Below are positions 1 to 47,810 of a DNA stretch of 47,810 nt, piece by piece. Location of the stretch: NCBI GenBank assembly GCA_017441765.1, contig JAFRVK010000015.1:1-47810 (forward strand). Direction: 5' to 3'. A program made the translations under genes and the position numbers. The stretch comes from Erysipelotrichaceae bacterium. GTDB taxonomy: Bacteria > Bacillota_I > Bacilli_A > Erysipelotrichales > Erysipelotrichaceae. Position 1 is the first letter of the stretch. The number at the start of each line of letters is the position of its first letter. A model generated the notes under the pieces. That model did not search any database, was not told the DNA's origin, and saw only the letters and a list, made by a program, of their open reading frames with translations.

Positions 1-44
1 CCCATGCCCCCGATCACGCCGATCACATAATCCTGTTTCTTCAT
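1..44 (-). CDS. Probable Asp/Glu racemase family protein, N-terminus only
   Basis: Only the first 14 codons are inside the window; the rest lies beyond base 1. They read MKKQDYVIGVIGGM followed by a glycine codon. The IGxIGGMG pattern right after the start is the usual opening of cytoplasmic aspartate/glutamate racemases, in which it forms the first strand and loop of the Rossmann-like fold. The ATG at 44-42 overlaps the TGA of the upstream 157-residue gene (ATGA), which indicates translational coupling and one operon with the two genes before it. A nucleotide-binding protein with a similar Gly-rich start cannot be excluded from so few residues. Confidence 0.45.
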   Translation of the reverse strand, partial: MKKQDYVIGVIGGM

Positions 45-514
45 TTCTTCCATTTCAGTTCATCAATGATCTTCTTCCAGAGTTTCAGACCATTTTCTTT
101 GTTTTCCCTACGCACATAGAGATAGAGATAATAGACCACCTTGTCTTTCTTGGCGACATAGGCCTGTCCGTACATCGGTATCCCTTCCGTTTCGTATTCA
201 TAGGCAAAGCCGCGGATCTCCTGTCCGTCGGCATCTTCTGTCAGATATTCCGACAATGCATAGCCATAAGGCTTCATCGCATGAGCGATATCTTCCTGTG
301 TCTTATTTAGAAGATCTTTGCTGAAAAGGAGGAAATTGGTGATGCCGTTGATCTGTTTGGTTCCTACCGTCACCATCATGTGTTCCTCATCGTTACGGAT
401 ACAGATGCCCTGGCTGTCATTGTAAAATTTCATCTGGTTGGTTTCTTCTTCGCCCAGGACGCGGAACGGATCGTCATAGTATAGGATCAGATCGTTTACG
501 ATGATTTCTTTCAT
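41..514 (-). CDS. Hypothetical protein, 157 aa
   Basis: I do not recognise this protein. It is soluble-looking, rich in Glu, Lys and Tyr, with no signal peptide or membrane segment. The middle (residues about 40-70) is predicted beta-rich and the C-terminal 30 residues are basic and helical (VRRENKENGLKLWKKIIDEL). The ATG at 514 is preceded by GGGAG at a good distance. It follows the 181-aa membrane protein gene by 12 bases and overlaps the racemase-like gene by ATGA, so the three probably form one transcript. The context does not reveal a function. Confidence 0.65.
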   Translation of the reverse strand: MKEIIVNDLILYYDDPFRVLGEEETNQMKFYNDSQGICIRNDEEHMMVTVGTKQINGITNFLLFSKDLLNKTQEDIAHAMKPYGYALSEYLTEDADGQEIRGFAYEYETEGIPMYGQAYVAKKDKVVYYLYLYVRRENKENGLKLWKKIIDELKWKK

Positions 515-526
515 GCTTCAACTCCC

Positions 527-1072
527 TCAGCCTTCGATCGCGATTCCGAACCGGATCAGCGTGACAGCGGTAACGATTGCTGAAATCAGCGTTGCCGTAC
601 CGAAAACGAAGGCCAGCATCGCGAATGTCTGCTGGTCACGTGTCGTCAGCATCGCCGTGACAAAGAAACCGATATACAGTACCAGATTGATGATCTTCAG
701 CATGGAGATGTTTTTCTCGAACGTTGGCGCATGGTCTTTGGCGATCTTTTCCAGAATATTGAACAGAAGGAACATGTATCCCACCGATACGAAGGATACG
801 ATCGTCTTGACGATGTCGATGTCGAATTCCGGTTTCATGATCCCATAGACCCAGATGACGCCTGTCAGGATGGCCAGGATCAGCGCGATCCATTTCAGGT
901 AGGCCTTGTTTTCGGTGTAGTGTCCGAGCCTGTCGAAGGCAAAAAAGATCAGGATCCAGCCGATAAAATCAGGCGTGATGTTCAGCGTAGTGCTATTGAG
1001 TTTCAGATTGATGTTTACCAGGGTAAACAGGAATCCGATAGCGATATAAGATATTCCTTTTTTGATATCCAT
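527..1072 (-). CDS. Hypothetical multi-pass membrane protein, 181 aa
   Basis: This is an integral membrane protein with about five hydrophobic segments (roughly residues 8-24, 33-47, 61-77, 87-106 and 130-178, the last probably two helices). It has no catalytic motif that I recognise. The segment ITPDFIGWILIFFAF near residues 32-46 resembles small uncharacterised membrane proteins of Firmicutes. The start ATG at 1072 has a GGAG ribosome binding site (AAGGAGAA). It is the first gene of a minus-strand operon that continues into the 157-aa gene. The promoter lies in the divergent region shared with hypB, next to a 21-base palindrome. Confidence 0.65.
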   Translation of the reverse strand: MDIKKGISYIAIGFLFTLVNINLKLNSTTLNITPDFIGWILIFFAFDRLGHYTENKAYLKWIALILAILTGVIWVYGIMKPEFDIDIVKTIVSFVSVGYMFLLFNILEKIAKDHAPTFEKNISMLKIINLVLYIGFFVTAMLTTRDQQTFAMLAFVFGTATLISAIVTAVTLIRFGIAIEG

Positions 1073-1105
1073 AGATATTCTCCTTGTTTATGTCAGGTCT
1101 TTTAT

Positions 1106-1141
1106 ATTTTAACATTTATAATCTTTCTTAGATAGAAAGAT
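1106..1141 (-). promoter_or_regulatory. Promoter -10 with palindromic operator candidate
   Basis: A TAAAAT box sits at 1111-1106 on the minus strand, ahead of the 181-aa membrane protein gene. Just upstream is a perfect inverted repeat, ATCTTTCT (1121-1128) and AGAAAGAT (1134-1141) with a 5-base spacer, which covers the place where the -35 box would lie. No poly-T follows it, so a protein-binding operator is likelier than a terminator. The regulator is unknown. Confidence 0.4.
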
Positions 1142-1235
1142 ACGGGTTTGCAGCAGATTATCTTCATTTTGCATGCAATATTCCGGTTAGTATTCCCTTG
1201 AATCCGATATTGTGCATCGTCATGCGTCTGCTTCT

Positions 1236-1263
1236 TTGTTTAAAGAAAAGAAAGGGTTATAAT
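1236..1263 (+). promoter_or_regulatory. hypB promoter, leaderless
   Basis: TATAAT lies at 1258-1263 with a weak -35 (TTGTTT, 1236-1241) 16 bases upstream. The expected transcription start, 7 bases after the -10, falls on the A of the hypB ATG at 1270. No Shine-Dalgarno sequence precedes that ATG. Confidence 0.55.
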
Positions 1264-1269
1264 CTAGAC

Positions 1270-1938
1270 ATGATAGAAATCTATGAAACGAAAGAACGGG
1301 TCAACGCGGATAACGAGAAAGCCGCTGCAAAGACCAGAGAGAAACTGATTGAAAAGAAAGTCTTTTTCGTGAACCTGATGGCCAGTCCCGGAGCGGGAAA
1401 GACGACGCTGCTGTTAAGAACGATCGAAGCCCTGAAAGATGAATATCGCATCGGTATCATGGAAGCGGATGTGGATTCCATGGTCGATGCAAAGACGATA
1501 TCGGAAACAGGCGTACGGGTCATACAGCTTCATTCCGGTGGCCTGTGCCACATGGATGCGGACATGACGGACCGCGGTCTTGAGAAGCTCGGTCTGGAGG
1601 ATCTGGATCTCGTCTTTCTGGAGAATATAGGAAACCTCGTCTGTCCGGCGGAATTCGATGTGGGAGCGCAGCTCAAGGCGATGATCCTGAGCGTTCCTGA
1701 AGGTGACGACAAGCCTTTGAAGTATCCTCTGATGTTCAGCGTCAGCGATGTCGTTCTTGTCAATAAGACCGATGCGTTGCCTGTATTCGATTTCGATAAG
1801 GAACGGTTTATGAAGAATGTCCGTACAAGGAATGAAGATGCACCGGTCATCTATCTCAGCGCACTGACCGGGGAAGGGACCGAGGAATGGATCTCTTTCC
1901 TTAAAGACAGAATAGAAGAATGGAGAGCAGGCTTATGA
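1270..1938 (+). CDS. hypB: HypB-family nickel-delivery GTPase, copy 1
   Basis: SIMIBI-class GTPase of 222 residues that delivers nickel with HypA to [NiFe]-hydrogenase and, in some bacteria, urease. Visible motifs are the P-loop SPGAGKTT (39-46), a Cys-His pair (93-94) in GGLCHMDADM, ENIGNLVCPAEF with Cys125, and the G4 motif NKTD (165-168). The Cys-His pair and Cys125 match the G-domain metal site known in HypB. The N-terminal CXXCGC nickel motif of the E. coli protein is absent, as in many HypBs. I chose ATG 1270 because the family begins here. An in-frame TTG at 1198 lies upstream of the promoter -10, so it would not be transcribed from this promoter. The stop overlaps the second hypB by ATGA. 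Confidence 0.9.
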   Translation: MIEIYETKERVNADNEKAAAKTREKLIEKKVFFVNLMASPGAGKTTLLLRTIEALKDEYRIGIMEADVDSMVDAKTISETGVRVIQLHSGGLCHMDADMTDRGLEKLGLEDLDLVFLENIGNLVCPAEFDVGAQLKAMILSVPEGDDKPLKYPLMFSVSDVVLVNKTDALPVFDFDKERFMKNVRTRNEDAPVIYLSALTGEGTEEWISFLKDRIEEWRAGL

Positions 1939-2606
1939 AAGTGATCGAACTCCACCGTTCCGTGACCGAATCGAACGACCGGGATGCACAGGAACTGAAT
2001 CAGGAGCTGAAGGAAAAAGGTCTTTTCTTCATCAACCTGATGTCGGCTGCCGGTTCAGGAAAGACCACTCTGTTAAGCAGGACGATCCTGGATCTGAAGG
2101 ATCGTCTGAAGATCGCCGTCATGGAGGCGGATATCGAAGCGGATGTGGATGCAAAAAGGATCGAAGAGCTTGGCGCTGTCTCCATTCAGGTCCATACCGA
2201 CGGAATGTGCCACATGGATGCGGGAATGACCAGAAAGGGTCTGGAAGAGATGGATCTTGAGGGGATCGATCTTGTATTCCTGGAGAATATCGGAAACCTG
2301 ATCTGTCCTGCGGAATTTGCGACAGGCGCAGCGAAGAACGTGATGATTCTGAGCGTTCCTGAAGGCGACGACAAGCCTCTGAAATATCCGCTGATGTTTG
2401 AAACCAGCAATGTCCTGCTGATCAGTAAACATGATACGATCTCCTATTTCTCTTTCGACATCGACAGATGCATCGAACGGGTCCGTTATCTCAATCCTGA
2501 TATCAGGATCTTCGTGGTCTCCGCCAAGACCGGAGAAGGAATGAAGGAATGGGAAGACTGGCTGATCGAAGAGACCGGACTCTGGAAAGAAAACAGAGAT
2601 GCATGA
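1935..2606 (+). CDS. HypB-family GTPase, copy 2 with altered G4 motif
   Basis: A 223-residue paralogue of the preceding HypB, clearly from a tandem duplication: most of ENIGNLICPAEF and SVPEGDDKPLKYPLMF is shared. It keeps a P-loop (AAGSGKTT, 38-45), the Cys-His pair (92-93) and Cys124. The G4 guanine-specificity motif reads SKHD (164-167) instead of NKxD, and the residue before the P-loop glycine is Ala rather than Pro. The ATG at 1935 overlaps the stop of copy 1 (ATGA); an ATG at 1920 is possible but lies deeper in the first gene. It overlaps hypA by 8 bases. It may heterodimerise with copy 1 or serve a different nickel enzyme; that is inference. Confidence 0.85.
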   Translation: MKVIELHRSVTESNDRDAQELNQELKEKGLFFINLMSAAGSGKTTLLSRTILDLKDRLKIAVMEADIEADVDAKRIEELGAVSIQVHTDGMCHMDAGMTRKGLEEMDLEGIDLVFLENIGNLICPAEFATGAAKNVMILSVPEGDDKPLKYPLMFETSNVLLISKHDTISYFSFDIDRCIERVRYLNPDIRIFVVSAKTGEGMKEWEDWLIEETGLWKENRDA

Positions 2607-2946
2607 ATTAAGTATCGTCACACATGTCGCCAAGACGCTGGATGAGATCGCGGAAGAAAACCATCTGACCAGGATCGGTTCCGTCACACTGGAGATCGGC
2701 GAAGTCTCAGGGATCATTACCGATTACTTTGAGGACTGCTGGAACTATTTCAAAAAGAGGCATCCGCTTCTGACGGAATGTGAACTGAAGATCGAAACCA
2801 TTCCTGCCATCACTTTCTGCGAAGACTGCAGGAAAGAGTATCCGACCATCGAGTACGGAAGGATCTGTCCCTACTGTCAGAGCGAACACACTTATCTGAT
2901 ACAGGGAAACGAATGCACGATCAAAGAGATCGAAGCGGAAGATTAA
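2599..2946 (+). CDS. hypA: HypA nickel metallochaperone
   Basis: HypA/HybF protein of 115 residues, the usual length. It starts MHE, and His2 is the known nickel ligand together with the N-terminal amine. The structural zinc site is complete, with Cys74-x2-Cys77 and Cys90-x2-Cys93. HypA hands nickel to the hydrogenase large subunit with HypB. The start overlaps the end of the second hypB by 8 bases, so the three genes are co-translated. No hydrogenase structural gene, hypC-F or urease gene is in the window, so the client enzyme must be encoded elsewhere. Confidence 0.93.
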   Translation: MHELSIVTHVAKTLDEIAEENHLTRIGSVTLEIGEVSGIITDYFEDCWNYFKKRHPLLTECELKIETIPAITFCEDCRKEYPTIEYGRICPYCQSEHTYLIQGNECTIKEIEAED

Positions 2947-2970
2947 CGGGAGCTATTCAGCTCCCGTTCT
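2946..2970. terminator. Terminator between convergent hypA and FeS-flavoprotein genes
   Basis: A perfect 9-bp stem, ACGGGAGCT (2946-2954) and AGCTCCCGT (2959-2967), has a 4-base loop. It begins at the last base of the hypA stop codon and is followed on the plus strand by a T-rich run. It probably also ends the convergent minus-strand gene, though the T-run is poorer on that side. Confidence 0.8.
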
Positions 2971-2972
2971 GT

Positions 2973-5765
2973 TTATTTCTTATTCTTGTTCAAGACGATC
3001 TTGACGGCACGTTTTGCCATGTATGGCAGGATGGCTTTCAGCTTGCCGTTTTCTGCCGTATACATCCTGGATGCTTCCGGTATGTCTCTGCTTAAGTGGA
3101 TCGCATCGAATTCGCAGCGTGTCGTACACAGACCGCAGCCGATGCAGCGGTTCGTATCGACATAGGACGCACCGCAGCCCAGGCATCTGCCTGCTTCGAT
3201 ACGGATCTGTTCCTCCGTAAACGGAAGTCTCAGATCTTCATAGGTATGTGCGGCATCGCCCGGTTTCATGCCCGGAACCTGTCTCTGCGCATTGTCGTAG
3301 GTCTCGATCGAGATATCGTCACGATCCAGTTCCTTGTATTCTCTTAAGTCCCTTCCGATCGTCAGGCTCTGCCCTTCATGAACAAAGCGGTTGATCGAGA
3401 TCATGCCCTTGTGGCCTGTTTCGATCGCATCGATCGCGAACCTTGCGCCATGGTAGATATCACCGCCGACGAAGATATCTTCTTCAGCGGTCTGGAACGT
3501 GACAGGATCGGCAATGATCGTACCGTTCGGTCTGATCTCTACCTTGGTATCCTTCAGAAGATCACCGAATACGGCTGCCTGTCCGATGGAAAGGATCACA
3601 TTCTCGCATTCAACGGTCAGCAGTTCATTCTCATCGTATTCCGGATTGAACTTCCTGTTTTCATCATAGACACGCGTGCAGCGTTTCATGACGATGCCTT
3701 TGATCCTGCCGTTTTCGATCAGGATCTCTTTTGGACCCCACTGGTTCTGGATGAGCACGCCTTCTTCCTTGGCTTCAGCGATCTCATCCTTGGCAGCCGG
3801 CATTTCTTCCAGGCTTTCCAGACAGTACATCTCGACTTCATCCGCACCGGCTCTGAACGCGGTCCTGGCGACATCGATCGCCACGTTGCCTCCGCCGATC
3901 ACCACGGTCTTGCCTTTGATGAATGTGTCTTTCAATGCATTTGCTTTGCGTAAGAAATCGACACCGGACATCGCGTAGTCTTCATTCGGAATGTTGGCTT
4001 TTCTTCCCGCCTGCATGCCGATGGCGATATAGAAAGCTTTGTAGCCCTGATCTCTCAATTCCTGAATCGTGACATCCTTTCCTACTTCGACACCGCAGCG
4101 GATCTCGGCACCCATGGCTCTGATCACGTCGATCTCGGCTTCGATGACTTTCTTTTCCAGACGGAAATTCGGGATGCCGTACATCAGCATGCCGCCCGGT
4201 TTCTCTTCTTTCTCGAAGACCGTGACCGGATAGCCCTGTTTCCTCAGATAGAACGCCGCAGTCAGTCCTGCCGGACCGGCACCGATGATCGCAACCTTGT
4301 ATTCGTCGCCCCACTGTTCGCCGACATCGTTGTAGCAGTTCGGAATGTATCTTGTTTCCGCATTCAGTTCCTGGGCGGCGATGAATTTCTTGATCTCGTC
4401 GATCGCGATCGGCTCGTCGATCAGGCCTCTGGTGCACCGTTCTTCGCAGCGCTTGTTGCAGACGGCGCCGCAGACAGCCGGGAACGGGTTGTCCTGCTTG
4501 ATCAGCTTCAAGGCATCAAGATACCTTCCTTCGGAAGCCATCTTGATGTATCCCTGGATCGCCAGGTGGGCCGGACATGCGGTCTTGCATGGTGCGGTAC
4601 CCGTTTCATAGACATTGATCTTGGCGTCATCGCGGTAGTTCTTGTTCCATTTGTCAGGACCCCACTTCTGGGCATCCGGCAGTTCCGTCTTGGGATATTC
4701 GACGACCTTGCCATCCTTCAGGCAGAGCTTCTGACCCAGCTTGGCAGCGCCGACCGGACAGACTTCCACGCACTTGCCGCAGGCTACGCACTTTTCCTTG
4801 TCGACATGCGCACGGTAAGCGGAAGCGGACATGTTCGGGGTATTGAACAGCTGCGATGTCCTGATCGCGTTGCAGGTGCCCGGTGAACAGTTGCAGATGC
4901 CGACGATCTTGTCCTCGCCATCCAGATTGGTGATCTGATGGACATAGCCTTTCTCTTCGGCCAGTTTCAGGATCCTCATGACTTCATCGTAAGTGATGTA
5001 ATGGGCATCCTTTCTGGTCTCGACCAGATATTCCGCCATATCCCCGACAGCCAGACACATCATACCCTCGATATCGCCGACACCTTCCCCTCGCATCGCC
5101 TGCTGCCTTCTGCAGGTGCAGACATCGACACAGTATTTGTCATATTTCTTCAGCCAGTGCGAAAGATGCTCGACACTGACCGATCTGCTTTCATGTTCGA
5201 TGGCTTTTTCGACCGGAATGACATGCATGCCAAGTCCGCCTCCCCCCGGAGGAACGAATCTGGCAACCTTGCCTACCGGTACGCTGGAAGCATAATTGAA
5301 GAAGGTCGCGACTTCCGGATGTTTCTCCAGGAGCCTCGAGGTCATCATCATGTATTCTCCGGAACCGACGACCCATTTCGGAATGAAATACTGCCTTCTT
5401 TTTTCCGGATTCTCGCGGTCGAATTCCATCAGACCGATCTCGCAGATATCGAAGGCCATCTTCTCGGCTTCTTCCGGAGTCATGTTGTTGCGTTCTGCCA
5501 TCTGTTCCGGAAGGAGTTTGACCGTTCTCTTCTTCTTGAATGACAGCATGAACCTGACCTGTTCCTTGGTCAGAAGACGGTCCAGGATCCAGAAATCCGG
5601 ATAGTGCACATCGACATCTTCAGGCTTATGGATCTGGATGTCATCCGTGATCATTTTGGCCAGTTCCTTGACCAGTGCTTCTTTTTCCGGATCTTCGCAT
5701 TTATATTCTTCGTTGAAAAAATCCGTTTCATTGAACATGTAGTTCTTATACATTTCAGGTATCAT
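2973..5765 (-). CDS. Multidomain Fe-S/FAD NAD(P)-linked oxidoreductase, 930 aa
   Basis: A large cytoplasmic flavoprotein. Residues about 1-310 form an Fe-S-like N-terminal domain with CTCRR near 213 and CNCSPGTC near 290. A 4Fe-4S ferredoxin motif CVACGKCVEVCP follows at about 325-335. Next comes the GltD-type Fe-S domain (CPAHLAIQGYI, then CGAVCNKRCEERC), an FAD dinucleotide fold with GAGPAGL near 494, and the NAD(P)H fold with GGGNVAID near 622. A last cluster, CIGCGLCTTRCEF, lies near 875. The core matches the glutamate synthase small subunit/NfnB family, but no glutamate synthase large subunit is adjacent, so the electron acceptor is unknown. AGAGG precedes the ATG. Product names such as glutamate synthase would be over-specific. 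Confidence 0.85.
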   Translation of the reverse strand: MIPEMYKNYMFNETDFFNEEYKCEDPEKEALVKELAKMITDDIQIHKPEDVDVHYPDFWILDRLLTKEQVRFMLSFKKKRTVKLLPEQMAERNNMTPEEAEKMAFDICEIGLMEFDRENPEKRRQYFIPKWVVGSGEYMMMTSRLLEKHPEVATFFNYASSVPVGKVARFVPPGGGGLGMHVIPVEKAIEHESRSVSVEHLSHWLKKYDKYCVDVCTCRRQQAMRGEGVGDIEGMMCLAVGDMAEYLVETRKDAHYITYDEVMRILKLAEEKGYVHQITNLDGEDKIVGICNCSPGTCNAIRTSQLFNTPNMSASAYRAHVDKEKCVACGKCVEVCPVGAAKLGQKLCLKDGKVVEYPKTELPDAQKWGPDKWNKNYRDDAKINVYETGTAPCKTACPAHLAIQGYIKMASEGRYLDALKLIKQDNPFPAVCGAVCNKRCEERCTRGLIDEPIAIDEIKKFIAAQELNAETRYIPNCYNDVGEQWGDEYKVAIIGAGPAGLTAAFYLRKQGYPVTVFEKEEKPGGMLMYGIPNFRLEKKVIEAEIDVIRAMGAEIRCGVEVGKDVTIQELRDQGYKAFYIAIGMQAGRKANIPNEDYAMSGVDFLRKANALKDTFIKGKTVVIGGGNVAIDVARTAFRAGADEVEMYCLESLEEMPAAKDEIAEAKEEGVLIQNQWGPKEILIENGRIKGIVMKRCTRVYDENRKFNPEYDENELLTVECENVILSIGQAAVFGDLLKDTKVEIRPNGTIIADPVTFQTAEEDIFVGGDIYHGARFAIDAIETGHKGMISINRFVHEGQSLTIGRDLREYKELDRDDISIETYDNAQRQVPGMKPGDAAHTYEDLRLPFTEEQIRIEAGRCLGCGASYVDTNRCIGCGLCTTRCEFDAIHLSRDIPEASRMYTAENGKLKAILPYMAKRAVKIVLNKNKK

Positions 5766-5859
5766 AGTTGTCGCCTCTCTGATTCTTATTTTAAAGGAAA
5801 ATACCGTTCAAAGGAATAGAATGCGGATCCTTTTATCGCAAACATGCGTTCCAGGCGAT

Positions 5860-5888
5860 TTGTAAGCTTCTATGAGAAGCGTTAAAAT
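5860..5888 (+). promoter_or_regulatory. Promoter of the phosphoesterase gene, leaderless
   Basis: TTGTAA (5860-5865), a 17-base spacer and TAAAAT (5883-5888). The GTG start codon at 5895 is exactly 7 bases after the end of the -10, the expected +1. There is no Shine-Dalgarno sequence. Confidence 0.55.
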
Positions 5889-5894
5889 GAAAGC

Positions 5895-7277
5895 GTGATG
5901 AACGATAACGAAGCCTATTCGCAGTACCTCTATGCCCGCAAGATCGCCAAAAAGACGGTATTTCATGACCGTCTGAACAAGAAGGATCCTTACCTGAAAG
6001 TGCTCGACGACATCGTCGATGACAAGACCTGCAAGCCCATCAGGCTGGGGCACATCGATGCGCCTGCACAGCTGATCGTCGGAACCAAGACCCAGGGACG
6101 TTCCCTGAGCTTTTCCAGCGACTTCATGCCTCTTCTGGGCGAGAAAAGCGAATTCGCCGCCAAGTGGATCAATGTCTGCAAATATCATCTTTCGGACGAA
6201 GGAATCAACGAACTGCCTACCGCATACGAGTATCTGGGCAAGTTCTACATCGCGGAAGGTAACAAGCGCGTAAGCGTCCTTAAGTCCTATGGCGCACCCT
6301 TCATCCCGCTGGATGTGATAAGACTGCTTCCGCCAAAATCCGAGCGGCCGTCCATTCTTCTTTACTACGACTTTCTGGAATTCTATGAACATTCCAAGCT
6401 CTATCTTCTGCAGTTCACCAAACCGGAATACTATGAGAGGCTGCTTCGCTGCCTGAATATGGAAAAGGATCACGAATGGACCCGAAGCGAAAGGATCACG
6501 CTGGTCGGTTTCTACGGACGTCTGGAGAACGAGCTGGACAAGAAAGGCATCCATGAGAATCATGCGGACTGTCTGGCAGCATTGCTGGAGATGTATACCT
6601 ACGACTATCTGGTAGAAATGAGCGACAGACAGCTGGATAAGGTCATTTCCGAAAACAAGCTTCGTCTGTCCCACGGCAAAGGCTTCTACAACATCACCTG
6701 CATCGCAGATGAGGAAGACATGATCCTGTACTCGGGAAGCGTGAAAAACGTGCTGAAAGATACCGATTTCATCGTTTCCGCAGGCGATCTGAAAAAAGAA
6801 TACCTGGAATACATCGTCACCCTGACGAACAAGCCGTTATTCTATATCCATGGCAATCATGATGAAAAGCTTCTGGAAGATCCGCCGGAAGGCTGCATCT
6901 GCATCGATGACGACCTGATCGTATATGAAGGGATACGCATCCTGGGACTGGGCGGTTCCTTCCTGTATAATGGAGAGGGTATCCAGTTTACGGAAGTCCA
7001 GATGGAGCGCAGGATCGCCAAACTGAAACTGAAGATCCTCAAAGCCAAAGGCGTGGACATCGTCGTCACGCATGCGCCGATCAAGGGTTATGGCGAACTG
7101 GAGGATTATGCCCATCAGGGCTTCGAGTGTTTCGAGAAGCTGCTGGAGGAACTCAAACCGCGCTTCTGGTTCTACGGCCATGTCCACAGCAACTACGGCT
7201 TCAACATCAAGAGGATCCATACCCTGAACAAGACGATGATCGTCAATGTGAGCGGCAGATACCTGGCCCGCTACTGA
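5895..7277 (+). CDS. ParB-like domain fused to calcineurin-like phosphoesterase, 460 aa
   Basis: The N-terminal part has a ParB/sulfiredoxin-like signature, [18 protein letters not shown] (about 117-134), in which EGNKR occupies the place of the GxRR nucleotide-binding loop. The C-terminal part (about 265-460) is a metallophosphoesterase with SAGDL (near 294), GNHD (near 320), THAP (near 391) and GHVHSNYG (near 428). The first motif, normally DxH, reads IADEED, so the His is replaced. The helical region between them (residues about 150-260) is unassigned. The start is GTG 5895 or ATG 5898; GTG coincides with the predicted transcription start. The serine-acetyltransferase-like gene follows after 23 bases. 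The substrate is unknown; a nucleotide or phosphodiester is likely from the family. Confidence 0.75.
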
Positions 7278-7300
7278 TAAATGTGAATGAGGTGACTGTT

Positions 7301-7828
7301 ATGAACGAATATGTCAAAAGCGATCTGTACCGGTATTATGGAAAGACGGATGTCCTGACTTTCATCAAGGGGTATCTTCTGAACCGTTCTTTCCGTTTTC
7401 AGTATGCGTTAAGAATGTGCCAGACCAGGGGGCTGTCCAGATATTACGGCCTTCTGCTGTGGAGACTGAACCGTACCAAGAAGCAGATACAGATCCTGCG
7501 CAACACGAAGATCGGCTATGGCCTGTACATCGCCCATGCCGGACCGCTCGTCGTTCATCCGACGGCCGTCATCGGCAACAACTGCAATCTTTCCCAGTTC
7601 ACATCCATCGGCAGCAACGAGAAGCATGCGGCGATCATCGGTGACAACGTCTACATCGGACCGAACGTATGCATCGTGGAAGATGTCAAGATCGGAAACA
7701 ACGTGACGATCGGCGCAGGAAGCGTCGTCACCAAAGACATTCCGGACAACGCTACCGCGGTAGGAAACTATGCCAGGGTCATCAACTACAACGACCCGGG
7801 CAGGTACATCCTGAACCGCTGGGAGTAA
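7301..7828 (+). CDS. Serine acetyltransferase-like hexapeptide-repeat protein
   Basis: A 175-residue left-handed beta-helix acyltransferase. Residues about 78-160 show the hexapeptide rhythm ([44 protein letters not shown]), with a His in the IAHAGP turn as in CysE. It is shorter than CysE because the N-terminal helical trimerisation domain is mostly missing. It resembles serine or sugar O-acetyltransferases of polysaccharide clusters. The ATG at 7301 has GAGGTGA 6 bases upstream. It is probably co-transcribed with the phosphoesterase and ends at a hairpin terminator. Whether it makes O-acetylserine or decorates a glycan cannot be told here. Confidence 0.8.
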
Positions 7829-7841
7829 ATGATTCGAATTG

Positions 7842-7862
7842 AGAGCCTCAGGCTCTTTTCTT
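7842..7862 (+). terminator. Rho-independent terminator
   Basis: AGAGCC (7842-7847) pairs with GGCTCT (7851-7856) across a 3-base loop and runs into TTTTCTTTT. It lies 14 bases after the acetyltransferase stop. Confidence 0.8.
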
Positions 7863-7873
7863 TTGCGCATCGT

Positions 7874-7902
7874 GTGTCATCTTACAGGAAACATAGTAAA
7901 AT
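7874..7902 (+). promoter_or_regulatory. Promoter of the 269-aa membrane protein, leaderless
   Basis: GTGTCA (7874-7879), a 17-base spacer and TAAAAT (7897-7902). The GTG start at 7909 is again exactly 7 bases past the -10, with no ribosome binding site. Confidence 0.55.
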
Positions 7903-7908
7903 GGTGTT

Positions 7909-8718
7909 GTGTTCAAGAGATTACTGTTAGTTGCGACATTGCTGCTGGGAGTTTCAGGCATCTGGAACGGCTATTACCAGACTACCGAAGTCACTTTCGT
8001 GGGGATCCATGAAACCTGTTACGGGACGCTGCTGTCAAAGAAGTCCGAAAGCGGCACCTGGTCCTATCAGCTGGAACTGGATCTGAATGCTCCTGAAGAG
8101 GCCATGAACTTTTTCAAGGAATACCGGGATGCCGATCATTTCTTCTATCTGAACTATTTCCAGGACGTCACGGATGGCCTGCTGTACTGGCCATACTATC
8201 CGCCGGAAGAATTCAAGATCCTTCTGTATTTCCCCGATACGGGAGAGATCATCGTTTCCGATCCGCTCAGCAGATATTCATTAAGCAGCCCGTTCAAAGC
8301 CGTCATCAGCAATGATCTCATGAGAGTCGAACGCAATTATGACTATTTTAAAATGACAAGGATCACCTTCTACAGAGCTGTGATCCTCACGATCGCGGCA
8401 GTCATTACCGCAGTCCTGTATGCCCAGCCCTACAACAACGAGATCCGTTATATGATCCTGGGCAATTTCATCTATCAGGCCATACTCAATACGCTGATCG
8501 CTTTCTACAGTTTCAAGAATGGCTTCAGCTATGTCGAGTATATTCTGATAATGTGGCTTCCTTATCTACTCTGGTTCCTGCTGCAGGGCTATCTTCTCAG
8601 CAGACACGCCAGGGGCGTTTCCATGCCTTACCTGTGTTCCTTCTTCAGCAATGCGGTCGCCTATTTCGCGGGACTGCTGCTGGTAGACGTGCTGCCTTTC
8701 CTGTATACGATCCAGTAG
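7909..8718 (+). CDS. Hypothetical membrane protein, 269 aa
   Basis: I do not recognise a family. An N-terminal hydrophobic segment (residues 4-20) is followed by an extracytoplasmic-looking part of about 120 residues rich in aromatic residues (FFYLNYFQDV, LLYWPYYPPEEF). Then come four membrane helices (about 153-172, 180-203, 211-230 and 243-264). The layout suggests a small sensor or assembly protein with an external domain. The GTG start is supported by the promoter geometry and by the signal-like N-terminus MFKRLLLVATLLLG. It is monocistronic, set between two hairpin terminators. Confidence 0.65.
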   Translation: MFKRLLLVATLLLGVSGIWNGYYQTTEVTFVGIHETCYGTLLSKKSESGTWSYQLELDLNAPEEAMNFFKEYRDADHFFYLNYFQDVTDGLLYWPYYPPEEFKILLYFPDTGEIIVSDPLSRYSLSSPFKAVISNDLMRVERNYDYFKMTRITFYRAVILTIAAVITAVLYAQPYNNEIRYMILGNFIYQAILNTLIAFYSFKNGFSYVEYILIMWLPYLLWFLLQGYLLSRHARGVSMPYLCSFFSNAVAYFAGLLLVDVLPFLYTIQ

Positions 8719-8742
8719 AACCTCTAAGCGGGTTCTTTTTTT
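8717..8742 (+). terminator. Rho-independent terminator
   Basis: AGAACC (8717-8722) and GGTTCT (8731-8736) form a stem with an 8-base loop followed by seven T residues. It overlaps the stop codon of the membrane protein gene. Confidence 0.8.
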
Positions 8743-8781
8743 ATAATATGAATCATTCTTTTTTGCTTCGGATGAAAGCGC

Positions 8782-8803
8782 TATAATGAAAGAGAGTTAA
8801 GGA
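8782..8803 (+). promoter_or_regulatory. Asparaginase promoter -10 and ribosome binding site
   Basis: TATAAT at 8782-8787 gives a short leader carrying AAGGA (8799-8803), 9 bases before the ATG at 8813. I see no convincing -35. Unlike three of its neighbours, this gene has a normal leader. Confidence 0.5.
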
Positions 8804-8812
8804 ACAAATCAT

Positions 8813-9817
8813 ATGGGAAAGATACTGATCCTACATACAGGCGGCACGATCGGAATGACCTGGTCAAGTGAAGGATACAAACCTGACGGCAGGAGCTTCC
8901 GTGATGCGATTTATCATATGGATTCTTTGAAGGCGTACTCCATGCCGGAATGGGATTTCATGGAGACGGATCCTCTATTGGATTCGAGCCGGATGACCGT
9001 TTCGCAGTGGAACATGATCGGACAGATCGTCGCCGATCGCAAAGATGACTATGACGGTTTCGTGATCCTGCACGGCACGGATACGATGTCCTATACCGCT
9101 TCGGCTCTGTCGTTCATGCTGAAGGGTCTGAACAAACCGGTCATCCTGACAGGTTCCCAGATCCCTCTTTGCGAGACAAGAAGTGACGGCAGAGACAATC
9201 TGATCACTTCGATGATCATTGCCGGTGAGGGAAAAGTCAGGGAAGTCTGCATCTATTTCGGCGGACTGCTGCTAAGAGGAAACCGGGCGATCAAGTATTC
9301 CGCCAACGGCATGCGGGCGTTCGAAAGTCCGAATTATCCCACTCTGGCGACCGCAGGGATCGCCATACGATACAACGAGTCAGCTTTCCTGCCTGTGAAC
9401 GATCATTTCAGATTCAAACTGTTCAAGGAGATCCCGATCGGAGCCATCACGATCTTCCCGGGCTTCAAATTCGAACTGTTCGAATCCATCATCACCGAAA
9501 AGCTCAAAGGCGTCGTGATCGATACCTTCGGCTCGGGCAATATCCCTGCCGACAACGGGGTGCTGCTGCCGATGCTGGAAAAGGCAAAGAAAAACAACGT
9601 CGTTGTCGTCGTATGCTCGCAATGTCCTCAGGCGTCGATCGATATGAACGTCTACGAAGCCGGCAGCGTGCTGAAAAAGGCCGGTGTCATCTCCGGCAAG
9701 GACATGACCAGCGAAGCGGCGATCACAAAGCTCTATTATCTTTTGAGCAACTATGACGATATCGACATGATCAAGCTGAAGATGGAAGACGATATCTGCG
9801 GCGAACTGACCCTGTAA
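8813..9817 (+). CDS. ansA: Type I L-asparaginase
   Basis: Cytoplasmic L-asparaginase of 334 residues that hydrolyses asparagine to aspartate and ammonia. The two catalytic threonine motifs are present: TGGTIG (residues 9-14) and HGTDTM (about 87-92). There is no signal peptide, and the length fits the cytoplasmic type I dimers/tetramers such as E. coli AnsA rather than the periplasmic type II. ATG 8813 follows AAGGA. It is a single gene that converges on the ribosomal operon, with a shared hairpin between them. Confidence 0.92.
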   Translation: MGKILILHTGGTIGMTWSSEGYKPDGRSFRDAIYHMDSLKAYSMPEWDFMETDPLLDSSRMTVSQWNMIGQIVADRKDDYDGFVILHGTDTMSYTASALSFMLKGLNKPVILTGSQIPLCETRSDGRDNLITSMIIAGEGKVREVCIYFGGLLLRGNRAIKYSANGMRAFESPNYPTLATAGIAIRYNESAFLPVNDHFRFKLFKEIPIGAITIFPGFKFELFESIITEKLKGVVIDTFGSGNIPADNGVLLPMLEKAKKNNVVVVVCSQCPQASIDMNVYEAGSVLKKAGVISGKDMTSEAAITKLYYLLSNYDDIDMIKLKMEDDICGELTL

Positions 9818-9841
9818 TCAGCGCATGCATCCAAAGCATTC

Positions 9842-9864
9842 AAAAAGCTCCGTTGAGGAGCTTT
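9842..9864. terminator. Terminator of the ribosomal superoperon, shared with asparaginase gene
   Basis: AAAGCTCC (9844-9851) and GGAGCTTT (9857-9864) form an 8-bp stem with a 5-base loop. Read on the minus strand it is followed by TTTTTG, so it ends the rplQ transcript well. On the plus strand the T-run is only three bases. Confidence 0.8.
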
Positions 9865-9871
9865 CGTGTCA

Positions 9872-10228
9872 TTATACCAGTTCGATGGTTGCCATCGGGG
9901 CAGCATCGCCTTTTCTGATGTATGTCTTGGCAACACGCGTATAACCGCCATTTCTGTCCTTATAGCGCGGAGCCACTTCCTCGAACAGCACCTGCAGAGC
10001 AGATTTGCCGTCTTTGGTTTCGACATCTCTCAGATATGCAGCGACCTGTCTTCTGGCCGCAAGGTCATCTTTCTTGGCAACAGTGATCAGGTGATCTACG
10101 ACACTGCGCAGTTCCTTTGCCTTCATTTCTGTTGTTTCGATCTTGCCTTTAAGAATTAAATCTGTAGCCATGTTTCTAAGAAGGGCTACTCTATGGTCAG
10201 CTGTTCTGCCTAACCTACGATTCCACAT
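9872..10228 (-). CDS. rplQ: 50S ribosomal protein L17
   Basis: L17, 118 residues, the usual bacterial length. The N-terminus matches the family core (RRLGRTADHRVALLRNMATDLI), which binds 23S rRNA near the exit tunnel. It is the last gene of the superoperon, 17 bases after rpoA, and is followed directly by the terminator hairpin. Confidence 0.97.
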   Translation of the reverse strand: MWNRRLGRTADHRVALLRNMATDLILKGKIETTEMKAKELRSVVDHLITVAKKDDLAARRQVAAYLRDVETKDGKSALQVLFEEVAPRYKDRNGGYTRVAKTYIRKGDAAPMATIELV

Positions 10229-10245
10229 AGTCTGTTTACCTCCTT

Positions 10246-11208
10246 TTAGTCATCGCTAGATTTGAATGATAGATTCATGGCCTGAAGTTTCTCTTTGACT
10301 TCCTTCAAGGATTTCTTGCCAAGGTTCCTGACTCTGCTCATTTCTTCTTCGGTCTTCTGCGTCAGTTCATCGACTGTCGAGATGCCTGCACGTTTGAGAC
10401 AGTTGTAGGATCTTACCGTCAGATCGAGATCATCGATCGTCATATTGTTTTTCTTGGCGTTGCCTTCATTGACATAGTCTTTCATCACGGTGCCCATCTC
10501 GTTGACTTCCGCATCGACTTCCGTCAGAAGCTCAAGATGAGAAACCAGGATCTTCGAAGCCAAGGCAATGGATTCTTTCGGATCGATCGAACCATTGGTC
10601 CATACTTCCATCGTCAGTTCATCATACTTCGCAGACTGACCGACACGCGTCGGTTCTACGCTGTAATTCGCCTTGACGACCGGCGTATAGATGGCATCCG
10701 TATAGATCGTCCCAATGCCCTGAGATGAGCCCTGATACAGGAGCTTGTTTTCATCGGCTGAGACGTAGCCTCTACCTTTTCTAGCTAACAGTTCTATTTC
10801 CAGTTCTCCGCCCTTGTCAAGATGAGCGATCTCCAGTTCAGGGTTGATGACCTCAACACCTGCCGGAACGATGATGTCTTCTGCTTTTACCGTGCAAGGA
10901 CCCTTAGCGGAGATCCTTAACGTATAAGTATCTTCATCCATGATATCAAGGATCAGATCCTTGATGTTGAGGACGATCATCGTGACATCTTCTCTGACGC
11001 CCTTGATCGAAGAGAATTCATGATAGACTCCGTCGATCTTAACTGAATAGACAGCACCGCCAGGCAAAGATGAAAGCATCGTTCTTCTTAAAGCGTTCCC
11101 TATCGTCGTACCGAAACCTCTTTCCAGAGGGGAAATGACGAACTTCCCATAATGATCTGATTCCACATACTCACTTACTTTGAATTTCGGACGCTCAAAT
11201 TTATTCAT
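10246..11208 (-). CDS. rpoA: RNA polymerase alpha subunit
   Basis: Alpha subunit, 320 residues, of RNA polymerase. The N-terminal assembly domain (1 to about 230) carries the family signature SPLERGFGTTIGNALRRTMLSSLPG. The C-terminal domain (about 245-310) carries VRSYNCLKRAGISTV and RNLGKKSLKEV, which contact UP-element DNA and activators. It lies between rpsK and rplQ, as is standard. An AGGAGG ribosome binding site precedes the ATG. Confidence 0.98.
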   Translation of the reverse strand: MNKFERPKFKVSEYVESDHYGKFVISPLERGFGTTIGNALRRTMLSSLPGGAVYSVKIDGVYHEFSSIKGVREDVTMIVLNIKDLILDIMDEDTYTLRISAKGPCTVKAEDIIVPAGVEVINPELEIAHLDKGGELEIELLARKGRGYVSADENKLLYQGSSQGIGTIYTDAIYTPVVKANYSVEPTRVGQSAKYDELTMEVWTNGSIDPKESIALASKILVSHLELLTEVDAEVNEMGTVMKDYVNEGNAKKNNMTIDDLDLTVRSYNCLKRAGISTVDELTQKTEEEMSRVRNLGKKSLKEVKEKLQAMNLSFKSSDD

Positions 11209-11219
11209 ATGTTTCCTCC

Positions 11220-11612
11220 TTATCCTCTAGGTTTCTTCGGTGGGCGACAGCCATTGTGCGGAACAGGAGTCACATCGTTGATCGCTGTGATCTCCAGGCC
11301 GGCTGTAGCGAGTGCACGGATCGCAGCTTCTCTGCCGGGTCCGGGTCCCTTTACATTTACCTCCACTTTTTTCATGCCGTGGTCCATTGCGGTCTTGCCT
11401 GCAGCTTCAGCAACCAGCTGTGCGGCATACGGCGTAGACTTACGTGAACCTTTGTATCCCATAGCACCTGCAGATGACCAGGAAATGACGTTTCCTGCTT
11501 CATCCGTAACGGTGACGATCGTATTATTGAATGTTGAGTGGACATGTGCAACGCCACTGGCAATATTCTTCTTGACACGTTTTTTACGTGTTGTCTTTGC
11601 TTTCTGTGCCAT
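11220..11612 (-). CDS. rpsK: 30S ribosomal protein S11
   Basis: S11, 130 residues, a platform protein of the small subunit close to the E-site mRNA. It shows [16 protein letters not shown] and the C-terminal [11 protein letters not shown] tail typical of the family. The gene spacing is 11 bases to rpoA and 12 bases after rpsM. Confidence 0.98.
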
Positions 11613-11624
11613 TGTTTATCCTCC

Positions 11625-11990
11625 TTACTTCTTCTTGTTAGCGACAGTTCTTCTCGGACCTTTTCTCGTTCTGGCATTGGTCTTGGTTCTCTGTCCTCTT
11701 ACAGGCAGACCCTTCCTGTGCCTGATCCCACGGTAGCAGCCGATTTCCATCAGACGCTTGATGTTCAGCTGCGTTTCTCTACGAAGATCACCCTCGATCT
11801 TATAATCATCCAGTGATTTACGGATTGCATTGATCTGATCATCAGTCAGATCCTTTACACGGATATCCTCGCTGATCTTGTTTTCAGCCAGGATCTTCTG
11901 TGCAGTCGATAAGCCGACACCGTAAATATAAGTCAGTGACACTACTACACGTTTATCGTTAGGAATGTCAACACCAGCAATACGTGCCAT
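11625..11990 (-). CDS. rpsM: 30S ribosomal protein S13
   Basis: S13, 121 residues, of the small-subunit head; its C-terminal tail contacts the P-site tRNA. The N-terminus is [20 protein letters not shown], as in the family, followed by the helix-two-turn-helix region and a basic tail ending in NKKK. It sits in the usual place after rpmJ and before rpsK. Confidence 0.98.
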
Positions 11991-12008
11991 TTACTAATTT
12001 CCTCCCTT

Positions 12009-12122
12009 TTAACCTTGTCTTTGTTTGTGTTTAGGGTTTTCACATATAACCATGACGCGACCTTTGCGTTTGATAACACGACATTTATCGCACATTGGCT
12101 TTACAGATGGTCTTACTTTCAT
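12009..12122 (-). CDS. rpmJ: 50S ribosomal protein L36
   Basis: A 37-residue zinc-ribbon protein that begins [17 protein letters not shown] and ends HKQRQG. Zinc ligands Cys11, Cys14, Cys27 and His32 are all present, so this is the zinc-containing (C+) form. It lies between infA and rpsM, its usual place. Confidence 0.97.
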
Positions 12123-12139
12123 GTTTTCCCTCCCAGACA

Positions 12140-12358
12140 CTATTTGTGTCTAAATGTAATACGCCCACGTGTTAGATCATAAGGCGAAATCTCTACTGTC
12201 ACTCTATCGCCTGGTAAAATGCGGATGTAGTGCATGCGGATTTTACCAGAAACGTGAGCCAATATTTCGTGACCGTTTTCAAGTTTCACCTTGAATTGTG
12301 CATTCGGTAATGTATCTGTAACGATACCATCGATCTCAATAACGTCTTGTTTTGCCAA
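12140..12358 (-). CDS. infA: Translation initiation factor IF-1
   Basis: IF-1, 72 residues, an OB-fold protein that blocks the A site during initiation. It starts [13 protein letters not shown] and ends with [12 protein letters not shown], both typical. It follows map by 3 bases and precedes rpmJ. Confidence 0.97.
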
Positions 12359-12361
12359 TAG

Positions 12362-13114
12362 CTAATCCTCCTTTGTCAAAATCCTGCAACCATCTTCGGT
12401 GATCGCAACCGTATGTTCATAATGCGCAGCCCAGGAGTGGTCATAACTCTTCACGCCCCAGCCGTCTTTCAATGTGTAGCATCTGGCAGAACCCATGAAG
12501 ACCATCGGTTCGACCGCGATACACATGCCCTTCTTTAAAAGTTCCAGAGTCCCCGGCTTGCCTACGTTAGGCACATAAGGATCCTCATGAACGCTCTTGC
12601 CTATCCCATGGCCCGTATATTCTTCAGGCAATGAGAATCCGAACGATTCCACATACGTCTGTATCGCATTCGCGATATCGCCGATATGATTGCCCGGTTT
12701 CACCTGCTCCAGACCCAGATACAGCGATTCTTCCGTCACTCTCAGAAGTTCAAATACCTTCGGATCCGTGACATTGCCGACCGTATAGGTCCAGCCGGAA
12801 TCGCCGTGATAGCCCTTGTAGCAGGCACCGACATCGACTGTAATGATGTCCCCGTCCTTAAGAATCGTGTGATCAGGGATCCCATGGACCAGCATATCGT
12901 TGATCGATGTGCAGATCGCAGCTGGGAAACCCTGATAGTTCTTAAATGATGGAGTGGCACCGTTTTCCCGGATCACTTCTTCAGCGATCCGGTTCAGTTC
13001 CAATGTCGATATCCCCGGTCGTATCACCTCTTTCATCTTCTTATGGACACGGGCAACGATGGTTCCCGCATGATCCATAAGTTCGATCTCTCTTGGTGAC
13101 TTGATTGAGATCAT
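12362..13114 (-). CDS. map: Methionine aminopeptidase type I
   Basis: Removes the initiator methionine from nascent proteins. The protein is 250 residues, type I without an insertion. Metal-ligand motifs are visible in order: the two Asp in VDVGACYKGYHGDSGWTY, the His in GHGIGKSVHEDP, the Glu in AVEPMV, and the final Glu in YEHTVAITEDG. It overlaps the end of adk by 4 bases, as in other Firmicutes with adk-map-infA order. Confidence 0.97.
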   Translation of the reverse strand: MISIKSPREIELMDHAGTIVARVHKKMKEVIRPGISTLELNRIAEEVIRENGATPSFKNYQGFPAAICTSINDMLVHGIPDHTILKDGDIITVDVGACYKGYHGDSGWTYTVGNVTDPKVFELLRVTEESLYLGLEQVKPGNHIGDIANAIQTYVESFGFSLPEEYTGHGIGKSVHEDPYVPNVGKPGTLELLKKGMCIAVEPMVFMGSARCYTLKDGWGVKSYDHSWAAHYEHTVAITEDGCRILTKED

Positions 13115-13764
13115 TTACACAATTCCTCCAAGATGTTCTCGATATCACCGAACACTTCCTGAACGCTTCTAGTCGCGTCCACGTGTCTGACGATACCCAT
13201 CTTATCATAATACTCGATGACCGGCTGAGTATTCTTGTGATATTCCTCGAGTCTCTTGGTCAGACTCTCCAGATTGTCATCTTTTCTCTGGATGATTTCA
13301 TGACCGCACTTATCGCAGATCCCTTCGACTTTCGTCGGGCTGAAATAAATGTTCGAGATATCACTGCAGTTAGGACATAATCTTCGACCTGTGATCCGCT
13401 TGACCAGCAGATCATCCTCGATATTCAGATTGATCACCTGATCGACCTTTTTCCCGGTCTCATCCAGGATCGAGGTGAGATCTTCGGCCTGTGCCTTCGT
13501 TCTGGGATAACCGTCGAACAGGAATCCCGCATCCATATCATCTCTCGAGAACCTCTCCAGTATGATATCATGGATGATCTCATCCGGCACCAAAGCGCCT
13601 CTGTTCATATAATCCTGTGCTTTCAGACCGACTTCCGTCTCATTTCTGACAGCTTCTCTGAGCATGTCTCCGGTCGAGACATGTTTCAGACCGTATTTTT
13701 CCAGAATAAGCTCTGACATCGTGCCCTTGCCGGCACCCGGAGCACCAATGATTAGAAGATTCAT
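13111..13764 (-). CDS. adk: Adenylate kinase, zinc-lid type
   Basis: Converts ATP and AMP to two ADP; 217 residues, the long form. It has the P-loop GAPGAGKGT (7-15), FDGYPRTKAQ, and a LID with four cysteines (CPNC near 128-131 and CDKC near 150-153), the zinc-binding lid common in Gram-positives. It lies 8 bases after secY. Confidence 0.97.
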   Translation of the reverse strand: MNLLIIGAPGAGKGTMSELILEKYGLKHVSTGDMLREAVRNETEVGLKAQDYMNRGALVPDEIIHDIILERFSRDDMDAGFLFDGYPRTKAQAEDLTSILDETGKKVDQVINLNIEDDLLVKRITGRRLCPNCSDISNIYFSPTKVEGICDKCGHEIIQRKDDNLESLTKRLEEYHKNTQPVIEYYDKMGIVRHVDATRSVQEVFGDIENILEELCK

Positions 13765-13772
13765 GTACCCTC

Positions 13773-15059
13773 CTACTTACCTACAAAACTCTTGTACTGT
13801 TTTGAGGTCATCTGCGACTTCATCTGCTTGATCGTATCCATAGCGACACCGACAACGATGATGATACCGGTACCGCCGACTGCCGCTCTCTGTGACAGAC
13901 CGGTCACGATCGAAACGACATATGGCAGGATAGCGATGAACGTCAGCAACAGAGCACCCAGAACCGTGATCCTGTTCAATACCTTGGACACATAGTTCCT
14001 GGTCTCTGTACCGGGTCTCACACCCGGAATGTACTGGCCATTCTTTGACAGATCTTCGGCGGTCTTCTGCGGATCGATCTGCAGGTTCGTATAGAAGAAC
14101 GTGAAGAGAATGATCAGTAACGCATAGAAACAAAGGAATACAGGGCTTGTGAAGTCAGCGAGATCCGACAGCCACTGATAGGCTTTCTGGTTGACCCAGG
14201 AAGCGATGATCTGCGGGCCCTGGATCAGTGCGGAAGCAAAGATGACAGGGGTGACGGATGCGGAGTTGACTTTCAGAGGCAGATGGTTGAGATCGCCCTT
14301 GGTCTTGTTCAAAGCTCTTGAAGAAGACTGCTGGATCGGGATCCTTCTCTCTGCCAGCTGCATCAGAACGACCAATACGATGATCGCCACAAACATGACA
14401 CAGTATGCGATGAAACCGCCCATTCCCAGTTTCGATGTTGTGTTTTCTCCCAGGAAGGTCTCATAGACGGTCCTGAAAGTGGTAGGCATATCGGCGACGA
14501 TACCTGCGAAGATGATCATCGAAGTACCATTACCGATGCCCTTGGTCGTGATCTGGTCAGCCAGCCACAGCAGCAGCATCGTGCCTGCCGTGAAGATGAC
14601 CGAGATATACAGATAGGAAGTGAATCCCGGATTATCGATGAAGCCATATCCTGCATAGGCCTTGTCCAGATACTGGACGATGAAGTAGCCCTGAACCAGC
14701 GACATGACGACAGCCAGATAACGCGTGATGCGGTCCATCTGCTGACGGCCTTTCTTTCCGGATTTTGCCATTTCTGCCAAAGCCGGAATGATGTCCATTG
14801 CCAGCAGCTCGATAATGATGCTGGCAGTGATGTATGGTGACACACCCAGGGAGAAGATCGACATCTGTTCGATGGATCCGCCGCCCAGGATGTTCATCAT
14901 ATTGAGGAGTGAGTTTGCACTCAGTTTGATCACTGTCGTATTGACTCCCGGAGCCGGGATCGAAGACCCCAGACGGAAGATGAACAGGATCATCAGTGTG
15001 AAGAAAATCCTTTTGCGAATATCCTTGTTTTTGAAGAAATCTATGAATGTTTTGAACAT
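13773..15059 (-). CDS. secY: Protein translocase subunit SecY
   Basis: The channel subunit of the SecYEG translocon, 428 residues with ten predicted membrane helices. The plug/lateral-gate region (LNMMNILGGGSIEQMSIFSLGVSPYI) and the cytoplasmic loop with PGVRPGTETRNYV, which faces SecA and the ribosome, are visible. It shares one base with the end of rplO, the standard place in the spc operon. Confidence 0.97.
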   Translation of the reverse strand: MFKTFIDFFKNKDIRKRIFFTLMILFIFRLGSSIPAPGVNTTVIKLSANSLLNMMNILGGGSIEQMSIFSLGVSPYITASIIIELLAMDIIPALAEMAKSGKKGRQQMDRITRYLAVVMSLVQGYFIVQYLDKAYAGYGFIDNPGFTSYLYISVIFTAGTMLLLWLADQITTKGIGNGTSMIIFAGIVADMPTTFRTVYETFLGENTTSKLGMGGFIAYCVMFVAIIVLVVLMQLAERRIPIQQSSSRALNKTKGDLNHLPLKVNSASVTPVIFASALIQGPQIIASWVNQKAYQWLSDLADFTSPVFLCFYALLIILFTFFYTNLQIDPQKTAEDLSKNGQYIPGVRPGTETRNYVSKVLNRITVLGALLLTFIAILPYVVSIVTGLSQRAAVGGTGIIIVVGVAMDTIKQMKSQMTSKQYKSFVGK

Positions 15060-15499
15060 CAGATCACCTCAACTTTACCGCCTGCCTTTTCAATAGCTGC
15101 CTGAGCAGACTTGGAAATCTTGTTGCATACAACGTTGACTTTCTTCTCAAGCTTTCCGTTGCCTAATACTTTTAAGCCATCAAGCTGTTTCTTGACGATG
15201 CCGGCCTGTTTCAGCAGATCGAACGTCACAGTGGTTCCATCCTCGAATCTGTTGAGATCGCTCAGATTGACGATCGCATATTCCAGACGCGTGAAATTGG
15301 TGAAACCTCTCTTCGGTAAGATCTTGTAGATCGGCGTCTGTCCGCCTTCGAATCCGATCGCGACACCGCCACCGGAACGGGCATTCTGACCCTTGTGACC
15401 TTTACCGGCAGTCTTGCCCTGACCTGAGCCCTGGCCTCTGCCTAATCTCTTGGTAGTGTGTCTGGCACCATCGTTATATTTCATTTCGTGTAATTTCAT
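15059..15499 (-). CDS. rplO: 50S ribosomal protein L15
   Basis: L15, 146 residues. The glycine-rich N-terminal tail ([22 protein letters not shown]) and the [18 protein letters not shown] motif are typical. It follows rpsE by only 11 bases, with no rpmD (L30) between them, where most bacteria have that gene. Confidence 0.97.
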
Positions 15500-15510
15500 G
15501 ACACACCTCC

Positions 15511-16086
15511 TTATCGTACTTCTTTGACACTGAGACCACGCAGTTTTGCAACGGAATCAACGGTCTTCAGTTCTTTCAGAGCCTTCATTGTCGCATGGAC
15601 CTGGTTGATCGGGGTACGGGAACCGACACACTTGGTGATGACATCGGTTGCTCCGGCCAGTTCCAGAACGGCACGGACGACACCGCCGGCAACGATACCT
15701 GTACCTTCGGCAGCAGGACGCAGCACGACTTCACCGGCACCATATCTGCCTACGGTCTCATGCGGGATCGTACGGTAGCCATCGACCAGCGGCACTCTGA
15801 CAACGCTCTTCTTCGCAGTCTCGGTTGCTTTTCTGATCGCATCCGGTACTTCGTTCGCTTTGCCTAAGCCATAGCCGACACGGCCTTTCTTATCGCCAAC
15901 GACAACGATCGCAGCGAAACGCATCTTACGACCACCCTTGACTGTCTTGGAGACACGGTTGATCTGAACGACACGTTCTTCAAATTCCTTGACTTCTCTC
16001 TCGCGGTTGAAACGGCGATTGTTGTTCGGTCTTCTGTTCTGTCTTGGATTTTCTCTGTTTGTATTATCTCTGTTTGTATTTTCCAT
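15511..16086 (-). CDS. rpsE: 30S ribosomal protein S5 with Asn/Arg-rich N-terminal extension
   Basis: S5 is a ribosomal ambiguity protein at the mRNA entry side of the 30S subunit. The protein is 191 residues; the conserved core starts near [19 protein letters not shown] (about residue 35). The first 30 or so residues are low complexity, almost only Asn, Arg, Glu and Pro ([15 protein letters not shown]), longer than the few residues before the core in many homologues. The start ATG 16086 has AGGAGG upstream. It lies directly upstream of rplO. Confidence 0.97.
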
Positions 16087-16097
16087 GGTAATACCTC

Positions 16098-16454
16098 CTA
16101 GAATTTCAAGCCAGCTTCTCTGGCAGCCTCAGCAAGCGCTTTGACACGACCGTGATACAGATAACCACCGCGATCGAAACAGACATTCTCGATACCCTTT
16201 TCTTTTGCTCTTTCCCCAAGCTTGGTACCTACGGTCTTGGCAGCCTCGATATTGCTGCCGTTCTTCAGTTTCAGTTCAACGGATGAGCAGGATACCAGTG
16301 TGTTACCCTTTTCATCATCGATGATCTGCGCATGGATATGAGCATTGGAACGGAAGACGCTCAGTCTAGGGCAAGCAGCCGTACCGGAAATCTTGTTTCT
16401 GATACGTTCATGTCTTCTTTGACGTGTTTTGTTTTTATCGATTTTAGAATACAT
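16098..16454 (-). CDS. rplR: 50S ribosomal protein L18
   Basis: L18, 118 residues, binds 5S rRNA. The [18 protein letters not shown] motif and the C-terminal [23 protein letters not shown] are characteristic. Standard position between rplF and rpsE. Confidence 0.97.
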
Positions 16455-16472
16455 ATCTTAACTCCTTTCCCC

Positions 16473-17015
16473 TTAAGCCGCAGCGGTCTTACCTTCCTTA
16501 TGACGGACGACTTCGCCTTTGTATCTGATTCCCTTGCCCTTGTAAGGTTCAGGCTTGCGGAAACCTCTGATCTGAGCGGCGACTTCACCGACACGCTGTT
16601 TATCGATTCCGGAAACGATGATCGTCGTTGGGTTCGGTACTTCGATGGTGATGCCTTCCTCGATCGGGAAGTTGATCTCATGCGAATATCCGAGATCCAG
16701 CTTCAGGTTGTTGCCCTGAAGTTCGGCCTTGTATCCGATACCGACGACCTCAAGCGTCTTCTTATAACCTTCGGTCGTACCGACGATCATGTTGTTCAGC
16801 AACGCTCTGGTCGTTCCATGTAACTGTTTGGTGTGTTTTTCTTCGTTTGCACGAACACATTTGACTTCTGTTCCGTCCACTTTGATTTCTACCAGCGGAC
16901 TGAATTGACGTACTAAAGTCCCCTTAGGACCTTTTACCGTCACCTCATTGCCTTCAGAGATGCTCAGTTCGCATCCTGCAGGAATGGTAATCGTTTTATT
17001 ACCGATACGTGACAT
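16473..17015 (-). CDS. rplF: 50S ribosomal protein L6
   Basis: L6, 180 residues, near the factor-binding site of the large subunit. [14 protein letters not shown] at the start and GQVAAQIR-like [21 protein letters not shown] near the end match the family. It follows rpsH by 15 bases. Confidence 0.97.
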
Positions 17016-17030
17016 ACTGTTCTCCTTCTA

Positions 17031-17432
17031 TTACCACACGTAGGCAACGACTTCACCGCCCAGATTCGCTTTTCTGGCGTCACGGTCTGTCATTAAGCCT
17101 TTTGATGTAGAAATGATTGCGATACCAAGTCCGTTGAGTACGCGAGGCACATTGTTGCCCTTCGCATAGACTCTAAGACCAGGCTTGGAAATCCTCTTCA
17201 GACCGGAAATGACTTTTTCCTTATCCGGTCCGTATTTCAGTTCGATCGTGATGATCTTATCTTTTGCTGTATCACCCTCAACCGCATAATCAGTGATATA
17301 ACCTTCCTGTTTCAGGATGCGGGCAATTTCGATTTTCATTTTGCTTGCCGGTATGACGACACTATCATGTTCGGCAGAAATACCGTTTCTGATTCTAGTG
17401 AGCATATCAGCAATTGGATCTGTCATAGCCAT
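17031..17432 (-). CDS. rpsH: 30S ribosomal protein S8
   Basis: S8, 133 residues, a primary 16S rRNA binder. The start is set at ATG 17432 ([16 protein letters not shown]) because AGGAGGG lies 8 bases upstream. A longer open frame upstream only runs through rpsN in another frame. The C-terminus ([26 protein letters not shown]) is typical. Confidence 0.96.
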
Positions 17433-17446
17433 TGAATTACCCTCCT

Positions 17447-17632
17447 TTACCAGCTGGCCTTCTTGACTCCGGGGATCTGGCCCTTGTAAGCCAGTTCTCT
17501 GAAGCAGATACGGCACAGTTTATATTTTCTTAAGACCGAGTGCGGTCTGCCACATCTCTCACATCTTGTGTAAGCTCTGGTAGAGAACTTCGCAGGACGA
17601 TGTGCTTTGACTTTCATTGCAGTTTTTGCCAT
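17447..17632 (-). CDS. rpsN: 30S ribosomal protein S14, type Z (zinc form)
   Basis: A 61-residue short S14 with the zinc site CERC...CRIC (Cys24, Cys27, Cys40, Cys43), the form called S14 type Z or RpsN1 in Firmicutes. The start is ATG 17632 ([11 protein letters not shown]), with AGGGAGAA upstream; an in-frame ATG 24 bases earlier lacks the family start. It lies between rplE and rpsH. Confidence 0.96.
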
Positions 17633-17645
17633 AAGTTCTCCCTCC

Positions 17646-18185
17646 TTATCTTGCAAACGGCATGCCCATCATAGCCAGCAGCTCTTTGGCATCCTCATTT
17701 GTCTTGGCAGTCGTGACGATGACGATATCCATGCCACGAACCTTGCTTACCTTGTCATACTGGATCTCAGGGAAAATGATCTGTTCCCTGATGCCTAACG
17801 TGTAGTTGCCTCTTCCATCGAACGCCGTATTGCTGACGCCACGGAAGTCTCTGACACGCGGCAAGGAGATGTTGATCAGCTTATCCAGGAACTCATACAT
17901 CCTTTCACCTCTCAAGGTAACCTTGCAGCCGATCGGCGTTCCTTCTCTCAGTTTGAAGTTCGCGATCGACTTCTTGGCCTTGGTGATGACCGGCTTCTGA
18001 CCGGACAGCTGTGTCAGTTCCGCTACAGCCTCTTCCAGGTTCTTCGGTTCCGAAACCGCTTCGCCGACACCCATGTTGATGACGATCTTGGCCACTTTCG
18101 GACATTCCATCGTAGACTTGTAGTTGTGTTTCTTGATCAGTTCAGGTTTGATCTCTTTGACATATTTTTCTTGTAAACGGTTCAT
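17646..18185 (-). CDS. rplE: 50S ribosomal protein L5
   Basis: L5, 179 residues, binds 5S rRNA and contacts P-site t[23 protein letters not shown] at the N-terminus and [21 protein letters not shown] are typical. Its ATG shares one base with the rplX stop codon, so the pair is translationally coupled. Confidence 0.97.
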
Positions 18186-18463
18186 TATTTCTTAGCCCCC
18201 TTTACATTCTTTTTCTTCGCAGCCTTCTTCTTGCTGTCCTTCTTCTTGTCGACAAGCTGGACATTGGAAGCGCTGATCGGCATTTCCTTGTTGACGATTC
18301 CGCCATCCGGATAAGCGTTGGAAGGTTTCGCGTGCTTCTTCTGCACGTTGACACCCTCGACGATCACTCGGTTGGATCTTGGAAGAGCGGCAACGACTTC
18401 CGCGACGACACCCTTGTCATCTCCGGCGATAACCTTTACTTTGTCACCTTTTTTGATTTTCAT
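18185..18463 (-). CDS. rplX: 50S ribosomal protein L24
   Basis: L24, 92 residues, an assembly initiator with a KOW motif ([18 protein letters not shown]). The C-terminus ends in a lysine-rich stretch ([19 protein letters not shown]) that is longer than the usual tail. It follows rplN by 11 bases. Confidence 0.96.
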
Positions 18464-18474
18464 TGCCTATCCTC

Positions 18475-18843
18475 CTACAGTACTTCCGGTGCTAAAGACA
18501 CGATCTTCATATAGTCTTTATCACGGAGCTCTCTCGCCACAGGCCCGAAGATACGGGTGCCTAACGGCGTCTTATCATCTTTGATGATGACGGCAGCATT
18601 GTCATCGAACTTGATGAACGTGCCGTTCTCTCTTCTGATGCCATACTTGGTTCTGACGATGACAGCCTTGACGACCTGTCCCTTCTTCGCCGTTCCGCCC
18701 GGAGTAGCGTCCTTGACGGAGCAGACGACGACATCACCGATATTGGCATACTTTCTTCTTGAACCACCTAAGCAACGAATCACGAGTAATTCTTTAGCAC
18801 CGGTGTTATCAGCTACTCTTAATCTAGTCTCATTACTAACCAT
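18475..18843 (-). CDS. rplN: 50S ribosomal protein L14
   Basis: L14, 122 residues, the canonical length, at the subunit interface. It starts [20 protein letters not shown] and shows the conserved [25 protein letters not shown] end. Standard position between rpsQ and rplX. Confidence 0.98.
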
Positions 18844-18855
18844 AAGTGCCTCCTA

Positions 18856-19116
18856 TTAAACGATGACCGCTTTCTCGACCACTCTCACCAGACGGAAGTG
18901 GACTTCTTTGCTTAAAGTTCTCGTTTCCATGATTTCTACGACATCGCCGACCTTGGCTTCGTTGTTTTCATCATGCGCTTTGAACTTTCTGGTAAATTTC
19001 GTTCCTTTCTTATATAAAGGATGGTTCGTCTTTTCATTGATCGCGCCGACGATGGTTTTGTCCATCTTGTCGGAAGTAACTGTACCGATCAAGGTTCTAC
19101 GTTTGCTTCTTTCCAT
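18856..19116 (-). CDS. rpsQ: 30S ribosomal protein S17
   Basis: S17, 86 residues, an OB-fold protein of the 30S body. The [17 protein letters not shown] and [19 protein letters not shown] segments are typical. It follows rpmC by 3 bases. Confidence 0.97.
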
Positions 19117-19119
19117 TTA

Positions 19120-19323
19120 TTAACCCTCCTTTACTTCGCTTTCTCTCTCATGCAGGACCGTCAGGACTCTGGCAATCGATTTCTTCAGTTCTCTGATCCG
19201 CATCGGATTGTCGATGGAACCAGTCGCTCTGGCAAATCTCAAGTCGAATAGTTCAACTTTCATATCTTCCACAGCCTTTTTCAGGTCTTCAGAAGACTTT
19301 TCTCTTACTTCTTTGATGTTCAT
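19120..19323 (-). CDS. rpmC: 50S ribosomal protein L29
   Basis: L29, 67 residues, two long helices next to the peptide exit tunnel, where trigger factor and SRP dock nearby. It carries the conserved LFDLRFARATGSIDNPMRIRELKKSIAR segment in shortened form. It follows rplP by 2 bases. Confidence 0.97.
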   Translation of the reverse strand: MNIKEVREKSSEDLKKAVEDMKVELFDLRFARATGSIDNPMRIRELKKSIARVLTVLHERESEVKEG

Positions 19324-19325
19324 GA

Positions 19326-19736
19326 CTATTCTCCTTTCGTGACAAATTTCGCCTTGATAGGCAGCTTGTTCGCGCCAAGTCTCAGAGCTTCTCTGGCGAC
19401 AGCTTCGCTGACACCGCCGATCTCAAACATGACACGGCCTTTCTGAACGACTGCGACCCAGCCCTCAGGAGCACCCTTACCGGAACCCATTCGGACTTCC
19501 AGAGGTTTCTTCGTTCTGGCCATCTGCGGGAAGATCTTGATCCAGACCTGACCGCCACGGTTCATATATCTGGTCATGGCGACACGGGCTGCCTCGATCT
19601 GATTGGACGAGACATATCCGCCTTCCATCGCTACAAGACCGTAATCACCGAAGACGACATCTCTTCCGGCTTTTGACTTACCTTCGTAAGACAAACGGTG
19701 AGGACGACGATATTTTGTTCTTTTTGGCATCAACAT
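19326..19736 (-). CDS. rplP: 50S ribosomal protein L16
   Basis: L16, 136 residues, at the A-site side of the large subunit. The start [14 protein letters not shown] is the usual N-terminus, and [16 protein letters not shown] is the conserved loop. It follows rpsC by 2 bases. Confidence 0.98.
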
Positions 19737-19738
19737 AA

Positions 19739-20539
19739 TTATTCATCCTCCTTTACAGTTTCCTTGGCAGCTTCCGCAGGAGCTTCAACAGCCTCTGCCG
19801 GAGCAGCTTCCTTTTCTACAGCCGGACGATCGTTATAGTCTCTGCGCGGTCTTCTGTTGCGGTCGCGGTTGCCCATTGTCTTCGGCTTTTCCGGTTCCTT
19901 GACCATTTCGCCAGGCAGTACTTCACCACGGCAGATCCAGACCTTGACACCGAGCTTGCCATACGTCGTCATGGCTTCTTCCCATGCGTAGTCGATATCG
20001 GAACGCAGGGTATGCAGAGATACGGAACCTTCGGAATATCCTTCGGAACGGGCGATATCCGCACCGCCTAAACGGCCGGAGACTATCGTCTTGATACCCT
20101 TTGCACCGGATCTCATCGTCTGCTGGATGGCACGCTTCTGTGCCGTACGGAACGACTGTCTTTCTTCCAGCATCTTGCAGATCTTCAAAGCGACCAGTCT
20201 TGCATCCAGATCAGGGTTTGCGACTTCCACGATCTTGATGTTGATTTCTTTGCCGCCTGTCAGCTTTTCCAGCTGCTTCTTGATTTCTTCCAGTTTTGAA
20301 CCATCAGAACCGATAAACATACCTGGACGAGCCGTTCTGATGATGATGGTGACACGATTCTTGCTTCTCTCGATTTCGATACGGGAGATCATGCAATCGG
20401 CACACTGTTTAAAGATAAGGTTACGGATGTTTACATCTTCCAACAATAAAGTGCCATATTCTTTTTCGGCATACCATCTGGATTCCCAATCACGGATGAT
20501 ACCGACTCTTAATCCTACCGGACTTACTTTCTGACCCAT
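19739..20539 (-). CDS. rpsC: 30S ribosomal protein S3 with long C-terminal tail
   Basis: S3, 266 residues, with KH domain and C-terminal domain; part of the mRNA entry pore with S4 and S5. The core ends near residue 212 ([14 protein letters not shown]). The remaining ~50 residues are low complexity: first basic ([16 protein letters not shown]), then Ala/Glu-rich (about 240-266). Many S3 proteins have short variable tails, but this is long. It follows rplV by 11 bases. Confidence 0.97.
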
Positions 20540-20550
20540 TGTTTTCCTCC

Positions 20551-20922
20551 TTATCTTTCTGCAACTACCACAGTGATGTGGCTGGTTCTCTTCATGATCG
20601 GTGAAGCGGAACCCTTCGCACGAGGCATATACCTCTTCATGGTGATACCCTCATTTGCATAACATTCTTTGACAAACAGCTTCTCTTCGTCCATCTGGAA
20701 GTTGTGTGTCGCATTCGCGCATGCGCTCTTCAAGACTTTCAGCGTGATTCTGGCTGCCTTGTTCGGAAGCAGACTCAGGATGCCTCTGGCTTCCTTGACG
20801 TCCTTGCCTCTGATCAGGTCCATGACCAGCTTCGCCTTGCGGCTCGTCACTCTGACCGTCTTGGCTGTCGCCTTCACATCACGAGGTTCAGGCTTGACTT
20901 CTTCTACTTTTTTCCTTGCCAT
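20551..20922 (-). CDS. rplV: 50S ribosomal protein L22
   Basis: L22, 123 residues, lines the peptide exit tunnel. I set the start at ATG 20922 ([16 protein letters not shown]), with AAGGAGG just upstream; an open frame from 20970 runs through the end of rpsS. The conserved C-terminal hook [22 protein letters not shown] is complete. Confidence 0.96.
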
Positions 20923-20932
20923 AGAACCCTCC

Positions 20933-21208
20933 TTATGCCTTACGGTCATCGTCCTTGCCGTGACCGCCAAATTTTCTTGTTGCTACGAATTCGCCCAGCT
21001 TATGGCCGACCATATCCTCGGTAACATATACCGGAACATGTTCCTTGCCGTTATAGACAGCGAATGTATGTTCAACAAACGCAGGGAAGATCGTAGATCT
21101 TCTTGACCAAGTCTTGATCACTTCTTTTTTGCCGCTTTCGTTCAGAGCCTGAACCTTCTTCATCAGGTGTTCATCTACGAATGGGCCTTTTTTCAAACTT
21201 CTACTCAT
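20933..21208 (-). CDS. rpsS: 30S ribosomal protein S19
   Basis: S19, 91 residues, in the 30S head. [15 protein letters not shown] and the [18 protein letters not shown] end are diagnostic. It lies between rplB and rplV. Confidence 0.98.
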
Positions 21209-21222
21209 CTTTCTTCCCCTTT

Positions 21223-22056
21223 CTACTTAGTTCCTCTTCTTCTGACGATCAGGTCATTCGAAGCTTTCTTGTGCTTTCTGGTCTTGACACCCATGGCTTT
21301 CTTGCCCCAAGGCGTCATCGGTGATTTACGGCCGATCGGCGAACGGCCTTCGCCACCACCATGCGGGTGGTCTATAGGGTTCATCACGGAACCACGGACC
21401 GTCGGGCGGATGCCCTTCCATCTGTTGCGTCCTGCCTTGCCCCAGCTGACCAGCGTGTAGTCTTCGTTGCCTACGACACCGATGGTCGCTCTGCAGTTTG
21501 CAGGGACTTTTCTGACTTCCGTCGAAGTCAGACGCAGTGTGACGTACTTGTCTTCGATCGCCAGGATCTGTGCGCTTGCGCCGGCAGCTCTTGCCATCTG
21601 GCCGCCCTTGCCCGGTTTCAGCTCGATGTTGTGGACGATCGTACCTTCCGGCATGTTTCTCAGTTCACAGGCATTGCCGACTTTGATATCGGCCTTGGCG
21701 CCTGAGATCACTTTCATACCGACATTCAGGTCTTTCGGTGCTAAGATATATCTCTTCTCGCCATCGGCATAGAACAGCAATGCGATATTGGCATTTCTGT
21801 TTGGATCGTATTCGATCGCTTTTACGGTTGCAGGGATATCGTCCTTGTTTCTCTTGAAGTCGATGACACGATACTGTTTCTTATGTCCGCCGCCATGATG
21901 TCTGGTAGTAATTCTTCCTGTATTGTTACGGCCGCCTTTACGATTTTTGGAAACTGTCAAACTCTTTTCAGGTTTTGATTTGGTGATTTCTTCATTCGTC
22001 AGGGTGGTCATCCCACGTCTTCCAGGAGTTGTAGGCTTGTAAGCTTTAATAGCCAT
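21223..22056 (-). CDS. rplB: 50S ribosomal protein L2
   Basis: L2, 277 residues, close to the peptidyl transferase centre and needed for subunit joining. The conserved [16 protein letters not shown] loop (about residues 222-237) carries the functionally important histidine. It follows rplW after 65 bases, the widest gap inside the superoperon. Confidence 0.98.
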
Positions 22057-22121
22057 ATTAGTTTTTCCTCCTTATGCAATTATCCGGAAATAGCATATTT
22101 CTTCCGATAGTTTTCCTTGGC

Positions 22122-22412
22122 TTATTTATCTGCCAGGATGTCGATGTTGTAACCATCTTTCAGCTTGACATAAGCTTTCTTGAGATGATTTGTCTTACCG
22201 ACGTATCTGCCCATTCTCTTTGGTCTAGGCTTCTGATTGACGACATTTACGGATTCGACCTTGACGTTGAAGATCTCTTCGATCGCCTGTTTGATCTGAA
22301 TCTTGTTTGTGCCTTTGGCTACTTCAAACACGACTGTGTTGTTCGTATCCTGGTTGCTTAATGTCTTTTCTGTGACAAGAGGACGAATGATAATGTCTCT
22401 AGCGTTACTCAT
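22122..22412 (-). CDS. rplW: 50S ribosomal protein L23
   Basis: L23, 96 residues, at the tunnel exit, where it is the docking site for trigger factor and SRP. RPLVTEKT near the start and QKPRPKRMGRYVGKTNHLKKAYVKL are typical. The start overlaps the end of rplD by 8 bases. Confidence 0.97.
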   Translation of the reverse strand: MSNARDIIIRPLVTEKTLSNQDTNNTVVFEVAKGTNKIQIKQAIEEIFNVKVESVNVVNQKPRPKRMGRYVGKTNHLKKAYVKLKDGYNIDILADK

Positions 22413-23037
22413 TACTTAATACCTCCCCTAATTTCTGCGCAGCTGTCTTGGTCAGAACGAGCTTGTTTGCATTCTGCAGATCGTAGATATTCAGGCCTTC
22501 GACATTGACCATCGCGACATTGCCCAGATTTCTCAGACTCAGATATGCTTTTTCAAACTCTTCTTCCGTATCGACAACGAACAGCGCTTTTCTTTCGATA
22601 CCGAGAGCCTTCAGGACCTTGGTGAATTCCTTGGTCTTGGCTTCTTTCATTTCCATGTTTTCGACACAGATCAGATCTTCATTCTGCGCTTTGAGCGTCA
22701 GACCGGAACGCAATGCCAGTCTTCTGACTTTACGGTTCAGCTTGAAGGTGTGACTTCTTGGCGTAGGACCGAAAGCGATACCGCCATGTCTGTACTGGAC
22801 GGCTCTGGTGCTACCCTGTCTGGCTCTGCCTGTGCCCTTCTGACGGAACGGCTTCTTGCCGCCGCCGGATACTTCAGCACGGGTTTTCGTATCGTGAGTT
22901 CCCTGACGCCATGAGCTCTGCTGTCTGAGCAAAGCATCGAAGATGGCCTGTTCATTGACCTCACAATTGAAGACTGAATCATTCAGTTCGACAGTGCCTG
23001 TCTTTTTGCCTGTTAAATCAACTACATCCAACTTCAT
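22405..23037 (-). CDS. rplD: 50S ribosomal protein L4
   Basis: L4, 210 residues, with a tunnel-lining loop (KKPFRQKGTGRARQGSTRAVQYRHGG, about residues 61-86). In E. coli this protein also represses its own operon through the S10 leader. Whether that happens here is unknown, although a structured leader exists. Confidence 0.97.
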   Translation of the reverse strand: MKLDVVDLTGKKTGTVELNDSVFNCEVNEQAIFDALLRQQSSWRQGTHDTKTRAEVSGGGKKPFRQKGTGRARQGSTRAVQYRHGGIAFGPTPRSHTFKLNRKVRRLALRSGLTLKAQNEDLICVENMEMKEAKTKEFTKVLKALGIERKALFVVDTEEEFEKAYLSLRNLGNVAMVNVEGLNIYDLQNANKLVLTKTAAQKLGEVLSNE

Positions 23038-23039
23038 GA

Positions 23040-23714
23040 TTATTCAGCCTCCTTAACTAATAACGCCTTCGGCTCGACATGCTTGACTTTCTTCGCAGTC
23101 GTCTTGACCATGACCAGACCCTTCTTCGGACCCGGGACATTGCCCTTCACCAGCATGTAGCCTTTTTCGGCATCGACCTTTATGACTTCAAGGTTCTGAT
23201 TGGTGGTTCTGTAACTTCCATCGTGACCAGGCATCGGTGTATTCTTTTCGATACGGCCGTTGTTACGTCCGGTGGTAGCCAGCGAACCGACGTGTCTGTG
23301 CACAGGACCTGCACCATGGGTCTCCAGCAGCATATGCGCATGGTAACGTTTGATCGTTCCTGTGTAGCCTTTTCCTTTGGAGATTCCCGTAACGTCTACT
23401 TTGTCACCAGCGGAAAAGAGATCAACTTTTACTTCCTGTCCGACTTCATAGTCCATTTCGTCTGATCTGACTTCACGGATGTACTGTTTCGGACTTGTGC
23501 CAGCCTTCTTGACATGGCCTAATTCAGGTTTGGTAGCACGGTTTTCACTCTTGTCTTCGTAACCCAGCTGAAGTGCGACATATCCGTCTGTCTCTACTGT
23601 TTTCTTCTGCAGAACGACATTCGGCTGAACTTCAATCACAGTTACCGGAACAAGGTTTCCATCTTCGGTGAAGACCTGCGTCATACCAAGCTTTCTTCCA
23701 AGTATTCCTTTCAT
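23040..23714 (-). CDS. rplC: 50S ribosomal protein L3
   Basis: L3, 224 residues, an early assembly protein that reaches to the peptidyl transferase centre. MKGILGRKLGMTQVF at the N-terminus and the MPGHDGSYRTTNQNLEV region are conserved. It follows rpsJ by 16 bases. Confidence 0.98.
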   Translation of the reverse strand: MKGILGRKLGMTQVFTEDGNLVPVTVIEVQPNVVLQKKTVETDGYVALQLGYEDKSENRATKPELGHVKKAGTSPKQYIREVRSDEMDYEVGQEVKVDLFSAGDKVDVTGISKGKGYTGTIKRYHAHMLLETHGAGPVHRHVGSLATTGRNNGRIEKNTPMPGHDGSYRTTNQNLEVIKVDAEKGYMLVKGNVPGPKKGLVMVKTTAKKVKHVEPKALLVKEAE

Positions 23715-23730
23715 GATGTCACCTTTCTAA

Positions 23731-24042
23731 CTACAACTTGATTTCAATATCCACACCACTAGGCAGTTCCAGACGACTCAAGGCATCGATCGTCTTGGCA
23801 CTCGGCCCAATGATCTCAATCAGACGCTTATGCGTTCTGATCTCAAACTGTTCTCTGGAATCCTTGTTGACATGTACGGATCTCAGGACAGTAATGATCT
23901 GCTTCTCAGTCGGAAGCGGAATCGGTCCGACGACCTTTTTTACACCGCCATCTTCCGCAGCCTTGACGATCTTCTCGGTAGCTGCATCCAATGATCTGTG
24001 TTCGTAAGCCTTTAATTTGATTCTTACGTTGTTTTTTGCCAT
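23731..24042 (-). CDS. rpsJ: 30S ribosomal protein S10
   Basis: S10 (NusE), 103 residues, in the 30S head and part of NusB-dependent antitermination. [20 protein letters not shown] and [17 protein letters not shown] are typical. It is the first gene of the superoperon. AGGAGGAAAATTCT precedes the ATG, and about 130 bases of leader separate it from the promoter. Confidence 0.98.
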
Positions 24043-24175
24043 AGAATTTTCCTCCTATATTCCATTAGTCTCTTATATAATATATAGAGACAACTCACTC
24101 CGCGGGAGTTCCCTGGTTGTCACACTATTACACAGGTATTAGTGTGCCAGCAATCTTCCGTATCATCGCAAGCGC
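24043..24175 (-). promoter_or_regulatory. Structured 5' leader of the S10 superoperon
   Basis: The predicted transcript start near 24175 leaves a leader of about 133 bases. It can form at least two hairpins: CACACTA (24121-24127) with TAGTGTG (24140-24146), loop 12, and GTCTCT (24068-24073) with AGAGAC (24086-24091). A GC-rich segment with CCGCGG lies between them at about 24101-24106. There is no terminator-like T-run, so any control would be translational or factor-mediated. Its regulatory role is inferred from the structure. Confidence 0.4.
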
Positions 24176-24181
24176 TCGTAT

Positions 24182-24210
24182 ATTATATAATTTCCTTTTT
24201 GTATTTTCAA
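24182..24210 (-). promoter_or_regulatory. Main promoter of the S10-spc-alpha superoperon
   Basis: On the minus strand TTGAAA (24210-24205), a 17-base spacer and a perfect TATAAT (24187-24182). It is one of the best matches to the vegetative sigma consensus in the window, as expected for ribosomal genes. Confidence 0.75.
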
Positions 24211-24221
24211 TCTCATTTTGC

Positions 24222-24251
24222 AAAAAAGTGCCTATTTTAAGCACTTTTTTT
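24222..24251. terminator. Hairpin terminator upstream of the S10 promoter
   Basis: A6-GTGC (24222-24231) and GCAC-T6 (24241-24250) form a 10-bp stem with a 9-base loop and T-runs on both strands. It lies just before the S10 -35 box, so it insulates that promoter from read-through of the upstream LCP gene. Confidence 0.7.
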
Positions 24252-24300
24252 AATATCTCATATTCAACGGATGTTGGTGTTTCGTCTTTTTATTATATTT

Positions 24301-24336
24301 TTATAAAAAAGAGCTATAAAACTAGTTTATAGCTCT
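24301..24336 (-). terminator. Terminator of the LCP operon
   Basis: A perfect 11-bp stem, AGAGCTATAAA (24310-24320) and TTTATAGCTCT (24326-24336), with a 5-base loop that contains part of the LCP stop codon. On the minus strand it is followed by TTTTTTATAA. The hairpin overlaps the end of the coding region. Confidence 0.8.
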
Positions 24337-27189
24337 GTTTCTGTGTCTTATATTTCCCGGGTGATATGCATCTCCGCCCTCTCCGGGATCCGGAGTTTCA
24401 CAGGCGGAACCGGACAGCATATAGTTCTCAATCCATAGAACTGCTCCGCATCTTGTACATGAATGCGTAATCTCACCATCAGCTTCTGTACAACTGGTTG
24501 CCGTCTTAGTTACAACACCTCCGTCATCGTTGTGGCCTAAAGCAGGAATTTCTTCGGTCGTTCCGCATCTGCTGCAATGTTTCGATCCGGAAGACTCGCA
24601 GCCCGGTTCAGAATCAACGACCCAGTCGTGGCCTTTGGCAGGAATCACTTCTACCTGTGTTTCGTTGCAGTTCGGATTCTTGCAGTATCTTGACTTTTCA
24701 CCGGCTTCCGTACAGGTCGCCTCTTTGGTGACTTCCCAGTCGCTCCAGTCATGATTGTGTTTCAGTTCCCATCTTGCGTACAGAGTACATTCTCCGGTGA
24801 TATCTGCCGTACTGGTGACTTTTTCGCCTTTGGTGTAATCCTTGTTGGTATACCAGCCTTTGAAGATATAGGTATCGCCATTGCTTTCCTTGACATCATT
24901 CATGCTCGGCAATGCTTTCGGATCATCTCCGGTAGTGACTGTGATGGTCTTCGGCACATCCTCTTTGTTGCCGTGGCCGTTGCGATCGAACTTGATGTCG
25001 TACTGACCGGCTCTGACCAGGACAGTGACATGATCATCGATCTCATCGATTGGCGTATAAGGTTCAGGTGACTGTTTCATGATCTTGCCGACCGGTACTT
25101 CCGCATCGTCATCGACTTCATACTTCACCTTGACTTTGACGTTGTATTTCTCGCCCCATTCCTTTGCCTTCTTCGCGCTGTGTCCGATAAAGTCCGGAAC
25201 CATCTTCGATTCGTCGATGACATTCGGACCCATGACATAGATCGTGCCTGAAGGATATTCACTGACAAGCGAACCGTAACGGGCCGACTGTTCATAGACC
25301 AGACCGGCATAGTCCGCATCATAATTGGCATCGCCCTTCAGGATGTATTTGACAGACAGAGAAACGCCGTTGGCCGCCGCCCAGGATTTTGCCTGAGATT
25401 CCGTCAGACCGACCAGCGTCTGCCAGTAGGCAGGCATCGGATCCGGGGTGAACAGGAAGTTGTTGTCGTAATCAGACGAGATCAGATCCGGCCTGATGTA
25501 TTCGTTGTCCATGGAGAAGATCAGGTTCCTGGACTGGGACATGCTGTTGTATCTTCCCATGACGTTGTTGATGTGTTCGAGCGAATCATCATAGGAACCC
25601 TGATAGACCAGGTAGACCCACAACGGAAGTCTCATGGAATAGCTGTAATACATGATGCCGCCATATCCGGTGATACGGGTATTGTCGAACTCGATCAGAT
25701 CGAAAGTATCCAGTCCCGTATAGTTCCTGGTATTCAGCAGCATATTGAAGACGGTCGTCAGCTGAGACAGAGGCATGTCTGTCGACATCCAGTCGGATGC
25801 TTCATCCATCGCATTGAGTGCCAGCGTCAGGTCTCCGGAAGAAACCAGCTTCTTGGCGATCGCAATGATGACTTCTTTCTGATGCTTCTGACGGTCGAAG
25901 TCGCCGTTAGGCATGTGGTGTCTTTCACGGCAGAACTGCAGCGCCATCTGGCCATCCGCAAACACATGATCGCCAGCCGGCACATAAATGCCATCCAAAG
26001 TGAATTCCACCGGGTTATCGATATAGATGCCGCCGATCGTATTGACGATCTGAACCAGACCCAGATAGTCCAGCTCCATGTAGTAGTCCATCTCCATATC
26101 CAGGAAGTTTTCTACCGTTTCAATGAAGCAGGCTCTTGACGTCGAACGGCCCGAGTTGATCTTGTCGTATTCTCCGCCGTAGCAGGGGATCGGTACGAAC
26201 GAGTCACGGGCGATCGAAGTCATGGACACGGTATAGGTCTGCGGATTGATGGTCGCCACAATGATGGAGTCGGCCAGTCCGACAGGAGATCCGATATCCG
26301 TTCTCGAATAACCGATCAGCAGTACATTGAACGGATCGGTCATGACGTTTTTGATCGTCTTATTGTTTTCGATCTTCAGTTCTTCTTCAAACGGATTGAA
26401 ATCGATCAGATCCTTCATATAGATCGCAAACGGTGAAGATTCGCCTTCATCGATGACGAAACCTTCTTCGCCATCTTCCGTATCTTCCACTTCTTCCTCT
26501 TCCTCGACAGGAGCGGCAGCCGTATCCTCGCTAGGACCATAGATCTTGCGGTAGCCGGAGTTGATGACGATCGCATCGACATCGCCGTCGATCAGCGCCG
26601 TCATCAGTTCCGTATTCGTGTTGTAGTCAACCGTCGCATAGTCGATCTTGGCATCTGCCAGGATCTTCTGGGCAAGATAGGTGATGCCGTTGCTGGTCTC
26701 CTTCAGCATGCCCACTCTCTGGCCGGCCAGTTCTTCGACGGAATGGAAGGTGTTGTATCTGTTGTAGCAGACAAAGACACCCGAGAACGTCTCATATTTA
26801 TCAGAGGTTCCATCATCGAAGACGTTGTTGACGATGGAATTGGTTTTTGCCAGATAATAGGAACCGCCGACTCCGCCGACCATCAGGAACAGAGCCAGTA
26901 CCGAGGATATGATCTTCAGAGCCAGGTCATTATGATTGAAACCGACAAAAAAGATGATATCGATGATCAGCATGAGCAATAACAAAATTGCAGAAACGCA
27001 GCCGTACAGCGTCGGATAGATCGCCCGGTAGCGCCATGACCACCAAAGGATCAGAAGGATCGTGATATGCGCAATCACCAGAACAGCCAGCGCAGACAGA
27101 GTAAGGATACTGTTTCTGGTGAGTCGCGAACGCTTCTTCTCAGTCGTTATCGGAGTCTGTTTCTTCTTCAGATTCATTAACTTCTTCAT
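24322..27189 (-). CDS. Multi-module LCP (LytR-CpsA-Psr) surface protein, 955 aa
   Basis: LCP enzymes transfer lipid-linked glycans or teichoic acids to peptidoglycan. Modules in order: three membrane helices (about 28-112); a segment resembling a solute-binding domain (about 133-217, ELAGQRVGM and LIDGDVDAIV); an acidic linker; the LCP catalytic domain (about 283-560) with ADSIIVATI, TSIARDSF, DKINSGRS and CRERHHMPNGDFDRQKHQ (near 420). Two PASTA-like segments follow (about 580-725), then an InlB-type B-repeat (about 725-810, GWYTNKDYTKGEKV), then Cys-rich repeats around GHDW and CxxC pairs to the end. No LPXTG is present; the helices are the anchor. ATG 27189 has GAGGAAG upstream and overlaps the preceding gene by 50 bases. 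It sits downstream of the polysaccharide genes it probably serves. Confidence 0.85.
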   Translation of the reverse strand: MKKLMNLKKKQTPITTEKKRSRLTRNSILTLSALAVLVIAHITILLILWWSWRYRAIYPTLYGCVSAILLLLMLIIDIIFFVGFNHNDLALKIISSVLALFLMVGGVGGSYYLAKTNSIVNNVFDDGTSDKYETFSGVFVCYNRYNTFHSVEELAGQRVGMLKETSNGITYLAQKILADAKIDYATVDYNTNTELMTALIDGDVDAIVINSGYRKIYGPSEDTAAAPVEEEEEVEDTEDGEEGFVIDEGESSPFAIYMKDLIDFNPFEEELKIENNKTIKNVMTDPFNVLLIGYSRTDIGSPVGLADSIIVATINPQTYTVSMTSIARDSFVPIPCYGGEYDKINSGRSTSRACFIETVENFLDMEMDYYMELDYLGLVQIVNTIGGIYIDNPVEFTLDGIYVPAGDHVFADGQMALQFCRERHHMPNGDFDRQKHQKEVIIAIAKKLVSSGDLTLALNAMDEASDWMSTDMPLSQLTTVFNMLLNTRNYTGLDTFDLIEFDNTRITGYGGIMYYSYSMRLPLWVYLVYQGSYDDSLEHINNVMGRYNSMSQSRNLIFSMDNEYIRPDLISSDYDNNFLFTPDPMPAYWQTLVGLTESQAKSWAAANGVSLSVKYILKGDANYDADYAGLVYEQSARYGSLVSEYPSGTIYVMGPNVIDESKMVPDFIGHSAKKAKEWGEKYNVKVKVKYEVDDDAEVPVGKIMKQSPEPYTPIDEIDDHVTVLVRAGQYDIKFDRNGHGNKEDVPKTITVTTGDDPKALPSMNDVKESNGDTYIFKGWYTNKDYTKGEKVTSTADITGECTLYARWELKHNHDWSDWEVTKEATCTEAGEKSRYCKNPNCNETQVEVIPAKGHDWVVDSEPGCESSGSKHCSRCGTTEEIPALGHNDDGGVVTKTATSCTEADGEITHSCTRCGAVLWIENYMLSGSACETPDPGEGGDAYHPGNIRHRNRAIN

Positions 27190-28000
27190 TTGTCTTCCTC
27201 ACATCAATCTCACCTTCACTGGCTTCGACGATCTGGAACGTGCCGTTGCGGTCGATGATCAGCAGATTGATCGAATTCGCAAACTTGTTCAGATCCAGCG
27301 GCGTTTCCGCATAATCCCAGCGACATTTGATTAGATAGGTCTCGAACTCGTGATCCTCACGGTAGTCGATCCATTCCTCGTTCTCATCCTGCACATAGGC
27401 GACATGCTCATTCAGCATGAACTTTTCGGATGTCTTCTGACTGCTGACGATCTCTACATTCGTGACTTCCAGGACGTTCTCCTGGCCGTAGTCATTGATA
27501 TAGTTGTTGATGTACTTGTAGAATCCGTCCTTGGCGTTCAGATAGACATTGTCTCTGAAATGGTCGCCATTGAGATATTCTCCGTTAAACACATAATAAA
27601 GACCGCCCACATCATAAGAACCCTGCTTGTTGGTCCAGGTATAGAAATCCGCCACATAGTTCTTCGCTACCAGTTCCGCGATCTTCAGACCATTGAATTC
27701 TTCCTCTTCGACTGCAGTCTTCAGTTCCTTGAAGTAATCCTTCTGCAGATCTGTTGCATTCTCCCTGAGGATGTAACCCATGGACTCGATCTTGTTTTCG
27801 TCCTTGACTTCTGCGACACCCTGGGCCAGATTCTTGATGTTCATGACTTCTTTATAAACGATCGAACCAAAAAACCCGATTGCCACCAGCAATGGCAGAA
27901 TCAAGAGAAACAGCAGGAGATAGCGTTTTTTCTTATCGGCAAACACTCCTGCTGAACGTTTTTTCTTTTTCTTCGGTTTTAATTCAATATCTTTTCTCAT
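27140..28000 (-). CDS. Single-pass membrane protein linked to the LCP gene, 286 aa
   Basis: No recognised family. A very basic N-terminus (KPKKKKKRSAGVFADKKKR) is followed by one membrane helix (about 27-48) and an extracytoplasmic domain of about 230 residues rich in Tyr, Asn and Glu. The end is acidic (SEEETDSDND). Type II topology is predicted. The 50-base overlap with the LCP gene and shared promoter point to a partner of the LCP protein in polymer attachment; that is inference. The ATG at 28000 has almost no Shine-Dalgarno sequence and lies inside a short upstream ORF that does have one. Confidence 0.65.
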   Translation of the reverse strand: MRKDIELKPKKKKKRSAGVFADKKKRYLLLFLLILPLLVAIGFFGSIVYKEVMNIKNLAQGVAEVKDENKIESMGYILRENATDLQKDYFKELKTAVEEEEFNGLKIAELVAKNYVADFYTWTNKQGSYDVGGLYYVFNGEYLNGDHFRDNVYLNAKDGFYKYINNYINDYGQENVLEVTNVEIVSSQKTSEKFMLNEHVAYVQDENEEWIDYREDHEFETYLIKCRWDYAETPLDLNKFANSINLLIIDRNGTFQIVEASEGEIDVRKTNEEVNESEEETDSDND

Positions 28001-28022
28001 AATAATAGTAAAAAAGGATCAT
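27984..28022 (-). CDS. Possible Tyr-rich leader peptide, 12 aa
   Basis: The peptide would read MILFYYYYEKRY. ATG 28022-28020 has GAGAGG six bases upstream, a much better ribosome binding site than the 286-aa gene has. It overlaps the start codon of that gene in another frame and ends 14 bases inside it. It could couple or restrain translation of the downstream gene. The predicted transcription start lies close to the GAGAGG, so part of the site may be missing from the mRNA. It may be chance. Confidence 0.25.
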   Translation of the reverse strand: MILFYYYYEKRY

Positions 28023-28037
28023 TTTAATCCTCTCATT

Positions 28038-28088
28038 ATTATATTACAAACTGCATGCTCTAGCAAATAATCACATAAGTTCACATAA
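28038..28088 (-). promoter_or_regulatory. LCP operon promoter with tandem 10-bp repeat
   Basis: TTGCTA (28066-28061), a 17-base spacer and TATAAT (28043-28038) on the minus strand. Immediately upstream of the -35 is a direct repeat, TCACATAAGT (28071-28080) then TCACATAAAT (28081-28090), nine of ten bases identical. A 10-bp spaced direct repeat next to the -35 is the layout of response-regulator (OmpR/PhoP type) sites. The regulator is unknown. Confidence 0.5.
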
Positions 28089-28092
28089 ATGA

Positions 28093-29418
28093 TCAGATGC
28101 CTTCGGTCGATTCCTTCTTGAACAGGATCTTGACTGTCAGAAGGATCAGCTTGATGTCATCAACCAGAGAATAGTTCTCGATATAGTAAAGATCCAGAAG
28201 AAGTTTGTCTCTTAAGGATGTGTTGTATTTGCCGTAGATCTGGGCATAGCCCGTCAGTCCCGCTTTCATCATCAGACGGTAACGGAATTCCGGCATCGTT
28301 TCATCGATCTCGTCATAGATCTCGGGACGTTCCGGTCTCGGGCCGACGAAAGACATCTCGCCTTTGAGGATATTGGCCAGCTGAGGAAGCTCATCCATGC
28401 GGATCTTGCGGATGAAGTTTCCCACCTTCGTGATGCGGTCGTCGTTTTCCTTGGCCAGAGTGACACCGGTGTGTTTCTCGGCATTCATGATCATGGAACG
28501 GAATTTGATGATCTTGAATTTACGCCCCTTCGTCGTCAGACGCACCTGTCTGTAGAAGATATCGCCTCCGTCTTCGATCTTGATGGCGATCGCGATCAGC
28601 AGCATGATCGGGCTTGTCACGATCAGAAGGAACAGCGAACCGAAAATATCGATCAGACGCTTGAAGATCCTTTCCACCTGAGACGGACCGAAATCATTTG
28701 TCTTCAGGATCGGCGTATCCGTCATATGCAGGATATCGCTGCTTGCCAGAAGCATGTCCGTGATGCTTGGCACATCGTATACCAGCAGTTCTCTCTCGTA
28801 GCAGGCTTTGAAGATCTTCTTCTTGTTTTCGTGATGCACATCCAAAGTGACGACACCGTCGACACCTTTCAGCAGTTCATCGATCTTTTTGTAGTTGATC
28901 TTCTTCAGATCGACCGTTTTCACGATATGAAGGGACAGGTCCCTGATATTGTTCAGCTTGCCGATGAGTTCATCATGGGAATCTCCCCGGATCGCGATCA
29001 GGCGGATCGGCGGATACTGGTTCTTGATGAAATGATTGCCCAGATACAGAAACAGCGCAGCCACAGCCATTTCGATCCCCTGCATTCCAAGAATAGGCAG
29101 TGCAGGCAGCATCCTCAACGTGATCAGGCAGAGGACCAGATAGATGAACGCATTGGTAAACAGCAATGTCAGTGAGTGCGAAAGAAAAAGATCCGTGGTC
29201 GTCGTCTCGCCGATATTCATCGCGCTGAAGAGCCTTCCGAATACGATATACAGTGCCAGATACATCAGAAAGAAAATGGTATAGCCATTGAAATAGTAAA
29301 AGAAATAATCCTGATAGCCTGTCATCAGGATCGCCAGATAGATGATCTCATACAGCAGGATCATTGCGATATTCAGCGCAAGTTTCCCATTTTCTTTATT
29401 GTTGAAGCGATCGATCAT
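28093..29418 (-). CDS. Initiating polyprenyl-phosphate sugar phosphotransferase
   Basis: A 441-residue polyprenyl glycosylphosphotransferase that moves a sugar-1-phosphate from a nucleotide sugar to undecaprenyl phosphate, the first step of a repeat unit. Four to five N-terminal helices and a middle CoA-binding-like domain (about 140-235) precede the bacterial sugar transferase domain (about 243-441). That domain shows KRLIDIFGSLFLLIVTSP, KIIKFRSM, RKIRMDELPQLANILKGEMSFVGPRPE and a KAGLTGYAQIYGKYN segment. Its ATG overlaps the stop of the GtrB-like gene (ATGA). Similar to WbaP/CpsE/EpsE proteins; the sugar cannot be told. Confidence 0.92.
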   Translation of the reverse strand: MIDRFNNKENGKLALNIAMILLYEIIYLAILMTGYQDYFFYYFNGYTIFFLMYLALYIVFGRLFSAMNIGETTTTDLFLSHSLTLLFTNAFIYLVLCLITLRMLPALPILGMQGIEMAVAALFLYLGNHFIKNQYPPIRLIAIRGDSHDELIGKLNNIRDLSLHIVKTVDLKKINYKKIDELLKGVDGVVTLDVHHENKKKIFKACYERELLVYDVPSITDMLLASSDILHMTDTPILKTNDFGPSQVERIFKRLIDIFGSLFLLIVTSPIMLLIAIAIKIEDGGDIFYRQVRLTTKGRKFKIIKFRSMIMNAEKHTGVTLAKENDDRITKVGNFIRKIRMDELPQLANILKGEMSFVGPRPERPEIYDEIDETMPEFRYRLMMKAGLTGYAQIYGKYNTSLRDKLLLDLYYIENYSLVDDIKLILLTVKILFKKESTEGI

Positions 29419-30371
29419 TTGATTTTGACTGCATCCTTCTTATTGGTGCGGGCAATGATATAATGCGGCCTGTCCTTGACCTCGAGATAGGTCTTGCCTA
29501 CATACTGGCCGATGATGCCCAGAGATAAAAGCTGTATTCCGCCCAGCAGAAGGGTGATGCACACGATCGTCGCCCAGCCCTGGACAGGATCGCCATACAG
29601 AGCATATTTGATGACGATGAAGATGAGATAGATGAAGGAGCAGATCGTCGAGATCATGCCGAATACGGAAGCCAGTTCCAGTGGAGCGTTGGAAAAGCTC
29701 ATGAAACCGTCGATCGCATACTGTACCAGTCCCCAGAAGCTCCAGGAAGTCTGCCCGGAAGCGCGGTTGACATTCTCGTATTCGATCCAGTAGGTCCTGA
29801 AGCCGATCCAGGAGAACAGTCCCTTGGAGAAACGGTTGTACTCCGACATCGACATCAGCGCTTCGACCATGTTCCGTCTCATCAGACGGTAGTCCCCTGC
29901 GCCATCCATCAGCTTGGTATCGGAAATCGAATTGATGATGCGGTAGAACAGTCTGGAAAAGAACGTGCGGATCCCCTTGTCTCCCTTGCGGTCCACCCGG
30001 CGGCAGGCTGCACAGTCGTATTCGTCGTTCTGCAGTGCGGCATACATCTTCTGCAGAAGGATCGGAGGATGCTGAAGATCGGCATCGATGAAACCGACAT
30101 AGTCACCCGAAGCATTCGCCAGTCCCGCCAGCATTCCTGCTTCTTTGCCGAAATGACGGGAGAAGGACAGATAGGTCACATGCGGATCTTCTGCCAGCCG
30201 CATCAGCACCTTCAGGGTGTTGTCGCTTGATCCATCATCGATGAAGATCAGTTCATGATCCACGTCCATCTGCGCAAACACTTTATTGATTTCCGCATAA
30301 AAAAGATCCAGAACCTCTTCTTCGTTGAAACAAGGTACGATGATCGATATCAGTTCTTTCTTTTTCTTCAT
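29415..30371 (-). CDS. GtrB/DPM1-like polyprenyl-phosphate glycosyltransferase
   Basis: GT2-family enzyme, 318 residues. The catalytic domain (1 to about 230) has VPCFNEEEVL, FIDDGSSDNT, the DADLQHPP metal motif and a basic RMLRRNM-like segment (DYRLMRRNMVEAL). Two C-terminal membrane helices (about 235-260 and 272-295) place the product on undecaprenyl phosphate. Such enzymes load glucose or similar sugars on the lipid, and a GT-C transferase then uses them outside the cell; a GT-C gene lies two genes upstream in the same operon. Start and stop overlap both neighbours by 4 bases. Confidence 0.9.
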   Translation of the reverse strand: MKKKKELISIIVPCFNEEEVLDLFYAEINKVFAQMDVDHELIFIDDGSSDNTLKVLMRLAEDPHVTYLSFSRHFGKEAGMLAGLANASGDYVGFIDADLQHPPILLQKMYAALQNDEYDCAACRRVDRKGDKGIRTFFSRLFYRIINSISDTKLMDGAGDYRLMRRNMVEALMSMSEYNRFSKGLFSWIGFRTYWIEYENVNRASGQTSWSFWGLVQYAIDGFMSFSNAPLELASVFGMISTICSFIYLIFIVIKYALYGDPVQGWATIVCITLLLGGIQLLSLGIIGQYVGKTYLEVKDRPHYIIARTNKKDAVKIK

Positions 30372-31258
30372 TTGAGTTCCTTTATCTGCAATACGCTTTC
30401 TTTTTCAATTGCCCGATTCTTTGAGGTATTCGAATCCCTGAAATACTTCGCATTCATTTCCTTCGAATATTCGCTCTGCAACGCCGTTCCCGGATGGAAC
30501 AGCAGTTCCAGATCGCGTCCGTCATGATCCGCTTTTTCCTTCATGGCGGACCATAACACTTTTATTCTATCAAAATCCATATGCAATGACATAACTAATC
30601 CCCAAAGATACATCGTCTGTCTGTTCTGCTGATTGAGATATCGGTGGATCCTGTGAGAATAGAATCTTAGGATGCGGTTCTTGACGATATTGATCAGGCT
30701 GTAGGTCGGATACAGGCCTGTTTCTTTGAGATAGACGTTCAGCGGTTCCGATGGTTCCCGGATATATTCGACATCCAGCTTTTCTTCCTCGATGACTTCG
30801 ATGAGACTTTCCCAGACGACAGGGATCGGATGCGTATGGATGTGGGAATCGATCCTGAGGCTATTCTGATACACTGGGACGCCGTTTTCCTTTGCGATGG
30901 AAATGCATCTGTCGATGACTTTCTGCGTCTCAGTGAGCTGTCTTTTGATCTCCTGCTTGAGGATGGCTTTATACTTTCTGCGCTTCAGGCTGTACGAAGC
31001 AAGAAAGAGCTGTCCCCAGGACATCGGCAGTAATTCGCTGCTTTGGAAGCCTTCGCACAGATTCAGATGGACCGACAATAGAGGCAGATGATCGAACGAA
31101 GGGATCGCTTCATAGAGAAGATCCATGCATTCTTTGAACTGAGAGGTATTGCAGATGATCGAAATGCTGTCAAGAGCCCCGCAGGAAAGACATTCCAGGA
31201 TATCCCTGGAAGTATTCACGGAATAGGCATAATCGTCTGCGTGGATATCGATCTTCAT
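30368..31258 (-). CDS. ChbG/HpnK (YdjC-like) carbohydrate deacetylase
   Basis: A 296-residue metal-dependent N-deacetylase family protein. Visible motifs are HADDYAYS (residues 6-13, the metal-binding Asp-Asp), SVHLNLCEG (about 63-71) and IDSHIHTHP (about 137-145). The family removes acetyl groups from N-acetylated sugars such as diacetylchitobiose or hopanoid-linked GlcNAc. Here, between a GtrB-like and a GT-C gene with ATGA overlaps on both sides, it probably deacetylates a lipid-linked or polymer sugar in this pathway. Family members with similar context are uncharacterised, so the substrate is open. Confidence 0.82.
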   Translation of the reverse strand: MKIDIHADDYAYSVNTSRDILECLSCGALDSISIICNTSQFKECMDLLYEAIPSFDHLPLLSVHLNLCEGFQSSELLPMSWGQLFLASYSLKRRKYKAILKQEIKRQLTETQKVIDRCISIAKENGVPVYQNSLRIDSHIHTHPIPVVWESLIEVIEEEKLDVEYIREPSEPLNVYLKETGLYPTYSLINIVKNRILRFYSHRIHRYLNQQNRQTMYLWGLVMSLHMDFDRIKVLWSAMKEKADHDGRDLELLFHPGTALQSEYSKEMNAKYFRDSNTSKNRAIEKESVLQIKELK

Positions 31259-32679
31259 TTTTCAAGCTCCGCCTTTTTCATGGATATCAGATAGATGAAC
31301 GGTGTGGCATAGACACCGTACTTGTTGAGGACGATGCTCAGCATCGTGACAGCAAAGATCCCCAGCAGCGCCAGTCTGTAGTTCTGCACTGCCATTGTGT
31401 CTTCTTTTGTGGCCTTATACACGTTATGCACGGTCGCCATGAACAGATAGATCACTGCGCTGAGGATCAGCAGAAGATAATACACGATATCGGACATCTG
31501 TCCGTAAACATGGGCCATTTCGATCGGATAATGATCGCCGCTCCACAGAAGATAGAATTTGTGAACGATCAGTCTCAGTAACGTCACAGGATGGGTCAAA
31601 AGATACCTGTACTGTCCAAGGAGTACGGCTTTCATGCCGGTAAGATAGTTTTCATTGTTGTATTCCAGGCCTTCTTCAGCCAGATAGAGGCAGGTCTGTT
31701 CATGAGGATAGCCGTCGACCTGTTCCCCCAGAGCATAGGGGTTCGATCCGTGGATCAGAATGGTATAGGTATTCGTCGCCGTTTTATAGCTGTTGACCTC
31801 CAGATACCGGTCAAGAAAACGCGAACCGAGAAGAGCCAGCACCAGAATGGCGATGACTGCGATCTTCTTCTGGGGGATTGTCCTGCTTAATACGGCGATC
31901 AGCAGCAGGATCACATAGATGATGTAGCCCACCGGATTGACGAAGACCGCCAGGATCGTAAACAATGTGCACACTGCAGCAAGCAGGATCGTTTTTCCTG
32001 TATCTTTGCATTTCAGCAGCTGATTGATGAAATACAGGAAGGCTGACAGATAGAAGTAGAGAAATACTTCATGGGTCGGGCAGAAACTGTATAGGATCGA
32101 GGAAGGCATCAGCAGGTAGATCGCAAACAGAAGAAAGCTTTTTTCTTTTCCGACGATATCCGTGAAGCTCAGAAAGTTGATCAGCGTCCCCAGGAAGAAC
32201 GGAAGAAACATGCCGTGCCGGATCGGGATATGCAGAAGCTTGAACGGCACGAAATGCAGAGCGACCGCAAACAGATGGGAGATCGCCTTGGAGCGCAGGG
32301 TGCCTGATGCGATGATCTGATCGGCGATCTGGTCATAGAGCTGTGTATCCCCGCCTGTCGTCGCATCGAAATCAAACAAGACCGTATAAAGGATCCTGAA
32401 AATGATCATCAGCGCTGCAACGATCAGAAGCAGCGTCTTTTCATCATATTTCTTCAGGCGATCAAGCAGGCTTCCAAGAACGCTTCTGATCCTGTCCTTT
32501 CCAAAATGGATCACTGCCAGATAGAACAGGATCAGCACGGCATAGATCACATAACGGAGATAACCTTCAAAGGTGCTGGTAAATACATAGAGCGTTACCG
32601 CGGGAATGAACATAAAAAAGAGATCCGTCAGGATTCCGATCAGTTTATTGAACCATCCGTAATAGTTATTCTCCATCAT
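31255..32679 (-). CDS. GT-C type membrane glycosyltransferase, 474 aa
   Basis: About eleven membrane helices with the first extracytoplasmic loop holding acidic residues (DFDATTGGDTQLYDQIADQI shows Asp-rich positions near 103-121), the plan of GT39/GT83 transferases. These use polyprenyl-phosphate sugars outside the membrane; the GtrB-like protein of this operon would supply the donor. The ATG at 32679 (or the next codon, also ATG) lies inside the end of rfbD by 14 bases. No sequence feature fixes the sugar or acceptor. Confidence 0.75.
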   Translation of the reverse strand: MMENNYYGWFNKLIGILTDLFFMFIPAVTLYVFTSTFEGYLRYVIYAVLILFYLAVIHFGKDRIRSVLGSLLDRLKKYDEKTLLLIVAALMIIFRILYTVLFDFDATTGGDTQLYDQIADQIIASGTLRSKAISHLFAVALHFVPFKLLHIPIRHGMFLPFFLGTLINFLSFTDIVGKEKSFLLFAIYLLMPSSILYSFCPTHEVFLYFYLSAFLYFINQLLKCKDTGKTILLAAVCTLFTILAVFVNPVGYIIYVILLLIAVLSRTIPQKKIAVIAILVLALLGSRFLDRYLEVNSYKTATNTYTILIHGSNPYALGEQVDGYPHEQTCLYLAEEGLEYNNENYLTGMKAVLLGQYRYLLTHPVTLLRLIVHKFYLLWSGDHYPIEMAHVYGQMSDIVYYLLLILSAVIYLFMATVHNVYKATKEDTMAVQNYRLALLGIFAVTMLSIVLNKYGVYATPFIYLISMKKAELEK

Positions 32680-33547
32680 TCATCTCTTTTAAATATCTTG
32701 CCAGAGCATCCTTCCAATCAGGCAACGGCGTAAAACCGCTCTCGATCAGTTTATGCTTGTCCAGACGGGAATTGAAGGGACGGACCGCCTTGCTGAGACC
32801 GTATTCCGTGGTCGTCACAGGAGTCACTTTAATGTCTACACTGGCCTGTCTGTAGATCTCCTTGCAGAAGTCGTACCAGGAGATGTAGCCGCCTTCGTTG
32901 GTCGCATGGTAGTAGCCATATTTCTCTGTCTCGATCATGTCCACCAGAAGTCTTGCCAGATCATAGGTATAGGTCGGCGTGCCGATCTGGTCATTGACGA
33001 CTCTGACTTCGTCATGATTCTTTGCGACTTTCAGCATCGTCCGTACGAAATTGTTGCCATGCAGTCCGAAGACCCAGGCGATACGGACGATAAAGTATTT
33101 CTTCAGTGTACAGACGGACAGTTCTCCTTCCAGCTTCGTCTGCCCGTAGTAGCACAGCGGCGCATAAGACTTGTCGTCAGGCTCCCAGGGACGTTCCCCC
33201 TGTCCGTCAAAGACATAATCCGTACTCAGATACAGAAGTTTGCAGTCCAGTTCCCTGGCGGCTTCCGCAAGATTCTGCGTGCCTGTCACATTGACCGCGT
33301 AGACCTTGGGCTTGTTTTCTTCGTCTTCTGCCGCATCCACTGCCGTCCATGCCGCGCAATGGATGATCGCATCCGGAGCGATATCGACGATCTCTTTCAC
33401 GCATGACGAAGAAGTGATATCGATCAGATGATCGACATCACCGGTAATATCCGTCGTGATCGGAGTATGCCCCTGTTTCTTTAAGCGATCGGTCACATCA
33501 TGGCCGAGCTGACCGTTCGCACCTGTAACTAAAACTCTCATATTCAT
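32666..33547 (-). CDS. rfbD: dTDP-4-dehydrorhamnose reductase
   Basis: Last step of dTDP-L-rhamnose synthesis; 293 residues. NAD(P)-binding GANGQLGHDV (8-17), the YLSTDYVFDG segment, and the YxxxK pair in YYGQTKLEGE (about 132-141) are present. A second ATG two codons in is possible. The gene has an extended -10 promoter just upstream and starts a tightly overlapped run of five genes ending with the initiating transferase. Confidence 0.94.
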   Translation of the reverse strand: MNMRVLVTGANGQLGHDVTDRLKKQGHTPITTDITGDVDHLIDITSSSCVKEIVDIAPDAIIHCAAWTAVDAAEDEENKPKVYAVNVTGTQNLAEAARELDCKLLYLSTDYVFDGQGERPWEPDDKSYAPLCYYGQTKLEGELSVCTLKKYFIVRIAWVFGLHGNNFVRTMLKVAKNHDEVRVVNDQIGTPTYTYDLARLLVDMIETEKYGYYHATNEGGYISWYDFCKEIYRQASVDIKVTPVTTTEYGLSKAVRPFNSRLDKHKLIESGFTPLPDWKDALARYLKEMNDGE

Positions 33548-33561
33548 TTCTTTCGTTGAAG

Positions 33562-33570
33562 ATTATAACA
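33562..33570 (-). promoter_or_regulatory. Extended -10 promoter candidate before rfbD
   Basis: TGT-TATAAT on the minus strand, with TATAAT at 33567-33562 and the TG of an extended -10 directly before it. No clear -35. The leader would be about 8 bases with no real Shine-Dalgarno. Confidence 0.4.
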
Positions 33571-33584
33571 CAGTGCCCTGAAGG

Positions 33585-34604
33585 CTATCTGTTCCCGTAC
33601 ATCTGTTCGTAGTAGTGAAGGTAGTCGCCTGAAGTGACTTCATCCATCCAGTCCTGGTGATCCATGTACCACTGTATGGTCTTCTTGATGCCTGTATTGA
33701 AGTCGTAGACAGGTTTCCAGCCAAGTTGCGTTTCGATCTTGTTAGGATCGATCGCATATCTTAAGTCATGTCCCTTGCGGTCTGTGACATAGGTGATCAA
33801 AGATTCAGGCTTGCCCAGTTCATGAAGGATGGTCCTGACCACTTCGATGTTGGCTTTCTCGTTGTGTCCGCCGATGTTGTAGACCTCGCCGTTTCTGCCG
33901 TTTCTGATGATCAGATCGATGCCTGAGCAGTGGTCGTAGACATGCAGCCAGTCCCTGACGTTGAGTCCCTGTCCATAGACAGGCAATGATCTGTCATGTC
34001 TTGCGTTGTTGATCATCAGGGGGATGAGCTTCTCCGGAAACTGGTAGGGACCGTAGTTGTTCGAGCAGCGGGAGATGGTCATGTTGAGTCCGAAGGTCCT
34101 GTGATAGGCCATGACAAGAAGATCTGCGGAGGCCTTGGATGCACTGTATGGGGAGCTTGTATGGATCGGAGTGTCTTCCGTGAAGAAGAGATCCGTTCTT
34201 TCTAAAGGAAGATCGCCATAGACCTCATCGGTGGAGACCTGGTGGTATCTCTTGACTCCGTACTTCAAGGAGGCATCCATCAGCACTTCCGTGCCGATGA
34301 TGTTGGTGCGAAGGAAGAGCTCGGGATCCTCGATGGATCTGTCCACATGGGATTCCGCGGCGAAATTGACCGCGATGTCGAAGTTCTCCTCTTCAAAGAG
34401 CTTATAGATATTCTCCCTGTCGCGGATATCCATCCTGACGAAACGGAAATGCTCGTTGTCCTTGCAGCCGTCAAGATTCTTGAGATTGCCGGCATAAGTC
34501 AAAAGATCCAATGCGACGATCTCATCCTCGGGATGCTTCTCAAGCTCATAGTAGACAAAGTTGGATCCGATAAAGCCGGCTGCTCCGGTGATTAAAATCT
34601 TCAT
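33585..34604 (-). CDS. rfbB: dTDP-glucose 4,6-dehydratase
   Basis: Second step of dTDP-L-rhamnose synthesis; 339 residues. It has the Rossmann start ITGAAGFIGSNFVYYEL, HVSTDEVYGDL-type motif QVSTDEVYGDLP, the catalytic YSASK (about 152-156) and the GxNxRDWLHVYDHC segment. AGGAGG at 34620-34615 serves the ATG. It is separated from rfbD by 37 bases that hold a promoter candidate, and from the PTS gene by a terminator. Confidence 0.96.
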   Translation of the reverse strand: MKILITGAAGFIGSNFVYYELEKHPEDEIVALDLLTYAGNLKNLDGCKDNEHFRFVRMDIRDRENIYKLFEEENFDIAVNFAAESHVDRSIEDPELFLRTNIIGTEVLMDASLKYGVKRYHQVSTDEVYGDLPLERTDLFFTEDTPIHTSSPYSASKASADLLVMAYHRTFGLNMTISRCSNNYGPYQFPEKLIPLMINNARHDRSLPVYGQGLNVRDWLHVYDHCSGIDLIIRNGRNGEVYNIGGHNEKANIEVVRTILHELGKPESLITYVTDRKGHDLRYAIDPNKIETQLGWKPVYDFNTGIKKTIQWYMDHQDWMDEVTSGDYLHYYEQMYGNR

Positions 34605-34634
34605 ACAAAAAATACCTCCTGTCAGGACACCTCT

Positions 34635-34664
34635 ATTCTAACAGATTAAAAACCGCTCTGTGAA
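34635..34664 (-). promoter_or_regulatory. rfbB promoter nested in the upstream terminator
   Basis: TAGAAT (34640-34635) with TTCACA (34664-34659) 18 bases upstream on the minus strand. The -35 falls in the loop and stem of the PTS terminator, so the two elements share bases. Confidence 0.45.
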
Positions 34665-34674
34665 GAGCGGTTTT
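34646..34674 (-). terminator. Terminator of the HAD-PTS operon
   Basis: An 11-bp perfect stem, AAAACCGCTCT (34649-34659) and AGAGCGGTTTT (34664-34674), with a 4-base loop. On the minus strand it is followed by a T-run (34652-34646), 12 bases after the PTS stop codon. Confidence 0.85.
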
Positions 34675-34686
34675 GAAGCACTTATC

Positions 34687-36525
34687 TTATACCGATTTCT
34701 TGACTTCGCCATATTCGCCAGCGTTGGTCAGCGCCACGATGACCGTATCGGCATGTCCGGCATCCTTGATCTTCTGGCGGTCGAAACGCATCAGTTTGTC
34801 GCCTTTCTTGAATTTCGCTCCGGAATCGACATAGGTTTCAAATCCTTCGCCATTCATCGTAACCGTGTCGACACCGACATGGATCAGAACCTCCATGCCT
34901 CCTTCTTCGGCTTTCAGTCCGATGGCGTGTTTCGTCGGGAATACCATCAGGACTTCGCCATCGAATGGCGCATAGACGATCTCGTCTTCCGGTTCGATAC
35001 CGACAGAAGGTCCCATCATTTCTCCGGCGAAGGCCGCATCCGGAATTTCGCTTGCGGAAATGACTCTGCCGTTGACCGGATTGGTGATCTCGCCCTTTTC
35101 TGTCGTGATGATGACCTCGCTTGGCGCAGTCTTTTCAACCTTTTCCATCTTCTTTTCTTCCTCATGCCAGAAGAAATAGGTCAACGCGAAAGCGACGCCG
35201 CCGGAAATCGCCAGCAGGATCGTATAAGGAAGGGTCTTGTTGATGATGAGATAGCCAGGCAGACCGGTGACGCCGTAGGAAGTCGCGCCCAGGCCCATCC
35301 ATGAGCCGAACATCGCACCGATCGCTCCGCCGATCATGCCGAAGATGAACGGTTTCATGTAGCGGAAGTTGATGCCGAAGATCGCCGGTTCGGTGATGCC
35401 CAAAGCGGCAGACAGAGAAGACGGGATCGCAACGGCTTTGGTTTTGGCGTTCTTTGTCTTCAGGCCGACGGCCAGGCAGGAACCGAACTGCGCAAAGTTG
35501 GCTGCCGAAGCAATCGGCATCCAGATATTCAGATTGCCGAATTCTTTCGAAGAAAGAAGACCTGCTTCGATGGCGTTGTACATGTGATGCAGGCCCATGA
35601 CGACAGTCCATGGATAGACCGCACCCATTGCCAGTGATCCGATGCCATAGCCTACCGTGATCAGCCAGGACGCGAAGCGCAGCACATAGGATTCCGCGGT
35701 CGAGAAGACCGGTCCAATGATCGTAAATGTCAGGAAGGCTGTCACAAATACCGTAACCAGCGGAGTGACAAAGAGATCGATCATCTCCGGTACGTGCTTA
35801 TGGAGCCATTTCTCGATCGTACACATGACCCATACGGCGATGATGACCGGGATGACGTGTCCCTGATAGCCGGTCTGTGTGACGTTGAAGAACAGCAGTT
35901 TCCAGCTTGGCAGAATGTCATAATTGCCGACATTCCAGGCATTGATCAGATTCGGGTGGATCATCAGCAGACCGATGACCGCGCCAAGATAGACGTTGCC
36001 GCCAAAGACCCTGGCCGCGGACATTGCGATGATGCCAGGCAGGAATACGAATGCCGCATTGGCGATCATATCAAGATAAGAGAACCAGTCGGAAGCGCCG
36101 AAGCTCGGGATCGCTTTCGCCAGAGATTCGACGATACCCATCATCAGTCCGGAAGCGACGATCGCCGGCAGGATCGGTACGAAGACATCGCCCAGCGCCT
36201 TGACCAGACGTTTCGGCAAAGGCTGTCTGGCAGCTGCCGCAGCTTTGACTTCCTCTTTGGTTGCGGCTGTCACGCCGCTGACAGCGATAAATTCATCGTA
36301 GACCTTGTTTACCGTACCGGTCCCGATGATCAGCTGCAGCTGGCCGTTGGAATCGAACAGGCCCTGAACCCCTTCGACTTCCTCCAGTTTTGCGGTATCA
36401 AGCTTGCTGTTGTCCGCGATCACAAGACGCAGACGCGTTGCGCAGTGCGCGGCGCTGATGATGTTGTCTTTGCCGCCCAGACAGGCAAAGATCTCTTCAG
36501 CACATTTGCGATAATCTAGTGCCAT
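34687..36525 (-). CDS. PTS EIIBCA permease, sucrose-type
   Basis: Takes up and phosphorylates a sugar; 612 residues with domains in order IIB-IIC-IIA. IIB has its phosphocysteine Cys28 in AAHCATRLRLV. The IIC part (about 105-460, ten or so helices) follows, and IIA (about 480-612) has the phospho-histidine in LIHVGVDTV (near 548). GQLQLIIGTGTVNKVYDEFI and the overall layout match the sucrose branch of the glucoside family best; trehalose or beta-glucoside specificity is possible. No sucrose-6-phosphate hydrolase is adjacent. It lies 26 bases after a HAD phosphatase gene and is co-transcribed with it. Confidence 0.88.
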   Translation of the reverse strand: MALDYRKCAEEIFACLGGKDNIISAAHCATRLRLVIADNSKLDTAKLEEVEGVQGLFDSNGQLQLIIGTGTVNKVYDEFIAVSGVTAATKEEVKAAAAARQPLPKRLVKALGDVFVPILPAIVASGLMMGIVESLAKAIPSFGASDWFSYLDMIANAAFVFLPGIIAMSAARVFGGNVYLGAVIGLLMIHPNLINAWNVGNYDILPSWKLLFFNVTQTGYQGHVIPVIIAVWVMCTIEKWLHKHVPEMIDLFVTPLVTVFVTAFLTFTIIGPVFSTAESYVLRFASWLITVGYGIGSLAMGAVYPWTVVMGLHHMYNAIEAGLLSSKEFGNLNIWMPIASAANFAQFGSCLAVGLKTKNAKTKAVAIPSSLSAALGITEPAIFGINFRYMKPFIFGMIGGAIGAMFGSWMGLGATSYGVTGLPGYLIINKTLPYTILLAISGGVAFALTYFFWHEEEKKMEKVEKTAPSEVIITTEKGEITNPVNGRVISASEIPDAAFAGEMMGPSVGIEPEDEIVYAPFDGEVLMVFPTKHAIGLKAEEGGMEVLIHVGVDTVTMNGEGFETYVDSGAKFKKGDKLMRFDRQKIKDAGHADTVIVALTNAGEYGEVKKSV

Positions 36526-36551
36526 ATTCTTCCCCCTTTATGTGTTTGTAC

Positions 36552-37373
36552 CTATATCAGTTTCAGCAGTTCAAACCCTTCTGCCAGACCGTCTTCTGTC
36601 ACGGACGGAAGGATCAGATCGCTGATTTCTTTCAAAGCCTGTGCGCCGTTTCCCATGCACAGAGATGTACCTACGGTCTCGATCATTGTCAGATCGTTCA
36701 TCGAATCGCCGAAACCGATCGTATCGCTGATGTCTGCACCATAATGCTGCGCGACCAGGCGGATCGCTTTCCCTTTGTCGAACGAACGATGGATGAGTTC
36801 GCCATTGAGACAGTTACCGTGTTCCTTCACTTCCTGTATCACGAAATCATATTCCTTCTCATAGCGCTCTTTCGCTCTTTGCAGCTGTGAGAGACGGTTG
36901 CACATGATGACGATCTTGTAGGCAGGAGAACCGTCATAATCCTTCATTGGCCGGATGTCCAGTTCGCTCTGCAAAGCTTTCCGCCAGCGTTCAATCTCGG
37001 AATTGTCTCCATCCGCATGAGAGAGAAAATCAGAGAGATTCTCATCCCCATAGGTCCTGTCTTTGGTTTCTACCGTGCAGAACACGCCGTCTTCATGCAG
37101 GATCTTTAGCAGATCCCTGAAATCCTTCTGATCCATCGGCTGATCATAGATCACTTCATCCTCCACAAGCACATATGCGCCGGCAAGGGCGATGATCCCG
37201 TCAAAGCCGTAGTCCAGTACCGGTTTAGCCATGCCGATGTTCCTGCCGGAACAGAGAAAGACTTTGTTTCCTTTCTGTCGGGCCTTACCGATTGCATCCA
37301 AAGCAGAAGCGGGCGGCGTATTCAGGCCTGCTTCGACCAGTGTTCCATCAATGTCCAGAAAAATGAGTTTCAC
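36552..37373 (-). CDS. Cof-type HAD-IIB phosphatase
   Basis: A 273-residue haloacid dehalogenase phosphatase. Motif I is FLDIDGTLV with Asp7 and Asp9, motif II is LCSGRN, motif III lies around the DKGKAIRLV Lys, and motif IV is GFGDSMNDLTMI. The cap between them is of type IIB. The family removes phosphate from sugar phosphates, so with the PTS gene downstream it may dephosphorylate the imported sugar or relieve sugar-phosphate stress. Start codon GTG 37373 with AGGAGAA upstream. Confidence 0.88.
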   Translation of the reverse strand: MKLIFLDIDGTLVEAGLNTPPASALDAIGKARQKGNKVFLCSGRNIGMAKPVLDYGFDGIIALAGAYVLVEDEVIYDQPMDQKDFRDLLKILHEDGVFCTVETKDRTYGDENLSDFLSHADGDNSEIERWRKALQSELDIRPMKDYDGSPAYKIVIMCNRLSQLQRAKERYEKEYDFVIQEVKEHGNCLNGELIHRSFDKGKAIRLVAQHYGADISDTIGFGDSMNDLTMIETVGTSLCMGNGAQALKEISDLILPSVTEDGLAEGFELLKLI

Positions 37374-37415
37374 GATCCGTTCTCCTGTGTCTGATATTTA
37401 TGATGATTCTATCGG

Positions 37416-37452
37416 GTTATATCTGATTTCATTATATCTGAAAACGGTCAGA
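37416..37452 (-). promoter_or_regulatory. HAD-PTS promoter with repeats and palindrome
   Basis: TATAAT at 37436-37431 on the minus strand. A palindrome, TCTGA (37437-37441) and TCAGA (37448-37452) with a 6-base spacer, lies in the promoter spacer. The 10-mer TTATATCTGA occurs twice on the plus strand (37417-37426 and 37432-37441), 15 bases apart. I found no clear -35. Together these could bind a sugar-responsive regulator. Confidence 0.4.
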
Positions 37453-37481
37453 AACAGGATACGCTCCCGGTTCTTTCCGAC

Positions 37482-37505
37482 AAAAAAAGGGTATGGATAT
37501 ACCCT
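37482..37505 (-). terminator. Terminator of the rfbAC-lipoprotein transcript
   Basis: AGGGTAT (37488-37494) and ATACCCT (37499-37505) form a 7-bp stem with a 4-base loop, followed by seven T on the minus strand. It touches the stop codon of the lipoprotein gene. Confidence 0.85.
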
Positions 37506-38440
37506 CATTCGTTCCAGGATGCATAGATCCCGTCGACCACCGCCTGGACATAATCGTCCCTGCCGTAGACGGAAGGATACAGTGTCGTGGTATAGGTGTG
37601 ATTCGTATGAAGGATCAGTTCGCCGAGATTGTTGAGATGTTCCCCGGCAGAAGTCAGGACCACGCCTGTGCCGTCCTTATTGGCGACCGCTTCCCCGGAG
37701 ATCTCCGTATGGGAATGTGCATCAATGACCACGTCGATTCCCGTCGTGTTGGCAATCAGGTCATAGGAGCTGAAACCCTCGGTCACGCTGTTGGAGCCCA
37801 GATGGGACAGGACGATCACATATTCCGCCCGGTTGCGGACCTTGTTGACTGTCTTCTGGACCTGGTCATACAGTTCCTGTCCTTCATCATGTTCATAGAA
37901 GGAATAGACAGGCTGGCCATCGACCGTGATCGCATCATAGGCCGGCTTGTCCGGGATCAGTGTTTCCGGGGTCGTTACGCCGATAAAGGCGACACGGACT
38001 TTTCCGAATTTTTTGATGAAATACGGCTTGACTGCCTTCAGAGGATCTTTGCCTGATCCTTTGTACAGAAGATTGCAGCTGACATAATCGAACTGGGAAT
38101 TGCCGATGTTTTCCTTCAGATGATCCAGTCCGACAGAAAACTCCTGATTCCCCAGTGTTACCACATCATAGCCGACCGCATTCATGACGGTCACGATATC
38201 GGCGCCGCAGCTCAGTACAGAAATATCCCCATCGAAATAGTCTCCGGCATCGACCAGAGCCACAAAAGGATGTTCCGCGAGAAGCTGGTCCTTATAGGCT
38301 TTCACGCCTGCATAAGAGACGCCGTTGTTCATGGCGCTGGCAACATCGTTGGTAAACAGGATATAGATGTCTTCTGTCTGTTCATGGGAACAGGAACAGA
38401 GGAACAATATCAATAAGATGAAACTAAATATTTTCTTCAT
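37505..38440 (-). CDS. Degenerate 5'-nucleotidase-like lipoprotein
   Basis: A lipoprotein signal peptide (residues 1-16, lipobox LCSC, lipidated Cys17) leads into a 5'-nucleotidase/UshA-like metallophosphatase domain. Motifs: FTNDVASAM where TNDxH is normal; DAGDYFDG intact; GNQEFSVG where GNHE is normal; LSHLG intact; DAHSHTE intact. So two active-site histidines are replaced, by Ala and Gln. The C-terminal nucleotide-binding domain of UshA is absent, and the mature protein is about 295 residues. I prefer ATG 38440; ATG 38455 would add five residues. The start overlaps rfbC. It may be a non-catalytic or altered-specificity protein. Confidence 0.75.
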   Translation of the reverse strand: MKKIFSFILLILFLCSCSHEQTEDIYILFTNDVASAMNNGVSYAGVKAYKDQLLAEHPFVALVDAGDYFDGDISVLSCGADIVTVMNAVGYDVVTLGNQEFSVGLDHLKENIGNSQFDYVSCNLLYKGSGKDPLKAVKPYFIKKFGKVRVAFIGVTTPETLIPDKPAYDAITVDGQPVYSFYEHDEGQELYDQVQKTVNKVRNRAEYVIVLSHLGSNSVTEGFSSYDLIANTTGIDVVIDAHSHTEISGEAVANKDGTGVVLTSAGEHLNNLGELILHTNHTYTTTLYPSVYGRDDYVQAVVDGIYASWNE

Positions 38441-38996
38441 AAATGAAATTGGCATTGCATTCTTTGAATGAAGGAGCCGCCTTGTCTTTGTCCGACAGGA
38501 TCAGTTCCACATCCGTCAGTGAACCCCAGTCGATCTTGAGATCGGGATCATCATAACGGATCGCTCCTTCGGCTTCTTTGTGATAGAAGTTGTCGCACTT
38601 ATACTGGAACAGCACTTCATCGCTCAGTGTCATAAAGCCGTGGGCCATGCCTCTTGGCAGGAAAAACATGCGTTTGTTTTCTTCACTGAGGACGCAGCTG
38701 GTCCATTGTCCGTAAGTCGGGCTCCCTTTGCGCAGATCGACTGCAACATCGATGATCTCGCCTCTGATGCATCTGACCAGTTTTGCCTGGGCATAGGGAT
38801 CCAGCTGATAATGCAGACCTCTGAACGTGCCCTTGATCGCGCTGTAGGACAGATTGTCCTGTACGAAATCATTCGTGATTCCCAGCTCATGGAATTTCTG
38901 TTTCGAATAGGTCTCCATGAACCAGCCGCGGTGATCGCCGAAGCAGTCGCTCTCGATGATGCAGACTCCGGGAATCTTCGTATCGATCCTTTTCAT
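38424..38996 (-). CDS. rfbC: dTDP-4-dehydrorhamnose 3,5-epimerase
   Basis: Third step of dTDP-L-rhamnose synthesis; 190 residues of cupin fold. SDCFGDHRGWFMETY, FVQDNLSYSAIKGTFRGLHYQ and the HGFMTLSDEVLFQYKCDNFY segment are characteristic, and the catalytic His lies in GLHYQ. The start ATG 38996 is chosen for its 6-base spacing from GGGAG; the preceding ATG at 38999 also fits. Its start overlaps the rfbA stop. Confidence 0.95.
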   Translation of the reverse strand: MKRIDTKIPGVCIIESDCFGDHRGWFMETYSKQKFHELGITNDFVQDNLSYSAIKGTFRGLHYQLDPYAQAKLVRCIRGEIIDVAVDLRKGSPTYGQWTSCVLSEENKRMFFLPRGMAHGFMTLSDEVLFQYKCDNFYHKEAEGAIRYDDPDLKIDWGSLTDVELILSDKDKAAPSFKECNANFIYEENI

Positions 38997-39877
38997 CATT
39001 CTCTCCCTTCGGCAACCGCTTTCAGATGCTCGCCGTATGGCGATTTCCCATAACGCTGCGCACTGTCCAGCAGTTCTTTCTTGCTGATCCATCCATATTT
39101 GAAGCCGATTTCTTCGGGAGCGGAAATGACATAATTCTGTCTCTTGGAGATGATCTGAACAAAATTGGAGGCTTCCAGAAGCGAGTCCATCGTTCCGGTA
39201 TCCAGCCAGGCGAAGCCTCTTCCCAGAAGCTGCGCATCCAGCTTTTTCCTTTGCAGATACATGTCGTTCAGAGTCGTGATCTCCAGTTCGCCTCTTGCGG
39301 ATGGTTCGACTTTTTTGGCCATTTTGGAGACGCCTGACGGATAGACGTACAGACCGGTGATGCAGTAATTGGATTTTGGTTCCTTCGGTTTCTCTTCGAC
39401 GGAAAGGACTCTGCCTTTCTTATCAAACTCAACGATTCCAAAGCGCTGCGGATCATTCACATGATAGCCGAAGATCGTCGCTCTTTTCTTTTCTTCAGCG
39501 TTAGCGACAGCCTGCTTCAGCACATGAGAAAAACCGTCGCCAAAAAAGATATTATCGCCCAGAACCATGGTGCATGCATCTTTTCCGATGAATTTCTCGC
39601 CCAGGATGAACGCCTGTGCCAGGCCATCCGGTGAAGGCTGTACGCAATAGGAAAGATTTACACCAAACTGATGTCCATCGCCAAGGAGCTGTTCGAATCT
39701 CGGCGTATCGTTCGGTGTGGAAATGATCAGGATATCCCTGATCCCTGCCAGCATCAGCGTGCTTAAGGGATAATAGACCATCGGCTTGTCATAAACCGGC
39801 AATAGCTGTTTGGATGTTACCATCGTGATCGGATACAGACGTGTTCCCGAACCTCCGGCTAAGATGATACCTTTCAT
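38996..39877 (-). CDS. rfbA: Glucose-1-phosphate thymidylyltransferase
   Basis: First step of dTDP-L-rhamnose synthesis; 293 residues. The N-terminus has [14 protein letters not shown] (5-18), and [19 protein letters not shown] and [10 protein letters not shown] are typical. GGAGGT lies 8 bases before the ATG, which overlaps the stop of the 593-residue transferase (ATGA). Together with rfbC it is separated from rfbB and rfbD by the lipoprotein and the PTS operon. Confidence 0.96.
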
Positions 39878-41655
39878 GCTTGTTTACCTCCATGGGTGAT
39901 GATTTCATTCAGTTCTTTATAGGCATCCTTCGATGGGAAAACGACATAGTTCATGTCTCTTTCCCCGTACTTGCGGATGAAGTGTTCTTTCAGTGTTTCG
40001 CTCTCGCAGACCAGGACATCGGCTTTCGCGTAGAAGACTTTCTCGATGTCGTTGGTGACCATTTCGGTGTGGATGTTGGAGAGTTCACGATATTTTTCCG
40101 GAACGGCGCCATGGCTGTCCCAGATCGTCAAAACATTCGGAAGATCAAAGATCCTGTACATATCGCTGGAGATCTTTTCCCGTATGAAACGGATGACGCT
40201 GTGGATGACGCAGACACCGCTGCTTTGGATCATCGCCAGGATCGCTTCAGTCTGTGCCATATCGAAACTGTTGAACGCGATATTCGCATGGTCCTCATCG
40301 ATAAAAGTGGTATTGAGATGCTCAAGACCGCGCGGTTCCCCATCCAGATAGATGCGGTAGCAATCTTTCAGGATTTCCTGGTCGAACAGGGAAACCTCTT
40401 TCCGGTAGTCGCTGTTTGTTTCATCGTGATAAGGCGCGATCACAAAGACCGTTTTCTTTTCCTGAATGATCTTCTTGAGCTTCTCGGTATTCTTGTGATA
40501 CTGCCGGTTCTCTCTGTATTCTTCCAGCTTCTTGTCGATCTTCTTCTTCAGCCAGTCCGGGAAATCCTTTCCCTGTTCCTGTATCTTGCGGTAGACACGC
40601 TTGAAGAAGAACAGCGTTTTCGCAGGCAGGAATCCGGGGATCCTTCCATAGCTTTCTCTTGCCCTGAAATCACCGGTCATCTTCTGATAGTAATCCGGAG
40701 CAAGTACCCTTAGGGAATATTTCTCATCGGCTTCCTTGAGGCATTCTTCAGAGATCTTCTTGCGCAGTTTCGTATTCTCGATCAGTTCGCTGATCGCATC
40801 CACCCATTCTTCGGTCGTGTTGTTTACCAGGAGGCCATTCTCGCGATCCCGGATGCCGAAGACATAAGGTTCGCAATTCGTATAGATCCCCGCGATCCCG
40901 AAGGATGCGTATTCCACATACTTGTTGAAGTACTTGCAGCGATGGAACTCGCTTAAGGGCATCGGCGCCAGCCCGATATCCCAGTTGCAGCGTGCCATGA
41001 AAGCCGTATAGGCATCATAGCCGTCCTGGTACGGAAGATATTTCAGATTCAGTTCTTCCAGAAAATCCGGTCTGGCTCCCATGAATTCGATCTCGATCGA
41101 ATCACCGTATTTCTCAACGATCCTCCGTATCGCCTCTTCCAGGATCACGTTGACATCCTGAGCCCGGTCGATCGAACCGGCAAAGCCGATCTTGACCTTG
41201 TCGTTTGTTTCTTTCTGATCGATGCGGTTCAGTGACGGTTCACTGATCAGGTGGCAATGTTTAAAACCGTTGCCGTACTTTTCTTTCAGTATTGGTGAAG
41301 GCGTCAGAAAAGTATCGCAGCAGGACATCGTCGCACGGATATTCTTCTGGGTCGAAGGAAGCAGATAATATGGCGCACTGCTCAGATACGATGGAACATT
41401 CAGTATATCATCATCCAGAAAATAGACCAGATGTTTTCCGGCTTTCCTGGCGATCTTTGCGACATAGGCATCGATATCGGTATCGCTTCGTCCGAAAACG
41501 ATGACATCCGCCCATTCGACGTTCTTTCTTTTGACGAAATGCGACGGGACGAATTTATAGTTGATCGTGCCCTGTTTTTCCATATAATCCAGCTGGCAGT
41601 GTCCGCACAGCAGGACAGACGGAATAAAGGTCGTTGACAGCATCAGTACGTTCAT
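39874..41655 (-). CDS. Two-module glycosyltransferase, 593 aa
   Basis: Residues 1 to about 345 form a GT4-like transferase. [21 protein letters not shown] is the usual GT-B hinge start, and [16 protein letters not shown] plus [17 protein letters not shown] are the nucleotide-sugar region. A basic helical linker (about 350-410) follows. The rest (about 410-593) resembles the N-terminal, acceptor-binding half of another GT-B protein ([29 protein letters not shown]) without a donor-binding half. I set the start at ATG 41655, with AGAGGG upstream; the longer open frame runs into the ATPase gene. It probably extends the rhamnose polymer. Confidence 0.8.
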
Positions 41656-41663
41656 GAATCCCT

Positions 41664-42395
41664 CTAAGACTTGCGATAGGCTTCGCAGACCTTCCTGGTC
41701 TTGCCTTTCATGACGACTTTGCCCTTGTCCAGCCAGATGACCTGGTCGCACATTTCTTCGATCTTGTCGAGATCGTGGGATACAAACAGAACTGTCGCGC
41801 CGCCGCTCATCAGTTCCTTCATGCGGTTGTAGCTCTTCTCCTGGAAGGCTACGTCACCTACCGCCAGGATCTCATCAACGATCAGGATCTCGGGCTGTAC
41901 CACGGACGCGATGGAAAAAGCCAGTCTGGCCATCATGCCTGATGAATAGTTACGTATCGGCATATCGATGAATTCACCGATCTCCGCAAAGTCGACGATC
42001 TCATCGAACTTGGACTGCAGATACTCTTTGGAATAACCCAGAATGGCGCCATTGAGATAGATGTTCTCTCTGCCTGTCAGTTCCAGGTCGAAGCCCGCTC
42101 CCAGTTCCAGCATCGGGACGACATTGCCGCGGACGATGATGGTGCCTGTGGTCGGTTTTAAAATACCGGAAATGAGCTTCAGCGTTGTGGACTTGCCTGC
42201 GCCGTTCTTGCCGATCAGCCCCAGGGTCTTTCCCTTCTCCAGATCGAACGAAACATCGTCCAGAGCCAGGAATTCGTTGTATTTCAGTTTGCCCGACAAT
42301 GCCGTCGTAAAGATCTCCTTGAGGGAGTTGATCGGCTCATCGGACATCCGGAATTTCATTGATACATTTTTAACTTCAATCATCTTTTCTGCCAT
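41664..42395 (-). CDS. Polysaccharide/teichoic acid exporter ATP-binding protein
   Basis: A 243-residue ABC ATPase. It has Walker A GKNGAGKST (62-70), the signature YSSGMMARLAFS, Walker B ILIVDEILAVGD and the switch His in VLFVSHD. It matches TagH/Wzt/RfbE-type exporters of lipid-linked glycans, but lacks the C-terminal glycan-binding domain of Wzt. It pairs with the permease just upstream, 9 bases apart. Confidence 0.93.
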   Translation of the reverse strand: MAEKMIEVKNVSMKFRMSDEPINSLKEIFTTALSGKLKYNEFLALDDVSFDLEKGKTLGLIGKNGAGKSTTLKLISGILKPTTGTIIVRGNVVPMLELGAGFDLELTGRENIYLNGAILGYSKEYLQSKFDEIVDFAEIGEFIDMPIRNYSSGMMARLAFSIASVVQPEILIVDEILAVGDVAFQEKSYNRMKELMSGGATVLFVSHDLDKIEEMCDQVIWLDKGKVVMKGKTRKVCEAYRKS

Positions 42396-42404
42396 AGGAC
42401 ACCT

Positions 42405-43820
42405 CTACAGATACAACGCGAAACGATCCTGCGTTTTCTTAAACGTATAGGAACCGATGATCAGTGAGACCATTGCGAACAGGAAACAGTACAGGTAAGC
42501 GGAAGGCTCCGGCGAAACGCCGTTGATCAGACAGGTCCTCGCATTACCGATAAAGTGATACAGCGGATTGATCCTGACGATGAATTTGAATTTGTCCGGA
42601 ATGATTTCCGCCGGATAGAAAATAGGAGTCGCATACATCCAGATCTGAGTCAGCACGGTCCACAGGAACTGGATGTCCCTGAAGAACACCATCAGCGCCG
42701 ACAGGAACATGCCTATTCCCAAAGCGAACACGATCAGGCAGGCCAGGAAATAGAAGAACAGCAGCGCCTGCGGACGGATCGGTACACCCAGGATGAGACA
42801 GGCCAGTACCAGCGGTACCAGCGAGATCGCCAGGTTGATGGAAGAAGAAATGCTTCTTGACAGCGGGAAGATGTATTTCGGGATATAGACCTTCGTGATG
42901 AGTCTCGCATTGGCGCTGATCGAAGACAGGCACATCGTCGTACATTCGCTGAAGAAGCTGAAGCAGACGACACCGCTCAAAAGATAGACCGGATAATTCT
43001 GGGTATCCGCCGTAAAGAAGGTCGAGAATACCAAGAACTGTACCGTCATCGTCATCAGAGGATTCAGGAAACTCCAGAAAACGCCCAGGATGGATCTCTT
43101 GTATTTTGATTTGAAATCTCTCAGGACCAGCTGGGAGATCAGGAAACTGTATTTATAGACTGCCAGAATTCCGCGGATCAGATAGTTGAACCTGTCATTC
43201 ACATAGGACTTGTAGGAAACATAAAGCAGGACAGCCAGCGCGGTCACAAGTGCAGCCGCCAGGTACCAGTAGTATCTGCCGATCCAGATCTCATCCGAAC
43301 CGTTGACCGAGAAGCATAAGGAACCTTTCACAGATCTTCCGTCGACCAGGATCGTTCCATCCGAGAGCCCCTGATTCATCATGACCGCAGCGGCAGATCC
43401 TTCCTGAGAATCCCCATAGATGCGCATCGTGACCGTTTTTCCCCGCTGATTGCGGATCGGCCTTACGATACGCAGGAAAAGTCTCTGCTGCTCAGGAATG
43501 TCATCCATATCGAAAACCTGCTTGAACAGGAGGCTGGCATCTTCTCTCAATTCGATCGTGACCGTTCCCTTTGCTTCCTTGTAGAATTTCGTAAAGACGA
43601 TACCGATCTGTTCGATCTTGTCCATCTCGCAGACAAAATCCTGACTGATCACCCTTCCGGAAATCAGTTCATCGCTGACCGAATCCGCATCCTGCAGATC
43701 GATCGGATGAACGGTGCTCTTATAGACCAGCTGATCTCCGGCCAGAAAATAAAAAGCTCCGACCATGACCATAAAGATCAGCTCGGTGATCAGGAATAAG
43801 CGTTTGATCGTCTTTTTCAT
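42405..43820 (-). CDS. Exporter permease with extra extracytoplasmic domain, 471 aa
   Basis: Residues about 225-471 are an ABC-2 type permease of the TagG/Wzm class (six helices; RDFKSKYKRSILGVFWSFLNPL, FFRDIQFLWTVLTQIWMYATPIFYP). Most such permeases are about 260 residues. Here an added N-terminal part has one helix (about 6-25), an external beta-rich domain (about 30-180, ISQDFVC, VDGRSVKGSLCFSVNGS) and a second helix (about 185-205). The domain is related to the whole of the next protein upstream. The ATG at 43820 is preferred; TTG 43841 and ATG 43832 are alternatives. Confidence 0.88.
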   Translation of the reverse strand: MKKTIKRLFLITELIFMVMVGAFYFLAGDQLVYKSTVHPIDLQDADSVSDELISGRVISQDFVCEMDKIEQIGIVFTKFYKEAKGTVTIELREDASLLFKQVFDMDDIPEQQRLFLRIVRPIRNQRGKTVTMRIYGDSQEGSAAAVMMNQGLSDGTILVDGRSVKGSLCFSVNGSDEIWIGRYYWYLAAALVTALAVLLYVSYKSYVNDRFNYLIRGILAVYKYSFLISQLVLRDFKSKYKRSILGVFWSFLNPLMTMTVQFLVFSTFFTADTQNYPVYLLSGVVCFSFFSECTTMCLSSISANARLITKVYIPKYIFPLSRSISSSINLAISLVPLVLACLILGVPIRPQALLFFYFLACLIVFALGIGMFLSALMVFFRDIQFLWTVLTQIWMYATPIFYPAEIIPDKFKFIVRINPLYHFIGNARTCLINGVSPEPSAYLYCFLFAMVSLIIGSYTFKKTQDRFALYL

Positions 43821-43821
43821 A

Positions 43822-44343
43822 TCAGTTTCCATAAACCGCAAAACAAATCGTTCCTTTCAGCGTCTGGCCATCGAGCCGGTAGTATGCTTCGGTTTTTTCA
43901 TCGATCATCAGCGCGAGACCGATATCGCTGCCAGACGCGATGCTCAGCGTAAGAGAATGCCCCTTGACTTTGCTGATTCCCACAGGAATGCGGGTACGGT
44001 GCTGGTCGGAGATCTCTCTGACAGGAAGCGTCAAAGAGAAGATGATATCCTGACCTTCCAGTAAGCTTATGTTCACATCCTCTTCATTCGTGTCATCGGT
44101 CTTATTGAAGATGATCACCAGTTCTTTGATCGTGTCATAGGGACAGGTAAAATCCTGACTGACTTCCGTGCCTCTTCCCAAAAGAGAGCTGACAGTCGTC
44201 GCGTCATGGATCTTGGTGACATCGAGCGAATCATTTCCGTTCAGACGGGAATGCCAGTGTTCTGAAAACATGAAGACGAAACTGACGGCAACGATTGCCA
44301 GCGCAGCAACGATCAGCAGGTTTTCTTTACGACGTCTGTCCAT
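43822..44343 (-). CDS. Accessory protein, stand-alone copy of the permease domain, 173 aa
   Basis: An N-terminal membrane helix (about 9-26) is followed by an external domain. It matches the N-terminal domain of the adjacent permease: VSQDFTC against ISQDFVC, ELVIIFNKT against QIGIVFTKF, and LDGQTLKGTICFAVYGN against VDGRSVKGSLCFSVNGS, all in the same order. The stop lies 1 base from the permease start I chose. It probably sits beside the exporter at the outer face of the membrane. No known family name comes to mind. The promoter in front of it leaves a leader of only about 3 bases. Confidence 0.75.
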   Translation of the reverse strand: MDRRRKENLLIVAALAIVAVSFVFMFSEHWHSRLNGNDSLDVTKIHDATTVSSLLGRGTEVSQDFTCPYDTIKELVIIFNKTDDTNEEDVNISLLEGQDIIFSLTLPVREISDQHRTRIPVGISKVKGHSLTLSIASGSDIGLALMIDEKTEAYYRLDGQTLKGTICFAVYGN

Positions 44344-44352
44344 AACTATTTA

Positions 44353-44361
44353 ATTATATCA
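44353..44361 (-). promoter_or_regulatory. Extended -10 promoter before the exporter accessory gene
   Basis: TGA-TATAAT on the minus strand, with TATAAT at 44358-44353. The ATG at 44343 is 10 bases past the -10, so the mRNA would have 0-3 bases of leader. No Shine-Dalgarno sequence is present. It overlaps the last codons of the upstream transferase. Confidence 0.45.
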
Positions 44362-44364
44362 GTT

Positions 44365-45276
44365 TTAGATATAGTTTACTAATACCAGGATGAGATAGAA
44401 GAGATCGTTAATGGTATGGGAGCGGAAGCGTTTGTCCCTCAGGAGCACTTTCTTCAGTTTTGGATCTTCACGGTATCCGGCGACTGCTTTCAGTAATGCC
44501 AGCTTTTCTTCGGAACACTGATCGCCGTAGACTTTCAACAAGGAACGGGCTGTCTCGCTGCGGTAATTGCGGATCCTGCCATGAAGAAAACGGTGTATCC
44601 TTCCGGCAAAGGTCTTGAAGACATCTGCGGTCATGCCGATCTCATTGTTTGAGTGCTGACGGTAATAAAGATAGGAATGCTCATCCAGGATCATCCTGCC
44701 GAACATGGTGACGACTTTGTGGATCAGGGCGTCATGGATGACGAAATATTCCTGATCGACGTCATACGGCAGCAGTTTTTCTCTGGCGGCATGATTGAAC
44801 ACAAACGTACAGCCCGGTGCCGTGTGATACAGCAGGGCGTGCGGGAAATCGGAAAAGTTATAGAGAGAGGACACCTTGGAATCGATGGGATTCAGGTTTT
44901 CATCCGTCAGTGTGAATTTGGAACAGTACAGCAGTGCCTGGTCCTCATCTTCCTGTTTCAGGGCAGCGATCGCCTTTTCCAGCTTCTCAGGCATCCAGAC
45001 ATCATCCTGATCGCACAAGGCATAGTAATCCGCTTCCTCGCAGGTTTTGATCAGTTCCCAGAACGACCTCCCCGCTCCCAGATTATTGCCACGGTAATAT
45101 GAAATGCATTTATTCTTCTCGGAATATGCTTCCAGGATATCGATGGTTCCGTCGTTCGATCCGTCATCGCGGATCAGTATCCTGTCCGGCTTCAGAGTCT
45201 GGTTCAGTAAAGAATCCAGCTGCTGTGCCAGATACTTTTCTCCGTTATAGGTAGACATCAGAACGGTCAGTTTCAT
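44365..45276 (-). CDS. Glycosyltransferase family 2, 303 aa
   Basis: A GT-A fold transferase. It has LMSTYNGEKYLAQQLDSLLNQTL (5-27), IRDDGSNDGT (35-44) and the donor-metal CDQDDVWMPEKL (about 88-99), in the pattern of rhamnosyl and related transferases. The C-terminal 100 residues are helical and basic. The start overlaps the stop of the next gene upstream (ATGA), so the two are coupled. Rhamnose is a plausible donor because dTDP-rhamnose genes are in the locus. Confidence 0.9.
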   Translation of the reverse strand: MKLTVLMSTYNGEKYLAQQLDSLLNQTLKPDRILIRDDGSNDGTIDILEAYSEKNKCISYYRGNNLGAGRSFWELIKTCEEADYYALCDQDDVWMPEKLEKAIAALKQEDEDQALLYCSKFTLTDENLNPIDSKVSSLYNFSDFPHALLYHTAPGCTFVFNHAAREKLLPYDVDQEYFVIHDALIHKVVTMFGRMILDEHSYLYYRQHSNNEIGMTADVFKTFAGRIHRFLHGRIRNYRSETARSLLKVYGDQCSEEKLALLKAVAGYREDPKLKKVLLRDKRFRSHTINDLFYLILVLVNYI

Positions 45277-46373
45277 TGCAGTACCTCATCGATGACCTGA
45301 AGGCATTTTTCTTTGAAGATCGCTTTACTGAAATTCTGCTGATAGAACGCATAGATGTGTTCATTGTTCTGACGCAGCTGTTTCAGCTGCTTTGCGGACA
45401 CGATGGAATCTTCGGCGACATTGATGCCAAGATCATTCTTTTCGACCATTTCATAGGTATCGCCCTTGATATTGTTGATGATCGGCAGTCCATGCCCGAA
45501 ATAATCGATGCATTTGACAGTCAGTCCGATATAGAGGCCGTCCTTGTAGATATTGATGCCGGCATGGCATTTGGAAAAGATCTCGCTCTTGCGCTGTTCA
45601 TCCCGGATCTCTCCGTAATAGATGACTTCACAGATCCTGCTGAGCTCATTGACGAACGCCTCTCTGCTCTCTCCGTCTCCTACCACATGCAGCGTGACGT
45701 GTTCATCGATGTGCGATATGATTTTCGCTATGGCGTCGATATCGATGATGTGATTGATCGAACCCAGATACAGAAGAGACAGTCCATTCCCCGACAGACG
45801 GTCAGGCTGCCGGACAAATTCCTCATCTTTTGCCCAGTGGATCGTTGTGATCTTTCCGCTGTATTCTTCTTTCAGGATCTGCTGATAGAAATCGCATTCG
45901 CTGACCAGATGATCGGCACAGTAGAGATGCTTCTTTCGCACATTGCGCCAGAGACTGAACGGAAAGGCGTGCATGTCATATCTGAGCGGCAGAGATTCCG
46001 GCCACATGTCGATGATATCGATGATGATCGGTGCATGAGGATGTTTGCGCTGATAGCGTGCCGCTTCTTTGATCAGGGAATTGGCCGGAGCGATGACCCA
46101 CAAAAGATCGGCATCTTCCTGTCCGATCAGATCGAAAGCGTCTTTCGCAAAGCGGCGATGCGATAAAAGACGTGTCAGAGAAAGATTGCGGTAGTAGGGT
46201 TTTGTTCTGATGGCATGGTATCCTTCCGGAATGCTGTTGCGGACCGTCTTGCGGACATGCGAAAAATCCGAGGTGATGACTCTGACTTCATACCCTCTTT
46301 CTTCACAGGCCTCTTTCACGAAAGCGACCCGTTCCTCGTTTGATTCATAACAAGTTACGATCGTTACTTTCAT
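45273..46373 (-). CDS. GT4-type glycosyltransferase, 366 aa
   Basis: A GT-B fold enzyme. The N-terminal half has the VTCYESNEERVAFVKEACEERGYEV start and IIDMWPESLPLRY; the C-terminal half has SLLYLGSINHIIDIDAIAKII, HVVGDGESREAF and FSKCHAGINIYKDGLY. The final E-x7-E is weak: KCIDYFGHGLPIINN stands where EYMASGLPVV is common. The ATG at 46373 is the family start; an open frame to 46451 would overlap the next gene. It has a poor ribosome binding site. Confidence 0.86.
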   Translation of the reverse strand: MKVTIVTCYESNEERVAFVKEACEERGYEVRVITSDFSHVRKTVRNSIPEGYHAIRTKPYYRNLSLTRLLSHRRFAKDAFDLIGQEDADLLWVIAPANSLIKEAARYQRKHPHAPIIIDIIDMWPESLPLRYDMHAFPFSLWRNVRKKHLYCADHLVSECDFYQQILKEEYSGKITTIHWAKDEEFVRQPDRLSGNGLSLLYLGSINHIIDIDAIAKIISHIDEHVTLHVVGDGESREAFVNELSRICEVIYYGEIRDEQRKSEIFSKCHAGINIYKDGLYIGLTVKCIDYFGHGLPIINNIKGDTYEMVEKNDLGINVAEDSIVSAKQLKQLRQNNEHIYAFYQQNFSKAIFKEKCLQVIDEVLQ

Positions 46374-46386
46374 GGTTTCAATCTGT

Positions 46387-46791
46387 TTATATATCCCTGA
46401 TTCCGGCAATTTCGCAATAAAGACTGATCGCGTTTCTGACACACTGATCACAGGAACACAGCGGTTTCCCGTCGGTCATCTGTTTCAGATCCCGGCATTT
46501 CGTCGCTCCCGACAGTTCTTTGAAGCCTTCGATCAGTTTCCGGGAAGACAGCAGTGTTTTTTCTCCCTTTGTGGATAGGCCGAGGATCATGTTTGCGGCA
46601 ATCAGAGAACCGCAGGTCGCTTCCATGTTTCCCATGCCTCCGCCAAAACCGGCACCCAGCTGATGCAGCGTTTCTTTATCAAGATCCGTCTGATCTTTCA
46701 GCGTCTCCAGTATCGCCTGCGCACAGTTGCAGCTGCCGCTTTTTCTCAAGGCGGAAGCCTGTTCCATCCGATCCTGTACCGTTCTATTCAT
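46387..46791 (-). CDS. C-GCAxxG-C-C family Cys-rich protein, 134 aa
   Basis: A small cytoplasmic protein of the family named for its Cys pattern. It shows SCNCAQAIL, GAGFGGGMGNMEATCGSL, CRDL, and CSCDQCVRNA near the end. In the family the conserved cysteines may bind a metal or take part in redox chemistry; the role is unproven. The start ATG 46791 is preferred because AGAGGG precedes it, the same spacing as before the 593-residue transferase. ATG 46806 is possible. Its place inside a polysaccharide operon is odd. Confidence 0.78.
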   Translation of the reverse strand: MNRTVQDRMEQASALRKSGSCNCAQAILETLKDQTDLDKETLHQLGAGFGGGMGNMEATCGSLIAANMILGLSTKGEKTLLSSRKLIEGFKELSGATKCRDLKQMTDGKPLCSCDQCVRNAISLYCEIAGIRDI

Positions 46792-46805
46792 AAATCCCTC
46801 TTTCA

Positions 46806-47810
46806 TCAGTTCATGAATGTATATGACAACACATATACGACGACTTCATAGACCAGCAGGATGAAAATGTAGATGATGTAAGGTTCGAACTTCTTGCTGA
46901 TCTTCAGTTTCGGATTATGCAGGATGATAAACAGATAGGGCAAAAACGGACTGAAATAACGGCCCTGGATACCCTGAATGATCGGCCCTCCGTAATCTTC
47001 GATGACCACCTGTTCGACTTCCGTCCATGAGATCAGCATGCCTCCGACCATCATCAGACCGCCAAAGATGCAAAGCAGGAAGGTCACGATCTTGAAGGCC
47101 AGCGATTCGCAGCGTTTTTCCTGAATGATCGACGAGCCGATCAGCACTGCAAGCAGAGAGTGTACGATCCATGTCGGCAGGATCAGCGTGCTTCCTGAAA
47201 GAGCCCGGCCGAATGCCGCATAGAACCAGGTCTTGATACTGTAGCGGACGGTACGAAGGAAGAGTTCGATCATCTCCAGAGGATGAGACAGAACATCATC
47301 GAACGTATAGACGACGCCATCGACATGGAAAGGCTGGATGATATCGTTCTGGACAGCCGTTTCCGCTTTCAGCAGATGATATACAGATCCCGCAGCTTCA
47401 CCGGACAGCGCTCTGAAAACCGCTTTGAATACACGGATCGTCAGAGGTCCCAGCAGCCTGACCAGTTCAAACATCGCCGGGAAAGTGATGATCAGGGTCA
47501 TGAGGATCTTCTTTTTCCTGGAACCGAAGTTCTTTGCCGGAATGAACCAGTACATCAGCGTAAACAGACCGTAGACGACTTTGATCGGCGCGATCATCAG
47601 ATTGGCGATGAAAGCCAGGATGAATTCCCTGATACTGATCGGCTCTTCCTGATGCATCCATTTCAAAAGATAGGCGATGATCACAAAGGTCAGACCATTG
47701 ATGAAACAGTCATATGAAAAGCTTGCCGCCTGCTGCATGAAGATCGGCAGGGTCGCAATGATGCCGAAAAGCACTTTATGAACCGGCGTCTTCTTGATCG
47801 CCGTATAGAG
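46806..47810 (-). CDS. DUF2142-type membrane protein, C-terminal part
   Basis: The reading frame is open to the window edge, so the N-terminus is missing; about 334 codons are visible. There are eight or so membrane helices. PIFMQQAASFSYDCFINGLTFVIIAYLL near the edge resembles the conserved core of DUF2142 proteins, found in surface polysaccharide loci and thought to act on lipid-linked sugars. A GTG at 47774 is an internal codon. The end overlaps the next gene only at the stop codon. Confidence 0.75.
   Translation of the reverse strand, partial: LYTAIKKTPVHKVLFGIIATLPIFMQQAASFSYDCFINGLTFVIIAYLLKWMHQEEPISIREFILAFIANLMIAPIKVVYGLFTLMYWFIPAKNFGSRKKKILMTLIITFPAMFELVRLLGPLTIRVFKAVFRALSGEAAGSVYHLLKAETAVQNDIIQPFHVDGVVYTFDDVLSHPLEMIELFLRTVRYSIKTWFYAAFGRALSGSTLILPTWIVHSLLAVLIGSSIIQEKRCESLAFKIVTFLLCIFGGLMMVGGMLISWTEVEQVVIEDYGGPIIQGIQGRYFSPFLPYLFIILHNPKLKISKKFEPYIIYIFILLVYEVVVYVLSYTFMN

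Follow-up and report, generated by a model that had tools for sequence, protein, structure and literature searches.

Within the window—the whole stretch of 47,810 nucleotides from an Erysipelotrichaceae bacterium analysed here—the gene of a small membrane protein, the permease gene of an ABC exporter, and its cognate ATPase gene follow one another on the minus strand (Table 1). The first of these, hereafter the solo gene, is separated from the permease gene by one base (TGA-T-ATG), the ATPase gene comes directly next, and glycosyltransferases and rml-like genes surround the three. A few genes upstream of the exporter, in the same operon, lies a gene for a DUF2142 protein. Because glycosyltransferases and dTDP-rhamnose genes occur here with an RgpCD-like exporter, the substrate may, by analogy, be a rhamnose-type cell-wall polysaccharide, and the permease would then be the membrane component of an ABC exporter that handles such a lipid-linked polymer. 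Two smaller features of the surroundings were recognised by eye: first, a gene for a small protein rich in Cys and similar to C_GCAxxG_C_C redox proteins (46387-46806, minus strand) lies between the DUF2142 and GT4 genes and has no counterpart at that site in L031, the closest relative, in which the DUF2142 gene is followed by the GT4 gene at a distance of 14 bases; and second, a 5'-nucleotidase-like lipoprotein gene occurs within the glycan operon of both the window (37505-38455, minus strand) and relatives (L043:5828-6787).

Table 1. Features of the exporter locus, with positions in the window; limits of the permease transmembrane (TM) helices were read off the sequence.
Feature	Position	Strand	Remarks
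dTDP-rhamnose genes rmlB + rmlD	32666-34604		assigned by eye from sequence
dTDP-rhamnose genes rmlA + rmlC	38424-39877	(-)	assigned by eye from sequence
Glycosyltransferase	39874-41751	(-)	downstream of ATPase; listed start perhaps too far upstream
Exporter ABC ATPase	41664-42395	(-)	243 aa; ABC_tran E 4.6e-22
ABC-2 permease	42405-43820	(-)	471 aa from ATG 43820
Permease regions (residues)			TM ~8-27; external domain ~40-178; TM ~184-205; ABC-2 core 222-471
Small solo protein	43822-44343	(-)	173 aa; one N-terminal TM helix and external jelly-roll domain (predicted, ~residues 41-173)
GT2 glycosyltransferase	44365-45276	(-)	immediately upstream of solo gene; kept beside solo/permease pair in relatives
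GT4 glycosyltransferase	45273-46367	(-)	start set by L031 homologue
DUF2142 protein (putative GT-C glycosyltransferase)	46806-47810	(-)	N-terminus truncated at contig end

Only the C-terminal half of the permease resembles solved exporters. The Pfam model ABC2_membrane (PF01061) matched residues 228-428 alone (E 1.6e-19), the NCBIfam Wzm/RfbD model matched the protein at E 3.6e-21, a score under that model's curated cut-off, and residues 227-464 matched the solved Wzm-type chains 6m96 and 6oih (E 1e-22) as well as TarG (6jbh). Solved relatives (seven sequences, 254-307 aa) align solely with residues 220-470; with its 471 residues, the permease is not of the short form seen in solved Wzm and TarG proteins and instead belongs to a long Bacillota subfamily with an external domain. 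The first-pass annotation, made from the letters of the DNA, had described the extra N-terminal region as a helix, an external beta domain, and a second helix ahead of the ABC-2 core, and this layout was borne out. In known Wzm structures, the amphipathic N-terminal helix of the core is cytosolic. Since this helix follows the two TM helices that flank the domain, we infer from the established topology that the permease domain faces the cell exterior.

The same annotation had taken the adjoining 173-aa protein for a duplicate of the permease domain, on the strength of an alignment by eye. This alignment proved correct, including its SQDF-C and KG-CF ends. Compared with permease residues 1-175, the solo protein gave a BLASTP score of 61 bits (E 7e-16, 31% identity over 134 aa), an alignment score ~25 s.d. 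above 2000 composition-preserving shuffles, and a profile-profile match to the N-terminal region (E 1.1e-51, 173 columns), values on which chance similarity was rejected. Similarity of the TM helices only was likewise dismissed, as the BLASTP alignment falls in the soluble part.

Sequence searches of four collections turned up no named relatives of the domain: Pfam holds no family for permease residues 1-220 or for the solo protein at E<=1, NCBIfam and PHROGs gave no match at a usable E-value, and no solved chain in the PDB fell below E 0.1. It thus goes without a Pfam or NCBIfam name and appears to merit a family model of its own. AF2 models of the solo protein (pLDDT 89.1) and of a homologous domain from a DUF2142 protein (pLDDT 88.8; see below) share the same strand order, and their lists of top PDB neighbours contain the same folds, ranked almost alike. 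Heading the list are a phage phi812 baseplate domain (Z 14) and a PBCV-1 capsid protein (Z 12-13), joined by mycobacteriophage tail tips, carbohydrate-esterase modules, and several CBMs. Among neighbours of the solo model, the Cwp84 lectin-like domain reached Z 10.2 (2.7 A over 123), the CBM BT0996-C Z 9.2 (2.6 A over 106), and CBM6/35-type folds Z 7-8, with BcsB as a weak Foldseek match (E 0.017); a library of viral structures yielded nothing beyond tail and capsid proteins of generic jelly-roll type. The models accordingly predict a CBM-like jelly-roll. Sugar binding would be in keeping with such a fold, although a jelly-roll by itself is no proof of it.

A third copy of the domain, on the N-terminus of the DUF2142 protein, is a new finding of this analysis. 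The nearest relative of the window's truncated gene (91% identical; genome G017, L031:5361-7433) is intact and carries the same external domain at its N-terminus, and at every locus of the genus with an intact gene the protein begins with a TM helix, the external domain, and a second TM helix, the Pfam DUF2142 region starting only from about residue 230. By hhalign, this N-terminal domain matches the permease domain at E 3.5e-15 and the solo protein at E 2.8e-12, and HMM matches between it and the permease and solo domains are reciprocal, reaching 4e-15. DUF2142 domains and the permeases of other genera share a near-invariant motif, TYxRxNxG; permeases of the genus retain its R and G, whereas each of these two residues survives in only 1 of 13 solo copies, which instead carry an invariant QHR. 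Because the solo copies have lost these two residues, their role may differ. The earlier suggestion that the domain hands glycan over to the LCP machinery found no support; the domain is tied instead to the DUF2142 proteins of the same operon. That all three proteins of one operon carry the same domain also fits the main rival to a glycan-handling role, namely that the external domains serve as docking modules, which bind one another rather than glycan and hold exporter, solo protein, and DUF2142 protein in one outer-face complex. We regard this as a secondary possibility, on the unlikely side, and return to it below.

The long permease turned out to be common, in contrast to the solo gene. 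Among contigs of GTDB genomes we found 234 relatives of the permease, and 79 of the best 80 loci encode the long form; permeases of 470-500 aa occur in Erysipelotrichaceae, Oscillospiraceae, Lachnospiraceae, Butyricicoccus, Faecalibacterium, Caproiciproducens, Paenibacillus, and others. Given how widespread these full-length, domain-bearing permeases are, the domain profile built from the genus must be too narrow, as it retrieved just three carriers, this genome included, among 392 genomes drawn evenly across the phylum. The statement that typical TagG/Wzm permeases lack the domain therefore holds for solved proteins of the TarG, Wzm, and KpsM types but not for Bacillota at large. Within the window's own genus, an orthologous permease is present in 19 genomes and carries the domain in 18. 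A solo gene beside the permease was found in 14 genomes (13 distinct sequences), always directly upstream and, among 147 relatives, in this Erysipelotrichaceae genus only; outside the genus, no small gene was detectable within up to 6 kb on either side of the permease at the best 80 of the 234 loci. The pair that had been proposed for a search in other Erysipelotrichia thus recurs within one genus and, among the relatives and loci covered, in no other. The extra domain of the permease is ordinary in a large Bacillota subfamily, and the free-standing copy adjoining it is the genus-specific part; both the wide spread of the former and the restriction of the latter had been overlooked by the first-pass annotation.

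Long permeases without a solo copy were found in genomes G016, G025, G004, and G023, and their existence, together with a permease in G012 that has lost the domain, implies that neither the domain nor the solo gene is strictly needed for export. Genome G025 has two long-exporter loci on different contigs (L045 and L046), both lacking the small gene; at L045, an acyltransferase-like gene occupies its place. Elsewhere in the order, other genera have solo copies directly beside DUF2142 genes instead, the neighbour lacking the domain at L116/L201 and having an N-terminal region of its own at L115, L218, and L220 (the L218 and L220 matches came from a pooled profile, at E 1e-14 and 5e-12). These pairings place the solo domain with a membrane partner in more than one setting. 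Such recurrent solo-plus-partner gene pairs would suit docking; on the contrary, most long permeases have no solo copy, and the 6-kb flanks of most loci in other genera contain no DUF2142 gene carrying a detectable domain.

In a tree of 81 domains, the solo proteins group with 14 permease domains of the genus (clade support 99/97), and 72% of bootstrap trees trace the solo proteins to a single origin; the DUF2142 domains of the genus fall apart from this clade. The solo copy at L115, from outside the genus, also falls within the clade, on a long branch that makes its placement unsafe. In a tree of permease cores, a single clade (100/99) takes in each of the 13 loci with a small gene, along with G016, which has no small gene, and G012, whose core nests among those of the solo-bearing loci. 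Most simply, and with moderate support, these trees suggest that one duplication of the exporter domain gave rise to the small gene. In G012, the permease (L077:9668-10648, 326 aa) is 70% identical to the window's in its core and keeps both TM helices, while the external domain between them is gone and the small gene is absent as well. This suggests that G012 lost both—a single event, but one that a joint function of small protein and permease domain would predict.

The solo protein might alternatively be a spare part, a duplicate of little function carried along by the operon. Its occurrence in one genus, its absence from G016 and G012, and its fast divergence would all accord with this: mean identity is 0.39 for the solo protein and 0.46 for the permease domain, whereas permease core and ATPase reach 0.83 and 0.87, respectively. 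We nevertheless judge this account improbable, because in 14 genomes, at identities as low as 20%, the gene has stayed intact and in close coupling, because QHR, G, C, and F residues are invariant among the solo proteins, and because solo protein and permease domain co-diverge. The gap between the two genes ranged from -4 to +3 nt at 13 of 13 junctions, a spacing typical of translational coupling. Pairwise distances of solo proteins and permease domains correlated at r 0.82 across 11 loci, with a partial r of 0.77 (permutation p 0.0002) given permease core, GT2, and ATPase; with more controls, at eight loci, the partial r was 0.51-0.54 (p ~0.01). The two therefore co-diverge beyond their neighbouring genes, a result that docking would also predict. 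Co-divergence of the solo protein with the DUF2142 domain, on the other hand, was not significant (partial r 0.19, eight loci), which counts against a complex of all three. Gene conversion was rejected as the cause, since identity to the own partner (0.336) is close to that between loci (0.323) and the own partner ranked first in only 2 of 8 cases; shared recombination of adjoining genes could be a source.

Domains that handle glycan are not new to this class of exporter. The Wzm-Wzt exporters of O-antigen and the TarG-TarH exporters of teichoic acid share the ABC-2 core and likewise export lipid-linked glycans, and carbohydrate-binding domains are known accessories in this class (PMC9445017). 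In Wzt, however, the carbohydrate-binding domain is cytosolic and sits on the ATPase, whereas the domain described here is external, sits on the permease, and is duplicated as a separate protein. It is conceivable that the external domain stands in for that of Wzt, with the substrate recognised from outside. The lengths of the ATPases speak for such a replacement: those by long permeases are short (69 of 70 below 280 aa), those by domain-less relatives measure 320-380 aa in 6 of 9 cases. By Pfam, the window's ATPase has only ABC_tran and overlapping P-loop matches, without the Wzt-type C-terminal domain. We consider the replacement quite improbable all the same, given that the loci compared for ATPase length are not independent, that the ATPase of the genus is short even where the permease domain has been lost (L174), and that a domain on the outside is unable to select a substrate before transport; moreover, Pfam detected no Wzt C-terminal family in the longer ATPases of domain-less relatives. 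As a separate observation, where the permease has no external domain (L069, L071-L073, L076, and L115), its ATPase often measures 320-380 aa and ends in a C-terminal extension unmatched in Pfam, versus ~243 aa for ATPases by the long permeases.

A further comparison is TagGH of B. subtilis, a Gram-positive glycan exporter in which an SH3b-like domain follows a TM helix and lies on the outer face (PMC11466899), although that domain is carried by the nucleotide-binding subunit and its predicted fold is a different one. The cytosolic domain of Wzt and the outer SH3b-like domain of TagGH demonstrate that glycan-handling domains are acquired by exporters of this class. Two further systems offer working analogies for an outer-face module. 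In KpsMT-KpsE, separate membrane subunits encircle the capsule exporter on its outer side as the KpsE cage (PMC11041684); KpsE is larger and of another build, whereas the partner considered here is a copy of the domain on the permease itself. In cellulose secretion, BcsB is membrane-anchored, with regions like carbohydrate-binding domains placed by the emerging polymer (PMC11379886); its partner is a synthase rather than an ABC exporter, and no sequence relation to the domain was found. On the side of the third copy, DUF2142 proteins (WpsI, WpsJ, and YcaA-like) and the Emb GT-C enzymes are membrane glycosyltransferases of the outer face. In lactococcal and streptococcal loci, the former have been proposed as polymerases or side-chain transferases (PMC12599335, PMC9746298), and mycobacterial Emb proteins carry lectin-like carbohydrate-binding modules (PMC3044687). 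The external domain of the DUF2142 proteins lies outside the Pfam DUF2142 model. Literature searches worded for an exporter with an outer carbohydrate-binding domain or for a GT-C enzyme with a jelly-roll yielded no direct precedent.

We consider the chances about evenly balanced that an outer-face, CBM-like domain and its solo duplicate handle the emerging glycan at the exporter. The architecture and its evolution are well supported; contact between solo protein and permease, binding of glycan, and hand-over are presumed. On this model, the N-terminal insert of the permease (TM, jelly-roll, TM) would present the domain on the outer face, next to where the channel opens, and the solo protein, a genus-specific duplicate on its own TM anchor, would add to the exporter a second copy that differs from the first. 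Together, the two domains could then catch or steer the glycan as it emerges and hold it near outward-facing enzymes, above all the DUF2142 protein, a putative GT-C enzyme with the same domain. Glycan recognition and a hetero-oligomeric cap had both been put forward in the first-pass annotation; the CBM-like fold and the co-divergence are compatible with them without amounting to proof. More tentatively, and with distinctly less confidence, this unnamed modular domain may be a common part of outer-face glycan assembly in Bacillota—as a fusion with ABC exporters or with DUF2142 proteins, or free as a solo adaptor that makes the outer cap hetero-oligomeric—and might couple export physically to decoration outside the cell.

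How Gram-positive bacteria handle a lipid-linked polysaccharide after ABC export, and how export is coupled to the addition of side chains outside, is poorly understood. An external domain common to an exporter and an outward-facing glycosyltransferase gives a concrete handle on this question, including in Faecalibacterium, Butyricicoccus, and Paenibacillus, and a genus with two co-diverging copies, alongside a species without both, offers natural experiments. In this gut bacterium, the exporter domain and its solo copy suggest a glycan handling station at the exit from the cell.

Elsewhere in the window, two further loci deserve mention. An LCP (LytR_cpsA_psr) protein at 24322-27189 (minus strand) carries PASTA repeats, a Listeria-Bacteroides repeat, and an extra N-terminal stretch (residues 132-216) like NMT1/phosphonate-type solute-binding domains, which is an unusual combination. 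At 1198-2606 (plus strand), two adjoining, overlapping frames are both HypB-type GTPase-like by their P-loops (ASPGAGKTTLL and SAAGSGKTTLL), indicating a tandem duplication.
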